Source of the DNA: Firmicutes bacterium HGW-Firmicutes-14
GTDB lineage: Bacteria; Bacillota; Thermincolia; Thermincolales; UBA2595
DNA length: 64,000 bases
Reading direction: 5' to 3'
NCBI GenBank assembly: GCA_002840275.1
Contig: PHAB01000016.1
Location: 1-64,000, forward strand
This document shows, piece by piece, positions 1-64,000 of the stretch (its first letter is position 1; every line of letters starts with the position of its first letter). The position numbers and the translations under genes are program-made. Below the pieces are notes generated by a model. It ran no database searches. It was not told the DNA's origin and was given only the letters and a program-made list of their open reading frames with translations.

Positions 1-975
1 ACTGTACCCACTCCCGGGACGGCAATGGTCTTATCCTTTAGGTCAGCCACAGATTTGATATCCAGGTCACTCCTGACCACCAGGCCTGAACCTTCGTTGT
101 TGGCCCCGGCTATCACTTTTATGGGAATATTGTCATTAATCCTCTTCAGAGTCGCCGGCGCACCTCCCAGGTAAGCCACATCAATATCCTTAGCCTTAAA
201 AGCTTCCATCACAGCCACACCGTTGGGGAACACTTTGGTCTCCAGGTTCTTCCCGCTTTCAAGTCCGGCTTCCCTGTAGTAACCCTCTTTTTCAGCCACA
301 AAAAAGGCCAGCTGGTGCAGGTCGGCCGTCAGATATCCCAGGCGCACCCTGGTCTCCCCGGACAATGCTGCCGGTTCCCAATCGGGGTCTTTGGCCAGTT
401 CTGCAGATACCTTTTTATATACCGAATCCTGCAGGAACCCGGTAAAAAACTTTTCACTGTCGTCAAAACCGATATCTTTAACCGAATTCTTCAGCAGCTT
501 GCCTTCAACTAAGCTGTCATAGTATTCTTCAAATTCTTCCCTGGCAGGATATTCAACAAAAGTGATGTTTGCCAGGGCCTGTTCCACTACTGCCTTGTCC
601 TTTCCGGTAAAATCGATGGCATAGGCAGTCACTTTCTCCTTGTTTGCAGGTTCATTGATAAACCTTATGGCTTTCACATGGGCCCATGCCAGGGCCTCAA
701 TTGTCCCGGAATCATTAAAATTGTCGCTTACCGCCACGACACAGCACGGGTGGTCATCCCATACATCTTCCGATGTAAACAGGTATTTGCCGTCCCCGCT
801 TTCAACAGCTGTGCTGTTAAAGCATGTTGGGAGGGGCGGTCTGTACCAGGTATACTTTCTTTTCCTCTTTTGGCGGCGCCTCTTTCTTACCTTCTTCATT
901 GCCGGTACCCGCACATCCGCTGATGAGTATTGCTGCTATCATTACTGTAACTAAGATAAAAACCATTTTTCTCAT
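1..975 (-). pseudogene. ABC transporter solute-binding lipoprotein, rearranged and frameshifted, incomplete at left edge
   Basis: The ATG at 975 follows a good TAGGAGGT site and opens a lipoprotein signal (hydrophobic stretch, then lipobox-like LISGC) and a Lys/Glu-rich linker. That frame stops at 817 after 52 codons. A second frame then stays open to the left edge. It first encodes what looks like the C-terminal half of an NMT1/NitT-TauT-type binding protein (DVW.DHPCC, EALAWAHVKA), then restarts with an N-terminal half (VRLGYLTADLHQLAFFVAEK, and VAYLGGAPATL further on). The layout fits two tandem binding-protein genes joined by a deletion and a frameshift. It lies 110 bp downstream of the corrinoid methyltransferase operon, so its former ligand was probably that system's methyl donor (inference). 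A sequencing error could explain the frameshift but not the missing domain half. Confidence 0.75.
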
Positions 976-1085
976 AATATTTACCTCCTAACCGAATATG
1001 GAACATTTTTCGCGGAACCGGAGCCGGTCCCAGCCTGCACCAGGGCCGGCCCAAAATTCCACTATATAAGTTAACGCCAAGCTTT

Positions 1086-2135
1086 TTACCTATTCTTGCG
1101 TACCCACTTTTCGGCACCAAATTTCTTTACGGTTTCAACCATGGTCTTGAGGTTTTCGATGGGAGCGGTCGGCCAGATGTCACAGCTGGGCCATACGGCA
1201 TCAACACTGGCTTCCAGAGCAGCAATAGCAGCTTTTTCCACATCTTCCGGCGAACCATTCACCAGTACGTTATATGCATCAATATTCCCAAAAATGAGAG
1301 GCTCGTACCCGATGTCCTCACGACTTTTAGCCATGTTATTTTTGGTCTCAACGGAAATTGCGTTACAGCCTACATCGTTCAGGATATCCATTATCTTATT
1401 GGTTCCCCCGCAGATATGAAGGACTGTCGGGACATCTGCCAAGGCCTCCCTGACCTTTTTCAGGTGCGGGAAAATAACATTTCTAAACACCTTGGGACTT
1501 AATACGTCAGTGGTGGCTCCCATCTCACGGATACAAATATAATCAGCGCCGGCCGCCCTTAGGGCTTTGGCAATCTCAATTGTCACATTGGAAAGACGGT
1601 CAAGCATCGCATTCACTTTATCCGCCTTCTTGAAGGACAGCTTAAAAAGGTCATTTAAGTCCATCAGCTGGCCCGCCAGGGTAAAGGGTCCAAGGACATA
1701 AGTCCCGATGGCAACTTCATTCCCGATGTCTTCCTTGAGAAGTCTAATAGCTTCACATACCATGGGCACCCTTCCCCGGGAGGTAATATTATCCGGGATA
1801 GGGAAAGTGGTCATTTCATCTTCTGAATGGCATACCTTTTCCTTGATGGTAGGATAGAGAAGCTGGTCAACTTCCTCATAGGGGTTCATAACACAACCGA
1901 TGGCTTCCGCCTCAAGGCAGAGGTCATAAGGAACCACGGCACATTCATAACCAAAAAGCTTGTAAGAAGACGCAGCAGTGTCAGCCATCATTTTTGCGTC
2001 ACTGTGCACCTTGGCAAACTTGTAACCGAATTGTTCAAGACCTGCGGTAGTCACATTGCCCATGCCGCTGTAACAGGCGGGCCTGTCCGCATCTTTACCG
2101 GTCAGCAGGTTCAGGACTAATTCCTTTGATTTCAT
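1086..2135 (-). CDS. UroD-fold corrinoid methyltransferase (MtaA/MtbA/CmuA family)
   Basis: This 349-residue protein has the uroporphyrinogen-decarboxylase fold used by methylcobamide:CoM and substrate:corrinoid methyltransferases. The zinc-site signature is visible as HICG at about residue 240 and a Cys in PSCDIWP near 318, as in MtaA/MtbA. The start ATG at 2135 has an upstream CGGAGGT site. It is the last intact gene of an operon running 6925 to 1086 with short gaps. Family members move methyl groups between a methylated substrate or carrier and the corrinoid protein. The identity of the substrate cannot be read from the sequence. Having two UroD paralogs in one operon suggests different jobs, for example one handling the substrate and one another acceptor (inference). 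Confidence 0.9.
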   Translation of the reverse strand: MKSKELVLNLLTGKDADRPACYSGMGNVTTAGLEQFGYKFAKVHSDAKMMADTAASSYKLFGYECAVVPYDLCLEAEAIGCVMNPYEEVDQLLYPTIKEKVCHSEDEMTTFPIPDNITSRGRVPMVCEAIRLLKEDIGNEVAIGTYVLGPFTLAGQLMDLNDLFKLSFKKADKVNAMLDRLSNVTIEIAKALRAAGADYICIREMGATTDVLSPKVFRNVIFPHLKKVREALADVPTVLHICGGTNKIMDILNDVGCNAISVETKNNMAKSREDIGYEPLIFGNIDAYNVLVNGSPEDVEKAAIAALEASVDAVWPSCDIWPTAPIENLKTMVETVKKFGAEKWVRKNR

Positions 2136-2187
2136 TCTTATACCTCCGTAAAATTTTTATCATGTAACTGTTCAAAAAAGACAGGTA

Positions 2188-3156
2188 TTATTCATGCACC
2201 GGCAGGGACTGTTCGCCGCCTTCAGCCAGTTTCCGGGCAAAGTCATTGAAAAACTTATAGAACGGATGATCAGGATTGGAAGGCAGTTTGCCGGTCTCAT
2301 ACTGACCCATTACAGCTGCCATAACCGCACCGGACACAACAGCCGGGAACATCTTGGGTGCAGCCACAATGGGGCCGTAGAAAATAAAATCGGTCCAGTA
2401 CAGGGCGGAGCAGCCCTGGCCGGCAGCATTCATTGCGGCAAAACCGTCTTTACCGAACAGTTCCCGGGCTTCCTTCCACATATATGTCCCGTTTGAGCTG
2501 GCAACACCGCACGGCCAGCCGGTAGCTTCCTTAACGATTTTATTGGCTACACCGGAGAAAGCTATAGCCGGCAGGTTCATAACAGAAGTATCTGCCAGGA
2601 TAGTTTCAAAAGTTCCCTCCGGAATGTTTTCCATCATCTTATTAAAGCTGGTCAGCCTTCCCTTGGGTGATGGATCGGCTACATCATATGCCTGGATGAT
2701 AACATGCTTGATTCCCAATTCCTTCAATTTTGCCACCTGTCCGGGGATGTCCTTATCCCAGGGGGTGATACTGTTATATAGCAGGCGGTCCTGAAGGCCT
2801 TTTTGGGCCACATATTCGGCTGCTTCCAGCCTGGGTTTTTCCACCCACATGTCAATACCGAAAGGCATGTCACTGATGCTTGTGAACCAATCAATATACC
2901 TGGCCATTTCCTCACCGGAATTAGCAACCATTGCCACAATGGCAGGAATCCCGGTCAAGGCTGACAGTTCTTCCTGCTTCTTTACATACTCTTCGGCTTT
3001 TACCTTGTCCCACTTACCTTCTTTCCTGCTCTCAAGGATTTTGTCACCATTGTGGAACATGGAAGAAATCAGCAATGGCGGGTTCTCACCATACTGGCCG
3101 CCTATTTTAAAATTACCGATCCGGCATATTTTTTGCGGGTTTTCCAGTTTAAACAT
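2188..3156 (-). CDS. MtrH-like methylcorrinoid:tetrahydrofolate methyltransferase
   Basis: The 322-residue product begins with the MtrH-type N-terminus (KIGGQYGENPPLLISSMF) and keeps the TIM-barrel features of MtrH/MtgA/MtvA proteins, such as IDWFTSISDMPFGIDMWVEK. In acetogens and desulfitobacteria such proteins transfer the methyl group from the corrinoid protein to tetrahydrofolate, which feeds the Wood-Ljungdahl pathway. It sits between the two UroD-type genes. The start ATG at 3156 follows an AGAGGAG site. With the corrinoid protein, the activator and the UroD-type enzymes it completes a four-component methyl-transfer system. The folate assignment rests on family knowledge, because bacteria of this kind lack tetrahydromethanopterin. 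Confidence 0.88.
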   Translation of the reverse strand: MFKLENPQKICRIGNFKIGGQYGENPPLLISSMFHNGDKILESRKEGKWDKVKAEEYVKKQEELSALTGIPAIVAMVANSGEEMARYIDWFTSISDMPFGIDMWVEKPRLEAAEYVAQKGLQDRLLYNSITPWDKDIPGQVAKLKELGIKHVIIQAYDVADPSPKGRLTSFNKMMENIPEGTFETILADTSVMNLPAIAFSGVANKIVKEATGWPCGVASSNGTYMWKEARELFGKDGFAAMNAAGQGCSALYWTDFIFYGPIVAAPKMFPAVVSGAVMAAVMGQYETGKLPSNPDHPFYKFFNDFARKLAEGGEQSLPVHE

Positions 3157-3188
3157 TTTTTCACTCCTCTGATTAAGGTTTAGGTTTG

Positions 3189-4235
3189 TTAGTATTTGTA
3201 ATTCCTTCCGGTACTCAGGTAAGCATCAATGTTTTCCACGGTTACCGAAGGCGGGATATCACATCCGGGCAGGAGTACATACCCTCCGTTGGCAGCTGCC
3301 TTCCCGATACATTCCAAGGCTGACTTTCTGCAGTCTTCAGCAGTACCGTTGTTCAGCACAAACACCGGAGGAGTATTGCCACCGATACACATCCTGTCCC
3401 CGATTTTTTCTTTGGCCACAGCCAGGTCGACTTTCATATCCAGGGCTATACACTGGGCCCCGGAGTCAGGCATGAAATCCAGGCTCTTGGTGGTATCCCC
3501 GCAGATGTGCAGGAACCGGCCGCAGCCAAGAGCCTCAATACGGTCGTGGAAGCTTTTCAGCCAGGGTACGGCAAACTTCTTGAACATCCGTGGTGAAATA
3601 AGGTCACCTGAAGCGGTGGCATCTGCTATTGCTGTTGCCTGAATAGAACCCGCCTTAATCATCGGCTCATAAAAGTAATATACAATGTCTGCTGCAATTT
3701 CAATTACACTGTTAACCAGGTCACCTTTCTTAAACATATCCTGCATCATTTTTTCCACACCGTACATCTGGGCAGCCAGGGAAAACGGCCCCCAGGCGGT
3801 AGCGGAAACCAGGTATTCATCACCTATTTTTTGCTGAACAATCGAAGCGGCTTCCCAGATGGTCTGGATAACCGGATCTTTTGCCAGTTCGCCTTTGATA
3901 TCAGGATATTTCTCCCTGAATCTCTCCAGGTCATCTTCAGACTGGATTAACGGCTCTTCCAGGTCAGGGGCCCCTACGGGACGGTATTTGATGGTCCCGC
4001 CAAAAGCCTGCAGCTGGACATTATTGTAGCCTGAACCCACATATACCATATCGGACTTGATTTCCTCGTTCACCTTCACAACCATTTCTGCCATTTCCTG
4101 CGGCTTTCCAATCAGCCCGTCAAAGGTGTTTCCCGTATGCTTCATGGTCCAGACACCGCCACCGTAAATGATGGCCGGCACCCGCTCCGGCACCTTGTTT
4201 TCAAAGGCCGTCAACACACACTCTTTTGGTTTCAT
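3189..4235 (-). CDS. UroD-fold corrinoid methyltransferase (MtaA/CmuA family), second paralog
   Basis: This protein of about 348 residues carries the zinc-ligand signature HICG (near residue 243) and a late Cys in LLPGCDIPPS, as expected for a UroD-type corrinoid methyltransferase. An in-frame start lies 10 codons upstream, but the ATG at 4235 is preferred because GGGGGTG precedes it at normal spacing. It lies just downstream of the ASKHA activator gene. It is clearly diverged from the paralog at 1086-2135, so the operon probably uses two non-redundant UroD enzymes. Which one binds the methyl donor is unknown. Confidence 0.9.
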   Translation of the reverse strand: MKPKECVLTAFENKVPERVPAIIYGGGVWTMKHTGNTFDGLIGKPQEMAEMVVKVNEEIKSDMVYVGSGYNNVQLQAFGGTIKYRPVGAPDLEEPLIQSEDDLERFREKYPDIKGELAKDPVIQTIWEAASIVQQKIGDEYLVSATAWGPFSLAAQMYGVEKMMQDMFKKGDLVNSVIEIAADIVYYFYEPMIKAGSIQATAIADATASGDLISPRMFKKFAVPWLKSFHDRIEALGCGRFLHICGDTTKSLDFMPDSGAQCIALDMKVDLAVAKEKIGDRMCIGGNTPPVFVLNNGTAEDCRKSALECIGKAAANGGYVLLPGCDIPPSVTVENIDAYLSTGRNYKY

Positions 4236-4270
4236 TACTACACCCCCGTTATAGTTTGCATCCAAACTGC

Positions 4271-6223
4271 TTATTTCTTATATCCCGGGATTTTGTCCAG
4301 AATGTGCTGGATGCTCGGGAACTCATCAACTGAATGAGGGAAAGCCATAGCTTCAGCGAAGCGCTCCTGGAAATCAGATTCAACCGCAGTCTCGACAAAC
4401 TGGACACTGGCAGCCACATCACGGGCCTCTATCCTCTTATTCTTGTCGAGCAGGGCCGCCTGGGCGCCGTCACCGGCAGCATTGCCGACCGCAGCAACAT
4501 TATCGAGGTCACAATCGGGGAACAGACCGATAACCATGGAAGATTCTTTGTCAATAAAGCTTCCGAACGCACCGGCCAGGGTTACCCGGTCAATCTTCTC
4601 AACCCCCAGGTGTCTCATCAGCATTTTTGCCCCGACATAAAGGGCTGATTTGGCCAGCTGTACGGCCCGGATATCCCCCTGGGTCACAGTAATGTCTTTA
4701 CCTATTGAACTGTCGTCAGCAAATACCATTACATATTCCGGTTTACCGTTTTCATCCTTACGGATACGTTCACTGTCAAGCTTCATATTAAACCGTCCGG
4801 TCTTGTTAATGATACCGGCCTTAAATACCTCGGCCACCATATCGATGATACCGGAACCGCAGATACCTTTGGCATTGCCTTTGCTTCCGCGGCCGTGCCA
4901 GTTTTCGTCTCCGATTACCTTATAACTGCACTCCAGAGTCTCCGGATCGATGCGCAGTTTTTCAATGGCACCCGGGGCAGCCCTCATCCCGAACTTTATC
5001 TGGGCGCCTTCCAGGGCCGGACCGGTAGCACAGGAGGTAGACAGGAGCTTATTTTTGTTTCCGAGGTCAATCTCGCCATTGGTCCCGATATCGATGATCA
5101 GACGGACTTCCTCATCCTGCTTGTAGGGTTCTTCAGCGATTAGCACTGATACGTTGTCAGGTCCGACAAAGCCGGCTTCAACAGGCAGTATATGAATGTT
5201 TGCCGATTTCCCGATGTTTATTCCCAGGTCACGGGCCTTAACATCAAAGGGAGCGCTGATAGCCGGGGCAAAGGGGGAACGGCCCATATACTTGGGCTCC
5301 AGGTTCAGGAGGCAGTGATGCATGGCAGTGTTGAAAACCAGTGTTATTTCCATTACATCCTCAGCCTTCAGCCCAACCTTTTCGGTCATCCGGGCGGCCA
5401 GGGTATTGATACCTTCAATAATGGCATCATGCAGTTTATCCCGTCCGTCTTCATTCATCATGGCATAAGTAATCCTGGACAGGACGTCCTCACCGTAACG
5501 AACCTGCGGGTTCATCATGCCGTCTTTAACCAGCATTTCACCGGTGGCCATGTCACAAAGGTATGCAGCAACAGTGGTGGTCCCGACATCAATACCAATT
5601 CCATACCATTTTTCTGAAAACCCGGGTCTTACGTCAATGATTTCCCTGTCATAGAGGACAGTGGCGGTAACTTTCCATTCGCCGTCCCTGATAGCATTCG
5701 GCAGTTCCCTGAGGACAAAGTAGTCAATACCCAGGTTGTCCAGGCCGTAGCTTTCTTTAAGGGCATCCTGCAGGCGGTTGAGGTCACTTCTGTGGTCTTC
5801 CAGGGTAGCCGGGGACATTTCAACGAAGTAGTTTCTAACTGCCGGGTCAAGGACAAAAGTACGCTCTTTACCGGTATCAAGAACAACCTGGTCAGCCTTG
5901 CGGCTTTCCTCAGGCACAAAGACCAGCACATCCCCCCTGATCTCAGTCGAACATGCCAGGCGGTAATTATTGGCAAGTTCCTCAGGCTTAAGAATCTTTT
6001 TCTCTTCTTCGGATATGGGAGACAGGTGGTCTGCCTGTGAATTAATGCCGAACTTTTCAAAATATCCTGTTTCAAGTTTTACTTTACACTTTCCGCACAC
6101 CTTGTGAGCCCCGCACGGGGCTTCAATGTCAACCCCCAGCTCGTGGGAAGCGGTCAAAAGGGTTTTCCCTTCAGCTACTTTACCACGGCGGCCGGAGGGC
6201 TGAAATATAACATTATATTCCAT
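4271..6223 (-). CDS. ASKHA-type reductive activator of corrinoid proteins (RACo-like)
   Basis: The product is 650 residues. The N-terminal [2Fe-2S] ferredoxin domain shows APCGAHKVCGKCKV near residues 35-50 and a further Cys in LACSTE near 90. A linker region follows, then a large DUF4445/ASKHA ATPase domain with GIDVGTTTVAAYL (about 210-222), LIIDIGTNGEI and the late AGAFG motif. RACo/RamA-like enzymes use ATP to drive one-electron reduction of inactive Co(II) corrinoid back to Co(I). The gene follows the corrinoid protein gene with a 30-bp gap and its ATG at 6223 follows AGGAGGT. It acts in the cytoplasm and probably serves both corrinoid proteins encoded here (inference). Confidence 0.93.
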   Translation of the reverse strand: MEYNVIFQPSGRRGKVAEGKTLLTASHELGVDIEAPCGAHKVCGKCKVKLETGYFEKFGINSQADHLSPISEEEKKILKPEELANNYRLACSTEIRGDVLVFVPEESRKADQVVLDTGKERTFVLDPAVRNYFVEMSPATLEDHRSDLNRLQDALKESYGLDNLGIDYFVLRELPNAIRDGEWKVTATVLYDREIIDVRPGFSEKWYGIGIDVGTTTVAAYLCDMATGEMLVKDGMMNPQVRYGEDVLSRITYAMMNEDGRDKLHDAIIEGINTLAARMTEKVGLKAEDVMEITLVFNTAMHHCLLNLEPKYMGRSPFAPAISAPFDVKARDLGINIGKSANIHILPVEAGFVGPDNVSVLIAEEPYKQDEEVRLIIDIGTNGEIDLGNKNKLLSTSCATGPALEGAQIKFGMRAAPGAIEKLRIDPETLECSYKVIGDENWHGRGSKGNAKGICGSGIIDMVAEVFKAGIINKTGRFNMKLDSERIRKDENGKPEYVMVFADDSSIGKDITVTQGDIRAVQLAKSALYVGAKMLMRHLGVEKIDRVTLAGAFGSFIDKESSMVIGLFPDCDLDNVAAVGNAAGDGAQAALLDKNKRIEARDVAASVQFVETAVESDFQERFAEAMAFPHSVDEFPSIQHILDKIPGYKK

Positions 6224-6253
6224 TGGGAATCATTACCTCCTCAATACTGGTGT

Positions 6254-6925
6254 TTACTGCTGCTGCAGGTCTTTCAGCGCTTTAACCATGTTCAGGGCAT
6301 CTTTCAGAGCATTGTTGGCATCTTTGGCGAAACCGTCAGCTCCCCACTTGTCAGCCAGGTCCTCAGATACAGGGGCGCCGCCGATCATAATTTTAACCTT
6401 GGGGTTCTTTTCTTTAATCTTGGCAATAATATCTTTCATACCTACCATTGTGGTAGTCATCATCGCAGACAACAGAACCAGTTCGGAGTCAGTTTTCAGC
6501 TGTTCTTCAACGAACTTTTCCATAGGAACGTCCCGTCCCAGGTCATGGACATCAAAGCCGGCCACATCAAACATCATCTTCACAATGTTTTTACCGATAT
6601 CATGAACATCACCCTGAACAACTCCCATCACAACTGCACCCTTGATGCCGCCTGCTTTCTGCTCTATATGAGGTTTCAGGATATCGAGACCGGCATAGAG
6701 GGAATCAGCACACATCAGCATTTCAGGAACGAAATACTCCTGCTCTTCATACATTCTTCCCACTTCGTTCATACCTTCAACCAAACCGTCAAATACTGCC
6801 GTATAAGCGTCGAAACCTTCTTCAACAACTGCCTTGGCTGCCTCTACTACTGCATCCTCGTCATAATCGATAACACTCTGCTTTAAAGCTTCAAGCAACT
6901 CTTTTTCTCTTTCTGCATTTGCCAT
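6254..6925 (-). CDS. Corrinoid (B12-binding) methyl-carrier protein
   Basis: This 223-residue protein has the two-domain layout of MtaC/MtbC/MtvC corrinoid proteins. An N-terminal helical B12-2 domain (EYFVPEMLMCADSLYAGL, about residues 63-80) is followed by a Rossmann-like B12 domain with the base-off cobalamin motif GDVHDIGKN near 104-112 (His is the lower cobalt ligand) and MIGGAPVS near 180. The ATG at 6925 follows GAGGAGG. It is first in the methyltransferase operon, the usual place for the protein needed in largest amount. A close paralog is encoded divergently at 8447-9124. The two share GDVHDIGKN and DLGRDVPM, so they arose by duplication. Confidence 0.95.
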   Translation of the reverse strand: MANAEREKELLEALKQSVIDYDEDAVVEAAKAVVEEGFDAYTAVFDGLVEGMNEVGRMYEEQEYFVPEMLMCADSLYAGLDILKPHIEQKAGGIKGAVVMGVVQGDVHDIGKNIVKMMFDVAGFDVHDLGRDVPMEKFVEEQLKTDSELVLLSAMMTTTMVGMKDIIAKIKEKNPKVKIMIGGAPVSEDLADKWGADGFAKDANNALKDALNMVKALKDLQQQ

Positions 6926-7303
6926 TTTAAAGAAAACCTCCTCATAATTAAATATTATTAAATAATTGGGTTACGATAAGGGATTCTCTCCCCGGGGTTT
7001 CGTTATTCCTGTTAAATTACTCACCTCCCCTGACTAATTTGTGAGGTAATTTGGCTCATTGGTTTATTTAGTTTACATTGGTTTTCTTGGTTCACGCTGT
7101 ATGAACTTATTCTGTTTGCCTTGGCAAAAAATCACCCTCCAGGATATGATGAGTCCGGGACGGCAGGAAATACGATAGAAATTAGACCCTCTATAGGTAA
7201 TCAAACGCCGGTATTTTACTTTATGTAACATCGGCCTTTCCAGGCCTAAAATACCTGGTCCCATTCTAAAACAAACATTGTACTGTTTAAACCTTTATTC
7301 GGG

Positions 7304-7351
7304 GAACGGCAGAAAATAAAAATCGAATGGCAGGAAACAAACGCCGAATGG
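7304..7351 (+). repeat. 21-bp-spaced iterons (GAAYGG units), candidate operator
   Basis: GAACGG, GAATGG and GAATGG start at 7304, 7325 and 7346, exactly 21 bp (two helical turns) apart. The first two units extend to RAAYGGCAGRAAAYA. A further match, GACGGCAGGAAATA, lies at 7159-7172 in the same orientation. Phased direct repeats between divergent operons are typical of a multi-site operator. The adjacent gene encodes a protein with three HTH domains, so one domain per repeat is an attractive but untested idea. Confidence 0.6.
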
Positions 7352-7555
7352 TTTATTAGGTGCAATTAGTATTCACCCATACTTAACTACTGTCCAAAAA
7401 TTATTGCCCCAAGTTTAAAAACTGCTTTTAACAGTTGCATTAACCGGGAACAATTATGGTTTGGATATATTAATTATACTAGACCATGAAATAGATAGCA
7501 ATTATTTTTTATGAAAATATTTTGTCATATTTTGTTGAACAATTTGCCTGTGTAT

Positions 7556-7585
7556 TTGTCCTTTTCAACGTATTAATAATATGAT
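7556..7585 (+). promoter_or_regulatory. Candidate promoter of the triple-HTH regulator gene
   Basis: TTGTCC (7556-7561) and TATGAT (7580-7585) are separated by 18 bp and lie about 45 bp upstream of the regulator start codon. The surroundings are very AT-rich, so chance matches are likely. The assignment is tentative. Confidence 0.35.
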
Positions 7586-7629
7586 AGAATATAATTTAAT
7601 ACATCCTGTAGTTATATAAGGTGATAAAA

Positions 7630-8403
7630 ATGTCATTAGGAAGCAAAATAAGGGAGTTCAGAAATGAACGCGGGATTACTCTGACACAACTCGCTAAAAA
7701 GCTTGAGGTTTCTCCGTCATTCCTGAGCGCTGTCGAACGCGACATCAAAAAACCTTCACTGATTATGCTGAAGAAGATAAGTTCATATCTTAACATTTCC
7801 CTGTCTTATCTAATGACAAACTCTGAAAGTAACTCAGTCACAGGTGAAAAGCTTAAGAGCATCCGCAAAGGCCGGGGGCTCAGTGTCGATGACCTGGCTG
7901 AACTAAGCGAAGTCCCGGCAGAAGACATCCGCAATATAGAGAAAAACGTGGTGAGACCCAGCCTGGCCCAACTCGAAAAACTGTCCACTGCGCTGAATGT
8001 TACTATCCGGTATTTTGTAGAAAGACATTCTAATGGAACTAACCTTGGGGACAAAATAAGAGGCTTGAGGGAAAAGCTTGACATGTCCCAGGCTGAGCTG
8101 GCAGGTACCGCAGGTATATCCCCAAGTCTGGTAAGCCAGATCGAAAACAATGTAACAATGCCTTCCCTTGAGACTCTGGACCGGATAGCCGAATGCCTCG
8201 ATGTGGAGACTTCTTTTTTTCTTATCGATACAAATGCCACATCCCAGTATCTCTCAAGTCTCAGCCCCGAAATTGTTTCATTAATCAGTGACCCCAAAGT
8301 CCAGGCAATACTAAATGCCGTCAGGGATTTGGAGCCCGGGGAGCTAAAATTTATTCTTAACTTCTTGGAGTTCTTTAAGATAAACCGGAAGGAACTGTCA
8401 TAA
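7630..8403 (+). CDS. Transcriptional regulator with three tandem XRE/Cro HTH domains
   Basis: The protein is about 257 residues. Three Cro/C1-type HTH units are visible: GSKIREFRNERGITLTQLAK (from about residue 3), GEKLKSIRKGRGLSVDDLAE (about 73) and GDKIRGLREKLDMSQAELAG (about 139), each with the downstream P-S-L recognition-helix pattern. A short C-terminal tail of about 55 residues has no evident ligand domain. The GTG at 7621 belongs to the AAGGTG ribosome site, so the ATG at 7630 is preferred. It lies divergently from the methyltransferase operon and 43 bp ahead of the second corrinoid gene, so it probably controls both (inference). Three full HTH units in one chain is unusual, since one or two is normal. 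Confidence 0.88.
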   Translation: MSLGSKIREFRNERGITLTQLAKKLEVSPSFLSAVERDIKKPSLIMLKKISSYLNISLSYLMTNSESNSVTGEKLKSIRKGRGLSVDDLAELSEVPAEDIRNIEKNVVRPSLAQLEKLSTALNVTIRYFVERHSNGTNLGDKIRGLREKLDMSQAELAGTAGISPSLVSQIENNVTMPSLETLDRIAECLDVETSFFLIDTNATSQYLSSLSPEIVSLISDPKVQAILNAVRDLEPGELKFILNFLEFFKINRKELS

Positions 8404-8446
8404 ATCCTTTCCCCGCCGGGAAAAGCCTAACATGGGAGGGAATGCC

Positions 8447-9124
8447 GTGTTACAATCCAGAGAAGGCCCTCTTCTGGCATCATTAAAAGAATCAGTGATA
8501 AACTTTGAAACAGAAACACTGGTTGAGCTGTGCCGAAATTACCTGGAGTTGGGCTTAGATGCAAACAAAGCAGTGTTTGAAGGTCTGATTCCGGGAATGC
8601 TGGAAGTGGGCAGATTGTATGAGGAGCAGATTTATTTTATCCCGGAAATGCTTATGTGTGCTGAAACCCTTTATACAGGGCTTGAAATATTCCAGCCTCA
8701 TATGACATCATCGGTACAGCATGCCAAGGGCAAAATCCTTATAGGTGTTGTTGAAGGGGATGTCCATGATATAGGGAAAAACCTGGTCAGAATGATGTTT
8801 GAAATAGCAGGTTACCAGGTTACCGACCTGGGCAGAGATGTTCCCATGGATGTTTTCCTGAAGACAGCTCTTAACGAAGATTTTAATCTTGTATGCATGT
8901 CTTCAATGATGTCAACAACCATGTATGAAATGAAAACTCTGATTAAAAACCTCAAGGAAAAGAAACCGGAACTTAAGGTTATGATAGGCGGAGCCCCGGT
9001 CAGCAAGCTTCATGCGATTAAATGGAGGGCCGATGGCTATGCTCCCGATGCTCAAAAAGCATTAGTGGTAGTTCAGCAGCTTCTCAACACAATCAAGCTG
9101 ATAAATGAAGAAAGACGCTTATAA
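8447..9124 (+). CDS. Second corrinoid (B12-binding) methyl-carrier protein
   Basis: A product of about 225 residues with the same two-domain structure as the protein at 6254-6925: FIPEMLMCAETLYTGLEIF in the helical domain, the cobalamin motif GDVHDIGKN, and MIGGAPVS near the end. An ATG at 8432 is in frame, but GGGAGGG at 8434-8440 is an ideal ribosome site for the GTG at 8447, which I take as the start. It is co-oriented with the triple-HTH gene. No methyltransferase gene adjoins it on this strand, so it may be shared with UroD-type enzymes encoded elsewhere, such as those near 50 and 57 kb (inference). Confidence 0.93.
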   Translation: MLQSREGPLLASLKESVINFETETLVELCRNYLELGLDANKAVFEGLIPGMLEVGRLYEEQIYFIPEMLMCAETLYTGLEIFQPHMTSSVQHAKGKILIGVVEGDVHDIGKNLVRMMFEIAGYQVTDLGRDVPMDVFLKTALNEDFNLVCMSSMMSTTMYEMKTLIKNLKEKKPELKVMIGGAPVSKLHAIKWRADGYAPDAQKALVVVQQLLNTIKLINEERRL

Positions 9125-9199
9125 TTCTTAATAATCTCTTGTTTTGTGTTGTTTTTACATGTTCGGGAGATATTGCCATGGTTAGGAGGAATTTAAATT

Positions 9200-9517
9200 G
9201 TGACTAAGGTACGTATCAGCGGGGGTGCCTGTGGTTATACAGCTATCGTTAAAGTACAGGCCCTTGATAGGAAAAAAGTTCATATCAATATAATAACCGC
9301 CTGCCGCGCACTTCAGTCTTTCAATGAGGAATTAGGAGTGGTAGACTGGACCAAAGGGGTATTTGACCGGTTTTGCGACTCCATCATTTATAAAACAGCC
9401 CATGAAACACTAAAACATACCGATTGCCCGGTACCCATGGCAGTCATCAAGGCTATTCAGGTTGAATTAAAAGGCGCGGTCCCCAAGGATGTAATTGTCA
9501 AATTCGAGAACGACTAG
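9200..9517 (+). CDS. Small conserved protein linked to corrinoid genes (DUF6951-like)
   Basis: A 105-residue cytosolic protein starting at GTG 9200 after TTAGGAGG. It has a Gly/Cys motif near the start (ISGGACGYTAIV) and further Cys residues in ITACRAL, RFCDS and HTDCPVPMA. No enzyme signature is recognised. I recall similar short proteins beside methyltransferase/corrinoid genes, but the DUF6951 label is from memory and unchecked. Position and the conserved-looking Cys pattern suggest an accessory or metal/corrinoid-binding role (inference). It ends 35 bp before a strong terminator. Confidence 0.75.
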   Translation: MTKVRISGGACGYTAIVKVQALDRKKVHINIITACRALQSFNEELGVVDWTKGVFDRFCDSIIYKTAHETLKHTDCPVPMAVIKAIQVELKGAVPKDVIVKFEND

Positions 9518-9551
9518 TCATCCTGAATCTGTTTAAACTTTTTCATAGTAT

Positions 9552-9625
9552 AAAAAGGGAGTTGGGTTACTTCGGTATCGTCTGTTACCTGTACCGGTAC
9601 TTTAAGCAACCCAACCCCCTTTTTG
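9552..9625. terminator. Bidirectional terminator
   Basis: AAAAAGGGAGTTGGGTT (9552-9568) pairs with AACCCAACCCCCTTTTT (9608-9625) around a loop that itself can fold. With an A-run on the left and a T-run on the right it can terminate both the plus-strand corrinoid unit and the convergent oxidoreductase gene. Confidence 0.85.
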
Positions 9626-9657
9626 ATTACTACAAGGCTGAATAATAAATATTTTTA

Positions 9658-10977
9658 TTAATAACACTTGTCCAGGGCCTGACCAATTGGACTATACGGC
9701 CACCCGGAAGCCGGGGTATAAATGGTTTCACTTCCGGCCAAACGTTCCAGGTTAATCTTTTCACTGATGGCCAGGCCCAGCTTCTCCAGGTCTGAGGCAA
9801 TATTGGCCTTTGAAATCATTTGGGCCCCCAGCAGTAAACGGGTGTCCTCATCATAAACAAGCTTGATTTTTACAGGGGTACCGCCCAGGTACTTAGGCAG
9901 GGTCATACCTTCGTGCCAAACGGTCTTGATGTTTCTTCCCTGAAGCAGCCGGGCTGCTTCCTCTGTACAGCCTACAGAACCTATAAAGGTTTCGGCCAGG
10001 TAGATTATAAATCCGCCGATTGTGCCGGTGAACTCTGTCTCAGGGGCGCCCGTGAGGTGTCTGGCCGCAACCCTTCCTGTCCTGACAGCATTATCGGCCT
10101 TCATGGACAGACAGGGTTTCCCAGTTATGACATCCCATCCTTCCGTCACGTCGCCTATGGCATATATATCCGGATCAGAAGTGACCATATGCCTGTTAAC
10201 CCTGATACCTCCGGTCACGCCTATTTGCAGCCCGCAATCCCGGGCCAGCTCCGAATTAGGCCGGAAACCGGCAGCAGCAACCACAAAATCCACTCCAACC
10301 TCCCGGTCGTTCATTATTACCTTTTTCCCGTAAGCGGTGTCCTCCACTTTAATCACATGGGAAGAAAGCATCAGTTCTATCCCCTTGGCCTCTATCTTTT
10401 CGGTGACCATTTCACCTATCTCCCGGTCAAGAGACTTCGCCAGAGGGCGTTCCGCGATATCTGCGACTATGACCCGTTCATATCCCTGGCCGGCCAGGAC
10501 TTCAGCCACCTCAAGGCCGATGGCCCCAGCGCCCAGGATAAATGCCGACCTTTTCCGGGGAATTACCGCCTCAATTTCCCGGGCATATTTCATGTCGGTA
10601 CCCAGCACATAAATGCCCTGGCCTTCCATTCCGGGCAGACCGGGTAATACAGGGTCCGCACCGGTAGCCAGGATAAGTTTGTCGTATGGGTATTTACCGT
10701 CAGCAGATATAATGAATTTTTCGTCACGGTTTATCCCTGTTACCTCGGTCTTAAAGTGGTAGCGGATTTTCTTGGCTTCCATGGCCCTGGCATCAAAGGC
10801 AATGATGGTTTCAAAACCGGCAATCTGTTTTCCGAGCACATAGGTCAATTCACACGGCCTGTAACCGGCAACATCACGCTTGGTGAATACCTCAATTTCA
10901 GCTTCGGGCATCCGTGCGGAAATGATTCTGGTTGCAACCGCAACAGACCCGCCGCCGCCTACAATACACACCTTCAT
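9658..10977 (-). CDS. FAD/NAD(P)-dependent pyridine nucleotide-disulfide oxidoreductase (CoA-disulfide reductase/NADH oxidase-like)
   Basis: This protein of about 439 residues has an N-terminal FAD-binding fingerprint (VCIVGGGGSVAVATRI), a Cys in YRPCELTYVLG at the position of the redox Cys of CoA-disulfide reductases and Nox/Npx enzymes, a second NAD-binding Gly motif (AFILGAGAIGLEVAEVL) and the FAD motif IYAIGDV. The start chosen is ATG 10977, preceded by AAAAGGGGTG; a start nine codons further up would have no ribosome site. Likely substrates are CoA-disulfides, polysulfide, oxygen or NAD(P)H-linked electron carriers, and the sequence does not decide between them. It is a single gene convergent to the corrinoid unit. 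Confidence 0.88.
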   Translation of the reverse strand: MKVCIVGGGGSVAVATRIISARMPEAEIEVFTKRDVAGYRPCELTYVLGKQIAGFETIIAFDARAMEAKKIRYHFKTEVTGINRDEKFIISADGKYPYDKLILATGADPVLPGLPGMEGQGIYVLGTDMKYAREIEAVIPRKRSAFILGAGAIGLEVAEVLAGQGYERVIVADIAERPLAKSLDREIGEMVTEKIEAKGIELMLSSHVIKVEDTAYGKKVIMNDREVGVDFVVAAAGFRPNSELARDCGLQIGVTGGIRVNRHMVTSDPDIYAIGDVTEGWDVITGKPCLSMKADNAVRTGRVAARHLTGAPETEFTGTIGGFIIYLAETFIGSVGCTEEAARLLQGRNIKTVWHEGMTLPKYLGGTPVKIKLVYDEDTRLLLGAQMISKANIASDLEKLGLAISEKINLERLAGSETIYTPASGWPYSPIGQALDKCY

Positions 10978-11128
10978 ATGCACACCCCTTTTCCCAAAAT
11001 GCATTATACCTGTATAGGGTATATTCTATTCCAGTTAGTGAGATTTGTAAAGTATCGGGATAAAATATACAGTGCCACAAGGAGAACCACACTTGTCAAA
11101 GAATATATAGAGAAAGGGAGGGAAAACC

Positions 11129-13894
11129 TTGAAAAAGCTTGTCACACTTATTCTAAGCCTCATGATCTTTCTTTTGGTCTCATTTCTTTGTCTTAAGCTA
11201 TTTTCCGGTCTGTACATCAATTACTCCTGGTTTAAAGACCTGGGATATTCCCAGTTGTTTATAACCCCTGTTCTTTCTAAAATAAAAATACAGGTATTAG
11301 CTTTTTTTATCTATTTTCTGATTGCCTTCCTGATGTCTCTGATTGTATACAAGGTGTTCACCAAGATACAGCGTGAGGAGATCAGGGTTAAAAGCAAGTT
11401 TCACCTGTATGTGATCGGCAAAGTCACTGCCCAGGAAAAAGATGTTACTCCGGTCAGCAAGAAAAGGATTATTGCAATTCTGGCGGCTGTATCCCTGATA
11501 CTGAGTGTCTTTTTCGCCGCTACTGCCGGCAATGGGTGGATGAACCTTCTTGAATTTAATCATTCTACAGATTTTGGTCTCACAGACCAGGTCTTTAATA
11601 AAGATATTTCATTTTACGTTTTCAAACTGCCTTTTTATAACTTTTTACTAAAATCACTTTTGGTATATATCACAGGCATTCTTTTACTAAGCCTGTTTTT
11701 ATTCCCCTTAACAGGGTCCTTTAGCGGCAATATCCTTAAGAAGGGATCCTTCCAGGTGCCTGAGGGGGTCCGCAGGTTCTGGTCCATCCTGACAGGTATC
11801 CTGTTTATATTGTTTGGTATAAAAAAATACCTGTCCATGTATGCTGTCATGTACGCCCAGACAGGTTATGTATATGGCGCAGGTTATACGGATATCCATA
11901 TAACAGTTCCCCTGGCCAAAGTCATGGCTGTTCTGGCCATACTCTGCGGTATTGCCAGCCTCCTCTATTTTATTATTAATGACCACAGGTTAGTCATAGG
12001 TGCAGTAATTATTTATGTTATAGTGGCGATATCCGGTTCATTTGTTCACAGTGTAATCCAGTACAATGTCAGCAATAACGAATTTGTTAAGGAAAAACCC
12101 TATATAGAGCAAGAAATCAAGTTCACCCGCATGGCATATAATTTGGACAAGATTAAGGTCAAAGATTATCCCGGGACGACGGAAATTACGATGGACGATA
12201 TTGAGGACAACCGGTCAACAATGGATAATATAAGGTTAAATGACCCCAAGCCCTTGCAGACTGTCCTCTCACAAAACCAGGGCCTAAGATACTATTACCG
12301 TTTTAATGATATCGATATTGACAGGTATAATATCGACGGAGAAAAAAGGCAGGTACTGCTCAGCGCCAGGGAAATGTCCGACCAGGCCCTTACCGAAAAG
12401 GCGGGCACTTTTGTGAACCTGACCATGAAATATACCCACGGGTACGGTGCAGTGGTAACTTTGGCCAATGAAATCGACAATTCGGGGTATGCCCGCCTGG
12501 TATTAAAGGACATCCCGCCAAAATCTCTTGTTGAAGGAATAAATATCCGGGAACCCCGGATTTACTATGGTGAACTTACCAATGACACCAAATATGAATA
12601 TGTTGTCGGAAACACCCTGGCCAAGGAATTTGATTATCCCCTGGGAGATGATAATGCTGAAAACACTTACCAGGGGAAGACCGGCCTCTCTGTGAAAGGG
12701 TTAAACAGGCTGTTTCTGAGCGCTCATTTTGAAACCCTTCGCCTGTTTTTCGCCAGGGAAATCGATGAAAACAGCAAACTTCTGGTAAACAGAAATATTT
12801 TGAACCGGGCCAGGACTCTGTTCCCTTACCTCAGGTATGACAGGGACCCATACATGGTTATCGCTAAAGACGGAAAACTATATTGGATTATCGATGCATA
12901 CACACATACGGACAAGTTCCCCTATTCCACCCCCGTCGGAGATCTCAATTATATCCGTAATTCCGTTAAGGTCGTTGTGGATGCATACCACGGGACTGTC
13001 GATTATTATATCTTTGATAAAAACGACCCGATTCTGAAAACATATTTGAAGATATTCCCCGGTGTTTTTAAGGATTCTTCAAAATTGCCTTCAAACCTGG
13101 CCGACCATGTACGTTATCCTGAGGATTACTTCAATATCCAGTCAACTGTCCTGCTGAATTATCACGTGAGCAATCCCCAGGTATTTTACAACAGGGAAGA
13201 TACCTGGGAAATCGCCAAAAAAGTGGATGAGGACGGAACAAAGAATATTGAACCATACTATTCAACCATGAGACTTCCCGGTGAAAAGGACCCGGAATTT
13301 ACCCTTATCAGGCCCTTCACTCCTGCCAGCAGGCAGGAACAACACCGCAATAACCTAGTCGCCTGGTTGTCGGCCTGCAGTGACGGGGAAAAATACGGTG
13401 AACTCATCCTCTACAAGGTCCCGAAAAATGTGGAAATCCAGGGCCCCCTCATGATTGACAGCCTGATAGACCAGGATACTACTATCTCCAGCAAACTGAC
13501 CCTGTGGAGCCAGGGTGGTTCCCAGGTAATCCGGGGCAACCTGCTGGCGGTCCCCATAAACGGCGGGTTCATCTATGTAGAACCCATATATATCAGGGCA
13601 GAGCAGCAAGGTGCATCAATACCCCAGATGCAGGCAATAGTGTTTGCGATTGATAAAAAAATCGTAATGGTTGAAACCAAGAATTTGGATGTGGCTGTTG
13701 CGGAGTTTTTTGCCAAAGAAGGAGCGCCGGAAACCCAGCACGGAGGACCGCAGAAACCCGGGACCGGGGCAACAGGCCAACCGGATGAACCCGGCGGACC
13801 TATAACAATCACCCCGAAAGAATCTGTTCTGCAAAAGATTGAGCAGTTGAAACAGCAGCTGGAGGAACTGCAGAAAGAGGTTGAATCGATGTAA
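11129..13894 (+). CDS. UPF0182 family large membrane protein
   Basis: A 921-residue protein starting at TTG 11129 with GGGAGGG upstream. The first third holds several hydrophobic segments (for example from residues 6, 55, 110 and 165, and around 210-310). The rest is a large, probably external domain with GLRYYYRFNDIDIDRY and YMVIAKDGKLYWIIDAYT, typical of UPF0182/COG1615. The C-terminus is Pro/Gly-rich and ends in a Gln/Glu-rich coiled coil (KIEQLKQQLEELQKEVE). Length matches the family (about 900). The molecular function of UPF0182 is unknown. It is transcribed alone and followed by a long palindrome. Confidence 0.93.
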   Translation: MKKLVTLILSLMIFLLVSFLCLKLFSGLYINYSWFKDLGYSQLFITPVLSKIKIQVLAFFIYFLIAFLMSLIVYKVFTKIQREEIRVKSKFHLYVIGKVTAQEKDVTPVSKKRIIAILAAVSLILSVFFAATAGNGWMNLLEFNHSTDFGLTDQVFNKDISFYVFKLPFYNFLLKSLLVYITGILLLSLFLFPLTGSFSGNILKKGSFQVPEGVRRFWSILTGILFILFGIKKYLSMYAVMYAQTGYVYGAGYTDIHITVPLAKVMAVLAILCGIASLLYFIINDHRLVIGAVIIYVIVAISGSFVHSVIQYNVSNNEFVKEKPYIEQEIKFTRMAYNLDKIKVKDYPGTTEITMDDIEDNRSTMDNIRLNDPKPLQTVLSQNQGLRYYYRFNDIDIDRYNIDGEKRQVLLSAREMSDQALTEKAGTFVNLTMKYTHGYGAVVTLANEIDNSGYARLVLKDIPPKSLVEGINIREPRIYYGELTNDTKYEYVVGNTLAKEFDYPLGDDNAENTYQGKTGLSVKGLNRLFLSAHFETLRLFFAREIDENSKLLVNRNILNRARTLFPYLRYDRDPYMVIAKDGKLYWIIDAYTHTDKFPYSTPVGDLNYIRNSVKVVVDAYHGTVDYYIFDKNDPILKTYLKIFPGVFKDSSKLPSNLADHVRYPEDYFNIQSTVLLNYHVSNPQVFYNREDTWEIAKKVDEDGTKNIEPYYSTMRLPGEKDPEFTLIRPFTPASRQEQHRNNLVAWLSACSDGEKYGELILYKVPKNVEIQGPLMIDSLIDQDTTISSKLTLWSQGGSQVIRGNLLAVPINGGFIYVEPIYIRAEQQGASIPQMQAIVFAIDKKIVMVETKNLDVAVAEFFAKEGAPETQHGGPQKPGTGATGQPDEPGGPITITPKESVLQKIEQLKQQLEELQKEVESM

Positions 13895-13930
13895 TACAGG
13901 GCCTGCGAGTATGTTGAAAAACGTATATTT

Positions 13931-14063
13931 ATAGAAGGACCGGGCGGGTATATTCCACGCTCCGGGCGAAATCTCCATCGGGAACGGCTCCCGCGCTATG
14001 CGGCTCGCCGACCGATGGACGATTTAAGCCCCGCTTAGGAACATACCCGCCCGGTCCTTCTAT
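13931..14063. repeat. Long intergenic palindrome with perfect 21-bp outer arms (element A)
   Basis: The outer arms at 13931-13951 and 14043-14063 are perfect inverted repeats of 21 bp. Inside, CCATCGG (13975-13981) pairs with CCGATGG (14012-14018). It lies between the convergent UPF0182 gene and a minus-strand small gene. No T-run follows the stem, so it is more than a simple terminator. It may act as a 3'-end or insulator hairpin, or be a remnant of a mobile palindromic element. Confidence 0.8.
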
Positions 14064-14095
14064 TTCGCTGTCTTTTCAATGCTCCCTCAATCCCT

Positions 14096-14389
14096 TTAGT
14101 TATTTCTCGGTTTAAATTGAAGAACCTTGGCGGGTTTCTTTTTGGGTCCCGCCGGTCCGTTATTACCGCATGAACTACAAGAACTGCATCCAGGCCTGGC
14201 TGCTGCCGGTACTCTTTTCCACCTGATTTTCCACCCGTCTTTGTCTTCAAACACTTCCGTTTCAATATCATACTGCGGCCCACCGGGTAAACTGAGCAGC
14301 CTTGATTCAGTTATTTCTACAATCCCCGCCACTTTGCGGGCTTCCTTTTCAGAAGCATATACTGCCTGTAAAGTGACCCATTCTTCCAT
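14096..14389 (-). CDS. Hypothetical small protein with Cys cluster
   Basis: A 97-residue product of no family I recognise. The N-terminal part looks folded (VTLQAVYASEKEARKVAGIV, then DIETEVFEDKDGWKIRWKRV). A Cys cluster GCSSCSSCGNNG follows near residues 67-78, then a basic tail (GPKKKPAKVLQFKPR). The pattern suggests a metal site or a FmdB-like zinc element, but it does not match a standard ribbon. It lies 64 bp downstream of the RNA methyltransferase gene on the same strand and may share its transcript. Confidence 0.65.
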   Translation of the reverse strand: MEEWVTLQAVYASEKEARKVAGIVEITESRLLSLPGGPQYDIETEVFEDKDGWKIRWKRVPAAARPGCSSCSSCGNNGPAGPKKKPAKVLQFKPRNN

Positions 14390-14453
14390 TTACACCAGTC
14401 CTTTGAAATATAATCAATTTTTCGTATTATTGTACCACATTGCCGGCAGGTTT

Positions 14454-15629
14454 TCAAACCTGTCCTGTTTCACCGCTGCCCGACTTAACCCTGTCCCTGC
14501 GCGGCGGCCGGGGACCTGGGTACTGGTAGTACTGGCACTCTATCCGCCCGTTATAGAGTTTCCTCCTTTTATCTGCTTTCCGCCCAAAAAACTTCTCAAA
14601 ATCCGGGTAAGCTGTCAGGACATAATAAGACCATGTATCAAGGTTGGCAAAGACCCGGCCCATTTCACGGTAAAGGGTTTCCACCTCCCTGGTCTCCCCC
14701 AGGCGCTGCCCGTATGGAGGGTTGCATATGATATAGCCATACTTGGATTTGGTGCGTACCTGGGACAGGGGCAGTCTCTGGAAATGGATATGTTCATCAA
14801 CCCCCGCTTCCCTGGCATGATAGCGGGCAAGGCTCACAGCCTTTTCATTTATATCAGTCCCTATAATCTGCAGATGCCGTTCCTGTTTAATGAGGGCATA
14901 TGCTTCTTTTCTGGTGTTTCGCCACATGACCTCAGGTATTGCCGGCCAATCCTCGGCGGCAAATTTCCGGGTTATCCCCGGGGCAATGTTCAGACCGATG
15001 AGGGCCGCCTCAATGGGGATCGTCCCCGTACCGCAAAGCGGGTCCATCAGCACCCTGTCATGAAACCAATGGGCCAGGGTGACCATGGCTGCTGCCAGGG
15101 TCTCCTTCAGCGGCGCCTCCCCGGTAAGTTTACGGTACCCCCTTTTATGAAGCCCCGGGCCGCTTGTGTCAACGGTCAGGGTGGCAGTGTCTTTCAAAAT
15201 ACCAACTTCTATGGTGTAACGCGGCCCATCCTCTGCAAACCATTCCTTACGGTATTTCTCTTTAAGCTTCTCTACAACTGCCTTTTTCACAATGGCCTGA
15301 CAATCGGGTACACTGAACAGTTTCGATTTAACTGACTTTCCTTCCACGGGGAAATTAGCGTTTTCCGGCAGCCATTCATGCCAGGGAAGGGCTCTGGTAT
15401 GTTCAAAAAGTTCTTCAAAAGTGGTTGCTTTGAAAGACCCCATTTTAACCAGCACCCGGTCAGCTGTCCTTAACCACATGTTGGCGCGGCATAGTGCGAG
15501 TTCATCCCCAATAAACGTAACCCTGCCGTCCTCCACTGTCATTTCATCATAGCCAAGGTTTTTTACTTCGCGGGCAACAATGGCTTCTAATCCAAAAGTG
15601 GCTGTAGCTATCAGTTCAATCTTTGACAT
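14454..15629 (-). CDS. THUMP-domain class I SAM-dependent RNA methyltransferase (RlmL/YpsC-like)
   Basis: A 391-residue protein with an N-terminal ferredoxin-like/THUMP region (about 1-160) and a C-terminal Rossmann methyltransferase. Motif I reads MDPLCGTGTIPIEAALI (about 215-231), the acidic SAM contact is in IIGTDINEKAV, and the catalytic N6-methyladenine/N2-methylguanine motif is ICNPPYGQRLG (about 309). These fit the bacterial family that methylates guanine N2 in 23S rRNA, though the exact target base cannot be assigned. It is followed closely upstream by the acyltransferase-like gene at 15648. Confidence 0.9.
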   Translation of the reverse strand: MSKIELIATATFGLEAIVAREVKNLGYDEMTVEDGRVTFIGDELALCRANMWLRTADRVLVKMGSFKATTFEELFEHTRALPWHEWLPENANFPVEGKSVKSKLFSVPDCQAIVKKAVVEKLKEKYRKEWFAEDGPRYTIEVGILKDTATLTVDTSGPGLHKRGYRKLTGEAPLKETLAAAMVTLAHWFHDRVLMDPLCGTGTIPIEAALIGLNIAPGITRKFAAEDWPAIPEVMWRNTRKEAYALIKQERHLQIIGTDINEKAVSLARYHAREAGVDEHIHFQRLPLSQVRTKSKYGYIICNPPYGQRLGETREVETLYREMGRVFANLDTWSYYVLTAYPDFEKFFGRKADKRRKLYNGRIECQYYQYPGPRPPRRDRVKSGSGETGQV

Positions 15630-15647
15630 TATATCACCCGGTTTCCG

Positions 15648-16373
15648 TTATTTAGTCAGTACTGCATAAAGCCCGATGACCAGCAGCAGCACGGGCTGGT
15701 GAAGAAGATAAACCAAAAACGTATGTCTTCCTATAAAGCTGAGGAAATCTCTCTGCGGCTTGAATCTGATCAGGCTTACCCTGCCGGGATAAAGGATTTT
15801 TTCAATCGCCATTCCGTAAAAAAATACCCCGAGCCACGGAAACAACGGGTAATAATCGGCTGAAGTCCATCCCGGACCTGTAAGATTAAACAGGAAAAGG
15901 TAACTGTGCCCGATATCTAAACGGCCCAGGTACTGTCCGGATATTATTATAACTGTGCCCAGCAAGGCCAGCGAATATTGGCCGATGTTTCTGAACAGGG
16001 GATATAAAAGTACACATGTCCCCAGGAAATGCAGGATACCGTACTTTATACCAAAACCCGGGTCATATATATGAGTGGCGACAGTAATCAGCAGGGCCGC
16101 GGTCAGGAATTTGCCGGCCCTCACCCGGTTGTTTCGGCTGAACCCTGTGCTTATTGCCGATATTATGATAAAAAGGATTCCGGAAGCCTTTCCGATATAA
16201 TAAAAAATACCGCTGTTATATGAAACAGGATACCCATAAAATTCCTTAAGGTCATAGAGCAGGTGGAAAAATACCATAAGGACCAGCGCTATCCCCCGGA
16301 AAAAGTCGATTTCCCATATTCGCCCGGTACCTTTCCTATCCACTGGGGTGCTGTTATATGCCGCGCCCTTCAC
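15648..16373 (-). CDS. DUF1624 / heparan-alpha-glucosaminide N-acetyltransferase-like membrane protein
   Basis: About 241 residues with roughly seven hydrophobic segments. The N-terminus carries the family hallmark EIDFFRGIALVLMVFFHLLYD (conserved D, R and H). Such proteins are membrane acyltransferases or transporters of unknown substrate in bacteria. I place the start at GTG 16373, preceded by AAAGGAG; an upstream in-frame start would overlap the preceding gene more deeply. It overlaps the 3' end of the gene at 16354-16755 by 20 bp, which suggests translational coupling. Confidence 0.8.
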   Translation of the reverse strand: MKGAAYNSTPVDRKGTGRIWEIDFFRGIALVLMVFFHLLYDLKEFYGYPVSYNSGIFYYIGKASGILFIIISAISTGFSRNNRVRAGKFLTAALLITVATHIYDPGFGIKYGILHFLGTCVLLYPLFRNIGQYSLALLGTVIIISGQYLGRLDIGHSYLFLFNLTGPGWTSADYYPLFPWLGVFFYGMAIEKILYPGRVSLIRFKPQRDFLSFIGRHTFLVYLLHQPVLLLVIGLYAVLTK

Positions 16374-16755
16374 CGCCGCTCCTTTCACCGCTATCTTCCC
16401 CAAAGGTAACAGCAACAACGGGCAGGGACTTCCATGCTATCGGGTTGGCGTAAAAAAGTCCCCATTCCCTGTCAGTAATCAGGTCAGAAGCAAGCAGCCC
16501 CGAGTAGTATTGAGCCTCATCCTCGTAACGGGCCAGTGTACATATTTTCCCCAGGTTTTCTTCACTCACCTTCAGGGTGTCCCCGGAATAAGAATAGCTT
16601 CCGCAGGGAAGCTTGTACGCTCCCCTGAATTCCGGGTCCTCGGCAAGACTTATGACGTTTAAATCCCCATTTTCAAAAAACGTAATTTTAATTGGTTCAG
16701 GTTTTCCCTGCTGGCCGTCAGCAGGGCTAACCACCCAGAAACTGAAAAGTTCCAT
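16354..16755 (-). CDS. Hypothetical protein
   Basis: A 133-residue soluble product with no recognised domain. The readable part is beta-rich (PIKITFFENGDLNVISLAED, then SYSYSGDTLKVSEENLGKI) and looks like a small single-domain sensor or lipocalin-like fold, but that is only an impression. The C-terminus is Gly/Glu-rich (GEDSGERSGGEGRG). The ATG at 16755 follows TAGGAGG. It is the first gene of a minus-strand run that continues through the DUF1624 protein and the RNA methyltransferase. Confidence 0.7.
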   Translation of the reverse strand: MELFSFWVVSPADGQQGKPEPIKITFFENGDLNVISLAEDPEFRGAYKLPCGSYSYSGDTLKVSEENLGKICTLARYEDEAQYYSGLLASDLITDREWGLFYANPIAWKSLPVVAVTFGEDSGERSGGEGRGI

Positions 16756-16904
16756 TGTATCCTCCTATCGGATAAATTACTCCTTTGGTTATTTTATCAT
16801 TTTTTTGGAATATTGATAAGTTATGATAACATCATTTTACCAAAAAACAAGAGGACTGCCTCGTAGAGACTTATTGAAAAAACCCCGTTTCAAGATAAAC
16901 AGAC

Positions 16905-17066
16905 ATGAAGGGTGTATTCCTCTGAGCGGCAACAACTCCACCGGTTAACCACTCCCGCTTCGCGGATTTACCCCAAGGGTACCGCCAGCTCTAAGTGCTA
17001 AAGCGCTAAGAGCTGCCATGGTGGACCGGCGGACGTCAGACGTGCTTAGAGGAATACACCCTTCAT
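16905..17066. repeat. Long intergenic palindromic element B (family shared with 38378-38525)
   Basis: Perfect 19-bp outer arms lie at 16905-16923 and 17048-17066. The inner part contains AGCTCT...AGCGCT...AGAGCTGCCATG, then TGGACCGGCGGACGTCAGAC. The inner right half closely matches element C (AGAGCTGCCATG, TGGAC, CGGACATCAG), while the outer arms are unrelated in sequence. It lies between two minus-strand genes, just after the sigma-factor gene's 3' end. Confidence 0.75.
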
Positions 17067-17141
17067 ATCTTATGTGCCCTAATAGTAGTTTGTCAACAGG
17101 CTCCTTAGAAACAGGCCTTTTTCCTTTTTATATGTATTATA

Positions 17142-17801
17142 TTAATCTATAAAGCCCCCGAATTTATGTTCATACCAAACCCTGTATTTCTTCTTGACCC
17201 TTTGCCATGCGTTATCAACACCCTTTTCAGGGATATTGAGTTTCCTGCTGATATCACGATAAATTGATACCCTGCCCCTGCGGTCTCTGTCAACTTCCTT
17301 TGAATTCCTGCGGTTAAGCATTTCCACTGCAATATTATATTCCGTAGGGGATAATTCCGAATGAATAAACTTCTTAAATTCACATTTGAAAACATTTTCA
17401 CTATAATCCTTTAGAGGGTCTTCTTCAACTACTATCCGGTTATACATAAGTTCTTCATTATCATCATATATAATGGCATCAAGGGAACAGCTTTGGCAGC
17501 ACGGCAAGTTTGTACAACTGAATGACTGCCTGACAGCTGACTGCAGCCTGCGCTTGACAACCATACCCATAAAGGGTCTGAACAGGCCTTTTTGTCTGTC
17601 GTAATGCTGAACTGCTTCCCATAAGGCGATCCTGGCCATTTGAATCATATCGCCAACATCAGTACCCTGGATAAAAAATTTCTTTGTGATATTTGTAACC
17701 ATATTGTCATACCTGAGAAGTAGTGCCTCCAAGGCTCTGTCATTACCGGCCTTTGCTAACAAGACCAGTTCCTCGTCACCCAATTCATCAAGGAACTGCA
17801 T
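17142..17801 (-). CDS. Sigma-70 family RNA polymerase sigma factor (SigH-like size)
   Basis: About 219 residues. Region 2 is visible as ALEALLLRYDNMVTNITKKF, DMIQMARIALWEAVQHYD and a core-binding/-10 stretch up to residue 90. A C-terminal HTH-like region 4 (YRDISRKLNIPEKGVDNAWQ) is preceded by the basic stretch SKEVDRDRRGRVS. The middle has an unusual Cys cluster (SCTNLPCCQSCS), which could bind metal or sense redox state (speculative). ATG 17801 is chosen because GAGAGGTGG sits 6 nt before it. The closest known type is the SigH/alternative sigma group of sporulating Firmicutes. It is a monocistronic gene with a roughly 380-bp upstream gap. Confidence 0.85.
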   Translation of the reverse strand: MQFLDELGDEELVLLAKAGNDRALEALLLRYDNMVTNITKKFFIQGTDVGDMIQMARIALWEAVQHYDRQKGLFRPFMGMVVKRRLQSAVRQSFSCTNLPCCQSCSLDAIIYDDNEELMYNRIVVEEDPLKDYSENVFKCEFKKFIHSELSPTEYNIAVEMLNRRNSKEVDRDRRGRVSIYRDISRKLNIPEKGVDNAWQRVKKKYRVWYEHKFGGFID

Positions 17802-18188
17802 TCTTTCCACCTCTCAACTGATTTAATTTTATCGTGCCGTATCTAAGCTGATTTTAGCAGAGGTGAATCCCGACCGCTCCGATTCACTTTCACTCCCCCC
17901 AATCATAATTTACTACTTCTGTTAACAGTTCTTTGTATATTTAAAATATTCTCTCTTTTTTCGTGAAACCCTTTTTCTTTGTTCTAAATTTCACTAAATT
18001 ATTTAAAATTAATTAGCTGCCAGGTATTGATGTCTATGTTTAGGTTCCTAACTATAAGGTGTTCCCGGGATGTTAGCCCTATCCCTATATATATATATAT
18101 GAATATGCCTGCAGAGCGGTACTTATTCATAATGTCCTCGTCCCTGACAATGCCATCTGGTCTCATCTCCAGCAGAAAAGATGCTCTT
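17802..18188. other. AT-rich intergenic region upstream of the sigma-factor gene
   Basis: No gene is supported here. It holds a hairpin GTGAATC...GATTCAC (about 17862-17886) close to the sigma-factor start, which could be an operator or leader structure, and a short (TA)n run near 18087. No confident -35/-10 pair was found on the minus strand. Confidence 0.5.
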
Positions 18189-18755
18189 CTAGAGGCCTCC
18201 GGCCCTGACAATTTCAGCCAGCTTCGTAATCCCCTCACTGCCTGTTCCCCATGCTGTCCAGTTGCCTGATGCCGGGTCCCTGGCAAAAACCATCCCCTGA
18301 AACTTTCCGCCCAGGACCAGAAGCAGGCGGTCTGTCACAATTTCACCTGTACCGGTATTTACCTTCTGGGGTTCAATCAGCCAGACGCTGAGGGAGACAG
18401 CGCCGGATTCAATATCCTGTATGCTGGCCGGTTCTCCGGCATCCGGGCCATTTTCCCGGCCTGGAGGACTTTTGTCCGGAAACAGCCCAAGTTCCGGAAG
18501 AGGGCGGTTGATTGAAGAAACAGCCCTTACCACCGCATCCATTATCCTGGGAAAGCTGTTATCATTACTGCCAATGATATGATCCCCTCCGGACATGTGC
18601 AGATAAAACTGCACTACATTCAGGTCTGTAAATTCAAGGGGAGAGTCTTCTCGGCCTTTTTGATCCCAATCACGGGACCAAAAGAAAACTCCTGCTGCAA
18701 GGATAATCAATGCGATAAATATAACCGTTAATAGTTTTGTTTTGGACTTTTCCAT
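18189..18755 (-). CDS. Hypothetical membrane-anchored extracytoplasmic protein
   Basis: About 188 residues: a short basic N-terminus, one hydrophobic segment (LLTVIFIALIILAAGVFFW, about residues 7-25) and an external domain without recognised motifs. The domain ends MVFARDPASGNWTAWGTGSE. The ATG at 18755 is chosen because the preceding in-frame codons have no start with a ribosome site, although GGAG lies rather far upstream (about 13 nt). It follows the glycosyltransferase gene after a 109-bp gap and could be co-transcribed with it. Confidence 0.65.
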   Translation of the reverse strand: MEKSKTKLLTVIFIALIILAAGVFFWSRDWDQKGREDSPLEFTDLNVVQFYLHMSGGDHIIGSNDNSFPRIMDAVVRAVSSINRPLPELGLFPDKSPPGRENGPDAGEPASIQDIESGAVSLSVWLIEPQKVNTGTGEIVTDRLLLVLGGKFQGMVFARDPASGNWTAWGTGSEGITKLAEIVRAGGL

Positions 18756-18864
18756 ACCGAAATCAACTCCGAAAAATAATGAATACTGCTTTATGAACAG
18801 AATTTCGACACAATTTGCTGGTTTACCTCTTATCAGCAGGTAACATTTCAACCGGTTCTCCATT

Positions 18865-20280
18865 TCAGTTCTTCATATACCGGAAGATAAATATTTCATC
18901 ACCGTTAAACTGTGCTTGCCCGCAAAACACTGTGTTTTTTTTCAGAAATTCGGCCAGTCCTTCCTCAGAGAGAGTGAATAATCTCCAGCTCTGTTCGCCG
19001 GTAACAGAAGAATCAATTATAATGTAGTCCGGATTCAGTTCTTTCAGCGCTTCATCAACCGTTTTTTTCTCCAGGTCCATAATCATTCTGACAACATGAA
19101 ATCCAACCACCCTGTGATCATCAATGGCCGCCCCCAGGGTGACCGGACCCAGCACCGTTGATCCCGGTTCAACCAACAACTGAATTTTTAACATATCATT
19201 TTTATTTTGGCCAAAAGAAGCTGCGGCTTTTATTCCCACCAACCCATTTAACACAAGTCCCACGATCAGCACGGTGATAACAGGAACGCTCCGGCGCCTG
19301 GAAACTGCCAGGGCGGTGAAAAGGAGAAAATAGGGCAGCAGAAGAGCTGTATAGTAATTGATGTACTTGTTGGGCACTACCAGCACCAGTCCGGCAAGAT
19401 TAACGGCCAGTATAGCGAGGGCCGCTTTTTGAACCATATCCTTATTGTTCTGTGGAATTCCCCATAAGAAGAGGGCAGCCACCGGAACCTGCCATTTCAG
19501 CCAGGTTGAAGCCCGTTTGATAAGACTCACGAAGTTTTCTGCCTGGATATAAGGACCGCCAAAAAGATCCCTTGCATTGTAGAGATATTTTTGCACATGA
19601 AAATACTGTCTCCAGAACTCCTTCAGGTCCCCCAGAATAAAAATAAACGCCAAACCCACCGGCAGCGCCAGTCCAAGGAAATACCGGCTCTCAATCCTCC
19701 GGTGGTACCAAAAAACAATCAGGGCATTAATCACAGTAAAGATACCTGTGGGATGAGTAAGAAGCGCCAGGGATGATGCTATACCGGCCGCAAAATACCT
19801 TTTATCCAGGGCATAATATAAGGTGCCCAGGGACAGGCAGAGGGTCAGTATCTCCATGCGCCCGATTTTTGCCAGGAAAATAAACAATACATTGAGGGTC
19901 ATCATTGCCGGAAAAAGATACGGCACACCCAGTTTCCGGCCAATTCTGTATGCCCCAAACAGGGCAGCCAGGCCGATTGCCACAGATAAAATCTTAATTG
20001 ACCAGGAACTGAATCCAAAAACCCTTATGGGGAAATACATTAGCATAAGGTACAGGGGATGCTGCCAGTATGTTCTGTATTGAAAATTATATAGGCCGGT
20101 CAATGAAGTGGTCCCGAAATGACCGAATTTTATAAAGTTGTAGGCAGGCTCAGCAAACTGTACCTCATCCGTTGTAACAGGCATACCGTGCAGAAAAGGA
20201 ACTGTAAGGACAAGGTAAAGGCTTATCCCGCCCAGGACGGTAATTGCTGTCTTTCTGCCCGGGGCCGTCAGCAGGGTCAT
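18865..20280 (-). CDS. GT39-type membrane glycosyltransferase (ArnT/PMT-like)
   Basis: A 471-residue polytopic protein with about ten hydrophobic segments. The first extracytoplasmic loop carries the acidic pair of GT-C enzymes (PVTTDEVQFAEPAYNFIKFG, about residues 33-52). A YWQHPLYLMLMYFPIRVFG motif follows, which is characteristic of dolichyl/undecaprenyl-phosphate-sugar-dependent mannosyltransferases. A soluble C-terminal tail of about 110 residues ends the protein. It probably moves a lipid-linked sugar onto an envelope polymer or protein. The acceptor is unknown. The ATG at 20280 follows TAGGAGGT. Confidence 0.82.
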   Translation of the reverse strand: MTLLTAPGRKTAITVLGGISLYLVLTVPFLHGMPVTTDEVQFAEPAYNFIKFGHFGTTSLTGLYNFQYRTYWQHPLYLMLMYFPIRVFGFSSWSIKILSVAIGLAALFGAYRIGRKLGVPYLFPAMMTLNVLFIFLAKIGRMEILTLCLSLGTLYYALDKRYFAAGIASSLALLTHPTGIFTVINALIVFWYHRRIESRYFLGLALPVGLAFIFILGDLKEFWRQYFHVQKYLYNARDLFGGPYIQAENFVSLIKRASTWLKWQVPVAALFLWGIPQNNKDMVQKAALAILAVNLAGLVLVVPNKYINYYTALLLPYFLLFTALAVSRRRSVPVITVLIVGLVLNGLVGIKAAASFGQNKNDMLKIQLLVEPGSTVLGPVTLGAAIDDHRVVGFHVVRMIMDLEKKTVDEALKELNPDYIIIDSSVTGEQSWRLFTLSEEGLAEFLKKNTVFCGQAQFNGDEIFIFRYMKN

Positions 20281-20291
20281 AGTTTACCTCC

Positions 20292-20337
20292 TAGAAAAAA
20301 AAGGACACAGGTGTTAATGGATAACACCCGTGTCCTT
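20292..20337 (-). terminator. Terminator of the Coat_F-type gene
   Basis: AAGGACACAGGTGTTA (20301-20316) pairs with TAACACCCGTGTCCTT (20322-20337), with one G-U pair. On the minus strand the stem is followed by a run of nine or so T residues. The next gene's ribosome site begins just after, so termination and re-initiation are tightly packed. Confidence 0.85.
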
Positions 20338-20458
20338 AACTTTTATATTTGCATAACAAAACTGAAACTGCTGCAACAATGAGGATCTGGAATTCATATC
20401 AATGTTATATTTATTTTATTTTTCGACAAATCCTGTCTTAATTCCTGCTGGCAGAGCT

Positions 20459-21478
20459 TTAGAACTGAAACTGCCCTCCCATTTGTGCCTGTCCTCCGAA
20501 CGGTGTCTGTGTCCCAAGTTGGGCCTGCATTCCCATTTGACCTCCCAGCTGCGGCTGGCTTCCTATTGAAAAAGTGTTTACCATAGTCTGAGTGGTCGTA
20601 TCCGCCAGAGTGGGAACCTGATACATACCTTTTTCATTCATGTACTGGAACAATTCATATGCCTGGTTTATTGACGACACGGCTCCGTTTGTAACCATGC
20701 TGCGTAATGCTGGATCACTGCATTCGAGAGCGGCTGTGGTACAAACCATGGCGCTGGCTTTGGCACACCCCATCATACCGGAAGCAACATCCCTGTCATC
20801 CATCTCATTAACAGTTACATTTGGTTCAACCGGGGAGGGCTGACGCAGCCCGTACTTGATGTTCCCAGTCTTCGGCGCGCGGTATGGCACCGCCGAACCT
20901 GCTCCCTGGTTATGGAGGTAATTGACAATGTTCTGATAACTGTTATACATATGGTTCACCTGGTTATCCAGGATCTGCATAAGCTGCTGGTCTTTTACGT
21001 GCGGCCTGTAAAGCTCAAACTGATTAATACCGTCAATAGAATCGATCAGCACCTCATGGGTCATCATTATTTCATGGGCACCAAATTTGCCGGCCCGCCC
21101 AACGGATGTGCCGGTCTGTTGCCCTGTCTGCCATCCCATCTGCTGTCCTGTCTGTTGCCCTGTCTGCCATCCCATCTGCTGTCCTGTCTGTTGCCCTGTC
21201 TGCCATCCTGCCTGCTGTCCTGGATTTAGTCCGGTTTGTCCGCCATATTGCATCATTTGTGTACCTCCATATTCAAAGTCTTTAATTTGCTCAGCAGCTG
21301 ATTCCCCTGACGGAGCCTTGAAACTTTCCGTCTTCTCAATAATTTCCTGTTCCCTGCCCAGGTAGTTGGGATTAACATAGTTACCCCTCTGGGTTCCTGT
21401 CTGGCTCTGAGCGCCGCTGATTCCGGCGCTCTTTTCCACCGCTTTGCCTAAACCAAGATTGCCCTGTTTCTGATGCAT
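20459..21478 (-). CDS. Coat_F (spore coat/DUF) domain protein with Gln/Gly/Trp tandem repeats
   Basis: About 339 residues. The N-terminal third is low-complexity, with three copies of the 12-residue unit GWQTGQQTGQQM (the last diverged). A CotF-like ferritin-fold helical domain follows (HEVLIDSIDGINQFELYRPH, then LMQILDNQVNHMYNSYQNIV), then a second helical half (DRDVASGMMGCAKASAMVCT) and a Gln/Gly-rich tail. The ATG at 21478 is preferred because AAAGGAGG lies 7 nt upstream. Coat_F proteins occur on the spore surface of Bacillales and Clostridia, so this supports a spore-forming host. The repeats may expand or contract. Confidence 0.85.
   Translation of the reverse strand: MHQKQGNLGLGKAVEKSAGISGAQSQTGTQRGNYVNPNYLGREQEIIEKTESFKAPSGESAAEQIKDFEYGGTQMMQYGGQTGLNPGQQAGWQTGQQTGQQMGWQTGQQTGQQMGWQTGQQTGTSVGRAGKFGAHEIMMTHEVLIDSIDGINQFELYRPHVKDQQLMQILDNQVNHMYNSYQNIVNYLHNQGAGSAVPYRAPKTGNIKYGLRQPSPVEPNVTVNEMDDRDVASGMMGCAKASAMVCTTAALECSDPALRSMVTNGAVSSINQAYELFQYMNEKGMYQVPTLADTTTQTMVNTFSIGSQPQLGGQMGMQAQLGTQTPFGGQAQMGGQFQF
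21116..21223 (-). repeat. Three tandem 36-bp repeats within the Coat_F gene
   Basis: Units start at 21116, 21152 and 21188. The first two are nearly identical and the third diverges at its end. Each encodes a 12-residue Gly-Trp-Gln-Thr-rich block in frame. The near-identity at DNA level points to recent slippage or unequal recombination. Confidence 0.9.
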
Positions 21479-21566
21479 ATTCATTCCTCCTTTAAACATT
21501 GCTGTATATATGTTTACCCAAAATGCCCTTTTGAATGTATTCGACCAAAATTTAATTAAAAAGCAA

Positions 21567-21606
21567 AGCTGCTCACCGCCTATATCCTAAGGCATAGTGA
21601 GCAGCT
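21567..21606 (-). terminator. Terminator of the feoAB-rmuC transcript
   Basis: AGCTGCTCAC (21567-21576) and GTGAGCAGCT (21597-21606) form a perfect 10-bp stem. On the minus strand it is followed by a T-rich stretch. It lies after the 24-residue membrane peptide gene that overlaps rmuC. Confidence 0.75.
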
Positions 21607-21656
21607 GAATAATCCGGTATCCGATATCTGCCTTCAACGAAGGCGGTTGATTAACC

Positions 21657-21731
21657 TCATCCCCCTCCGCCGCCGCGGCGCATCAGCAGGAAAACTACTA
21701 CCAACAGCGCCAGCAGTATCCAGATTTTCAC
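21657..21731 (-). CDS. 24-residue single-pass membrane micropeptide
   Basis: A GTG at 21731 overlaps the rmuC stop codon (GTGA), with GAGG 10 nt before it. The product is MKIWILLALLVVVFLLM followed by two Arg and a Gly tail, which is an ideal single transmembrane helix with a basic cytoplasmic end. Coupling to rmuC and the absence of rare codons support translation, but a peptide this short is easily a chance ORF. If real, it could be a regulator of a membrane complex. No family is assigned. Confidence 0.45.
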   Translation of the reverse strand: MKIWILLALLVVVFLLMRRGGGGG

Positions 21732-22735
21732 TGGGCATTCACCTCTTCTTTCTCCATCTGGACTGTGCTGTCTAATTCCCGTTTAAACATGGTTATATGC
21801 CGGTCTCCTTTCCTGTATGCTTCAGAAGCCTTGTCCAGTTCTTTGCCGACATTTTCGTAATGCCTGTAAAACAGGTCAAATTTAGTATGGAGTTTTACCA
21901 GCCTCTCCTGGATATCCCTTGCCTGGCGCAAGACTTCAAGGTTTCGAATTCCTGACAGGATAATCTGCAGAAAGGCATAAAAGGTCGCTGGACTGACCGG
22001 CATAATTTTGTGTTTTTCGGCTTCTTCGAGTATTCTGGAAGAATGGCCCAGGTGGTTTTTTTCAGCAATGGTCTCGTAATAAACTGCTTCAGAGGGGATG
22101 AACATCAAGGCAAAATCTGTGGTACCTTTATCCGGAGCAATGTACTTGGCAATTTCCCTGATTCTCAGGATAACATCCCGCTCAAATTGTTTCCAGAACG
22201 CTTCCCTGTCCCGGGGGTCCTCACTGTTCAGGTACCTGATATAATTATCCCGGGGGAACTTGGCATCAATTGGTATTATGATATCCCTGTAATGAATGGC
22301 GATATCAACAACTGCGCCTTCCCCTAATCTGTATTGGCGGCTCCACATCCCTCTGGGCAGGACTTTATCCAGCATTTCCTCAAGAATCGTTTCCCCATAG
22401 CTGCCCCTTATTTTCGGCGCCTGGAGGATGTCCTTCAGGGACCGGCCCAAACGGTTGGCCTCTTCCTGCTGGCTGATTATCTTTTCGACAGTGGAGCGCA
22501 TCTCTGTCATAAGTTTAAGGGTTTCCCTGGTACTTTTGTTTATATCTTCCCGGGCATCTGTCATCTCTCTGCGGGTGGTGTTGACCGAATCCTGAATCTG
22601 GCCCCGGAATTCCAGCAGGGTATTCTTAATAAGGAGGTCAAGGTCTTCACCCCTGTTAAAGGTATTAAGCCTGTATAACAGAAAAACAGCCAGACCGGTC
22701 AACACCAGCAGCAGGATAATGATTATTACTTCCAA
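21728..22735 (-). CDS. rmuC: DNA recombination protein RmuC
   Basis: 335 residues. An N-terminal membrane helix (VIIIILLLVLTGLAVFLLY) is followed by a long coiled coil (about 35-95) and the RmuC nuclease-fold domain with KIRGSYGETILEEMLDKVLP, IPIDAKFPRDNYIRYL and FALMFIPSEAVYYE, the family's hallmark blocks. RmuC limits inversions at short inverted repeats. The start is TTG 22735 after CGGAGGTG. It lies downstream of feoB with a 68-bp gap. The abundance of long palindromes in this window makes its presence noteworthy, though rmuC is widespread. Confidence 0.92.
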   Translation of the reverse strand: MEVIIIILLLVLTGLAVFLLYRLNTFNRGEDLDLLIKNTLLEFRGQIQDSVNTTRREMTDAREDINKSTRETLKLMTEMRSTVEKIISQQEEANRLGRSLKDILQAPKIRGSYGETILEEMLDKVLPRGMWSRQYRLGEGAVVDIAIHYRDIIIPIDAKFPRDNYIRYLNSEDPRDREAFWKQFERDVILRIREIAKYIAPDKGTTDFALMFIPSEAVYYETIAEKNHLGHSSRILEEAEKHKIMPVSPATFYAFLQIILSGIRNLEVLRQARDIQERLVKLHTKFDLFYRHYENVGKELDKASEAYRKGDRHITMFKRELDSTVQMEKEEVNAQ

Positions 22736-22803
22736 TTATAGCACACCTCCGGCAGAAATGTTACCCTGGCAGATATGGTTCGACATGATAACCCTGGTTT
22801 CCT

Positions 22804-24948
22804 TTATATCAGCCTCAATAGGTGGACGACCCGGGCAAAAGTAAAACAAATAATTATTCCTGTTAAGGTCGGTACAAGGAAAGATATCAGGGTCCACCCT
22901 GCACTCCCGGTCTCCTTCCTGATGGTCCAAAGGGTAGTGCCACACGGCCAGTGCATGAGGGAAAAAAGCATCACACTAACCGCAGTCAGCCAAGTCCACC
23001 CGTGGGAAACCAGCAGCTGTCTCAGGGCTTCCAGGGAATCCAATTCCAGTATTGACCCTGTGGACATGTAGCTCATGATAATTATCGGCATAACTATTTC
23101 ATTGGCCGGAAACCCTATTATAAAAGCCATTAGAATGTAACCGTCAAGACCCAGCAACCGGGCAAAGGGTTCCAGAAAAAGTGCTCCGTGGGACAAAAGA
23201 CTATACTCCCCAATCTTAATGTTAGCCAGCAGCCATATAATCAGCCCGGCCGGAGCTGCCACTGCTGCTGCACGACCCAGCACAAACAGGGCCCGGTCTA
23301 ATACGGACCTGACTATAATGCGCCAAACCTGAGGCCTGCGGTACGGGGGAAGTTCCAGGGTAAATGAGGAGGGGACCCCCCTCAGGACAGTCCTTGACAG
23401 AATAGCCGAAACCAGCAGCGTCACAGCCACTCCCAGTACTACAATCCCCATTAGCACAAGGGTCGAGACAAATGAACCGAATACTCCCGGAACTCTTCCT
23501 CCTATAAATATGGCTATGATGGCAATAAGGGTTGGAAAACGGCCATTGCACGGGACAAAGTTGTTTGTGATTATAGCAATCAGGCGTTCCCTCGGAGAAT
23601 CTATTATCCGGCACCCTACTACCCCGGCAGCATTGCACCCGAAACCCATGCACATGGTAAGGGCTTGCTTCCCGTGGGCACATGCCTTGTTGAAGAAATT
23701 GTCCAGGTTAAAGGCAATCCTCGGAAGATACCCCAAGTCTTCCAGCAGGGTGAAAAGGGGAAAGAATATGGCCATGGGAGGAAGCATTACCGACACTACC
23801 CATGCCAGGGTCCTGTACATTCCCCTGACCAGCAGTCCGTAAAGCCATTGCGGCGCCCCGGCCCATGTGAAAAAGGCTGTCAGGAGGTCCTCAATATGAA
23901 AAAGAAAGGCAGCTATGACTTCCGAGGGATAATTGGCGCCTGCCAGGGTCAGCCAGAAGATGACTCCCAACAGGCCTATCATCACCGGAATACCATAGAT
24001 CCTTGACGTCAGGATACTGTCGATTTTCCTGTCCAGGCTGTTATAATCCCTATGCTCCAGAGAAACTGTATCCCGGAAAATATTTTCTGCCGTATTTACA
24101 ATTCCTGAAACTATCATGTCCCGCGCCCCATCACTGTTAATACCCCACAAGCCTTGCCGGGCGCTTCTTAGCTCCCCGGTAACATCTCTGTCCTTTAACA
24201 GGTCATATCCCAGGTATTCCTGAAGTGTATTCAGGATACTGCTGTCCCCTTCTATCATCTTCAGGGATACCCAGCGGCTGTTGACCTTTCCGCCTGTTAA
24301 ATTGAAAAGATAAGGTTCAACCCGCTTCAGGGCTTTTTCAATAATGTCATCATATGTTATTCTGAGAGGCTTTGTCTTAATCCGGCCAACTGCAACACTG
24401 TATATCGCTTCCATCAATTCCGGCAGGCCCCGGCCGCTTCTGGCACTGGTTCCAATCACAGGGACGCCCAGTTTTTCAGCCAGTTTCTTCAGGTCTATCC
24501 TGATATGTTTTCTTTCTGCTTCATCCATCAGGTTCAGGCAAACCACTACCCGGTCCGTTATCTCCAGTGTTTGCAGAACCAGGTTCAGGTTCCTCTCCAG
24601 GCAGGTGGCATCGGCCACCACAACCGTTGCATCCGGTTCCCCAAAACAGATAAAATCCCTTGCTACTTCCTCCTCCACAGAACTAGCCGACAGTGAATAA
24701 GTACCCGGGATATCAACCAGAATGAATTCCCTATCCCCGTATCTGTATTTTCCCCTGGCATTCGCCACGGTTTTCCCAGGCCAATTCCCAGTGTGCTGGC
24801 GAAGTCCCGTCAGGCTGTTAAAAATCGTGCTTTTCCCCACGTTTGGGTTTCCGGCCAGGGCTATGGTAAAGGTTCCGGCCGCTTCATGGCCTGTATTGAT
24901 ACTGTTTCGGAGTACGCCCGGGCCTGTGGACCGACTTGTAAGAACCAT
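22804..24948 (-). CDS. feoB: Ferrous iron transport GTPase FeoB
   Basis: 714 residues. The N-terminal G domain shows GNPNVGKSTIFNSLTG (G1), DIPGTYSLS (G3) and NLMD (G4). A GDI-like helical region follows, then a membrane domain with the two gate motifs (MGFGCNAAGV and PCNGRFPTLIAII). All features of FeoB are present and length is typical (700-770). It imports Fe(II). The gene lies 36 bp downstream of feoA and 440 bp from the divergent DtxR-type regulator, which probably represses it when iron or manganese is plentiful. Confidence 0.96.
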   Translation of the reverse strand: MVLTSRSTGPGVLRNSINTGHEAAGTFTIALAGNPNVGKSTIFNSLTGLRQHTGNWPGKTVANARGKYRYGDREFILVDIPGTYSLSASSVEEEVARDFICFGEPDATVVVADATCLERNLNLVLQTLEITDRVVVCLNLMDEAERKHIRIDLKKLAEKLGVPVIGTSARSGRGLPELMEAIYSVAVGRIKTKPLRITYDDIIEKALKRVEPYLFNLTGGKVNSRWVSLKMIEGDSSILNTLQEYLGYDLLKDRDVTGELRSARQGLWGINSDGARDMIVSGIVNTAENIFRDTVSLEHRDYNSLDRKIDSILTSRIYGIPVMIGLLGVIFWLTLAGANYPSEVIAAFLFHIEDLLTAFFTWAGAPQWLYGLLVRGMYRTLAWVVSVMLPPMAIFFPLFTLLEDLGYLPRIAFNLDNFFNKACAHGKQALTMCMGFGCNAAGVVGCRIIDSPRERLIAIITNNFVPCNGRFPTLIAIIAIFIGGRVPGVFGSFVSTLVLMGIVVLGVAVTLLVSAILSRTVLRGVPSSFTLELPPYRRPQVWRIIVRSVLDRALFVLGRAAAVAAPAGLIIWLLANIKIGEYSLLSHGALFLEPFARLLGLDGYILMAFIIGFPANEIVMPIIIMSYMSTGSILELDSLEALRQLLVSHGWTWLTAVSVMLFSLMHWPCGTTLWTIRKETGSAGWTLISFLVPTLTGIIICFTFARVVHLLRLI

Positions 24949-24984
24949 CTACCCCTCACACCTCACTTGGCAATACCCGGTCCT

Positions 24985-25233
24985 TTACACTATCGGGTTT
25001 ATCTCCACGAGAATCTTTGAGGCCTCTTCGGACCTCAGGGCAATGACCGCTCCCCTGATATGGTATGCAGTCGGGTCCCCAGAAGGGCTTTTCTGAAGAA
25101 CTTCAACATCGGTATTCATGACCAGCCCCAGGTCAAGCATCCTCCTGCGGATATTTCCGTTAGAAGTCAAACCCTTAACTTTCGCTGTGCTGCCCGAAGG
25201 TGCCATGTTTAATGTAATATATCCTGCCTCCAT
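24985..25233 (-). CDS. feoA: Ferrous iron transport protein FeoA (SH3-like)
   Basis: 82 residues with the FeoA beta-barrel pattern: MAPSGSTAKVKGLTSNGNIR, RMLDLGLVMNTDVEVLQKSP and IRGAVIALRSEEASKILVE. The reading frame extends further upstream but the ATG at 25233 is chosen because GGGGAGG precedes it at correct spacing and the protein then has the family's length. FeoA binds and modulates FeoB. It is first in the minus-strand feoAB transcript, divergent from the DtxR-family gene. Confidence 0.93.
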   Translation of the reverse strand: MEAGYITLNMAPSGSTAKVKGLTSNGNIRRRMLDLGLVMNTDVEVLQKSPSGDPTAYHIRGAVIALRSEEASKILVEINPIV

Positions 25234-25260
25234 AATTACCTCCCCATTTAATTTAAGTGG

Positions 25261-25279
25261 AGGGAAAAATTCTTTCCCT
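25261..25279. promoter_or_regulatory. Palindromic operator candidate between feoA and the DtxR-type gene
   Basis: AGGGAAA-AATTC-TTTCCCT is a perfect inverted repeat of two 7-bp arms with a 5-bp spacer, 28 bp upstream of the feoA start. Its place between divergent iron-transport and metalloregulator genes suggests a DtxR/MntR/IdeR-type site controlling feoAB and perhaps the regulator itself. It does not match the classic DtxR consensus, so this is inferred from position and symmetry. Confidence 0.5.
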
Positions 25280-25365
25280 GGCCTAATATATGAATTATAG
25301 ATTTTAAAGGTTCCGAATAAACATGGAGTGAAGGATAGTTTTGGGGTAAAAGGGGTTGGTAACCG

Positions 25366-25851
25366 ATGACGGAAAACAGGAAGTTTCATACCGTACGGGG
25401 CTATCAGCTCCTCGAACAAAATAAAAGGCTCCTGACACCGGCTATGGAAGATTACCTGGAAATGATTTACCGCAACAGCCTGGAAGAAGATTACCTAAGG
25501 GTCAACAGTCTGGCCGAACTCCTGAACGTAAAGGCATCGTCTGCTACTAAGATGGTGCAGAAACTCGCCCGGTTGGAACTGGTTGATTATAAAAAATATG
25601 GGATTATCCAGTTAACAGAGAGCGGGAAGGAAATCGGCAGCTTTCTTCTGCACAGGCATAATGTCACAGAAACTTTCCTGCAGTTCCTGGGAGTTCAAGA
25701 CCGCATATTGGTTGAGACAGAGCTTATAGAACATAATATCAGCATAGATACTCTGGAACTCATAGATGCCTTCAATCAGTTTATCAAAGAAAACCCTGAA
25801 TTCGCAGCCAGGTTTGAACTCTTTAAGAAACAGGCAGATAAAATCCCCTGA
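25366..25851 (+). CDS. DtxR/MntR family metal-dependent transcriptional regulator
   Basis: 161 residues with an N-terminal winged helix (TPAMEDYLEMIYRNSLEEDY, then VNSLAELLNVKASSATKMVQ) and a dimerisation/metal domain containing LHRHNVTETFLQFLG and a Glu/His-rich ELIEHNIS segment. These residues match the metal site of MntR/IdeR-type proteins, although the C-terminal SH3 domain is missing, as in MntR. The start ATG 25366 has AAAGGGG somewhat far upstream. It probably senses Fe(II) or Mn(II) and controls the divergent feoAB. Confidence 0.9.
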   Translation: MTENRKFHTVRGYQLLEQNKRLLTPAMEDYLEMIYRNSLEEDYLRVNSLAELLNVKASSATKMVQKLARLELVDYKKYGIIQLTESGKEIGSFLLHRHNVTETFLQFLGVQDRILVETELIEHNISIDTLELIDAFNQFIKENPEFAARFELFKKQADKIP

Positions 25852-25884
25852 TAAAAAAGTCGGAATCTCCTCATATTTAACGTA

Positions 25885-25920
25885 AAAAACCCGGGTCGGA
25901 CTATATTTCCTACCCGGGTT
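25885..25920. terminator. Terminator between the convergent DtxR-type and DUF3795 genes
   Basis: AACCCGGGT (25888-25896) pairs with ACCCGGGTT (25912-25920). An A-run precedes the stem, so it terminates best on the minus strand and may act in both directions. Confidence 0.8.
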
Positions 25921-25935
25921 ATTAGTTCAGGAAGT

Positions 25936-26140
25936 CTAAAGAACCGGACCTTTTCCCACGACAAACCTGCCCTTGAAATACTTCTCCCTGATTTCCTTTG
26001 CCTCTTCCGCCCATTTTTCCAGACCGGCGCCCGTACACCCCTGCCAGGTATTCTCTCATTTTTCCGGTGATATTGTCTTCATAAACCTCACAGTTAAAAC
26101 AATCAATCCCGCATGGTGATGCCAGTTCTTTTGTATTCAT
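25936..26140 (-). pseudogene. DUF3795-type Cys-rich protein, frameshifted
   Basis: The ATG at 26140 begins ASPCGIDCFNCEVYEDNI, the CxxxCxxC pattern of DUF3795 proteins. After MREYLAG the open frame degenerates into Arg/Gly-rich sequence. Removing one G from the GGGG run (plus-strand C at 26038-26041) restores CTGAGLEKWAEEAKEIREKY and a stop at 25936. The single-base shift may be an assembly error or a true inactivating mutation. DUF3795 proteins are probably zinc- or Fe-S-binding, of unknown function. The uncorrected frame runs on to 25922. Confidence 0.7.
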
Positions 26141-26157
26141 GGTCTGTCCCCCCCTAT

Positions 26158-26409
26158 TTATTTTTCGGGTTTATATAACTCTAAAACAAAACCTATTTCC
26201 TTTTTTACCTTTTCATAGGGAATATCCTCATCGAACAGGATTATTCGTTGGATAAGGTTCTCAATGATTCCCAAGACCACTTCAGTAAATATATACAGCA
26301 TCTCTTCCTGCCCGCAGATCCGGGAGAGGATTTTCCTGTTTCTCTCGTGCCTCCCTTCCTCCCAAGCCGGAATTAATCCCAACCCGGTTTTTTTCTGCAG
26401 GTAATACAC
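26158..26409 (-). CDS. Hypothetical protein, possibly the C-terminal remnant of a TetR-type regulator
   Basis: 83 residues. The C-terminal half (EVVLGIIENLIQRIILFDED, YEKVKKEIGFVLELYKP) resembles the end helices of TetR-family ligand domains, but no HTH is present and element G occupies the place where an N-terminus should lie. A TTGACA box (26422-26427 on the minus strand is approximate) and an ATGATA...TATCAT palindrome lie just upstream. It could be a truncated gene or a chance ORF. Confidence 0.35.
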   Translation of the reverse strand: MYYLQKKTGLGLIPAWEEGRHERNRKILSRICGQEEMLYIFTEVVLGIIENLIQRIILFDEDIPYEKVKKEIGFVLELYKPEK

Positions 26410-26470
26410 TGTTTTCAGACTTTGTCAAATGATACCTCTTTTATCATATAATTATTAAGCGGTTTTTATC

Positions 26471-26583
26471 CGATAGCTAACCGCCGCTAAGACTCCCACC
26501 TCGTCAGGTGGAAGATAAGCGGCGCTAAGCTCCTGGATAACGATTTCTAAGCGTCAGATGGAGTCCAAACTCCACCTGACGCC
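26471..26583. repeat. Two-hairpin intergenic element G (covarying copy at 39325-39436)
   Basis: About 113 bp containing two hairpins. Stem 1 pairs CGCCGCT (26482-26488) with AGCGGCG (26518-26524) and encloses CCACCT/AGGTGG. Stem 2 pairs GCGTCAG (26551-26557) with CTGACGC (26576-26582) and encloses TGGAGT/ACTCCA. The linkers CTAAGACTCC, GATAAG and GCTAAGCTCCTGGATAA are conserved in the second copy, whose stems differ by compensating changes. It may be a structured RNA or a PATE/IS200-IS605-derived palindromic element. Confidence 0.8.
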
Positions 26584-26619
26584 AAGAACTCTGTTGATAT
26601 AGAAGAGGAGTGCGGAAAA

Positions 26620-28071
26620 ATGGTTCTCAATCTAAAGAATGTCTTAACCTGTTTTGAGCGGTACGTCAAAAAAGCCATGCGGGAATGGCGTGTTCCCGGC
26701 ATGGCGGTATCAGTAGTTAAAGAAGACAGGTTAATTTATGCCAGGGGCTTTGGAGTAAAAAAACTGGGCAGCAGTTCCCGGGTTAACGAGAAAACGGTCT
26801 TCCAGATAGGTTCTGTTTCCAAATCTTTTACGGCAGCCCTTGTGTCAAAGCTGGTAGATGAAGGAAGATTTGGCTGGAAAGACAGAGTTAAAGACTACCT
26901 GCCGGAGTTCAGACTTTATGATCCACCAGCTACCGGCGACTTCAGGGTGGAAGACCTTATGTCCCAGCGCAGCGGCCTTCCCCCGCATTCAGGACGTTTA
27001 TTGCCCCACCTGGGTTTTAGTAGGAAATATATTATAAATAACCTTCACCTCATAAAGCCTTCAAGCAGTTTCCGGAGTGAATATAGCTACCAAAACAACC
27101 TGTTTCTTGCCGCTGCGGACCTGGTGGAAAAACAGACAGGAAAAAGCTGGGAGCAAAACTTGTTGGAAAAGTTCCTGATACCTCTGAATATGGTTAGCAC
27201 CACCGCTACCCTCAAAGCTTACAGGAGTTTACCCAACACCGCCCACGGGCACTATTATGCAAGGTCCGGCCCGGAAGACCCGGTAACTGCTCTATCAAAG
27301 AACTGGCCTTATTATTACTGGGTATACACCATTGCCCCGGCCGGAGGAATTAATTCAAATGTCATTGATATATCCAGGTGGGTGATACTCCATCTCCGAG
27401 AAGGGGTTTTTGACAAAAAGCGCCTGGTAAGCACAAGAAATATAAAATTTCTGCAAGCTCCAATGATTGATGCGGGGCTGGGACCGTGGGGAGAAACGAG
27501 GCGCTACTGCCAGGGCTGGATTCGCTCGGAATACTATCCCTATCCTATACTGTGGCATAATGGCGGAACATCCGGGATGAAAAGTATTGTTGCCATGGTT
27601 CCGGAAGCAGGTATAGGTATTACGGTCCTGTGCAACCTGAGTGGTGTGCTCTTCCCCGAAGCAATCAGCCGGTATTGGCTTGACCTTTGGTTCGGAAAAA
27701 CGCCACATGACTGGAGTGGCGACCTTCTCAGAGTACAAAAAGCCGAAACCCGGCGTCTGGAGGAACCCCCTGCTCCATATACCCCGCCCCGTCCACTGAG
27801 GTATTATTCCGGCACTTATTATAACAGCCTTTACGGGCTGCTAACCGTTGTCAGCCATAGTGGCTCTCTTGTTCTGGTGATGGGTCGCAAAAAGATCAGG
27901 AAGAAGTTGGCACTCTGGGGAGGTGATACCTTTGTCCTCCACTGGCCCGGGGTCATTAACGAAGGAGCTGGGGTTCAGTTCTATGGCGGCAGGTCCGGCA
28001 TTGTGGAGTCCGTTGAAATTGAGGGAATGAATGACGATTTGACCGGTGTCTTCACCAAAGTCCGGCTTTAA
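26620..28071 (+). CDS. Serine hydrolase of the beta-lactamase class C / penicillin-binding protein family
   Basis: 483 residues. The catalytic Ser-Lys motif is SVSK in FQIGSVSKSFTAALV (about residues 61-75), and the Tyr motif region is SEYSYQNNLFLAA (about 148-160). The late HNGGTSGM (about 308-315) takes the place of the KTG box. A C-terminal extension of about 100 residues forms a lipocalin-like domain (PLRYYSGTYYNSLYGLLTVV). No signal peptide is seen, so it may act in the cytoplasm on esters or D-amino-acid peptides. Family members are often annotated as beta-lactamases without being so. It directly follows element G. Confidence 0.88.
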   Translation: MVLNLKNVLTCFERYVKKAMREWRVPGMAVSVVKEDRLIYARGFGVKKLGSSSRVNEKTVFQIGSVSKSFTAALVSKLVDEGRFGWKDRVKDYLPEFRLYDPPATGDFRVEDLMSQRSGLPPHSGRLLPHLGFSRKYIINNLHLIKPSSSFRSEYSYQNNLFLAAADLVEKQTGKSWEQNLLEKFLIPLNMVSTTATLKAYRSLPNTAHGHYYARSGPEDPVTALSKNWPYYYWVYTIAPAGGINSNVIDISRWVILHLREGVFDKKRLVSTRNIKFLQAPMIDAGLGPWGETRRYCQGWIRSEYYPYPILWHNGGTSGMKSIVAMVPEAGIGITVLCNLSGVLFPEAISRYWLDLWFGKTPHDWSGDLLRVQKAETRRLEEPPAPYTPPRPLRYYSGTYYNSLYGLLTVVSHSGSLVLVMGRKKIRKKLALWGGDTFVLHWPGVINEGAGVQFYGGRSGIVESVEIEGMNDDLTGVFTKVRL

Positions 28072-28250
28072 TCCTACTTAATTCTTTCCTATAAAATTCA
28101 CAACAAAAACATATTTTGGGGTATACCTGTCAATTTGTTATATTCTTATATTTCTCATTTTTACATTATTATACATAATGCGAGAAATTTCTGCAAAGGA
28201 TAAATGCTCCTGCATAGCGAAGAAAATTTGTGAAAGGAGTGTAAAAAAAT

Positions 28251-29222
28251 ATGAACTATGCCAAACTCGCATGTGTGGCCACATGCCTGTTGATATTTGC
28301 GCTGTTAAATACTGTCTCCGCCAGTGAAGCCCCTTTTAAAGACGTTCCCGAGACCCACTGGGCGTACGGCTCTATTCAGTTACTGGTCAAAGCAGGTATT
28401 ATCAAGGGTTTTCCCGATAACACCTTCAGACCGGACCTCCCTGTAACCAGGGAACAGTTTGCGGTGGTTATAGTTAAAGCCCTAAATCTCCCCTTAAACG
28501 ATAAGGCCTCACAGACTTTTTCCGACATTGCTCCGGACCACTGGTCATTCCAATACATCGATGCCACGAAGTGGTTTATACCAACCCCCTCTGACCCCAA
28601 GGGCCCTTTCAATTTTAACCCGAATCGGGCAATAACCCGGGAAGAGGTTGCCGAGGCAGCAGCTAGGGCCCTGGATTTAAATAAAGGTCCCAAACCCGGG
28701 GAAAATTACCTGGCTGAAAAGTTTACTGATTATGAGAGTATCGCTCCTGAGTTCAGGGAAAATACAGCATTGGCAGTCTACTACGGGATTCTGGCCGGAA
28801 ACCCTGACGGCAGTTTTCATGGCAAGGTCAGCCTGACAAGGGCGGAAATGTCGGTGGTGACAGACAATATCCTCAAGAAAAGGGCCGCTATAAAAGAAGG
28901 TCTGAAACCGCTGCATAAACCCTGGACGATAGAGTTTGTAAACTTCGAAAGGCCTGATAACGATATGGTCAAAAATTACCCCGATTATAATAAAATACAG
29001 GCATTCCACGGCACGGTTAAATCAAAAGTGTACGGCTATCATAATTCCCACCTGGTGGTGGAAAACAAAAAAACGGAAAGTGACGGAAATAAAATTACTG
29101 TTGATAAAAAGACAGTTCATGCTTACATATACGAAAAAGACATGGACCTGTTTTCACCGGGAGATATCCTAACATTAAATTATGACCGGGACAACAACAT
29201 TACCTCATATCTCATTCAGTGA
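28251..29222 (+). CDS. S-layer homology (SLH) domain protein
   Basis: 323 residues. A signal peptide (LACVATCLLIFALLNTVSASEA) is followed by three SLH repeats: FKDVPETHWAYGSIQLLVKA / GIIKGFPDNTFRPDLPVTRE, then FSDIAPDHWSFQYIDAT, and ILAGNPDGSFHGKVSLTRAE. An external C-terminal domain of about 100 residues (FVNFERPDNDMVKNYPDYNK) follows. SLH domains bind pyruvylated cell-wall polymer, so the protein is surface-anchored. The start has GAAAGGAG nine or ten nt upstream. It is monocistronic with its own terminator. Confidence 0.92.
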   Translation: MNYAKLACVATCLLIFALLNTVSASEAPFKDVPETHWAYGSIQLLVKAGIIKGFPDNTFRPDLPVTREQFAVVIVKALNLPLNDKASQTFSDIAPDHWSFQYIDATKWFIPTPSDPKGPFNFNPNRAITREEVAEAAARALDLNKGPKPGENYLAEKFTDYESIAPEFRENTALAVYYGILAGNPDGSFHGKVSLTRAEMSVVTDNILKKRAAIKEGLKPLHKPWTIEFVNFERPDNDMVKNYPDYNKIQAFHGTVKSKVYGYHNSHLVVENKKTESDGNKITVDKKTVHAYIYEKDMDLFSPGDILTLNYDRDNNITSYLIQ

Positions 29223-29226
29223 ATAA

Positions 29227-29245
29227 AAAAAGTGCACCACTTTTT
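29227..29245 (+). terminator. Terminator of the SLH protein gene
   Basis: AAAAAGTG (29227-29234) pairs with CACTTTTT (29238-29245) around a 3-nt loop, 5 bp after the stop codon. The stem ends in a T-run. Confidence 0.75.
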
Positions 29246-29329
29246 GCGTGAGGCACAGTATCGGCATAGTGAATAAAGAATAAGTATTTTCCTCTTATGC
29301 ATACCCAATCTTCCCCTTTTAATTTCTTG

Positions 29330-29743
29330 CTACAGGTCAAAGTCACCAGCAGCTTCAGGTTGATAGAGAAGGTTTACCACTTCCAACCGGACTATGCCAC
29401 CAGGCACCGGCCAATGAATGATATCACCCAGACGATAACCAAGAATTGCTGTCCCTACTGGGGCCAATATAGAAATTTTATCGGCACTTAAGTCTGCGTC
29501 AGTTGGGTAAACAAGCGAATAAATCATTTCTTCCCCGGAATCTAAATCCTTCAATACAACTTTTGAATTCATAGTAATAACATCATTAGGAATTTTCTCG
29601 GAAGAAACTACTTGTGCCCGGTTCAGTTCATGTTCAAGGTTCAAAAGGTATTCTTTATGACCTGCCTCAAACTCTTTAGCTTCATCAATAAGTTTCTGCA
29701 GTCTTTTTTTGTCAACCTCTGTAATATAAATATTTCTTGACAA
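29330..29743 (-). CDS. GreA/GreB-family (Rnk-like) transcription factor
   Basis: 137 residues. An N-terminal coiled-coil segment (KRLQKLIDEAKEFEAGHKEY, then LNLEHELNRAQVV) is shorter than in true GreA. The C-terminal FKBP-like domain is well preserved: VVLKDLDSGEEMIYSLVYPT, ISILAPVGTAILGYRLGDII and VPGGIVRLEVV. The loop acidic residues that define GreA cleavage activity are not evident at the tip, so it may act like Rnk, which binds the RNA-polymerase secondary channel region without promoting cleavage. It is a single gene next to the defence-like island and looks native by base composition. Confidence 0.85.
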   Translation of the reverse strand: MSRNIYITEVDKKRLQKLIDEAKEFEAGHKEYLLNLEHELNRAQVVSSEKIPNDVITMNSKVVLKDLDSGEEMIYSLVYPTDADLSADKISILAPVGTAILGYRLGDIIHWPVPGGIVRLEVVNLLYQPEAAGDFDL

Positions 29744-29960
29744 AGCAATCTACCTTTCTTAATCACTATATTGTTAAAGCATGCAAGTGAATTGTGATGG
29801 ATAATTCTAGTTAATTATAATTTATTTTTACTTTTATGTAAAGACAGAGACGGATCACGATGGTGTGCACAAATAAATTATTTCGGTTTGTTAATTTGAA
29901 CCAGTATCCATATTTCACTGTGGCCACACCTATATAATAATCAAGTGATTATTAAGTTTT

Positions 29961-29989
29961 AAAACCGTCCCCTAATTGGTAACGGTTTT
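29961..29989. terminator. Terminator at the 3' end of the sce7726-sce7725-RES island
   Basis: AAAACCGT (29961-29968) pairs with ACGGTTTT (29982-29989), with a T-run beyond on the plus strand and a weaker one (TTTTAAAACTT) on the minus strand. It marks the left end of the AT-rich island. Confidence 0.6.
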
Positions 29990-30010
29990 TTCTTTCGTTC
30001 ACCTGTTAAA

Positions 30011-31082
30011 TTACTTTACTTTGTCAAATTCATATTTCAATTCCCGAATATCATAAACATCCACATTAGTACATTCAAAAAATCTTTCCTCAAAAATTGC
30101 AAGATTATAGCCACCTATATTCATCGTGCTTTTGTATTCTATACCCGCAAATCCTCTACTTTTAATAAAATCACTAATATATTGGGTAGGCAGATAATCA
30201 AGCGTGCTATCGTGTCTACGCATAGGTTTTGCAATGTCAAAGCCTATTTTCTGTAAGTGTTTTTTATTTACGGCATGAACAGTATTATCGGCCACCCAGA
30301 AAGGGCTGATCTGATCCACAATCGTCAGATTGACTACTTCTATATCTTCTCTGAGAACAAATTTTCCCATTGCTACATAATCATAAACCCCCGCTCTAAT
30401 TTCATTAAGAGCTGTTTTATCGGTATCGGAAAGATATAGGCAACTTATTCCTGTAGGATTAGCTCGTCCAGCAGTAGCATATCCCCGCGGAGGCGCACCC
30501 ATCTGGTCAATAGGAAAACCTGTATCATCGTGGCAAATTCTTGCTCTGTAGAATGTAGTCCCAATCTTATATATTTTTTTGAATATCGTTACAGAAGGAA
30601 AAAAGCACTTCTTTATTTATGTAATCTGTATGAAAACGATTTTTAGTTTTTATCCCTTCAACAAAATCTTCCCATTCATAGTTTTTCATTATCGAATGCT
30701 CTTCGAGATAATCTTTTCGGTTTAATTCCATGATTCCAATAGGTGCATCAAATATTTCCGGATGTTCTTGATATTTCTCGTGGCAAATACCAGTAATTGC
30801 TCTATATGCTAAATCGGCATCAATGCAAAAAATATTCCATCGCCCGCATAGTTCATGTTTTAAAAGATTTACATTCTCAGGGGGATAATCAGGGGGCAAA
30901 TCGCCAGAGGCAGTATAAAGGTTTAATAAATCGTCGAACATATCTGCCAATTCATTGTTTATCTCTGTATTATAAATATATACATTGTTTTTTCCGCACA
31001 GTTCACATTTGCCCAGCTGATTTAAACTTTTAATGACAGCTTTAATTTCTATATCTATAAAGCACTTTTCACAACATATCAT
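30011..31082 (-). pseudogene. HEPN-associated/RES-domain protein (probable NAD+-degrading toxin) split by a one-base frameshift
   Basis: The ATG at 31082 starts an N-terminal domain with CEKC and CELCGKN zinc-type motifs and a helical region (WEDFVEGIKTKNRFHTDYIN), like the HEPN/RES N-terminal domain. That frame stops at 30567. In another frame a RES domain follows immediately with no start codon of its own: IYKIGTTFYRARICHDD, GRANPTGISCLYLS, TALNEIRAG and EYKSTMNIGGYNLAIFE. These give the conserved Arg, Glu and Ser of RES NAD+ phosphorylases. Changing the run of seven A (plus-strand T at 30574-30580) to six joins both parts as DIQKIYKIGTTF, a protein of about 355 residues. The start overlaps the sce7725 stop codon. 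Error, mutation or phase variation are all possible. Confidence 0.85.
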
Positions 31083-31083
31083 C

Positions 31084-32019
31084 CTATTCTACCCCATCAA
31101 GATATTGTCCAACCAGCTCAATGTGGTGCATCATAGAAAGCTTTTTTACCGTTCCTAACCCTGGGTATGTTTCATTTTTAAAATGTATTAAAAGTCCTTT
31201 CAAGCCAAGTGTATCCATTTCGTGTGCCATATCCCAATCGTTTAACTTTTCTAAAGCCTCGTAAAATTTTCCAGCTGGGTTTGTAATGTCTTCATTAGAG
31301 TCAGAAACAAAGTGCTTAACACGCAAACTCTTGTCTTCAGAAAAATAAACAATGTGTAACGCTACTGCGTAGGGTGCAAAACCGGATTCAAAAAAATTAT
31401 CTCCGACAATGGAGTAGTCTGAAAAACCAATAAAACCGTCATCCTTATAAAATAAATGGTCATCTGAGAAAGGCTCATCATCAAGTCTTGCATAATCGAT
31501 ATTTCGATTTTGTTTTTCGAATTTATCATCAAGTAAAACCCTGTTTCTTTTAATTTTACGTCTAAAAACACTTTCATCTGGGATTAGTGTATAACGTGGA
31601 AGGATGGAAGAAAATTCTTCGGAATATAATTCGACATAATCACGGTTATTAGTTATAATCAATAAATCCTTTTTATGAAAGCCTTGTGCTTCTGTCTGCT
31701 TAAGTTCCGATTTAGAGTGTTTATTTAAGATATGAGCTTTTATAATCAACTTATTTTTCAGTAATTCTTCATATTTCTGCTTAAATCCGTTTTTCTTTTC
31801 ATCTTCTAAATCCTTAGAAAAAGATCCTACCTGTGGATTATGAATGACGGCTATTTTTTTCCGATTATGTACAAAAGATTTTAAAGTTTTAATAAATGTC
31901 GATGAAAGTTTTACTGGCTCAATTATCGGTATAATATGCTTTCCAAGGCAGGCAGCTTCCACCAACTCGCATAAGGCAAGTAACTCATATTGTCTTCCTC
32001 GCAAAAAGGGGAGATACAT
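31084..32019 (-). CDS. sce7725 family protein
   Basis: About 311 residues. The N-terminal MYLPFLRGRQYELLALCEL and LGKHIIPIIEPVKLS are typical of sce7725 proteins, which I recall as being encoded next to sce7726 in genomic islands. A TIM-barrel-like alternation of strands and helices continues through DYARLDDEPFSDDHLFYKDD and GFSDYSIVGDNFFESGFAPY. No catalytic motif is certain. The start ATG 32019 is chosen because GGAGG lies 8 nt upstream. It begins 4 bp after the sce7726 gene and is coupled to the RES-domain gene (TAGGATG). I infer one functional module, probably anti-phage. Confidence 0.8.
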   Translation of the reverse strand: MYLPFLRGRQYELLALCELVEAACLGKHIIPIIEPVKLSSTFIKTLKSFVHNRKKIAVIHNPQVGSFSKDLEDEKKNGFKQKYEELLKNKLIIKAHILNKHSKSELKQTEAQGFHKKDLLIITNNRDYVELYSEEFSSILPRYTLIPDESVFRRKIKRNRVLLDDKFEKQNRNIDYARLDDEPFSDDHLFYKDDGFIGFSDYSIVGDNFFESGFAPYAVALHIVYFSEDKSLRVKHFVSDSNEDITNPAGKFYEALEKLNDWDMAHEMDTLGLKGLLIHFKNETYPGLGTVKKLSMMHHIELVGQYLDGVE

Positions 32020-32023
32020 AAAA

Positions 32024-32875
32024 CTAACCTCCAAATTTTTTGTTTAAAAAAATATTTAATCGCTCATAATCTGATTTTTTATATTTTGAAAAATAAGCTA
32101 AAAATTTCAATTCATAAGGTACATGTTTAAATTCCTCGATTTCTATGGTGGCTCTCTTTTTTAATTCCTCTAACATATCCTGATAAACTATTTCAATATC
32201 AATATTCTTGAAGAGTTGGTAACAATGATTATAATGATTGACTTGCGATACTGCGGGAAGCTCTCCGTAATGGGTCTTTATGATATTTTCGAATTCTCGT
32301 TTCCTTAAAATCTTAAACATCACGTTTGAATCTAAGTTGGAATTGTCCCTAATGGGTTCTTTTCTAGGGCTAAGTCTCTTACGTTTCGTCAAAATATAAA
32401 TACCAACAGGGCTATCCTTCAGCAATTCCTCTATCTTCTTAAAATTCTCCTCACAGGTGACCACACATACATGGTCAAAAGCTTTATAGTAATCGTTTAA
32501 TTGGCTTTCTAAACGATCAAAACTGTCCAATTCTGTTTTTATTTCATAAACAACTGCTATTCCATTTATTAATATAAAGTCAGCTTTTGATTTGCTAATT
32601 GGGATTTCGGTTAAAGCCGTAGTCCTTTTTAAACTATGTTTAGAAATTAATAATTTATTAAGCAAAGTATTTTTATAAACATACTCGTTTCGATAGCTAT
32701 GTGTCATTATTCCGTATATTTCGCTTATCAGGGTTCGGTTGTTTTTTGTCTTAATATCATCTATATATCGCTTAATGACTTGACAGTATGTGCCATTAAA
32801 TTGCTCTGTAAGCAAATCTGTAAATGTATTGCGGGTGAAAACTCGATTCAAAATAATATTATTACTTGAATTCAT
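32024..32875 (-). CDS. sce7726 family protein, PD-(D/E)xK-like nuclease
   Basis: 283 residues starting at ATG 32875 after AGAGGGGTG. Residues 88-116 carry a PD-(D/E)xK-type core: Asp99 in KSKADFILINGIAVVYEIKT, Glu111-Ile-Lys113, followed by a Gln/Tyr-containing helix (SQLNDYYKAFDHVCVV). The N-terminal helical part (FTDLLTEQFNGTYCQVIKRY) may bind DNA or a partner. The function of sce7726 proteins has not been described as far as I know. As first gene of the AT-rich cassette, ahead of sce7725 and the RES toxin-like gene, it is probably the nuclease or sensor component (inference). Confidence 0.82.
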   Translation of the reverse strand: MNSSNNIILNRVFTRNTFTDLLTEQFNGTYCQVIKRYIDDIKTKNNRTLISEIYGIMTHSYRNEYVYKNTLLNKLLISKHSLKRTTALTEIPISKSKADFILINGIAVVYEIKTELDSFDRLESQLNDYYKAFDHVCVVTCEENFKKIEELLKDSPVGIYILTKRKRLSPRKEPIRDNSNLDSNVMFKILRKREFENIIKTHYGELPAVSQVNHYNHCYQLFKNIDIEIVYQDMLEELKKRATIEIEEFKHVPYELKFLAYFSKYKKSDYERLNIFLNKKFGG

Positions 32876-33145
32876 TTTGTCACCCCTCTTAAACATACTT
32901 ATACAAGTTTATTGTACCACAGTCCCAATTTTTTGAAAATTATTTTATGTAAATCAGAAGCGGCAATCTTATTTTTTCCTCTATCTATTGGTTCCGAGAA
33001 TAATAGGTGTTCATTGTCAAATTTTCATTTTTACATTTGAAACCCAATTTCAGTTCGCCATTTAATATTCCTAGATATTTTTTAAACATATAAGCTATAT
33101 CATTATGGGCATCCTATTAGAAATTATAACTAGGAGGTGATCCCA

Positions 33146-35197
33146 ATGAAACTCACAGAGACACCCAATAGACTGATAAACGAAAAATCGCCCTATCTTC
33201 TCCAGCACGCCCATAACCCCGTAGACTGGTATCCCTGGGGTGATGAAGCTTTTGCAAAAGCCAATAAAGAAGACAAGCCCGTATTCCTCTCTATTGGCTA
33301 TAGCACTTGTCACTGGTGTCATGTGATGGAACGCGAATCCTTTGAGGATGAAGAGGTTGCAAAAGTATTAAATGACGATTATGTCTCTATCAAAGTAGAC
33401 CGGGAAGAACGGCCTGACATCGATGCTATCTACATGTCTGTGTGCCAGGCTATGACCGGGCACGGCGGCTGGCCGCTGACCGTACTCATGACCCCGGATA
33501 AAAAGCCCTTTTTTGCCGGGACATATTTCCCCAAACACAGCGCCCGTGGAATGCCGGGGTTAATGGACATCCTTGAACAGGTCGCCCAACTATGGAAAAC
33601 TAAAAAGGATGAACTGGTACAATCAGGTGACAAGATAACCGAGGCTGTGGCCCATTCGATGTTTGCCCATAAAGAGGGGATTGTCACCGAAGATACGATA
33701 CACGCAGCTTTCAGGTATTACGACGATTCTTTCGACCCTATGTACGGAGGTTTTGGGCGGGCCCCCAAGTTCCCGACACCCCATAACCTCATGTTCCTTC
33801 TAAGGTACTGGAAGATGACAGGTGACAAAGCTGCAGTGGAAATGGTGGAAAAGACGCTGGAATCTATGTACCGGGGAGGTATATATGACCACATCGGTTT
33901 TGGTTTCGCCAGGTATTCGGTAGACCCGAAATGGCTGGTGCCCCATTTTGAAAAAATGTTATATGATAATTCACTTTTGGCTTTTGCTTACCTGGAAGCG
34001 TACCAGGCCACAGACAAACCGTTCTACAGCAGGGTGGCTGAAGAAATCTTTACTTATGTTTTAAGGGATATGACATCTCCTGAAGGAGCCTTCTATTCCG
34101 CGGAAGATGCCGATTCCGAAGGTGAGGAAGGAAGATTTTATGTCTGGTCACCGGAAGAGGTGTCAGATGTTTTAGGGGAGCAAAAGGGGGCCAGGTTTTG
34201 CAGGGACTATGACATAACTCCTGGCGGCAACTTCGAGGGTAAAAGCATTCCCAACCTGATTGAAACAGGGATAGCCGGTGACTATGCCGAAGAAAAACAC
34301 CTGCTCTTTATCAGGAGAGAAGCCAGGGTACACCCATTTAAAGACGATAAAATCCTGACTTCCTGGAACGGCCTGATGATTGCCGCCCTGGCCTTTGGCT
34401 CCAGGGTCCTTGGGGACAGCAAAAACAATAGACCTCAATACCTGACAGCCGCCGAAAAAGCCGCCGGGTTTATCCTGGAAAACATGAGGCGGCCGGAAGA
34501 CGGCAGGCTCATGGCCCGGTACAGGGATGGGGAATCAGCCATACCTGCCTATGCAGAAGATTACGCTTTTTTTATATGGGGGTTGCTTGAATTGTTTCAG
34601 GCATCTTTTAAGGCCGAATACCTTGAAACAGCCCTTGAACTGAACAGGGATCTAATAAAGTTTTTCTGGGATGACAAACAGGGAGGGTTTTTCCTTTACG
34701 GTTCTGATGCTGAAAACCTGATTGCACGGCCGAAAGAGATATATGACGGGGCTGTGCCTTCCGGCAATTCAGCGGCAGCCCTTAACTTCCTGCGCCTGGC
34801 CAGGTTAACCGGTGACAGTTCTCTGGAGGATAAAGCCCGGACCCTTCTTAAAACTTTTGGTGGCTCGGTAAGTGAAGCACCCGCCGGCTACTCCTTCTTT
34901 CTTATTTCAGCCTGGTTTGACCTGTTCCCCGCAATAGATGTCATCATAACAGGGGACCCGGATTCCGGACAAACCCCTGAAATGATCCTGACAGTCAACA
35001 GCGGTTTTGCCCCGGAGATGCTGCTGACTGTCAGGAGACCCGGGACGGAAGGCGATAAATTGGCAGAATTGATTCCTTCCCTGAAGGAAAGAGGGTCTGC
35101 AGATGGGCAACCTGCCGCTTTTGTATGCAAAAATTTCGCCTGTATGCCACCTGTAAACGATGCAGATAAACTTGCCGAAATCCTGTGGGGAAATTGA
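33146..35197 (+). CDS. DUF255 thioredoxin-fold / six-hairpin glycosidase-like protein (YyaL/SPATA20 family)
   Basis: About 683 residues. The N-terminal thioredoxin-like domain has [19 protein letters not shown] and the CxxC site [17 protein letters not shown] (about residues 51-67). The C-terminal (alpha/alpha)6 domain includes [34 protein letters not shown] and [16 protein letters not shown]. Length fits the family (about 680). The ATG at 33146 follows a textbook AGGAGGTGATCC. The biochemical role of YyaL/SPATA20 proteins is unknown and may involve redox or folding. It sits alone, beside the island. Confidence 0.93.
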
Positions 35198-35206
35198 ATT
35201 TACGTA

Positions 35207-35294
35207 ACGGGACATAAAGCCAGCACGGGGCAAATGATTCCTCCGCTCCGGAAAACATCTGCCCCGTGCTGGGATTATTTTATCCTTCGTCCCG
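35207..35294 (+). terminator. Nested hairpin terminator after the DUF255 gene (element D)
   Basis: An inner perfect stem, CCAGCACGGGGCA (35220-35232) with TGCCCCGTGCTGG (35260-35272), is enclosed by ACGGGAC (35207-35213) and GTCCCGT (about 35289-35295). A T-rich stretch follows the inner stem. It separates convergent genes. The loop contains GATTCCTCCGCTCCGGAA, reminiscent of the outer loops of elements A-C. Confidence 0.75.
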
Positions 35295-35307
35295 TACAAC
35301 CGTTCTC

Positions 35308-36627
35308 TTACTCTTCAATAGGTGCCGGAGTTTCTGCTGGCGGTTTTTCCCTGATAACCTCCACCTTCTTTATCCTGTTCCCTTCCATTTCCTTTACTTT
35401 GACAGCTATCCCGTCCAGTTCAACCCAATCTCCTTTCCTGGGTATCTTCCCCAGGCAGTGAAATACCAGTCCTGCTACAGTATCGTATCCCTCTTCCATT
35501 GGCAGGTCCAGGTTCAGGGAATCGTTTACATCCTCAACCAGGATTTTTCCGTCAAATATTCCATGGTTTTCCGAAATAATCTCTATCGGTACAGTCACTT
35601 TATCGTATTCATCATTTATATCTCCGACTATTTCCTCCAGCAGGTCTTCTATTGTGACAAGGCCTGCCGTGCCCCCGTATTCGTCAAGGACAACGGCCAT
35701 ATTCATTCTTCTTACCTGCAGTTCTTTTAAGAGGTCAAGCACGTTCTTCGATTCAGGGATGAAAAAGACATCACGCATGACTTTGATTATTTCCACCTTA
35801 TCCCTGTTTACCTTGTTTGCATGAAGCAGGTCCTTTATGGTAACAATGCCGATAACATTATCGATATTTCTCTCATATACAGGATACCTGGAAAACCCAT
35901 ACTGAATGACCTTTTCCAAGGCCTGGTCCACCTTGAGGCTGCGTTCAAAGGAAATCATTTCCGTCCTGGGCACCATTACCTCCCTGGCTACCGTATCCCC
36001 GAATTCGAATATCCCTTCAATCATCTCTTTTTCCTCTTCGTTCAGAGTTCCCTGTTCGGCAACCAGCAGCCTGATTTCCTCCTCTGAAAGCTTAGGTTCC
36101 CTGTGCTTTATTTCCCCTCCCAGGAGTTTGACCACAAAATTGGTTGACAGGGTGAGGAGGGCAATGAACGGCCCCGCCGCCTTTGACAGCAACAGAAGAG
36201 GCCTGGCGATAGCAAGGGAAATTTTTTCCGATTTCTGCATGGCCAGCCTTTTCGGTGCAAGTTCCCCCAAAACCAGGGTGATAAAGGATATCACCACTGT
36301 AACGATGATTACGGCAATTCCCTGGGCATATCGCTCAAGAAAAGGAATGGTCCTTAGAATATCTGCCAGGGTGACTGAGATACCAACAGCCGCCGCCGCG
36401 CTGGCTAAGAAACCGGCAAGGGTCACCCCCACCTGGATGGTGGCCAGCAGTCTGCTGGGGTCTTTCAGTAAAAAATCCACAGCCCGGGCCGATTTGCTCC
36501 CCTGTTTGACCAGCTGTTTTACCCGGCTGTTCCTTAGAGTAACAAGCGCTATTTCGGAGCCGGCAAAAAAGGCATTGATCAAGATGAGGAAAAGTATTAT
36601 AAGCACATCATTCCACAAATCCGGCAA
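35308..36627 (-). CDS. CNNM/CorC (HlyC/CorC) family membrane protein with CBS domains
   Basis: 439 residues. A DUF21 membrane domain with four hydrophobic segments (from IILFLILINAFFAGSEIALV) is followed by two CBS domains (MVPRTEMISFERSLKVDQAL; IGIVTIKDLLHANK; GTAGLVTIEDLLEEIVGDIN) and a C-terminal CorC/HlyC transporter-associated domain. Length and order are standard. Such proteins are implicated in magnesium or cobalt efflux/homeostasis. Hemolysin annotation is historical. The start is TTG 36627 with AAGGAGG 7 nt before it. Confidence 0.93.
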   Translation of the reverse strand: MPDLWNDVLIILFLILINAFFAGSEIALVTLRNSRVKQLVKQGSKSARAVDFLLKDPSRLLATIQVGVTLAGFLASAAAAVGISVTLADILRTIPFLERYAQGIAVIIVTVVISFITLVLGELAPKRLAMQKSEKISLAIARPLLLLSKAAGPFIALLTLSTNFVVKLLGGEIKHREPKLSEEEIRLLVAEQGTLNEEEKEMIEGIFEFGDTVAREVMVPRTEMISFERSLKVDQALEKVIQYGFSRYPVYERNIDNVIGIVTIKDLLHANKVNRDKVEIIKVMRDVFFIPESKNVLDLLKELQVRRMNMAVVLDEYGGTAGLVTIEDLLEEIVGDINDEYDKVTVPIEIISENHGIFDGKILVEDVNDSLNLDLPMEEGYDTVAGLVFHCLGKIPRKGDWVELDGIAVKVKEMEGNRIKKVEVIREKPPAETPAPIEE

Positions 36628-36836
36628 ATTCAGAGCCTCCTTAACAGGTTAATCCTTATTTATGATTACTATTCTACCGTTATATATCTTTTCCTGCTTA
36701 TTTTATATTAACACCATTTTGCTGGAAGCTTAAATAAATAAAGGAAATTTGTGTTTATTTGTCGAATTTAATAATATATGAATATAAAACTACTGGTTGT
36801 AAGACAGCATAACTGCCATAAAGGGGGTTGCCGAAT

Positions 36837-38345
36837 ATGAAAATAAAAATGTCTTATAAAATATGCGCGGCATTTACAGTGATGTTCTGGCTGCTGCCTT
36901 TGGCAGTTTTCATGTCTTACCTGACTGTATCATCCCTGGAAGACAAGATTATTGCGGAAACAGCCGGTGATCCGGCCCTCATAAATAAATTAACCGGAGA
37001 AGTGATGCAGGCCTTCTTGTGGCAGCAGGGTACGGTTATTCTGGTTTCATTGCTTATAGGACTGGGATTTACTTTTTACATCATATACAATGTAAATAGA
37101 CCCACAAAGGTACTTACCGGGCTGGCAAAAGAGATGTCTTCCGGAAACCTGACCAGACAGACGGAAGACATTGAGATTATAAGGACCAGGGACGAGCTGG
37201 AAGAACTAAATATGTCATTCAGGGAGATGTACGGGAAACTCAGGAAGTATCTTTATAATGTTTTTATTAGCACAGACCAGATGGTCCAGATCAGTGATGA
37301 ATTAAGCAAAAGCTCAGAGAAGAACCTGGAAGTCATAAAACAGGTATCTCTGGCCATAGAACAGATAGCGGTCGGAAGCCAGGAACAGACCAGGAACATG
37401 CAGGACTCCGCCTATATTATAAATAAACTGGGGCAGGTTACCCAAGCCATAAAAGAGAGCGCTGTCAGGCAAAACCGAAATGTTGAAATAACCGTCCGTA
37501 CTATCAGGGACATGTCGGAAGCCATTGACGGGGTAATCAGCTGTACGGCAAAAATAGCCCAGGATACCCAGGACAGTTTTTCCGCCGCAACCGAGGGAAA
37601 AAACCTGGTTCACAACACCGTAGAAGACATGTCGACCATCCAGACCGTGGTTGATAACCTGGCCAAAAAAGTGGAATCCCTGGGAGAACGCTCCCACCAA
37701 ATCGGTGAAATTATCCAGGTCATCGATGATATTGCCGAACAGACAAACCTTCTCTCTTTGAACGCCGCCATCGAGGCTGCCAGGGCCGGGGAACACGGGA
37801 AAGGATTTGCTGTGGTCGCAAACGAGGTCAGGAAACTGGCTGAAAACAGCAGGAAATCCACAGAAGAAATCAGGAAACTGGTCATAGGCATTCAGGATGA
37901 AACAGAAATGGTTATGAAGGACATGAAAAAGGCCATTACCGATGTCGGTAAAGGGACCCAGGCAGCCGACAAGGCCGGAAACGCCCTGGAAGACATTATT
38001 GAAGCTGTGAATAAGGCAGTCACCCGGGTTGAAGAAATAAATGCCGCTATGGACGATATGAAAGCCCACAGCCGGGAAGTGGTGGAAGCCGTTGAAACTA
38101 TCGCCGGGATAACCGGAGAAAACAGCCGCATCGTCGACGAATTGAGCACCGAAAGTGCAACGGCAACTGAATCGATAATGAACGTCTCCGCCATATCGGA
38201 AGAAAACGCGGCTTCAACTCAGGAAGTCACTGCATCAGCTCAGGAAGTCACTTCAAATACTAATCAAATGCTGCAGAAAATCCAAAGCCTGGATGAGCTT
38301 CTTAAAACCCTCCAAAAGGATTCCAGATCATATAAACTGAAGTGA
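36837..38345 (+). CDS. Methyl-accepting chemotaxis protein with minimal sensor region
   Basis: About 502 residues. Two hydrophobic segments ([20 protein letters not shown] and [20 protein letters not shown]) flank only about 30 external residues, too few for a ligand domain. A HAMP domain ([20 protein letters not shown]) and a signalling domain with the hairpin-tip motif [20 protein letters not shown] follow. The start ATG 36837 is chosen over TTG 36828 because GGGGG lies about 9 nt upstream. It may sense through the membrane or via partner proteins. No other che genes lie nearby. Confidence 0.93.
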
Positions 38346-38377
38346 AAAGAGACACTTTTTCTTTTTAACTTTAAAGC

Positions 38378-38525
38378 AAGGGAGAGGCAGATATATTCCT
38401 CCACGATGGCAACGATTCAGTTTGTTACCCAACATGGCAGCTCTTGGCGCTTTAGCGCCTAGAGCTGCCATGTTGGACAAACGGACATCAGTCTCATCGT
38501 TTCGGAACACATCTGCCTCTCCCTT
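38378..38525. repeat. Long intergenic palindromic element C (family shared with 16905-17066)
   Basis: Outer arms AAGGGAGAGGCAGAT (38378-38392) and ATCTGCCTCTCCCTT (38511-38525) are perfect. The inner arms CCAACATGGCAGCTCT (38429-38444) and AGAGCTGCCATGTTGG (38461-38476) enclose a further GGCGCT/AGCGCC stem. GTTTGT/ACAAAC and ACGATG/CATCGT pair between, so nearly the whole 148 bp folds as one long hairpin. It lies between the convergent chemoreceptor and cytochrome genes. Confidence 0.85.
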
Positions 38526-38632
38526 ATTTATTGTCAAAATATAGAGCAGCTGCCTCCATTTACATTTAAGACACTCCCTAGTATCTGACTTAAATAAAAA
38601 TGCTGTCTTATTTTATAGTGTTTATAACACCT

Positions 38633-39295
38633 TTAAGGTGTTGGAGCAGGGATTTCATCCTGTCCGGGCCGGTTATCTTTAGTTTCTTCTTCCTGTGCAG
38701 GCTGTTCCTGCTGGCCGGGCGGTTCCTGCTGACCAGGCTGTTCCCGCTCGTCAGGTTCTCCGGTTTGCTCCGGAAGAGGCTTCTTCTGTGGAGCAGGCTG
38801 ATTTCCCTGGGGAGTGGTTTTCTTTTCAGTTAAACCGGTCCTGTATCCCGCCGGCGGGTATTCCTTGATACCGGAAACACCGTTTGATTCAACGGTATGA
38901 CAGGAGGAGCACCGGCCATTAAGCTTGGTATAAAAGGTCTCACTCTTCCAGTGGGCCCTGTGCATTCCCTGGTAAAATTTTTGGTAGAGGCTGAAGTTTT
39001 TCTCGGCCTCATGGCACTTGTAGCATGCGTTGACAGTTGTTTCCTTTACTTCCGGATGTCCCGGGATTTTATCAACATAAGCCGGAAGAGTCCTGTCTAC
39101 CTCCTCAGTTTTTTTATGACAGGATACACAGCCGTTTTCATATGGGTCTGCTTCAGCGGCCGATATCAGTGTTTTATATGCCGGCGCTTTATTTTCGGGT
39201 GCGGGTTTCTTTTGGGTTTCGTCGGTTTGGCAACCCAGGATAAAAACTGGTAACATCAGAATCAACAACGCCAAGGGGAAACAGCGTTTATACAT
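38633..39295 (-). CDS. Trihaem c-type cytochrome lipoprotein
   Basis: 220 residues. The lipoprotein signal LALLILMLPVFILGC is followed by three CxxCH haem sites: CVSCH, CYKCH and CSSCH (about residues 56, 91 and 129). The C-terminal 70 residues are a Pro/Gln/Glu-rich disordered tail with GQQEPPGQQEQPAQEEE. It is therefore exported and lipid-anchored, and can pass electrons at the outer face of the membrane. The tail may span the wall or bind S-layer. Gene neighbours do not reveal a partner; the decahaem cytochrome at 60 kb is a candidate. Confidence 0.92.
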   Translation of the reverse strand: MYKRCFPLALLILMLPVFILGCQTDETQKKPAPENKAPAYKTLISAAEADPYENGCVSCHKKTEEVDRTLPAYVDKIPGHPEVKETTVNACYKCHEAEKNFSLYQKFYQGMHRAHWKSETFYTKLNGRCSSCHTVESNGVSGIKEYPPAGYRTGLTEKKTTPQGNQPAPQKKPLPEQTGEPDEREQPGQQEPPGQQEQPAQEEETKDNRPGQDEIPAPTP

Positions 39296-39324
39296 AATAT
39301 CCTGAACCTCCTTTTTTTCTTTTC

Positions 39325-39436
39325 CGAGGGCTAACCGCCACTAAGACTCCTTCTTCTATAAATAGGAGATAAGTGGCGCTAAGCCCCTGGATAAGTCAAC
39401 TAGACTTCAGATGGAGTATAAAACTCCACCTGAAGT
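39325..39436. repeat. Two-hairpin intergenic element H (covarying copy of element G)
   Basis: Stem 1 pairs CGCCACT (39336-39342) with AGTGGCG (39372-39378); stem 2 pairs ACTTCAG (39404-39410) with CTGAAGT (39430-39436) and encloses TGGAGT/ACTCCA. Linkers CTAAGACTCC, GATAAG and GCTAAGCCCCTGGATAA match element G. The G-C pair of G stem 1 becomes A-T here, and GCG/CGC of stem 2 becomes ACT/AGT, both preserving pairing. It lies between divergent genes, 187 bp before the ABC-ATPase trio. Confidence 0.8.
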
Positions 39437-39622
39437 AAGTTTCCTTTATAGTTTCCCCCTTGTTTCAACAGTTATTCCCCATGTAAAAGACGGGGAAACC
39501 TCCCAAAATTGTTTTCCAGATATATACAAGAACCCTGCATACAAAATACACTTAATTAAGTAACATTTCATATACATAAGTCATAGTTTACACTGCAAGA
39601 AAAATTTGAGAGGAGAGAAGAT

Positions 39623-40405
39623 ATGCTTAAAGAAATCACCATTCTTCCCGGCTTAGATAAAACAGGTATTATTGAAGGCTTTTCAGAAATCAACCTTAAG
39701 GCTGGAGAAACAGTCTCCATTGTCGGTCCTACCGGGAGCGGAAAAACCGCCTTTATTACGGATATCGAACTAATGGCCCAGGAAGATACATCAACCCGGC
39801 GCAGAGTACTTGTTAATGGAGAGTCACCCCCTGATGAAATCAGGTACAACCCGGCAATGAAGCCCATAGCTATGATTACTCAAAATACCAAATGCTTTGC
39901 TGACCTGTCAACGGAAGAATTCCTGCAAATCCATGCCCGGGCCCGCGGAATAACGGATAATAAAGTAATATTTAAAACCATCGACCTGGCCAACAATTTC
40001 ACGGGTGAAAAGATAACCAAGGATGTTAAGGTAACAGTCCTCTCCGGAGGGCAGACCAGATCCCTCCTGATAGCTGATGCCCTTTTAATCGGTGCAGCAC
40101 CCATAATCCTGCTGGATGAAATCGAAAATGCGGGAATCTTTAAGCAGGAAGTTATAGGAATAATTGAAAACACAGGTAAAATTATCATCTTTGTAACCCA
40201 TGACCCGGTGATAGCCCTGCTTACCCAAAAGCGTATTATAATGGAAAACGGAGCAGTGAAAAAGGTCCTCATCCAGAGTGACATTGAAACACGGGCTGCC
40301 CAAAACCTCATTGAGCTTGACAAAAGGGTTGGCTCCATAAGGGAAGAACTGCGGGCCGGGAATGTAATCACCAATGAAATGTTTTCCGTAAACTTCGCTT
40401 CATAA
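39623..40405 (+). CDS. ABC-type ATPase without membrane partner (first gene of metallocofactor-like trio)
   Basis: 260 residues with a full set of ABC motifs: Walker A GPTGSGKTAF (about 35-44), Q-loop ITQNT, signature VLSGGQTRSLLIAD (about 139-152), Walker B PIILLDEIENAG (about 160) and the switch His in FVTHDP. No permease or binding-protein gene is near, so it is probably not a transporter but a soluble ATP-driven machine. The ATG at 39623 follows GAGAGGAG. It is followed by a HypB-like GTPase and a CFeSP-type Fe-S protein on the same strand, which points to metal-centre assembly or activation (inference). Confidence 0.88.
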   Translation: MLKEITILPGLDKTGIIEGFSEINLKAGETVSIVGPTGSGKTAFITDIELMAQEDTSTRRRVLVNGESPPDEIRYNPAMKPIAMITQNTKCFADLSTEEFLQIHARARGITDNKVIFKTIDLANNFTGEKITKDVKVTVLSGGQTRSLLIADALLIGAAPIILLDEIENAGIFKQEVIGIIENTGKIIIFVTHDPVIALLTQKRIIMENGAVKKVLIQSDIETRAAQNLIELDKRVGSIREELRAGNVITNEMFSVNFAS

Positions 40406-40436
40406 TTAATCTATAGAAAAGGACGGTGAACGATAC

Positions 40437-41147
40437 TTGAAGCTTCTGGTTATCGCCGGCCCTCCATCTGCCGGTAAGACTGCGCTGACTAAACAGATAG
40501 TGAAACATTTTAAGGATGAACTGCGGCTGGCATTTTTGAAGATTGACGTGGTTAGAGCATTTGAGGATATTGAATTAAAAAAAGAGTTTAACATTATAAC
40601 CAAAAAAATATATTCCGGTGACCTCTGCCCGGACCATGCGGGTGTTATGGTTTTGGGTGATGCTGTAGAATGGGCCGAAATGAATTCTGCGGACCTGCTG
40701 ATAGTGGAAAGCGCAGGACTGTGCCTGCGCTGTTCCCCTTACCTGAACCAGGGCCTCGGGGTTATTGTCTTAAGTTCCATATCAGGAATTCATGCACCGG
40801 AAAAGATGGGAGCCATGGTCAGCCTGGCTGACATTGCTGTTGTAACTAAAATTGACCTGGTAAGCCAGGCCGAACGTGAAGTCCTTATCCAGAAAATTAA
40901 GGAGGTCCACCGGGACATAATCCTGATGGAAACTAATGCTCTTCAGGGTACTTCCCTGCAGCGGCTGTATGACCAGATTTGGAAATCCGGGGACATCGAT
41001 AAGGATTCCCTCACTCTTAAGGGAAACCCGCCCCTGGGCACATGCACTATCTGTGTGGGTAAAAAAGAGATCGGCTGGAAACACCATTTTGGTATAATCC
41101 AAAAACTTGACGGCCAGGTTGCTGAATACCTGTACAGGGGTGAATAG
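40437..41147 (+). CDS. HypB/UreG-like G3E-type GTPase with Cys motifs
   Basis: 236 residues starting at TTG 40437. G1 reads GPPSAGKTALTKQI (about 8-21), a metal-type Cys/His element is SGDLCPDHAG (about 58-67), the Walker-B-like region ends in ESAGLCLRCSPY (about 85-96) and G4 is TKIDLV. The C-terminus has GTCTICVGKKEIGWKHHFG, a CxxC with two His. These resemble nickel/cobalt-inserting G3E GTPases, but the extra Cys pairs differ from HypB or UreG. It sits between an ABC ATPase and an Fe-S protein gene, 2 bp before the latter, so the three products probably work together. Confidence 0.85.
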   Translation: MKLLVIAGPPSAGKTALTKQIVKHFKDELRLAFLKIDVVRAFEDIELKKEFNIITKKIYSGDLCPDHAGVMVLGDAVEWAEMNSADLLIVESAGLCLRCSPYLNQGLGVIVLSSISGIHAPEKMGAMVSLADIAVVTKIDLVSQAEREVLIQKIKEVHRDIILMETNALQGTSLQRLYDQIWKSGDIDKDSLTLKGNPPLGTCTICVGKKEIGWKHHFGIIQKLDGQVAEYLYRGE

Positions 41148-41149
41148 AA

Positions 41150-41800
41150 ATGAATGCAGTGAAATCCTGGCTTCCTCCGGGAAAGAACTGCGGCCTTTGC
41201 GGCGCTGACAGCTGCAAAAGCTTCCTGCGAATGATTAATGCCTCACAGAAAACATATGCCGACTGTCCATATTATGATGAACAGTGCTCCAAGAGCCGGC
41301 CCGGTTCTGTAAGTGAAGCTTTATATTCTGGCCGGGATGTCCTTGACCATCCCTATGATTTTGTCCTGGAACCTCTGCCCGGGGAACCCTCTGCCCGGAA
41401 AATAGTCCTGCCCTTCAGGGGTGACATGGTGGAAAAGATGCAGATAACCAAAGGAGATTATGTTCTTGGCCGGCCAATGGGTGCGGGATGTCCTATTCCC
41501 CACGTCCTGCAGGTAATTAAAGCTGAAGAAGTTACGGGGCTCCTCTACACCTGGGTTGTCGGGCCAAAATTTTCCAGGGACCGGATAGTGAAAGATGTTA
41601 TAGCTTACCACATGATCGGTTTTGAGGGTATTGCCGCAAAAATTGCCAGGGAACCGGCCTTCGGCTGCCGTGTAAACTTCCTGCCGGGTTTCTGTATGAT
41701 GTCCCTCAACCATACCGGCCTGGTCAACATGATCCTGGAAAAAAACTGCGGCCTGCATGTTCGGATAGAAGATATCCGTATACTGGCCGGAAAAGAATAA
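41150..41800 (+). CDS. Fe-S protein with CFeSP/AcsC-type [4Fe-4S] motif
   Basis: 216 residues. The N-terminus carries KNCGLCGADSCKSFL then DCPYYDEQC, the CxxCx4C...C arrangement of the Fe-S domain (PF04060) found in the corrinoid/iron-sulfur protein AcsC and in RnfB. The rest (DFVLEPLPGEPSARKIVLPF, GDYVLGRPMGAGCPIPHVLQ, AYHMIGFEGIAAKIAREPAF) belongs to no domain I can name. Cys residues in GAGCPIPH, FGCRVNF, GFCMMS and KNCGLH could add metal ligands. It starts 2 bp after the GTPase gene. It may be a redox partner or scaffold for corrinoid or nickel-site maturation (inference). Confidence 0.82.
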   Translation: MNAVKSWLPPGKNCGLCGADSCKSFLRMINASQKTYADCPYYDEQCSKSRPGSVSEALYSGRDVLDHPYDFVLEPLPGEPSARKIVLPFRGDMVEKMQITKGDYVLGRPMGAGCPIPHVLQVIKAEEVTGLLYTWVVGPKFSRDRIVKDVIAYHMIGFEGIAAKIAREPAFGCRVNFLPGFCMMSLNHTGLVNMILEKNCGLHVRIEDIRILAGKE

Positions 41801-41804
41801 ACGG

Positions 41805-41869
41805 GGGGCAGGTTTCTTTAAGCAGCAGCTCAACAGGCCCGCTTTTCGGAACAACCTGCCCACCTTTTT
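41805..41869 (+). terminator. Terminator after the Fe-S protein gene (element E)
   Basis: GGGCAGGTT (41806-41814) pairs with AACCTGCCC (41853-41861), followed by CACCTTTTT. The loop contains CGCTTTTCGGAACA, like the outer part of element C. It separates convergent genes. Confidence 0.75.
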
Positions 41870-41881
41870 AAATATCAATTA

Positions 41882-42871
41882 TTAACATAACACATAAAGC
41901 ATGGCAACAGGCAGCAGCATAACCGGAAGTATGGCCAGATAAAGGAACCCGGACCGGTTGGCCACCTTGTGTTCATCGTTTAATATCCGTTCCACCCTGT
42001 TCCCTATTATCCCGGCATCACTTGCAAAGTGAGCCTGATGGACCAGGTTATCCATAAGAATCCTGTCAAGAAAACCCCGGGGGCTCAGGCGCCATACCTT
42101 TATCAGGGCTTGGCCAAACGCCATGGGCCTATTTGTCAGTTTAACTGCAAAGTCATCAGCAGCCATTTCCTTCTCACTGACGAAGTGTTTAAATATCCAG
42201 TAACACAGGGGGTTGAAAAACATGAGGTCCCGAAGAAATACCATAAACCAGGTAAGCAGGGAGTCTCCCCTTTTAATATGCCCTATTTCATGGGCAACCA
42301 CCGTTTCAAGCTCTTCATCATCCAGGGAGTCCAAAAGGCCTTCAGATAATACCAGAACCGGGGAACGCCAGCCCATTGTATAGGCCCTGGCAAACCTGTC
42401 CCCGGTAACCACTACCGCAGGCACCCTTATACCGCTCTTGCCGCACAGTGAAACGAGCACGGAAAAAAGCCGGGGGTGTTTGCCCGCCGTGACATAACCG
42501 GATTTTTTGATGATTCTCCGGGCAGCCAGAAGACTTAATAAAGCCTTGGCAACCGCAAGAGCAGAAATAACGATAACAAAAGGAGTAAATACAGACGCCA
42601 ATATGCCTCCTGCAGAACATGTCCATTTCTGGACAAATCCCCAGGGGTAACCGGCCACATAGCAGCCGCTATTTAAAAAAACCTTATAGACTGCAAAGGA
42701 AATAAAGGGAACAAAAAAGGGAATGGCAAACAACAGGGCTCTTGACCTGGAGTCGTTGAAAACTTTTAATCTCACCAGGAACAGAGCAATCGCGTAACTG
42801 ATGACGGTACCTGTTAAACCATAGATGATAAAGGGGTGGACAAAACTATTGACAAAAACCGAGTAAGTCAT
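41882..42871 (-). CDS. M56 family (BlaR1-like) membrane metallopeptidase
   Basis: 329 residues with four to five hydrophobic segments and the zinc-protease motif HEIGHIKRGD within TVVAHEIGHIKRGDSLLTWF (about residues 190-210), with the third-ligand Glu in SEKEMAADDFAV. No penicillin-sensor domain follows, so the inducing signal is unlikely to be a beta-lactam bound to a C-terminal domain. It lies 1 bp after the BlaI-type repressor gene. In such pairs the protease cleaves or triggers cleavage of the repressor. Targets may be itself or nearby envelope genes. Confidence 0.9.
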   Translation of the reverse strand: MTYSVFVNSFVHPFIIYGLTGTVISYAIALFLVRLKVFNDSRSRALLFAIPFFVPFISFAVYKVFLNSGCYVAGYPWGFVQKWTCSAGGILASVFTPFVIVISALAVAKALLSLLAARRIIKKSGYVTAGKHPRLFSVLVSLCGKSGIRVPAVVVTGDRFARAYTMGWRSPVLVLSEGLLDSLDDEELETVVAHEIGHIKRGDSLLTWFMVFLRDLMFFNPLCYWIFKHFVSEKEMAADDFAVKLTNRPMAFGQALIKVWRLSPRGFLDRILMDNLVHQAHFASDAGIIGNRVERILNDEHKVANRSGFLYLAILPVMLLPVAMLYVLC

Positions 42872-42872
42872 G

Positions 42873-43304
42873 TTAACTACCCCCTTTTAACCGGCGCTCC
42901 TTTATGATCTGTTCAAGGCGTTCCAGCCTGGAAATATCCTCAGAACCCAGCTTTTCTATCATATGAGAGATGGCGGGCTCTGCGAACTCGTCCAGCAACC
43001 CATCCAGTACTTCGGTTACTACCATATCTGCAAATTCTTTTTCGGTAACCTCAGGGAAATATACAAAGGCATTCCCCTGGGGTTGTTTTCGTAATATCCC
43101 TTTATCTGCCAGCCGGCTCATTATGGTCATTACCGTTGTATAGGCCAGACCCTTTTCCTGGTGAATCACATCATAAATCTCCCTAACCGTAGCGGAACCT
43201 GCCGCCCAGATAAGTTTCATGACCTCTGCCTCAAGCTCCCCAAATACCTTCGTGTATCCCATTTTGTGAGGTTTAAAATCTGATATGAATTTCTTTAACA
43301 ACAT
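42873..43304 (-). CDS. BlaI/MecI/CopY family transcriptional repressor
   Basis: About 143 residues. A winged-helix domain includes LEAEVMKLIWAAGSATVREI, LAYTTVMTIMSRLADKGILR and the wing QGNAFVYFPEVT, all typical of BlaI/MecI. The C-terminal dimerisation helices follow (LDGLLDEFAEPAISHMIEKL). The ATG at 43304 is preferred as start because GGGTGGGTGAG lies upstream; a GTG nine nt further up is possible. It is the first gene of a two-gene operon with the M56 protease and probably represses it. Confidence 0.9.
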   Translation of the reverse strand: MLLKKFISDFKPHKMGYTKVFGELEAEVMKLIWAAGSATVREIYDVIHQEKGLAYTTVMTIMSRLADKGILRKQPQGNAFVYFPEVTEKEFADMVVTEVLDGLLDEFAEPAISHMIEKLGSEDISRLERLEQIIKERRLKGGS

Positions 43305-43420
43305 CTCACCCACCCTTTTCCAGTCGTCTAAGCTATATCACTTAAAAATATATTCCTAATATGATTTTACTACTTATTCAGTACTAAGGTCAATAGTAGC
43401 TTTTGCCTCCCCTTTTCGCC

Positions 43421-44338
43421 TTATTTTATCTCATTTAAATCATATGGTGTTTCCTGGTAAACATAATAATTCAACCAGTTGGAAAACAGCAGGTTGGCAT
43501 GTCCCCTCCATATCACCTGAGGGTCCCGTGAGGGGTCGTCTCCCGGAAAATAATTCTGGGGAACGGCAATATCCAATCCCTTATCAATATCCCTCACATA
43601 TTCATCCTTAAGGGTAAGGGGGTCATATTCAGAATGGCCGCTGACAAAAATCTGCCGGCCGTCCTTTGAGGCAGCAATATATAAGCCTGCGATATCTGAT
43701 TCGGCCAGGACCTCCAGTTCAGATATTCTGTCTATATCCTCCCGCCTGACTTCGGTATAACGGGAATGAGGCACATAGAAAATATCGTCAAACCCCCGCA
43801 AAAGCCTGGTGTTTTTTTTGACAACCCTGTGGGGGAAAACACCGAACATTTTTTTGCCAAGCGGGTATTTGGGTACTCCATAGTGGTAAAAAAGCCCGGC
43901 CTGGGCTCCCCAGCAAAGGTAGAGGGTTGAAAATACATTTCGCCTGGCCCATTCCATGATCTGTTTTAATTCTTCCCAGTAAACCACCTCTTCAAATTCC
44001 AGGTGTTCAACCGGCGCTCCCGTAATTATCATACCGTCATATTTCCGGTCCCTGATGTATTCATATGTCTTGTAAAAGGCTATCATGTGCTCCTCAGGGG
44101 TGTTCTTGGCGGTATATGTGGCAGGATGAAGGAACTCCAGTTCCACCTGCAGGGGAGAGTTGGCCAGCAGGCGGGTTATCTGGGTTTCAGTAACTATCTT
44201 AGTAGGCATCAGGTTGAGTAGAATTATCTTAAGGGCCCGGATATCCTGATGTACCGCCCTGGTTTCATCCATTAAAAAAATGTCCTCTCCCAGAAGTACT
44301 TCTCTGGCCGGAAGGTTGTCGGGAATCTTTATTGGCAT
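43421..44338 (-). CDS. metA: Homoserine O-succinyl/acetyltransferase MetA
   Basis: About 305 residues. Hallmarks are [15 protein letters not shown] at the start, [19 protein letters not shown], the catalytic Cys in [16 protein letters not shown] (about 142) and the His in [15 protein letters not shown]. It activates homoserine for methionine synthesis. The specificity (acetyl or succinyl) is not obvious; most Firmicute MetA enzymes use acetyl-CoA. The start ATG 44338 is chosen because GAGAGGTG precedes it. Transcription is controlled by a SAM-I riboswitch. It supplies the substrate for the two gamma-synthase/lyase enzymes encoded at 53.7-56.1 kb. Confidence 0.95.
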
Positions 44339-44390
44339 CATAAACACCTCTCCATTTCACATATTCGACTTCATCTGCAATTGCTTTCAA

Positions 44391-44422
44391 TTAAAAAAAC
44401 CTCTTCAAGACAAGAAGAGGGT
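44391..44422 (-). terminator. Riboswitch-controlled terminator upstream of metA
   Basis: On the minus strand, CCCTCTTCTTG...CAAGAAGAGG-type arms (plus 44396-44421) form a hairpin followed by a run of seven T. It lies between the SAM-I aptamer and the metA ribosome site, as expected for SAM-dependent attenuation. Confidence 0.85.
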
Positions 44423-44432
44423 TAACTCGGTT

Positions 44433-44543
44433 CTTATCTTTCAGGTAAATCCTGCAGGATTTAGCACATTTCCGGTCCGCTGAATGCGGACCCGGCTGTT
44501 GCCGGGTTTCACAGGGCCTGTCCCTCCACCGCTCTTGATAAGA
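44433..44543 (-). promoter_or_regulatory. SAM-I (S-box) riboswitch aptamer
   Basis: Read on the minus strand, the leader contains the S-box core in order: CTTATCAAGAGCGGTGGAGG (P1 and the start of P2), GACAGGCCCTGTGAAACCC, GGCAACAGCC, AAATGTGCTAAATCC and TGAAAGATAAG closing P1. These are the canonical SAM-I elements. With the terminator at 44391-44422 it should switch metA off when S-adenosylmethionine is abundant. Confidence 0.97.
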
Positions 44544-44582
44544 ATGTTCTCCTGAGAGAACGTTTTATTTATTTATTTATTA

Positions 44583-44611
44583 ATACTACTATGTGTAGGA
44601 GATTATGTCAA
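44583..44611 (-). promoter_or_regulatory. Promoter of the riboswitch-metA transcript
   Basis: On the minus strand, TTGACA (plus 44606-44611) and TAGTAT (44583-44588) are separated by exactly 17 bp. They lie about 40 bp before the SAM-I aptamer. Confidence 0.8.
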
Positions 44612-44709
44612 GACATAAATCCCGCATTAAAGGAACAATTATTCTGCTTAATTCGTCTATCCTATCAAAAGGACACGAAATCAAGTGTTTTAATAAGGAG
44701 GTACTTAGT

Positions 44710-46821
44710 ATGAAGCGATTTCTTAACCTGATATATCCTGCAGCGGTCATGCTGGTATTTATTCTGTTTACGGCATCCATTTCCCCTGCACTCAACAACC
44801 CTCCGGAAGACCCGCCTGTTCCGCCGGGCAGTATAGATAAAATAACTGTTGAACCTCTTCCGGTAATCGGGTCTGCAGAAAAACTCAAAGACCTGCTTAT
44901 TGATGCCCAAAGGCTAGGAAACCAGGTACATTACGGCCTGGAAAAAAGGGCGGCACAGGCAGAATCAGCCGATATGGCCGCCGGGGCGCCCAGGGACAGC
45001 GCTATGAAAATGAAAAATGAGGCCTCAGACTATTCTTCAACCAACGTCCAGGTCCAGGGGGTTGATGAAGCAGATGTGATAAAAACGGACGGCAAGTATA
45101 TTTATAAGGTGAAGGACAGGTATATCGACATAATAAAGGCTTATCCGGCCGATGAAATGAGACCGGTCAGCAGGATAAGTTTCGATGACGAAAACTTTAC
45201 CCCTGCGGAAATTTATATCGATGAAAAATACCTGGCTGTCATCGGGCAAACATATTATCATGTCCCCACACCCCCTCAGCCGTTACCCAGGCCGGATGAG
45301 CCACAGCAGACAGAGCCGGCGCGTCCCCTTCCGCAAGACCGACCACAAGACCTTCCGCTAGAGAAGAAGCTGATCCGCCCCGACTCTCCTGTAAAAGCGG
45401 AAATCTACCCTTATGTACCGACTCGGAACACAATGAAAGTGATAGTCTATGATATCACAGACAGGGCAGATATTAAAAAGGTGCGGGAAGCAGAACTCGA
45501 AGGGAATTACATATCTTCAAGGAAAATAGGGTCCGCTCTTTACCTGGCAGCCAATAAGTATATTGATTATTACCATATAATGGAACAGGAAACCGAAAAG
45601 AACCCCTCTGCTGCCGCTCCCCCTGCCCCCTCTTACCGTGACTCTGCCACGAAAAGCGGTTTCACAACTATTGATTACAGTGACATCAGGTATTTCCCGG
45701 GTTCCCCTGAACCCAATTACCTTTTGATTGCCGGCCTGGACCTGGAAAAGCCTGATGAGGAAATGGAAATTTCCTCCTACCTCGGAAGCGGTCAGAATAT
45801 TTATGCCTCAACTGACAACATGTATGTTGCGGTAGCCAAATACGAGTACTCCGAACTCCGGCCGCCGGAGACAGGTACTACAATATACCGCTTTGGTCTG
45901 AACCAGGGACATGTGGAATACAGCGGTAAGGGTGAGGTACCCGGTACAATCCTGAACCAGTTTTCCATGGACGAACACGAAGGCTTTTTCAGAATTGCCA
46001 CGACCAAAGGGGAGATTTGGCGGAATGACGAATATACCTCCAAGAATAATCTTTACACCCTCGGCCAAAACCTGAAAATTGCGGGTAAAATTGAAGACAT
46101 TGCTCCCGGAGAGAGGATCTATTCAGTAAGATTCATGGGAGACAGGGCCTATATGGTTACCTTTAAAAAGGTTGACCCCCTCTTCGTGATAGACCTTAAG
46201 GACCCCGAGTCTCCGGAAATCCTCGGCGCCCTCAAGATACCGGGTTATAGCGATTACCTTCATCCATATGATGAAAACCATATCATCGGCTTCGGAAAAG
46301 ACACCATAGAACTGGAACAAAAGGGGCCGGAAGGCAAAGGTTCAGGGACCATGGCCTTTTACCAGGGCATGAAGATAGCAGTCTTTGATGTAACAGACGT
46401 AGCAAATCCGGTGGAAAAGTATAAGGAAATAATAGGCGACAGGGGGACAGACTCAGAACTCCTGAGGAACCATAAAGCATTGCTTTTCTCGAGGGAGAAA
46501 AACCTGCTGGCCTTCCCGGTAACGGTCATGGAAATAAACGGAACCGTTCAGCAGAGACGCAGTCCACAATACGGGGAATTCGCCTTCCAGGGAGCATACA
46601 TTTATAACCTGGACCTGGAGGACGGATTCCGGTTGCAAGGCCGGATATCTCACCTGTCGGACGAAGTATTGAAAAAAGCCGGGCAAGGATGGTATGACAA
46701 TAAATTTAACGTGGAACGGATTGTTTATATAAATGATATCCTCTATACAATTTCAGGGGGAATGATTAAAGCCAATAATATGAAAGACCTGAGTGAGATC
46801 AACAGTATTAAAATCCCCTAA
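44710..46821 (+). CDS. Beta-propeller domain secreted protein (PF09826-type)
   Basis: About 703 residues. An N-terminal signal segment (FLNLIYPAAVMLVFILFTAS) leads to a Pro-rich linker and a long region with the family signature STNVQVQGVDEADVIKTDGK, then repeated beta-propeller blades (YIYKVKDRYIDIIKAYPA; FMGDRAYMVTFKKVDPLFVI; GKDTIELEQKGPEGKG). A Pro/Gln-rich insert occurs around residues 190-220. The start ATG 44710 follows AAGGAGGT; an earlier in-frame start lacks a ribosome site and signal logic. Its function is unknown. It is exported and may be surface-bound. Confidence 0.92.
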   Translation: MKRFLNLIYPAAVMLVFILFTASISPALNNPPEDPPVPPGSIDKITVEPLPVIGSAEKLKDLLIDAQRLGNQVHYGLEKRAAQAESADMAAGAPRDSAMKMKNEASDYSSTNVQVQGVDEADVIKTDGKYIYKVKDRYIDIIKAYPADEMRPVSRISFDDENFTPAEIYIDEKYLAVIGQTYYHVPTPPQPLPRPDEPQQTEPARPLPQDRPQDLPLEKKLIRPDSPVKAEIYPYVPTRNTMKVIVYDITDRADIKKVREAELEGNYISSRKIGSALYLAANKYIDYYHIMEQETEKNPSAAAPPAPSYRDSATKSGFTTIDYSDIRYFPGSPEPNYLLIAGLDLEKPDEEMEISSYLGSGQNIYASTDNMYVAVAKYEYSELRPPETGTTIYRFGLNQGHVEYSGKGEVPGTILNQFSMDEHEGFFRIATTKGEIWRNDEYTSKNNLYTLGQNLKIAGKIEDIAPGERIYSVRFMGDRAYMVTFKKVDPLFVIDLKDPESPEILGALKIPGYSDYLHPYDENHIIGFGKDTIELEQKGPEGKGSGTMAFYQGMKIAVFDVTDVANPVEKYKEIIGDRGTDSELLRNHKALLFSREKNLLAFPVTVMEINGTVQQRRSPQYGEFAFQGAYIYNLDLEDGFRLQGRISHLSDEVLKKAGQGWYDNKFNVERIVYINDILYTISGGMIKANNMKDLSEINSIKIP

Positions 46822-46849
46822 TATGTTTTAACGTCGTGCGGCAAGAATT

Positions 46850-46951
46850 CTCCCGCCTCTCCCCTGCCTTGCTCACACCAGTAAGAGCGCAGGCGGGAGT
46901 GTTAGTGAATAACTGATTGTTCAGGACCGGGCCGGAATATACCGGCCCGGT
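46850..46951 (+). terminator. Two consecutive hairpins after the beta-propeller gene (element F)
   Basis: CTCCCGCCT (46850-46858) pairs with AGGCGGGAG (46891-46899), and further on ACCGGGCCGG (46926-46935) pairs with CCGGCCCGGT (46942-46951). Neither has a classic T-run. They separate the beta-propeller gene from the small His/Met-rich protein gene. Confidence 0.65.
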
Positions 46952-47050
46952 TCACAAAATTTTCAAATTTTGCTCATATTATTGTCACATAATAGTGGTA
47001 CCATGATAACTGTAAGGCTTACACCAAGTTCTCACAAAGGAGGTGAAAAC

Positions 47051-47467
47051 ATGAAGAAACTTCCATTGATTTTAGGATTAGTCGCACTTCTCACGATGGG
47101 CACCCTGACAGTCGCAATGGCTAAGTCAAATGACCTGTTTAAGAAAAACAATGAAACATACAGGGAAGCATGGCAGTCTGTAAAAGATAACGATTTCGGC
47201 AAGGACATGTTTAAGGCGATGGAAAAAGGTGATACCGAAGCAATGAAAGAACTGATGAGTGCACCGGATGCCGCGGAAAAAATGACAGATGTTATGAACG
47301 AACCGGCAGTACAGCAGTACCATAACGAAATGCATAATGACCCCGAATTTCAGCAATACCATGATGAAATGCATCAAGACCCTGAAATGCAGAACCTGCA
47401 CAATGAGATGCACAGCGGATCCGGTTCCATGATGGGCGGCTCAATGGGTGGAATGATGGGATTTTAG
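47051..47467 (+). CDS. Secreted small His/Met-rich repeat protein
   Basis: About 138 residues starting at ATG 47051 after AAAGGAGGTG. A signal peptide (LPLILGLVALLTMGTLTVAMA) is followed by a helical region and three repeats of the type YHNEMHNDPEF / YHDEMHQDPEM / LHNEMHSG (about residues 90-125). A Met/Gly tail follows (MMGGSMGGMMGF). The regular His-x-x-Met-His pattern resembles sites for soft metals such as copper or silver, so a metal-binding periplasmic or surface role is plausible. No family is recognised. Confidence 0.78.
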   Translation: MKKLPLILGLVALLTMGTLTVAMAKSNDLFKKNNETYREAWQSVKDNDFGKDMFKAMEKGDTEAMKELMSAPDAAEKMTDVMNEPAVQQYHNEMHNDPEFQQYHDEMHQDPEMQNLHNEMHSGSGSMMGGSMGGMMGF

Positions 47468-47546
47468 TGCTGATTTATACTACATAATGTAGTATACTGG
47501 CGTCCCGCCGTTCCATAAAATAATGAATATCTATGGAGGTAAATTT

Positions 47547-47717
47547 ATGGGTTGCTGCGGAGAACGTAATCCCTTCGGAGTTTTTAGCGGGCATTCTGAC
47601 AAATATCCTGAGCCTCCCGATATAGGCCGCTTTGAAAGAAACCTGCGAGGCTTGATAATGAGAAGAAAAATATTGAGAAAAGTACCACCTTCTAAAGTAC
47701 TACAAATTAAAAAGTAA
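47547..47717 (+). CDS. Small hypothetical protein with N-terminal Cys pair
   Basis: A 56-residue product, MGCCGERNPFGVFSGHS..., starting at ATG 47547 with TGGAGGT upstream. The N-terminal half is Cys/Gly/Pro-rich; the C-terminal half is basic and helical (RNLRGLIMRRKILRKVPPSK). No signal peptide is seen. The good ribosome site and a terminator 5 bp after the stop support a real gene. Function unknown. Confidence 0.6.
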   Translation: MGCCGERNPFGVFSGHSDKYPEPPDIGRFERNLRGLIMRRKILRKVPPSKVLQIKK

Positions 47718-47721
47718 TTAT

Positions 47722-47750
47722 ATGAGGAGGGAGTGATTAACTCCCTCCTT
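47722..47750 (+). terminator. Terminator of the 56-residue protein gene
   Basis: GAGGAGGGAGT and ACTCCCTCCTTTC form a tight stem of about 9 bp with a short loop, 5 bp after the stop codon. Confidence 0.8.
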
Positions 47751-47769
47751 TCATATTACCTTGATGAAC

Positions 47770-47797
47770 TTGTATTTTGCACAGTTTTGTGTATAAT
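47770..47797 (+). promoter_or_regulatory. Promoter of the free-standing RNA
   Basis: TTGTAT (47770-47775), a 16-bp spacer and TATAAT (47792-47797). Transcription should start near 47804 and reads straight into the structured region that follows, with no open reading frame behind it. Confidence 0.7.
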
Positions 47798-47803
47798 TAA
47801 GGT

Positions 47804-47932
47804 TAGATGAAGCATATAATTAAATAACCGGGTGCGCAAACACCCGGTTAGGTACAACATCCGCCTGATGGGCGGTCATAGGTGATTAACTACGAAAAAA
47901 GTAGCACCTTAGCAGTGGTGGGCTACTTTTTT
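47804..47932 (+). ncRNA. Candidate free-standing structured RNA (about 130 nt)
   Basis: After a strong promoter comes ACCGGGTG-CGCAAA-CACCCGGT (8-bp stem), then the linker TAGGTACAACAT, the stem CCGCC-TGAT-GGGCGG, and a region TAGGTGATTAACTACG that can pair with GTAG and CACCTTA downstream. It ends in an intrinsic terminator: AAAAAAGTAGC (47895-47905) with GCTACTTTTTT (47922-47932). No plus-strand gene follows; the next gene is convergent. This is the layout of a small regulatory or housekeeping RNA rather than a riboswitch. I cannot match it to an Rfam family from memory; raiA-type or another Clostridial RNA should be tested. Confidence 0.72.
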
Positions 47933-47981
47933 CGTTGTGCGGCAACTATGATCGAAACAACCAATACACCGAATGCTGTCA

Positions 47982-48896
47982 CTAATTTCTCCACCGGAGC
48001 AAGTATACTTCAATTTTGTTGAAAACATATGTAATTGCCGTCACTACCATACCTATGAAGATAATTCCCACAATAACCCTTGAATAATCGGCAAAATCAG
48101 AAAAGTATTTGACATACCAGCCAAGTCCGGAAGTCGCGCCAATCATTTCTGCCGCGGTAAGCAGGATGAATGCTAACACAAGACCGATTGTTGAACCGCT
48201 GATTATGGCTGGAAGAGCGCCCGGTAAGATAATCTCAAAAAGCATGGTTTTTTCACTTACATTTAATGCCTTTGCCGAATCAATGATCCTTTTTTCAATG
48301 TTAAAAACCCCGTTTAGGGTATTGATAAAAATCGGCCAGAACGCGCCCACAAAAATAATAAATATTGATGAAATCATAAATGTGGGTAGTAAACCGATAG
48401 CATACGGGATATAGACTATCGGCGGAATGGGCCCCAGTACCTTTGTCAGGGGATTTACCGCATTATACAGGCGTTTCCTCCATCCGATTACCAGCGCCAG
48501 GGGAATAGCAAAAGCCAGGGCCAGCAGGTATCCTGCCAGGAGGAGTTCCATTGAATCGGCAAAACCCTTGAGAAGTACCGGTAAATCGGTTATAAATAAC
48601 GATACTATTATCCCCGGAGCCGGAAAAAGCATTTGATCCAAAATGTCCAACTTTGTCGTGAACAATTCCCAGGAGAAAATCAAGGCATATATAATGGCCG
48701 TAATATCACCTGCTGCAGTTCGTTTGTCATCATCACCGCTGACGGCAAGAATCAATAAATACAGAACCTGGATGGACACAACCAGGACGAGCAAAAAGAA
48801 TGGCCCGGTATCGTTTCTCCTGGACGGTATAATCTCCAGAAGGAGTAATAACAAAAACCCAATATTCGCTAAATTGAACAGTTTTTTCACCGGCAA
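47982..48896 (-). CDS. ABC transporter permease (NitT/TauT-type)
   Basis: 304 residues. After two short hydrophobic segments near the N-terminus, a BPD_transp_1 domain covers about 100-300, with the EAA-type loop FNIEKRIIDSAKALNVSEKT and MLFEIILPGALPAIISGSTI. It pairs with the ATPase at 48902-49708 and the binding protein at 52470-53534. Sequence type (SsuC/TauC-like) suggests a small organic anion such as a sulfonate or similar methylated compound. It ends the sulfur-linked operon. Confidence 0.92.
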   Translation of the reverse strand: MPVKKLFNLANIGFLLLLLLEIIPSRRNDTGPFFLLVLVVSIQVLYLLILAVSGDDDKRTAAGDITAIIYALIFSWELFTTKLDILDQMLFPAPGIIVSLFITDLPVLLKGFADSMELLLAGYLLALAFAIPLALVIGWRKRLYNAVNPLTKVLGPIPPIVYIPYAIGLLPTFMISSIFIIFVGAFWPIFINTLNGVFNIEKRIIDSAKALNVSEKTMLFEIILPGALPAIISGSTIGLVLAFILLTAAEMIGATSGLGWYVKYFSDFADYSRVIVGIIFIGMVVTAITYVFNKIEVYLLRWRN

Positions 48897-48901
48897 GCCC
48901 C

Positions 48902-49708
48902 CTATAGCGCCACTTCAGACCCGCCTATTTTTTGTAACACATCGTCATAAAACAGGCTGACCATTTTATTCCGCAATCCGGCATATTCCTCAGATCCAAT
49001 CAGTGCTGCCCTGTCCCGCGGCCTGGCAAATTCCACCGGAACTTCCCTGACAACCGTGCCGGGTCTGGCCGACATGACCATAATCCGGTCTGAGAGTAAA
49101 ACAGCCTCATCAATATCATGAGTTACAAATATTACGGTCTTTTTTTCGCTGCCGTTATCCCATAATTTCAGCAGCACTTCCTGTAACACTACCCTGTTTT
49201 TAGCATCGAGCGCCCCGAATGGCTCATCCATCAGCAAAACCCTGGGGTTCATGGCAAAAGCCCTGGCAATAGCCACCCTCTGCTGCATACCCCCTGATAA
49301 CTGCAAGGGATATTTGTGGGCAAAGTCCCTCAGCCCCACCAACCCCAGGTATTCATCCGCAATTTTTTCAATTGTTTTTTTGCCTGTGGATTTTTTTACC
49401 TGCCGGATACCAAATACAATATTCTGCCTGGCCGTCATCCAGGGAAACAGGGAATAATGCTGAAACACCAAGCCCCTGTCAGGGCCAGTACCTTTTATCA
49501 CCTGCCCGTCAATGAAGATACAGCCGGCGGAAGGAAAACTGAGGCCGGCCAGGAGGCTCAGCAATGTGCTTTTGCCACAGCCGCTCGGCCCGATTATGCT
49601 GACAAATTCCCCTTCATGCACAGAAATATTAATACCCTCAACCGCGGGCAGGGCAGCGCCCCGGTCCTCATATGCATATGAGACATTTTCCAGTCTGATT
49701 TTTGTCAT
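48902..49708 (-). CDS. ABC transporter ATPase (SsuB/TauB-type)
   Basis: About 268 residues with Walker A GPSGCGKSTLLSLLAG, Q-loop VFQHYSLFPW, signature LSGGMQQRVAIARAFA, Walker B VLLMDEPFGALD and the switch His in FVTHDIDEA. It matches the nitrate/sulfonate/taurine subfamily. The start ATG 49708 follows AAGGGG; longer in-frame starts would overlap the DUF1847 gene. It is 5 bp ahead of its permease. Confidence 0.95.
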   Translation of the reverse strand: MTKIRLENVSYAYEDRGAALPAVEGINISVHEGEFVSIIGPSGCGKSTLLSLLAGLSFPSAGCIFIDGQVIKGTGPDRGLVFQHYSLFPWMTARQNIVFGIRQVKKSTGKKTIEKIADEYLGLVGLRDFAHKYPLQLSGGMQQRVAIARAFAMNPRVLLMDEPFGALDAKNRVVLQEVLLKLWDNGSEKKTVIFVTHDIDEAVLLSDRIMVMSARPGTVVREVPVEFARPRDRAALIGSEEYAGLRNKMVSLFYDDVLQKIGGSEVAL

Positions 49709-49748
49709 CTCATAAATCCCCTTATTGATATAAGTCATCTGATATAAC

Positions 49749-50414
49749 TTATCCGTTATAATCGTCCGTTTCTTCCAGCAGCCGGGCATAATAAAACCCG
49801 CTTGTATAGAGAGCCGCTGCCGGGTTGTGCCCCATGACCCTGTCCTTGGTGATCAGAGTGGTCACCAGGGCCTTGGAGTATTTGATAAACAGCGAGTCAT
49901 GTCCCACACAGAGTCCCACAATGACATTCAAATCTGTTTTGGCCCTGTTCAGCAGCCTGGCCTGCAGGATTGGATTACACAGGGATTCGTGGCAACCTTT
50001 CTTAACTTTTAAATCTTCCGCTACCCCAACCTCCGTCTTATCAGTTGAGCCTACCTTGCAGATGACACAATAGCTTTCCAGTCCTTTTGCCTTCAGTATT
50101 TTCGCGAAAATCCTTGCTTCGTTCATCAACCCCACACAGGTTGCTATACCTATCTTTTTGGCCCCTGTCTTTTTGGCAAAAGCAATGATTTCCTCAGCCC
50201 TGGTGAGCTTGCCATAGTACAGGCCCTCTATTTCCGCTGCTGCATGAGATATTTTAGCAATAGTCTCGTCATTGGTATAAAGTTTATTTGTTTTATCTAT
50301 TTCTTTACTGCTCGTACCCACTGTCAGGCAAAAAGCCGGGAACTCTTTTTCCCTCCTGTAGCAGTTGACTACACCGCAATCCGAGCAGCTTAGTTTATTG
50401 GGCCGGTCATTCAT
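49749..50414 (-). CDS. DUF1847 metal-binding protein
   Basis: 221 residues. The N-terminus has a Cys-rich site, LSCSDCGVVNCYRREKEFPA, and further Cys residues occur in IATCVGLMNE, SYCVICKVG, KGCHESLCNPI and IVGLCVGHDS. The order fits DUF1847 proteins, which are thought to bind metal but have no proven function. It begins 1 bp after the UroD-type gene and precedes the ABC genes. Its constant company with UroD-type methyltransferases suggests a role as redox or corrinoid-related partner (inference). Confidence 0.88.
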   Translation of the reverse strand: MNDRPNKLSCSDCGVVNCYRREKEFPAFCLTVGTSSKEIDKTNKLYTNDETIAKISHAAAEIEGLYYGKLTRAEEIIAFAKKTGAKKIGIATCVGLMNEARIFAKILKAKGLESYCVICKVGSTDKTEVGVAEDLKVKKGCHESLCNPILQARLLNRAKTDLNVIVGLCVGHDSLFIKYSKALVTTLITKDRVMGHNPAAALYTSGFYYARLLEETDDYNG

Positions 50415-50415
50415 T

Positions 50416-51522
50416 TTATTTCCTCCCTTGACAGTTTTTCATCGGCTGACAGTTTTCCCACATGACTAGCAGTTTTTCCGCATCGACAGGGTAGCCCACC
50501 GACCTCACGGTATCAAGCATGGCATGAATATTGGCAAATGGGGTTTCTGTCGGCAGGCTGCACCCTGAGGCCACAATAAAACCTTTGGGGTTACCAAAAC
50601 CCTTTAACATACACTCCAGCACCTCCCGGCGGACATAGTCAGGACTGCCCATCAGCATTGTCTCGGAAGGCCTGACATTTCCCATTAGCCGTACTTTATC
50701 CCCGATTTTCAGTTTACACTCCAGGAGATCGGCATCACTATCAATACTGAGACAGTCTGCCCCTGTCATGGCCATTAACTCCCAGATTGGTTTGGTATTG
50801 CCACAGATATGGAGAGTTACTTTTTGGCCCCTGGAATGAATATAATCGATGATTCTTTTAAGGTATGGAAACGAAAACTCCTTGAACTGCCTGGGTCCGA
50901 TAACGGCACAGGATGACATGGCGTCAGTAAGGCTGGGGGTACACCCGGCATCGATAATCGCTTTTATGTAGTTTAGGGCGGTAGCCAGTGAAATCTCGCA
51001 TAGCTTGTGGACAATCGGCGGGTTTTTGATGGTGAGTTTGACCAGAAGTTCGGTGCCGATTAACAGTGAAGCATTGGTAAAGGGTCCGGTTACAGCCCCG
51101 GTTACCACAGCTTCCCGGCCTATTTCCTCTACGGCTGTTTTCATCGCTTCCAGGTGATGGGGGAGGTTGCCGTCCCGGTGTGGATCCGCTGGCTCCAGCC
51201 GGTCTATCTCTGAAAGGTCATTTATGGCCGGGGCTTCGTGATACGCTGTTTCATCGGGAGGATAATGGATTTTGGCCCCCATGGCTTCGGCCAGGGTATA
51301 GAGGTCGGTAAATATCCGGATAATGTCATACTTAAACATCCTGTATGCTTCCACCTGGGCTTTGGCAATTAATTTTCCGTTTCTCCGGAACTCCGATACC
51401 TTAACTCCAATTACCCGGGCCGCCGTATTCCCTACGATTGGCACACAGGGCAGCCTGTCCACCGGTTCTCCCCTGTTATAAGCCGACATCCTCTCGATTG
51501 GTGTCATTTGATCTCTGAACAT
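50416..51522 (-). CDS. UroD-fold corrinoid methyltransferase in the sulfur operon
   Basis: 368 residues. The UroD fold is seen in RMSAYNRGEPVDRLPCVPIV at the start, and the zinc signature is HICG in VTLHICGNTKPI (about 245) with a late Cys in VASGCSLPTETP. ATG 51522 follows GGGAGA. There is no corrinoid protein gene in this operon, so it must borrow one, for example from 6-9 kb. Between cysK and DUF1847/ABC importer genes it is best explained as demethylating an imported S-methyl compound (inference). Confidence 0.9.
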   Translation of the reverse strand: MFRDQMTPIERMSAYNRGEPVDRLPCVPIVGNTAARVIGVKVSEFRRNGKLIAKAQVEAYRMFKYDIIRIFTDLYTLAEAMGAKIHYPPDETAYHEAPAINDLSEIDRLEPADPHRDGNLPHHLEAMKTAVEEIGREAVVTGAVTGPFTNASLLIGTELLVKLTIKNPPIVHKLCEISLATALNYIKAIIDAGCTPSLTDAMSSCAVIGPRQFKEFSFPYLKRIIDYIHSRGQKVTLHICGNTKPIWELMAMTGADCLSIDSDADLLECKLKIGDKVRLMGNVRPSETMLMGSPDYVRREVLECMLKGFGNPKGFIVASGCSLPTETPFANIHAMLDTVRSVGYPVDAEKLLVMWENCQPMKNCQGRK

Positions 51523-51540
51523 CAGTGCTTCTCCCTTTAT

Positions 51541-52467
51541 TTATTCCTGGAACATCGCCGTACTCAGGTATCTTTCGCCTGTATCGGGTAATATAGCCAC
51601 AATCATCTTGCCTTTGTTTTCAGGCCGCCTGGCCAGCTCCAGGGCGGCATGAGCAGCGGCCCCGGACGAAATTCCCACCAGGAGGCCTTCTTCCCTAGCC
51701 AGGAGGCGGCCGGCCTCAAAGGCTTCTTCGTTTTTTACCCGGAAGACTTCATCGATGATTTCAACATTAAGAACCGCAGGCACAAATCCGGCTCCGATGC
51801 CCTGGATCTTATGGGGTCCGGGCGCTCCTCCCGATAAAACCGGGGAATCTTCAGGCTCCACAACTACGATTATTAATTCCGGCTTGCGTTTTTTGATAAC
51901 TTCACCGGCACCTGTAATGGTTCCCCCGGTTCCGACTCCCCCAACCAGGATATCGATCCTGCCGCCGGTATCCTCCCAGATTTCTTCCGCGGTGGTGGTC
52001 CGGTGAATCTCAGGGTTGGCCGGGTTGTTAAACTGCTGGGGGACGAAGGAATCAGGAATTTCGGCCGCCAGTTCTTCGGCTTTCCGGATAGCCCCTTTCA
52101 TCCCTTCGGCGCCTGGTGTCAGTACCAGTTCCGCGCCAAAGGCTTTAATCATGTTCCGGCGTTCCACACTCATAGTATCGGGCATTGCCAGGATCAAACG
52201 GTAACCTTTGGCTGCCGCCACAAACGCCAGGGCAATACCGGTATTGCCGCTGGTCGGCTCAATAATGACCGTATCTTTTGTGATCAGCCCCTTGTCTTCA
52301 GCATCCTTCAGCATGGCAAAACCTATCCGGTCCTTGACACTGCCTCCCGGGTTAAATGCTTCCAGTTTAACAATCACATCAGCATCCAGTCCCTGTGAAA
52401 GCCGGTTAAGTTTGAGTAATGGCGTTTTTCCAATCAGTTCCGTTAAATTACCGGCTATTTTAGTCAT
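51541..52467 (-). CDS. cysK: Cysteine synthase (O-acetylserine sulfhydrylase)
   Basis: About 308 residues. The PLP Lys is in [15 protein letters not shown] (about 43), the substrate loop is [14 protein letters not shown], and the phosphate-binding loop is [11 protein letters not shown]. All match CysK. The start ATG 52467 follows GGGAGG; TTG at 52473 would overlap the previous stop. Incorporates sulfide into O-acetylserine. It lies directly after the binding-protein gene and before the UroD-type gene, tying the operon to sulfur assimilation. Confidence 0.95.
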
Positions 52468-52469
52468 AA

Positions 52470-53534
52470 TCAATTCCTCCCGTTTTTGAATTCCGATTTT
52501 AATTTTTTGTATACCGGGTTTCCGGGGTCTTCCTGCAGCAGTTCCCCAATGGCCTGGGAATATATGTCTGTGTTTATGTAATCCTTAATGTTCTTGTCAG
52601 AAGATATGTACCCGGCTTCATTCATCATCCCCCAGAACTTAACAATACCCTCCTTGTCGGGGTCCGGATTGCTGGAGATGTGGCCGCCGTATGTTTCTGC
52701 CTCAATGATATCTTTGTCGATTTTTACGTACTTGGAAATCATGTCAACTGTTTCGGTTTTCTTATTCTGATAGAAACCATAAGCCTTAATTAATGCTCTT
52801 GAGAACTTCTTGTAGTCTTCGGGATTTTCCGTGATTTTTGAAGTTAGGGCTACCTGGCGGCAGCAGGTATGCTCGCTGATTAAATCACCGGAGTATTTGA
52901 CGATTTTCAGGCCCTGCTGTTCAGCCATCTTCATATAGGGAGCCCATACCACACCGGCATCAACCGAACCCTTCTTCACAGCTTCCAAGACAGCTGCCGG
53001 TGAATCAAGTTCCTGAAATGTCACCTCTGTCTTCCAGTCAATGCCCGCCTGCTGAAGGGCGCCCCGGAATACCACATCTCCTGTGGCCAGCCTGACCGTT
53101 GCCACGGTTTTGCCCCTGAAACTGTTCAGGTCCTGAAACCGGTCAGCATTTTCCGGTTTAGCAACGATACCGGCGCCTTCTGATTGCTGCCCGCCAAAAA
53201 GCGTAAATTCAGCCCCTTTGGCAATAAAGATCAGCGGCGCAGCGGTTCCGAACGATCCTGCATCTATCTTCCCTGCTTTCACGGCATTTAAGCCCTCACC
53301 TGAATTGGTAAACTGGAACATTTCCACATCCAGGCCTTCTTCCTGAAAATAACCTTTCTCCTGAGCTACAAAATAAAGTACGTGGCCTGGAGTCGGCAGG
53401 TATCCCACATTGAATTTCTTGAGGCTTTTTTCCTCCTGGCTTGTTCCGGCAGACCCGTTTCTGTCACCACACCCTGTAAATGTCAATAAACCAATTACTA
53501 AAAGAACAACCAATCCCCATAATCTCCTGTCCAT
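52470..53534 (-). CDS. ABC transporter solute-binding lipoprotein (NMT1/SsuA-like)
   Basis: About 354 residues. The lipoprotein signal [20 protein letters not shown] is followed by a two-lobe domain with [20 protein letters not shown] and [16 protein letters not shown], typical of NitT/TauT-type binding proteins. A motif [11 protein letters not shown] (about residue 235) parallels DHPCC in the broken binding protein at 1-975. ATG 53534 is chosen because AAGGAGGT precedes it and gives a proper signal peptide. It is the first gene of the operon and its ligand should define the pathway. Confidence 0.93.
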
Positions 53535-53569
53535 GTTAAACCTCCTTATTATTCGCCTTAGGTGGCATT

Positions 53570-53636
53570 TCCTAGTATTCTTATCGGTTTTTACTAGTAT
53601 GCTTTTTATATTAGCAAAGACATCTATTAATGTCAA
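53570..53636 (-). promoter_or_regulatory. Promoter and shared operator of the sulfur-transport operon
   Basis: On the minus strand TTGACA (plus 53631-53636), a 17-bp spacer and TAATAT (53608-53613) form a near-ideal promoter. Downstream lies AAACCGATAAGAATACTAGGA (read on the minus strand, plus 53570-53590 region), plus an earlier ACTAGTA. The same block occurs at 56336-56356. It is placed to act as an operator that blocks elongation or initiation, as with CymR/Rrf2-type sulfur repressors (inference). Confidence 0.75.
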
Positions 53637-53681
53637 TTGTTTTTTTATTAAAAATAATGCGGCCCCAAAAGGAGTCTATAT

Positions 53682-53711
53682 AAAAAGGAAGCCAAAAACC
53701 GGCTTCCTCCC
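53682..53711 (-). terminator. Terminator of the gamma-synthase/lyase operon
   Basis: GGAAGCC (53687-53693) pairs with GGCTTCC (53701-53707). On the minus strand the stem is followed by TTTTTA. It lies between the lyase operon and the promoter of the transport operon. Confidence 0.85.
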
Positions 53712-53741
53712 CTGTCAAACCTCGTGTTCAAATTTAATTTT

Positions 53742-54881
53742 TTAAATTTTTTTTATTGCTGCTTCCAGGTCGGCAACCAAATCATCTGGATCCTCAAGGC
53801 CCACCGACAGCCTGACAAGGTCATCCGTTACCCCGGTTCGCTCCCTGTGGGCCGGATGCATACCTGCATGGGACATGTTAACAGGGTATGAAATGATACT
53901 TTCCACACCCCCCAGGCTGACAGCCAGGGCAGGCAAACACAGGGCCTCCAGCACCTGCCTGGCAGCCGGCCCGTCTTTCATCCTGAAGGACACAATCCCC
54001 CCGGGCCCCCCGGCCTGCCTGTCGTGAATATCCTTCCCCGGGTGGTCCGGCAATCCAGGGAAATATACCTGTCTTATCTCCGGCTGCCGGGAAAGCCATT
54101 CAGCAACTTTCGCCGCACCTTGCTGGTGCATGTCCATACGGGCTTTCAGGGTCTTTATCCCCCTCATCAGCAGCCAGCAATCCTGGGGACCCAGGATTGC
54201 GCCAAAGGCATTCTGGATAAACCCGATGCGGGCTGCCGTTTCTTTATCAGCCGCAACTACCAGGCCGGCTATCAGGTCACTGTGTCCCCCCAGGTACTTT
54301 GTTCCACTATGGATGACTATATCTATTCCCATTTCAATAGGTCTCTGCAAGTAAGGAGTCATAAAGGTGTTATCCACAATGGTTAACAGCCCCTTTTCCC
54401 TGGCTGTTTCCGAAAGCACCTGCAGGTCTGTAATCCTGAGCAGCGGGTTGGAAGGTGTTTCTGCAAACAGGGCTTTGGTATTTTCTCTGACAGCCGCCTT
54501 AACCTTCGCGGGGTCGGTGAAATCAACGAAAGTAGCCTCAATCCCCAGCCGGTTGAACAACTGGGTCAGGACACGGTAAGTCCCGCCATAGACATCTTCA
54601 GTCACCACAAGGTGGTCTCCCGGAGAAAATATCAGGAACACACTTGATAAAGCTGCCATTCCCGAGGAAAAGGCAAACCCGTCAATACCTCCCTCCAATT
54701 CGGTAATAATTGACTCAAGGGCATCCCTTGTAGGATTCCCGGAACGGCCATAGCTGTATGGCCCGAACTCACCGGCCTTTTCCTGCCGGTAGGTGGAAGC
54801 ATGGTATACAGGGACACTGAGGGCGCCTGTATTACGGTCAATTTCATTTCCTGTATGAAGGATTCGCGTACCTATTTTCAT
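53742..54881 (-). CDS. Cys/Met metabolism PLP enzyme (cystathionine gamma-synthase/lyase family), second of tandem pair
   Basis: About 379 residues. The PLP Lys is in VIHSGTKYLGGHSDLIAGLV, and the cofactor-phosphate motif is FAFSSGMAALSSVFL. The YSYGRSGNPTRDALE block near the start is typical. It overlaps the preceding paralog by ATGA, so translation is coupled. GGGAGG supports ATG 54881. Whether it acts as cystathionine gamma-synthase, cystathionine lyase or methionine gamma-lyase cannot be read from the sequence. The pair could run transsulfuration in both directions. Confidence 0.92.
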   Translation of the reverse strand: MKIGTRILHTGNEIDRNTGALSVPVYHASTYRQEKAGEFGPYSYGRSGNPTRDALESIITELEGGIDGFAFSSGMAALSSVFLIFSPGDHLVVTEDVYGGTYRVLTQLFNRLGIEATFVDFTDPAKVKAAVRENTKALFAETPSNPLLRITDLQVLSETAREKGLLTIVDNTFMTPYLQRPIEMGIDIVIHSGTKYLGGHSDLIAGLVVAADKETAARIGFIQNAFGAILGPQDCWLLMRGIKTLKARMDMHQQGAAKVAEWLSRQPEIRQVYFPGLPDHPGKDIHDRQAGGPGGIVSFRMKDGPAARQVLEALCLPALAVSLGGVESIISYPVNMSHAGMHPAHRERTGVTDDLVRLSVGLEDPDDLVADLEAAIKKI

Positions 54882-56062
54882 AAATGAGCCTCCCAACCGT
54901 CAAATGCCTGTCTTAAATCGTCCAGCAAATCATCAATATCCTCGATGCCTGCCGACAACCTGAGCAGCCTGTCATTAATACCCATTCGCTCACGCTCGGC
55001 AGGGTCTATGTCAGCATGAGTCTGGAAAGCCGGAAATGTCATGAGGGTTTCGACACCTCCGAGGCTTTCAGCAAAAGAAACCAGTTTTATACTGTTAAGA
55101 ATTTTTTCTGCCACTCCCCTGTTTATCACCTCGAAAGACACCATCGCCCCGAAACCCTTGGCCTGTTTTCTTAATACTTTTTTGCCCGGATGGCTGTCAA
55201 GGCCAGGGTAAAACACCCTGGTTACCGGTTCCCGGTCTGCCAGCCACTCTGCTATGAGCCTGGCATTTTCAGACTGGCGGTCGAGTCTCACACCCAGGGT
55301 TTTCATTCCCCTTATAACCAGCCAGCTGTCCTGAGGGCCAAGCACAGCGCCAACCGAATTCTGGAGGAATGCAACCCGTTCTGCAGTTTCTTCATCTTTT
55401 ACAACCACCAGGCCCGCCACTGTATCATTATGTCCTGACAGATATTTTGTGGCGCTGTACACAACTATGTCTGCACCCAGGTCAAGAGGACGCTGCAGGT
55501 AAGGGGTCATAAAGGTATTGTCAGCAATGGTCACAATGCCTCTCTCCCGTGCCATACGGCTGATAGCCGGAATGTCGGCCACCTTCAGCAGCGGGTTGGT
55601 CGGTGATTCAACCAGTATAGCCACTGTGGTCTCCCTTAGAGCCTGGCTAACCTGATAGATGTCACTGGTGTCCACATAGGAAGTTTTGATCCCAAACCGG
55701 CGGAATACCGCGTCTAAAAGCCTGTATGTACCTCCATATAAATCTTCAGTCACTACCAGGTGGTCGCCGGGCCGGAACAGCAGTAAAAGGTTGGTAACAG
55801 CCGCCATTCCTGAAGAATAAGCAAAACCCCCTGCTCCATCATCCAGAAGGGCAATACCCTCTTCCAGCACTTTCCGGGTAGGGTTGCCTGTACGGGAATA
55901 GTCATAACCGGTACTCTCCCCCAGGGCCGGGTGCCTGAAAGTTGCTGTCTGGTAAATCGGTGGTGATATTGCACCCGTATAATCTGACCCCACTCCTATC
56001 TGGACGGCCTTTGTAGCAATTTTTTTAGCAGCGACATTTTTAGTGCCGGCTTCCTCGGGCAT
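54878..56062 (-). CDS. Cys/Met metabolism PLP enzyme (cystathionine gamma-synthase/lyase family), first of tandem pair
   Basis: 394 residues. Motifs are YDYSRTGNPTRKVLEEGIAL, the phosphate loop GFAYSSGMAAVTNLL and the PLP Lys in VVYSATKYLSGHNDTVAGLV. The N-terminal 15 residues are Lys/Ala-rich and not part of the fold. ATG 56062 follows TAGGAGG. Two tandem, diverged copies suggest one synthase and one lyase. It is read from the same promoter as the truncated MoeB/ThiF remnant upstream. Confidence 0.92.
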   Translation of the reverse strand: MPEEAGTKNVAAKKIATKAVQIGVGSDYTGAISPPIYQTATFRHPALGESTGYDYSRTGNPTRKVLEEGIALLDDGAGGFAYSSGMAAVTNLLLLFRPGDHLVVTEDLYGGTYRLLDAVFRRFGIKTSYVDTSDIYQVSQALRETTVAILVESPTNPLLKVADIPAISRMARERGIVTIADNTFMTPYLQRPLDLGADIVVYSATKYLSGHNDTVAGLVVVKDEETAERVAFLQNSVGAVLGPQDSWLVIRGMKTLGVRLDRQSENARLIAEWLADREPVTRVFYPGLDSHPGKKVLRKQAKGFGAMVSFEVINRGVAEKILNSIKLVSFAESLGGVETLMTFPAFQTHADIDPAERERMGINDRLLRLSAGIEDIDDLLDDLRQAFDGWEAHL

Positions 56063-56101
56063 TCTTATTCCACCCTCCTATGGTTAATTGTTTTTCGTCC
56101 G

Positions 56102-56275
56102 TCAGCGCCTGGCCGGTAAAGCGGAGAATGCTGCCGGTGACCCCAAACCCCCGGCCCCGATAATCAATACCCTGCTCCTGCTAATTTTCTTCTGCCCCTT
56201 ACCGCCGACTTCAGGAAGAATTATATGCCTGCTGTATCTTATTATCTGTTTCTCGCTAAATTCAAATTCTGGCAT
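56102..56275 (-). pseudogene. Truncated MoeB/ThiF-type adenylyltransferase remnant
   Basis: A 57-residue frame from ATG 56275 reads MPEFEFSEKQIIRYSRHIIL, then LPEVGGKGQKK, then VLIIGAGGLGSPAA, the very characteristic N-terminus and nucleotide-binding loop of MoeB/ThiF/HesA proteins. It stops at 56102 where about 190 more residues should follow. The rest has been deleted, and the lyase gene begins only 39 bp later. Such E1-like enzymes load sulfur-carrier proteins, so the remnant suggests the locus once carried a sulfur-transfer step. Confidence 0.85.
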
Positions 56276-56335
56276 TTTATTACCAATGTGCTCCTTTTTC
56301 TTTCCTGTACCGGTATTGAATCCAGCACCCTTATA

Positions 56336-56405
56336 TCCTAGTATTCATATCGGTTTATTATAATTTTGTTTGTTTTATGTTATCAAAGGCCATTATTAAT
56401 GTCAA
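56336..56405 (-). promoter_or_regulatory. Promoter and shared operator of the lyase operon
   Basis: On the minus strand TTGACA (plus 56400-56405), 17 bp and TAACAT (56377-56382). The plus-strand block TCCTAGTATTC-ATATCGGTTT (56336-56356) matches 53570-53590 with one difference. The flank AATGTCAATTG with the -35 box is also the same. A duplicated control region is the simplest explanation. Confidence 0.75.
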
Positions 56406-56450
56406 TTGTTTTTTAAAAACTATAAAAGCGCGCATATTTTCCTTTAATAT

Positions 56451-56487
56451 AAAAAAGGCCTGGCCCCAGTCACCGGGACAGACCTTC
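56451..56487 (-). terminator. Terminator of the UroD-type gene at 56543-57616
   Basis: On the minus strand GGTCTGTCCCGG and GGGGCCAGGCC pair (one mismatch and one G-T pair) and are followed by TTTTTT. Confidence 0.75.
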
Positions 56488-56542
56488 AACGCTTTATTAC
56501 GCTAATTGTTTAATTTTTTTGTTTTCTTTGCAGACACGGTTG

Positions 56543-57616
56543 TCAATCGTAAAAGCCATAGTCCCTCAGGGCCTTCATCATATAATGCATATTTATGGGC
56601 GGGGCCTGAACAGGGACCTCACAACCTGCCATCAAAACAAATCCCCTGGGGGAATCTTTGCCCTCCAGGATGCACCTTTTGGTTTCCTCATAGACCTCTT
56701 CAGGGGTACCCATCTGGATAATTGTTGTATTTATGTTTCCGGCAATGATATTCTTGTCCCCGAACATCCTTACCGCCTTTTCCAGGCTGACTTCATGCCC
56801 AAAACTGACAATACCGGGACTGCCGTAATTCACTTTCTGCCAATGGGGCAAATTCAGGTTCTGTTCTCCGCAGATGTGTGAGAAAAACGTTCTGATTCCT
56901 TTGACAATTGCTTTATCGTGTATCTCCGAAACATAAGGAAGGGCAAACTCCTCAAACTGTCCCGGGGAAATCAGCTGGTTGGCTTCAGTAGGTCCGCCGT
57001 CAAAAGCCATCATTCTCTCAGCTCCATACCGTTCTATAAACAGGTCAATAACTTTAAGCAAAAAATCGGTGGATTTTCTTAATGTCATATGAACAAGCCT
57101 TGGTTCTTTTTTCATCCACTTGAGCATTAGTTCCTCACCTATAGTGGTTCCGGCAAAGGTAAAAGGTGTACCGGCATGTACAATTACAGGCATCCCATAT
57201 TCGGCCTGCATGTCAGAAAAGCGCAGCATCAAAGGCACTGCACCGCACCGGCTGACATCGTCAGGAACCTGATACATTTCCACTGCTTCCGGAGTGTTCA
57301 AAGGATGTCTTGTCACATGAGGGGCTTGTTCGTATTTACCATAGGGAAAATGTAATTCGCCTCCCAGTTCCCAGCCGCCGTACGAAGCATACCCATAGAG
57401 GGGTGAGCCGTCATAGCCGAACATTTCCTGGGTCAGCATCTGTGCCCGGAAACTAATTTCCGGTTCCGCGTAAATATCACCAACTTTATATCCTGTTGTA
57501 ACAGCAGTATACCCGAAGATAAAGGGAATGAAAGGTACCCTGTCCGGCTTCTTCCCAGACAGCAGGGCATGCATCCGTTCCGGAGGAGACATTCTTTCAT
57601 GGCAGTTGTGAGTCAT
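56543..57616 (-). CDS. UroD-fold corrinoid methyltransferase, divergent from MarR
   Basis: About 357 residues. UroD-type N-terminus (SPPERMHALLSGKKPDRVPF), zinc motif HICG in FFSHICGEQNLN and late Cys in LMAGCEVPVQAPP. Start ATG 57616 follows TTAGGAGG; a start 16 codons upstream would lack a site. No corrinoid gene adjoins. It is divergently arranged with the MarR-type regulator at 57880, about 260 bp away, so the regulator may control it. Substrate is unknown. Confidence 0.9.
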   Translation of the reverse strand: MTHNCHERMSPPERMHALLSGKKPDRVPFIPFIFGYTAVTTGYKVGDIYAEPEISFRAQMLTQEMFGYDGSPLYGYASYGGWELGGELHFPYGKYEQAPHVTRHPLNTPEAVEMYQVPDDVSRCGAVPLMLRFSDMQAEYGMPVIVHAGTPFTFAGTTIGEELMLKWMKKEPRLVHMTLRKSTDFLLKVIDLFIERYGAERMMAFDGGPTEANQLISPGQFEEFALPYVSEIHDKAIVKGIRTFFSHICGEQNLNLPHWQKVNYGSPGIVSFGHEVSLEKAVRMFGDKNIIAGNINTTIIQMGTPEEVYEETKRCILEGKDSPRGFVLMAGCEVPVQAPPINMHYMMKALRDYGFYD

Positions 57617-57801
57617 TTTTAACACCCTCCTAATTATTTTTAGAAGAATCCTGGAATGTCTCAAGTGTCAAAAGTAGCCTGACCGGACTTCTTACCCTGA
57701 TATAACCGTTCTTCAATTACTACATCTTTAGTAATTCATATTTTACATCAAATTTCTTTTCATTACAAACAACAATCGTAAAAACAGGTCATCTACACCA
57801 A

Positions 57802-57848
57802 TTGACCTCCCAGCGAAAACATGGCATAATATAGTCAGTATACTGATT
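57802..57848 (+). promoter_or_regulatory. Promoter of marR-type gene with palindromic operator
   Basis: TTGACC (57802-57807), 17 bp, CATAAT (57825-57830). The palindrome AGTCAGTATACTGATT (57833-57848, core CAGTATACTG) directly overlaps the expected start of transcription. The same core recurs at 58311-58320 just after the gene. Autorepression by the MarR protein is the simplest reading. Confidence 0.8.
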
Positions 57849-57879
57849 GTTATTGTATTAATTTAGAGGGCTGATTATA

Positions 57880-58290
57880 TTGTTTGATATTGAAAAATGG
57901 CTCCCGTTCTTATTGGCAAAGGGGCACCAGGCGGCCCACACCCTGATGAAAAACTCACTTGACGAATTTGGCCTGACCCCTCCTCAGTTTGCCACTTTGG
58001 CCTTCCTGTGGAAAACTGACGGGATTAACCAGCACGAATTGGGCTGCCTGATGAAGGTGGACCGCACCACTATCAGCGGCATCCTAGAAAGGCTTGAAAG
58101 GCTGGAATTCGTTTCACGGGGAATGGATCCCAGGGACCGTAGGTCATATGTACTGTTCGTGACTAAAAAGGGAAAGAAATTATATGACCGGCTGGTTCCC
58201 GCCCTTAATAATGTAAATGAGGAAATCAGCCTCAGACTAACAGGTCCGGAACAGGAACAGTTGGCATTATTATTGAAAAAACTGAGATAG
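57880..58290 (+). CDS. MarR family transcriptional regulator
   Basis: 136 residues starting at TTG 57880 (AGAGGG about 9 nt before). The winged helix is clear: LTPPQFATLAFLWKTDGINQ, HELGCLMKVDRTTISGILER and the wing MDPRDRRSYVLFVTKKGKKL. Dimerisation helices lie at both ends. MarR proteins usually release DNA on binding small phenolic or other ligands. The flanking palindromes (57833-57848 and 58309-58323) are its likely operators, which would put the gene itself and the downstream 58386 gene under its control. Confidence 0.93.
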   Translation: MFDIEKWLPFLLAKGHQAAHTLMKNSLDEFGLTPPQFATLAFLWKTDGINQHELGCLMKVDRTTISGILERLERLEFVSRGMDPRDRRSYVLFVTKKGKKLYDRLVPALNNVNEEISLRLTGPEQEQLALLLKKLR

Positions 58291-58308
58291 TTCAGGTTTA
58301 CACAGATA

Positions 58309-58323
58309 ATCAGTATACTGAAT
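58309..58323 (+). promoter_or_regulatory. Second copy of the MarR operator
   Basis: ATCAGTATACTGAAT, with the same CAGTATACTG core as at 57836-57845. It lies 19 bp after the marR-type stop and 63 bp before the next gene, whose promoter it could repress. Confidence 0.75.
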
Positions 58324-58385
58324 TCCGCTCCTGGAGGAGGGAATTTCATTGAGAAGGCAGGGACGGTCAGGAAAGGAGGATATTT

Positions 58386-58787
58386 ATGATATGTGAGAGG
58401 TGTAAAGACGAGATCCCCGAGGAGGAAAAGTTTGAACACATGGGCCAAATCCTTTGTGAGGACTGCTACATCGAGGCCATCGAACCTCCCAGAACCTGTG
58501 ATGTGACAGCGGTCTACAGCGCCAAGATTGCCCGGAAAATGGCAGGTCAGGAGGGTACAGACGGGCTGACTGAACTTCAGAAAGACATCTATAATTATGT
58601 CAGGGATGATGGACCGGTAACCCATGACCAGATTATGAAGAGGTTTAAACTGGCCAAGTGGCAGCTGGAAAAACAGTTTGCCGTGCTGAGACACTGTGAA
58701 CTTCTCAGGGGGTTCAAGGATGGCAATCAGGTATTTATCACCATCTGGGAAGAAGGTTCACCCGGGGAATTAAAGACAACGGATTAG
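58386..58787 (+). CDS. Zinc-ribbon/LIM-like N-terminus plus winged-helix protein
   Basis: 133 residues. The N-terminal MICERCKDEIPEEEKFEHMG ... ILCEDCYIEA has two CxxC pairs like a LIM or TRASH-type zinc knuckle. After a linker, a winged-helix domain follows (LTELQKDIYNYVRDDGPVTH, DQIMKRFKLAKWQLEKQFAV, LRHCELLRGFKDGNQVFITI). A regulatory or nucleic-acid-binding role is likely. Preceded by GGAAAGGAGG. It is in the MarR-controlled region and ends at a good terminator. Confidence 0.8.
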   Translation: MICERCKDEIPEEEKFEHMGQILCEDCYIEAIEPPRTCDVTAVYSAKIARKMAGQEGTDGLTELQKDIYNYVRDDGPVTHDQIMKRFKLAKWQLEKQFAVLRHCELLRGFKDGNQVFITIWEEGSPGELKTTD

Positions 58788-58811
58788 AAAATTTAAATGT
58801 CCTGTGACAGC

Positions 58812-58850
58812 AAAACGAAGTCAGGTTATTTCCATTTGACTTCGTTTTTT
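58812..58850 (+). terminator. Terminator of the zinc/winged-helix gene
   Basis: AAAACGAAGTCA (58812-58823) pairs with TGACTTCGTTTT (58837-58848), followed by a T-run. Confidence 0.9.
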
Positions 58851-58855
58851 CTTTC

Positions 58856-59106
58856 AGAACTCCACTCTGGGAGGCAGGGTCACCGAGCGAAGACCGGGCA
58901 GAGTTTCAGGTATGTACCAGGGACGGATGTCATGGCTAAATGTCAATTTATCCGGGACACTTGACCCATGAATTCGTGGCAAGTGACAGGAAGATATATG
59001 ATTGAGAACACTTTATAATAAAGGTACGGACAGGGTACCGGGTCATAAGTCAGCCCGGCAGTCTGTATAGTGTTTTTCCGGAAAAAACGCCAAGGATGTG
59101 TTACCG
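58856..59106. other. Region upstream of the HD-GGDEF gene
   Basis: No gene is supported. It contains a TATAAT box (59014-59019) without a convincing -35, and a perfect 14-bp palindrome TTTTTCCGGAAAAA at 59073-59086, 20 bp before the start codon, which could be an operator or hairpin over the ribosome site. Confidence 0.45.
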
Positions 59107-60324
59107 ATGTTAAAGGTTTCTGCTCGCCATACGGGGCCGCCCCTGCCCGAAGCAGAGGACCCCTCGTGCACACCGGCAAACCAGTGTCTGACGGTTCAAA
59201 TTTTAAAGAGTTTGTTTGCCCCCAGATTCAGACCAGTTATCGACCGTATCCTGATGATACCTGGGCTTAGCGGGTTGGTCAATATAATATCCCTTGGAGA
59301 GAATCAGCTTTTTCATACCATAAAAATGGCTGAGAAAGCTGTCATGCTCCCCGAACATTCCCTTCTTCAACTGGGTTTTACAACTGAAGAGCTGGTCACT
59401 GCTGTTCTTTTTCATGACATCGGTAAGGGTGGGGAAATCGATGACAGCACTCCGGTTAATTTCAGGTTAAAAGCCAAAAAGCCCCCTAAACTGCTCCAAA
59501 AATACTCTGTCCCTGATAAGGCAATCTTCCTGGATCCTATTCACCGTCATATTGTCAAAAGTGTTGCAGTGGCTGAGGCTCATGACCTGCCGCTGGAAAT
59601 TATTGAAGCAGTGGCTTTACACCACCACATAAAAATTACCCCCGAAGTCCTTCAGGCGGTATCAGGGTCCCTGGCCCTGACCAGTTTTATCTGTGAGGAC
59701 ATACAGCATTACCGTCCTTCCCAGTATTGTGCCAGCGGAAGCAGCCTGGCCCAGGTTCTGGGTATACTCGACCAGCTGTGTGCAATTGAAAGAAGGTTCG
59801 GTGGTAAAGTATACCTCTCAGTTGAGCCTGATAAGATGGAAGATGAGCTGGTAAAGGACCTGATCATCGGTGTCGCTGACAGCACTGACCCCAGGCTGGA
59901 ACTGCTGGAAGTGGACCTTTGCGGCACGGAATCAGTAATCCTCCTGGATTTATGTTCTTTTGGAGCATATGTTTGCACACATTCAGAATATCAGGTCCAG
60001 GCTGTTAAGAAAGATGTGTTGAATACCATTAGGTCACTGACCAGGGTTAATGGCAGCAGGCAAAAAGATGCTGTCGGTTTAATCGGGGGGGATGAGTTTG
60101 TCATCATTACCCCTGTCAAAAGCATTCAGGCAATGGAAAAGATTGTCCACAGGGTAACTTCAGCGATTAAAACACGGACCGGTCTGAATTGTCATGTGGG
60201 ATTCGGATTCGGCAGCAATATACCGGAAAACTTTCATCAGGCCAGGTGTAAACTTAACTTGCGAAAAGACGGTACGCAAAGGCCGGACGCAATTCACCCT
60301 GTCTTTTATGGAAATATTAATTAA
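59107..60324 (+). CDS. HD domain plus GGDEF-like domain signalling protein
   Basis: About 405 residues. HD phosphohydrolase motifs are seen as FHTIKMAEKAV (about 70), LFHDIGKGGEIDD (about 102-114) and DPIHRHIVKSVAVAE, LHHHIKI downstream. A C-terminal GGDEF-type domain has the signature LIGGDEFVIITPV (327-331 for GGDEF), but the early metal/Asn motif of active cyclases reads LLDLCSFGAYVCTHS, so cyclase activity is uncertain. The ATG at 59107 suits the AAGGA site better than GTG 59098. The first 40 residues look poorly structured, and a later start is possible. It probably links nucleotide signalling to the downstream respiratory genes. Confidence 0.8.
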   Translation: MLKVSARHTGPPLPEAEDPSCTPANQCLTVQILKSLFAPRFRPVIDRILMIPGLSGLVNIISLGENQLFHTIKMAEKAVMLPEHSLLQLGFTTEELVTAVLFHDIGKGGEIDDSTPVNFRLKAKKPPKLLQKYSVPDKAIFLDPIHRHIVKSVAVAEAHDLPLEIIEAVALHHHIKITPEVLQAVSGSLALTSFICEDIQHYRPSQYCASGSSLAQVLGILDQLCAIERRFGGKVYLSVEPDKMEDELVKDLIIGVADSTDPRLELLEVDLCGTESVILLDLCSFGAYVCTHSEYQVQAVKKDVLNTIRSLTRVNGSRQKDAVGLIGGDEFVIITPVKSIQAMEKIVHRVTSAIKTRTGLNCHVGFGFGSNIPENFHQARCKLNLRKDGTQRPDAIHPVFYGNIN

Positions 60325-60336
60325 GGAGGTTGAAAG

Positions 60337-61314
60337 ATGCAGGAACATCGCAAAACTATTCTTATTATTTGTGGCATCATAGTTTTTTTGGTTTTTTCCA
60401 CAGTGGCCTTTGCCAGCCTCGGTTTTGTCAGAAGTCCCAACGATAAAGCATCTGCCAATGAGATGCAGAAGTCAGAGAACAGCTGTGTCGACTGTCACCA
60501 GATTAAACCTGAGGTCCTTACCTGGAAGATTTCTTCTCATAGTAAAATAGCGTGTACCAGCTGCCATGACACAGATCCCTCCAGGTACAGCAAAGAGGCC
60601 GGCCACACCGGCGCTAATAGTGCCAAACCGGTCAGGATATCTGAAGCAATCTCCAACAATGTCTGTGAACAGTGCCATACCGCCAACAGGGAAGCAACAG
60701 TATCCGGTGACCTGATTATCCCCCACGACAGGCATTCCCAGGCAGGAGTCACATGTGTCAAATGCCACAGTGGAGTTGTACACGCCAAGATTTCAGAACG
60801 GGACTTTTCAACAGAGGGTGAATTGAGTGACCCTGAGAAGTGGGATATAGATACTGCCAGGAAAGTATCAACCAAGTACTACCGGCAGCCCAGTATGTGG
60901 ACATGTATAAATTGTCATAAACAGGTCAATGTTACCCGCAGGTGCAGCGCATGTCATACTACCATTCCCAGTCTCCCGTCCCACGATAGCCCGGCCTGGA
61001 AATCCCAGCACGGCAAAACAGCACGTTCTGCTATAGGAGAATGTACCAAGTGCCATGTTACACCCGGTCAGCCCAAATTCGTCTCACCGTCAACAGGAGA
61101 TCAGGCTGCTGATTTCGCCCAGGCGCAGGAGTTTTGCTCCAACTGCCATCTCCAGCGGCCGGAAATGCACGAAAATTCTATGGTTCCTGTCCATCCCGGG
61201 AAAGTTGGAGAGCGTGGTTTACCCAACTGCCTTACCTGTCATGACAAAGAACAGCCGAAACCTGATGCTAAAGTTACCGGTACTTATTGTAACCAGTGTC
61301 ACTGGTTACAATAA
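60337..61314 (+). CDS. Decahaem c-type cytochrome with N-terminal membrane anchor
   Basis: 325 residues. One hydrophobic segment (TILIICGIIVFLVFSTVAFA) is followed by ten CxxCH sites: CVDCH, CTSCH, CEQCH, CVKCH, CINCH, CSACH, CTKCH, CSNCH, CLTCH and CNQCH. The N-terminal part resembles NapC/NirT-like cytochromes. It should accept electrons from the quinone pool, possibly through the NrfD-type membrane protein at 62245-63549, and deliver them to an external acceptor. ATG 60337 follows AAGGAGGT. Confidence 0.95.
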   Translation: MQEHRKTILIICGIIVFLVFSTVAFASLGFVRSPNDKASANEMQKSENSCVDCHQIKPEVLTWKISSHSKIACTSCHDTDPSRYSKEAGHTGANSAKPVRISEAISNNVCEQCHTANREATVSGDLIIPHDRHSQAGVTCVKCHSGVVHAKISERDFSTEGELSDPEKWDIDTARKVSTKYYRQPSMWTCINCHKQVNVTRRCSACHTTIPSLPSHDSPAWKSQHGKTARSAIGECTKCHVTPGQPKFVSPSTGDQAADFAQAQEFCSNCHLQRPEMHENSMVPVHPGKVGERGLPNCLTCHDKEQPKPDAKVTGTYCNQCHWLQ

Positions 61315-61365
61315 AGGAAACAGCAAAGTACCTGTCTATATAAGCCATTATATGCCTCCTCTTCT

Positions 61366-61405
61366 GGAAGCCAGGGCATTCCCCTCCCGGGAAAACCTGG
61401 CTTCC
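61366..61405 (+). terminator. Terminator after the decahaem cytochrome gene
   Basis: GGAAGCCAGG (61366-61375) pairs with CCTGGCTTCC (61396-61405), followed by T-rich sequence. A second small stem GCGGAT/ATCCGC lies at 61441-61461. Confidence 0.75.
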
Positions 61406-61514
61406 TCATTTACTTCCTCATCACAATAAAAAATAAAAAAGCGGATACCCCTTGCATCCGCGTTTATTTTTCCTAATATTCAGTTTGCTGATACCCTCCG
61501 TTCCGGCAGGGGCC

Positions 61515-61814
61515 TTATTCACTTTCAGTAAGGTCAGACGTATTGTTTGTTGACCTCACAAAATATACGACACAAAGAATCAGGAAGATAAACCCGAATG
61601 TCAGAATAAAGGACAGTGAATTATAAGGGGGCCAAACAGCAATAGTAATCAAGACTATGGTTGTTGCTGCAACAGCCAGCCCCATCAACCCCACAAGGAA
61701 GTACCTGATTATTTTACTCCACAGTCCCGGACGGTAACCTACCACTAAGCCCCCGATACTAAGACCCAGGGCTAGCGTCAAGATCAAAACTAAGATTACA
61801 AACATCCACATCAT
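61515..61814 (-). CDS. Small membrane protein (three hydrophobic segments)
   Basis: About 99 residues with three transmembrane stretches (FVILVLILTLALGLSIGGLV; IIRYFLVGLMGLAVAATTIV; FILTFGFIFLILCVVYFV) and a polar tail. No family recognised. ATG 61814 has AGGAGG seven nt upstream. Same layout as its neighbour at 61759-62151, with WPPYNSLSF here and WPPFSILFS there, so the two are paralogs. Likely accessory to the Fe-S/NrfD module. Confidence 0.75.
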   Translation of the reverse strand: MMWMFVILVLILTLALGLSIGGLVVGYRPGLWSKIIRYFLVGLMGLAVAATTIVLITIAVWPPYNSLSFILTFGFIFLILCVVYFVRSTNNTSDLTESE

Positions 61815-62151
61815 CTTCATTCCTCCTGTCCCCGGTTAAGCAGGTCCTGTCTTTTCCCAACAGCAATTCAGACTCACCCACACTGTCTTTTTCTTTCCTT
61901 TGGGCAAGGATTGCCACAGATACTGCTCCTACCAGTACCATCATACCCAGACTGAACAGGATGCTAAAAGGCGGCCAAAGAAGAACAATGGCAGCCAGGG
62001 CCATCAACCCTCCCACGACCGTACCACCTGCAATCCCGCCCAACCAGCGCATTGGAGCGCTCAGGTTCAAACGATACATGAAGAAATAGATACCCAGGAA
62101 GAAACCGTACACAGCTGCAAGACCCACCACAATCACCAGAATTTCAGTCAT
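61759..62151 (-). CDS. Small membrane protein, paralog of 61515-61814
   Basis: About 130 residues. Three hydrophobic segments (ILVIVVGLAAVYGFFLGIYF; GGIAGGTVVGGLMALAAIVL; ILFSLGMMVLVGAVSVAILA) with WPPF before the third. The C-terminal 40 residues overlap the next gene by 56 bp and read as charged, unstructured sequence, so the end could be an artefact of a lost stop. The start ATG 62151 follows GGAGGTG. Probably co-transcribed with the NrfD-type gene. Confidence 0.7.
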   Translation of the reverse strand: MTEILVIVVGLAAVYGFFLGIYFFMYRLNLSAPMRWLGGIAGGTVVGGLMALAAIVLLWPPFSILFSLGMMVLVGAVSVAILAQRKEKDSVGESELLLGKDRTCLTGDRRNEDDVDVCNLSFDLDASPGS

Positions 62152-62244
62152 TTTCAATACACCTCCTATAGATTTTTTTTGGAATGCCCGGCCGCAGATC
62201 AACCGGCCGGCCGTTTATCAATGCCGGCCGTTTATTCAAACCGG

Positions 62245-63549
62245 TCATTCCTCCCGCCACACACCCCTTAAACCTAATCTGGACAAATTCCGTCCGACTG
62301 CCACCACAAACCTTTCCCAGAGTTCTCCACCGGTTGGTTCCGCCGGACTGAGCTTCCCTCTTACCGGCACCGGTTTCGGGACAAAAGCCCCGCGGCGTTT
62401 TGTTACAGATACTGCCGCCCCGCCGTCCATCCACGGTGGAAGAACACGGACCAGGACGAAAAGGATCACAAAAGGAAGGATTAAAAAACCTATGGTGGGG
62501 ATAACACCTTCGTGCCACAAGGGCCAGTGAAACCGTGTATAACCCGAGGAACTCTTGGAAATCAGCTGCCCCCCAACTACCACATTAAACCGCATTGCCA
62601 GCACACTGGTTAAAATAGATGCACCTGATACAATGGTCATTATTTGTCGAATTTTCGCCGGAATACGTTTAAAAGTCGCCATGAATAATAAGAACATTGC
62701 CATTACCATCTGCCCCAGCTGGACAACGAAGTAACTGAAAGGGATAACCTGGGTAATGAGTCCCTTGACCGCCGGCCATTCTTCTTCGGCCTCATAGGCC
62801 ATGTGGATTACTTCCAGGATTTCCAGGACAAAGGCTAATATAAGGAAAATCAGGAGATATTTATTCATTGTCATCAGGCAGTCGAAATCAATCTTTACCT
62901 TCCGAAGCCAGCAGGTCACGGCATATACAACAATAAGGAGGGCAACTCCTGATACAATTGCTGACAGCAGGAATATTACCGGCATCAGGGGAGTCGACCA
63001 CCACGAGTTGGCTTTGATCGCCCCGAAGATGAATCCCACATATCCGTGAAGGAAGGCCGCCGAAGGTATTCCGATGATAGCCAGGGCCGAAACCACTTTG
63101 TGGTCTGTATGCAGGGCCGCCGGAGATATATCCTTTGCTCCCAGGGTCAGGATGTTATAAAGTTTCCCTGTCCATCCTTCCCTGGTCGCAGCAAATTCCA
63201 CCAAATCTTTGCGGTACATGAACCATATTTCAAGTAATACTATAATAAGGTAAAAACTATAGATATACCCGAACCCGGCCATTGCTGAAGTTGGGTTGGG
63301 GGTCCACATAAGGTTTAAGGCCCTCAGCGGCTGACCGAGATGGGAGATAAGGGCCAGCGGCGCCACCAGCAGCAGGGCCAGGGCTGATATCAAGGCCAGC
63401 CGTGAAACCGGTTTGAGTTTTGATACACCGAAAACATGATATAACGATGAGACAATGAATGCTCCGGCTACCAGGCCGGTAAGGTACGGGTAAAGGACTA
63501 TGAAAAGACCCCAGTTTATTTCCACTTCATTTGGATATACAAATCCCAT
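62245..63549 (-). CDS. NrfD/PsrC-type quinone-interacting membrane subunit
   Basis: 434 residues with about ten hydrophobic segments. The N-terminus INWGLFIVLYPYLTGLVAGA and RALNLMWTPNPTSAMAGFGY are typical of NrfD/PsrC/DmsC-like proteins, which take electrons from or give them to quinones. The C-terminal tail (about 60 residues, Arg/Pro-rich) is an extension. It begins 2 bp after the Fe-S subunit gene, so the pair form the membrane core of a reductase or Qrc-like complex. The catalytic subunit, if any, is to the right of the window. Confidence 0.93.
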   Translation of the reverse strand: MGFVYPNEVEINWGLFIVLYPYLTGLVAGAFIVSSLYHVFGVSKLKPVSRLALISALALLLVAPLALISHLGQPLRALNLMWTPNPTSAMAGFGYIYSFYLIIVLLEIWFMYRKDLVEFAATREGWTGKLYNILTLGAKDISPAALHTDHKVVSALAIIGIPSAAFLHGYVGFIFGAIKANSWWSTPLMPVIFLLSAIVSGVALLIVVYAVTCWLRKVKIDFDCLMTMNKYLLIFLILAFVLEILEVIHMAYEAEEEWPAVKGLITQVIPFSYFVVQLGQMVMAMFLLFMATFKRIPAKIRQIMTIVSGASILTSVLAMRFNVVVGGQLISKSSSGYTRFHWPLWHEGVIPTIGFLILPFVILFVLVRVLPPWMDGGAAVSVTKRRGAFVPKPVPVRGKLSPAEPTGGELWERFVVAVGRNLSRLGLRGVWREE

Positions 63550-63551
63550 TG

Positions 63552-64000
63552 CTACATCACCACCTCATCCAGTCCAACGTAAAATACCCTTGGTTTGGTC
63601 CCTTTTTCAGGTTTCAGGCCCCTAACCCGATTTGTTTCAATTATTTCAGCAACTTCACTATTATGATCCCCGAGATTGCCAAACTTCCTTGCCCCTGCAG
63701 GACAAACAGTGACACATGCCGGTTTCATTCCCCTGAGGACCCGGTGGTAACACCAGGTACATTTATCTGCCACATGGGTTTCAGGATGCAGGAACCTGGC
63801 TCCGTAAGGACATGCCTGGATACAGTAACGACACCCGACACATCGCTTTTCATCTACCAGTATCACACCGTCCCCTGTCCGATAAGTGGCTCCTACAGGA
63901 CAAACCTGAACACAGGGAGGTTTTTCGCACTGGTTGCAGAGTTTTGGTGCAAAAAACTGCTTTTCCCCACCTTCCTCCAGAGGAGGAAAATTAAGTCCTC
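63552..64000 (-). CDS. PsrB/NrfC-type ferredoxin subunit, incomplete at right edge
   Basis: At least 149 residues are visible; the start lies beyond 64000. Cys clusters LCNQCEKPPCVQVC, RCVGCRYCIQACPYGA and CTWCYHRVLRGMKPACVTVC give at least three of the four [4Fe-4S] sites of DmsB/NrfC/PsrB-type subunits. The C-terminus (RVFYVGLDEVVM) is typical of DMSO-reductase-type complexes. It is followed 2 bp later by the NrfD-type gene. Confidence 0.93.
   Translation of the reverse strand, partial: GLNFPPLEEGGEKQFFAPKLCNQCEKPPCVQVCPVGATYRTGDGVILVDEKRCVGCRYCIQACPYGARFLHPETHVADKCTWCYHRVLRGMKPACVTVCPAGARKFGNLGDHNSEVAEIIETNRVRGLKPEKGTKPRVFYVGLDEVVM

Follow-up and report, generated by a model that had tools for sequence, protein, structure and literature searches.

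An ABC ATPase, a HypB-like GTPase and an Fe-S protein that accompany sulfonate biosynthesis genes: a candidate sulfite source in methanogens and spore-forming Clostridia

Three adjacent genes and their products

Three plus-strand genes in the window (the whole 64,000-nucleotide stretch analysed here) encode a soluble ABC-type ATPase, a G3E-family GTPase and an Fe-S protein, with start codons ATG, TTG and ATG, respectively, and intergenic gaps of 31 bp (ABC/GTPase) and 2 bp (GTPase/Fe-S). These ORF coordinates confirm the three-gene set that the original prediction had placed, with the same gaps, at 39623-41800. The label COG2000 for the Fe-S protein is taken from the literature (PMC12068725).

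39623..40405, plus strand: soluble ABC-type ATPase, 260 aa (PF00005, E 1.6e-14)
40437..41147, plus strand: G3E-family (CobW/HypB/UreG) GTPase, 236 aa (PF02492, E 3.1e-11)
41150..41800, plus strand: COG2000-type Fe-S protein, 216 aa (PF04060, E 2.9e-7)
41177..41272, plus strand: N-terminal [4Fe-4S] domain of the Fe-S protein, residues 10-41, with C14, C17, C22 and C39 (PF04060; AF2/Foldseek; HMM match)
41330..41788, plus strand: C-terminal beta-rich domain of the Fe-S protein, approximately residues 61-213 (34-sequence alignment; AF2 mean pLDDT 86.9)

The ABC ATPase has no membrane domain, and its motifs are intact (Walker A GPTGSGKT, Q-loop Q87, LSGGQ signature, Walker B LLDE and the H193 switch), their positions being kept in at least 97% of 53 homologues; the D-loop region, E168-N-A-G-I-F-K174, is atypical and hardly varies. 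The GTPase belongs by its G domain to the CobW/HypB/UreG group (PF02492), and its closest PDB match is HypB 2hf8 (residues 8-171). HypB (TIGR00073) is also its best named model, yet its 61.6 bits fall short of the cut-off (121.2), and the corresponding GTPases of all 24 carrier genomes described below score 58-76 bits. One cysteine coincides in position with that of the Cys-His metal motif in HypB, but the motif is modified (SGDLCPDH, GLCLRC): the histidine is displaced (CPDH), CLRC and CTIC are extra, the latter within an additional C-terminal TCTIC...HHF segment, and the N-terminal Cys-rich extension of HypB is missing. The three cysteine pairs named in the original prediction (CPDH, CLRC and CTIC) are thus present, and they are conserved, with C64, H67, C96, C99, C203 and C206 each found in at least 97% of 56 sequences; mean column identity is 84% across 18 bacterial genomes. 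Judged by these motifs and scores, the protein is HypB-like but not HypB.

The Fe-S protein was expected to carry the [4Fe-4S] motif of AcsC, which holds for its N-terminal ~40 residues but not for residues ~60-213, a separate domain. The PF04060 match spans residues 10-41 only, and the AF2 model of this part resembles the large subunit of the corrinoid Fe-S protein CFeSP (AcsC/CdhE; 9fzy_F/4djd_C) over 37-39 columns (Foldseek probability 0.99-1.0, rmsd 1.4-2.2 Å), a likeness also found by HMM comparison with 4djd_C. Unlike the CFeSP subunit, the protein lacks a corrinoid-binding domain and its C-terminal domain is unrelated: Pfam gave no match past residue 41 and no corrinoid-binding domain, whole-chain Foldseek against the PDB gave no match at E<=0.001 and none that was convincing for the C-terminal domain, and two AF2 models (pLDDT 81 and 87) in two PDB Foldseek runs had only the N-terminal Fe-S domain recognised. 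This C-terminal domain (~150 residues) is nevertheless more conserved than the N-terminal part. In an alignment of 34 bacterial and archaeal sequences, 44 positions of the protein are invariant between the two domains of life, and the invariant residues of the C-terminal domain include C114, H118, C182, H188, R83, R90, R108, R143 and R174; the two cysteines and two histidines, together with the five arginines, could plausibly form a metal and oxyanion site. One Heliophilum homologue (L066, 10001-10714) has a Cys/His-rich insertion in the linker (GCGCSEHKCSTCHC), possibly an extra metal site confined to one lineage. In genome G117 (L023; G117:C40), in-frame TAA codons occur within the frames of both the Fe-S gene and spoIVA, and may reflect sequencing errors, read-through of the search frame or decay in that genome.

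A sulfur-assimilation-like cluster on the minus strand of the window (47982-57664) encodes an NMT1/sulfonate-type ABC permease, ATPase and binding protein, DUF1847, two URO-D (methyltransferase-like) proteins, CysK and two proteins of the cystathionine gamma-synthase family, and MetA (PF04204) is encoded at 43421-44347; genes resembling the gamma-synthase and URO-D ones also occur close to the trio in L033 and L066. The window further holds multihaem electron-transfer genes: one for a CxxCH-rich lipoprotein-like product lies just upstream of the three genes (38633-39295, minus strand) and is found likewise in Thermincola (L031/L032), and two others encode a cytochrome c7-like protein (60337-61314, plus strand) and an NrfD-type membrane protein (62245-63549, minus strand).

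Conservation of the set and its association with sulfonate genes

Carriers were defined in a sample of 399 genomes of the phylum by a full-length homologue of the Fe-S protein, giving 24 carriers from 11 families and 375 non-carriers; the co-occurrence figures below all come from this single sample, and none of their p-values is corrected for phylogeny. Homologues of the ABC ATPase and the GTPase adjoin the Fe-S gene in every carrier locus (24/24), so the clustering is not due to chance. Among 84,980 species genomes scanned, 104 relatives were found, the best 80 of which were analysed as contigs; the order ABC-GTPase-FeS is kept in 76 of these 80, and no permease is among the conserved neighbours. 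That the three genes form a conserved unit is therefore virtually certain, and the permease-free character originally proposed for it is borne out. Within the best 80 of the 104, bacterial relatives come from Thermincola, Pelotomaculum, heliobacteria, Dethiobacter and other Clostridia, and the others from Methanomicrobiales, two Methanomassiliicoccales-type loci, one UBP3 and one Auribacterota genome. Archaeal members share 51-63% identity with the window proteins, a single GTPase match (48%) excepted. In the tree, the 42 bacterial rows (the window and L031-L072), all Bacillota except for a contig labelled Desulfovibrio, form a single clade against the archaea (support 100/96). The exception (L072, JAGVAS010000147.1) groups within the Bacillota clade and is probably a mis-binned contig.

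In the bacteria, the trio is found with genes for phosphosulfolactate synthase (ComA) and ComB, whose identities were confirmed with Pfam and NCBIfam. Nine of the 42 loci L031-L072 have ComA near the trio. The order comA-comB-ABC-GTPase-FeS occurs in L041, L043/L179 and L177, comA lies directly upstream of the trio in L037 and L039, and it is a few kb downstream in four Pelotomaculum-type loci. At the genome level, ComA is present in 23/24 carriers against 112/375 non-carriers (odds ratio 54, p=7e-11, uncorrected for descent), the only carrier without it being G066 (99% complete). In a family-level check, agreement of at least 10 of the 11 families by chance has a probability of ~1.5e-4, assuming independent ComA presence at the overall 34%. 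The host genome has comB and comA together, but on another contig than the trio; the likely end product in the host is 3-sulfolactate, plausibly for spores. The comA-trio block of L037 adjoins a gerA spore-germination operon (Pfam), and sequence clustering and similarity place the same neighbours in L039/L178, L043/L179 and L177. Sporulation itself was rejected as a discriminator: SpoIVA is present in 24/24 carriers but is uninformative because nearly all controls have it too. A GerD-like spore germination protein is encoded 5 kb from the trio in the window (46970-47467, plus strand). An MFS transporter gene recurs near comA (L174, 8226-9656, in the host's own genome; L173, 1913-3220; L042, cluster c25), and its product is a candidate sulfolactate exporter.

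All 36 archaeal loci (among the best 80 of 104 relatives) have the trio immediately upstream of MMP16, cysteate synthase and/or ComDE; the six genes stand in one order in 24 of the 36, most of the others being cut by contig ends. Two Methanogenium loci (L076 and L078) have the trio followed by cysteate synthase and ComDE, with no MMP16 detected between. Family checks on L094 gave 498 bits for MMP16 (TIGR03287) and 548 bits for cysteate synthase (TIGR03844), and its ComDE-like sulfopyruvate decarboxylase scored above the cut-off in the alpha domain and below it in the beta domain. The methanogen trio is already on record, without a function, since Chadwick et al. 2025 note the same three protein types, an ATPase, a 'Ni2+-binding GTPase' and a COG2000 Fe-S protein, beside methanogen coenzyme M genes in the legend of their Fig. 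2 and write that 'their putative role remains unknown' (PMC12068725). Our loci match theirs in having all three homologues adjacent in the same order (76 of the best 80 of 104 relatives), and the archaeal ones also in the same-order runs with MMP16, cysteate synthase and ComDE. The trio of the Clostridia differs in forming a separate clade, in its tie to ComA/ComB and in standing apart from a full coenzyme M pathway. Our literature search found no published account of this bacterial branch or of the sulfite argument made below, and the original view that the combination could not be named was fair, the sole match in the literature consulted being that unassigned trio in a figure legend. The three genes form an ancient, strongly conserved set that accompanies sulfonate-building enzymes, and very probably they serve sulfonate synthesis.

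A variant occurs in Auribacterota and UBP3 (L106, 7037-14645; L102, 1-5326), where an SDR epimerase gene separates the Fe-S gene from those of the ABC ATPase and the GTPase (order FeS, SDR, ABC, GTPase). The split set lies within a pseudaminic-acid-like cluster (Polysacc_synt_2, DegT aminotransferase, cytidylyltransferase, PseG-like, GNAT) whose product is possibly a sulfur-containing sugar acid. The SDR gene was considered as an SQD1-like sulfite user, a reading left unsupported because a PDB search gave only UDP-/dTDP-sugar epimerases and dehydratases.

Sulfite supply and competing explanations

Cysteate synthase converts phosphoserine and sulfite to cysteate. Phosphoserine is its starting point (PMC12068725), and ComA adds sulfite to phosphoenolpyruvate (PMC3087415); the steps after sulfite use differ between the archaeal and bacterial contexts, which leaves sulfite as the shared need. 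Our leading reading, at a probability of roughly 0.5, is that the trio provides sulfite for sulfonate biosynthesis. If so, carriers are expected to tend to be without the sulfate route. ATP sulfurylase (Sat) was found in 2/24 carriers versus 27/56 ComA-bearing non-carriers (p=7e-4, uncorrected for phylogeny, the 56 being hand-picked rather than random), and within the window's own family in 0/4 carriers and 2/2 tested ComA-bearing non-carriers; neither Sat nor CysH/CysD was found in the host genome. CysH/CysD alone, called by score and length, was rejected as a complementary pattern (5/24 carriers versus 18/56 ComA-bearing non-carriers, p=0.42). Sat or CysH/CysD is present in 6/24 carriers, and both are missing from 24/56 ComA-bearing non-carriers, which shows that there are other sources of sulfite; given these genomes and the lack of contrast in CysH/CysD, we read the Sat pattern as a tendency, not a rule.

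Gene arrangements bear on the same question. In the non-carrier G135 (L173 = G135:C12, 1913-7703), comA lies beside an MFS transporter gene with cysH and sat 1.4 kb downstream, that is, sulfate-derived sulfite genes stand where other genomes hold the trio. This arrangement echoes Bacillus subtilis, in which yitBA-yisZ are the sulfate-to-sulfite genes (sulfate activation and reduction) and yitCD are the comAB homologues. For yitCD and yitBA-yisZ together, a role in making phosphosulfolactate late in sporulation has been inferred, sulfolactate making up 5% of spore dry weight (PMC517825). The trio would fill the same slot, sulfite for phosphosulfolactate in a spore former, with unrelated proteins (Fe-S protein, ATPase and GTPase versus sulfate activation and reduction). 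For methanogen coenzyme M the sulfite source is unresolved in the literature, a Dsr-like protein having been both proposed and doubted (PMC3448663, PMC5116941). Several observations speak against sulfite supply: besides the incomplete Sat contrast, one carrier (G066) has no ComA, comAB and the trio are on different contigs in the host, the split set of UBP3/Auribacterota fits only if the sugar of that cluster is sulfonated, and no fold match backs a sulfur-oxidising active site.

The trio might instead serve sulfonate synthesis otherwise, by sequestering or channelling toxic sulfite, by sensing it or by supporting a pathway enzyme, which we consider a serious but minority possibility. The same ComA co-occurrence and operons fit such a role, the Arg-rich conserved domain of the Fe-S protein could simply bind an oxyanion, and a chaperone or channel would be useful to methanogens, which are sulfite-sensitive (PMC10229431). 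However, the tendency to replace sulfate activation and the comA-cysH-sat arrangement favour supply over handling. We also know of no need of ComA, ComB or cysteate synthase for Fe-S or nickel maturation, a further point against such a role.

Delivery of reduced sulfur (sulfide or persulfide) or of electrons to COG1900 thiolation enzymes (MMP16/ComF, L-aspartate semialdehyde sulfurtransferase) is unlikely. MMP16 adjoins the trio in most archaeal loci, PF01837 is enriched in carriers (17/24 versus 116/375 non-carriers, p=2e-4) and the host has one PF01837 gene, but the odds ratio of 5.4 is ten-fold weaker than the 54 for ComA, and the host protein scores 135.7 bits against an MMP16 cut-off of 364. 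PF01837 was rejected as an obligatory partner, being missing in 7/24 carriers, heliobacteria included. Moreover, the comA-comB-trio operons hold no thiolation enzyme, and in L076 and L078 the trio stands next to cysteate synthase, with no MMP16 detected in between.

The original prediction was of a machine that assembles or reductively activates a metal centre, perhaps of nickel or corrinoid, with CODH/ACS among the genes to be compared, and the ATP- and GTP-driven Fe-S chemistry that it envisaged is plausible; the target is not supported, the partners found by neighbourhood and co-occurrence being sulfonate-biosynthesis genes. A HypB-like GTPase with conserved Cys/His, a CFeSP-like Fe-S domain and the precedent of an ABC-type ATPase in methyl-coenzyme M reductase activation (PMC12176620) would suit such a centre. 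Against it, acetyl-CoA synthase (PF03598) shows no co-occurrence (6/24 carriers versus 107/375 non-carriers, Fisher p=0.82), canonical HypB is above the cut-off in only 13/24 carriers (11/24 without), the Fe-S protein is without a corrinoid-binding domain, and the window's corrinoid-type (URO-D) genes form a separate minus-strand cluster. We regard this explanation as decidedly unlikely. Least probable by far is that the ATPase drives an ordinary importer: it belongs to PF00005, and the supposed absence of a nearby transport partner was wrong to the extent that a sulfonate/NMT1-type permease (47985-48896, minus strand) and a binding protein (52473-53636) are encoded in the window, the permease ~6 kb downstream, but the permease is on the other strand and not an obvious partner because it has its own adjacent ATPase (48905-49789) and lies near the binding-protein gene, and no permease is conserved beside the trio across the loci compared.

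A possible mechanism and its meaning for anaerobic sulfonate synthesis

Sulfite supply by the trio could work as follows, although we infer from motifs and gene context that sulfite is what is made, where the sulfur comes from, which metal takes part and what ATP and GTP do. The setting would be strict anaerobes mostly unable to make sulfite from sulfate. The HypB-like GTPase may load or gate a metal site on the Fe-S protein (C114/H118/C182/H188), the conserved arginines of which could hold an oxyanion, and a soluble ABC ATPase dimer may drive a conformational or electron-transfer step. Reduced sulfur (sulfide or persulfide) would be converted to sulfite and handed on to phosphosulfolactate synthase (ComA) in Clostridia and to cysteate synthase in methanogens, with electrons leaving via the N-terminal [4Fe-4S] cluster. 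The sulfite/sulfide potential is ~ -0.12 V, so passing sulfide electrons to ferredoxin- or F420-level carriers would be uphill and an energy input would be sensible. Component A2 of methyl-coenzyme M reductase activation, an ATP-dependent process, offers an analogy in manner of working only: there, too, a soluble ABC-type ATPase without a membrane domain powers Fe-S redox chemistry (PMC12176620), but with other partners and with the nickel of F430 as its target. This particular scheme, the oxidation of reduced sulfur to sulfite by the trio, is tentative. Equally speculative is the fuller proposal of a hitherto unrecognised, siroheme-free, ATP- and GTP-dependent sulfite synthase in methanogens and spore-forming Clostridia, with a catalytic part of new fold that has a Cys/His/Arg site; such an enzyme might be the source, so far missing, of the sulfite for coenzyme M and for anaerobic sulfolactate.

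The sulfonates concerned are coenzyme M in methanogenic archaea and sulfolactate in spore-forming bacteria. Making coenzyme M requires sulfite, although methanogens grow on sulfide and their methanogenesis is poisoned by free sulfite. Found from methanogens to heliobacteria beside or together with sulfite-consuming sulfonate enzymes, the trio is a concrete candidate for the source of that sulfite, and it suggests that in strictly anaerobic spore formers there may be a route to sulfolactate that does not start from sulfate.
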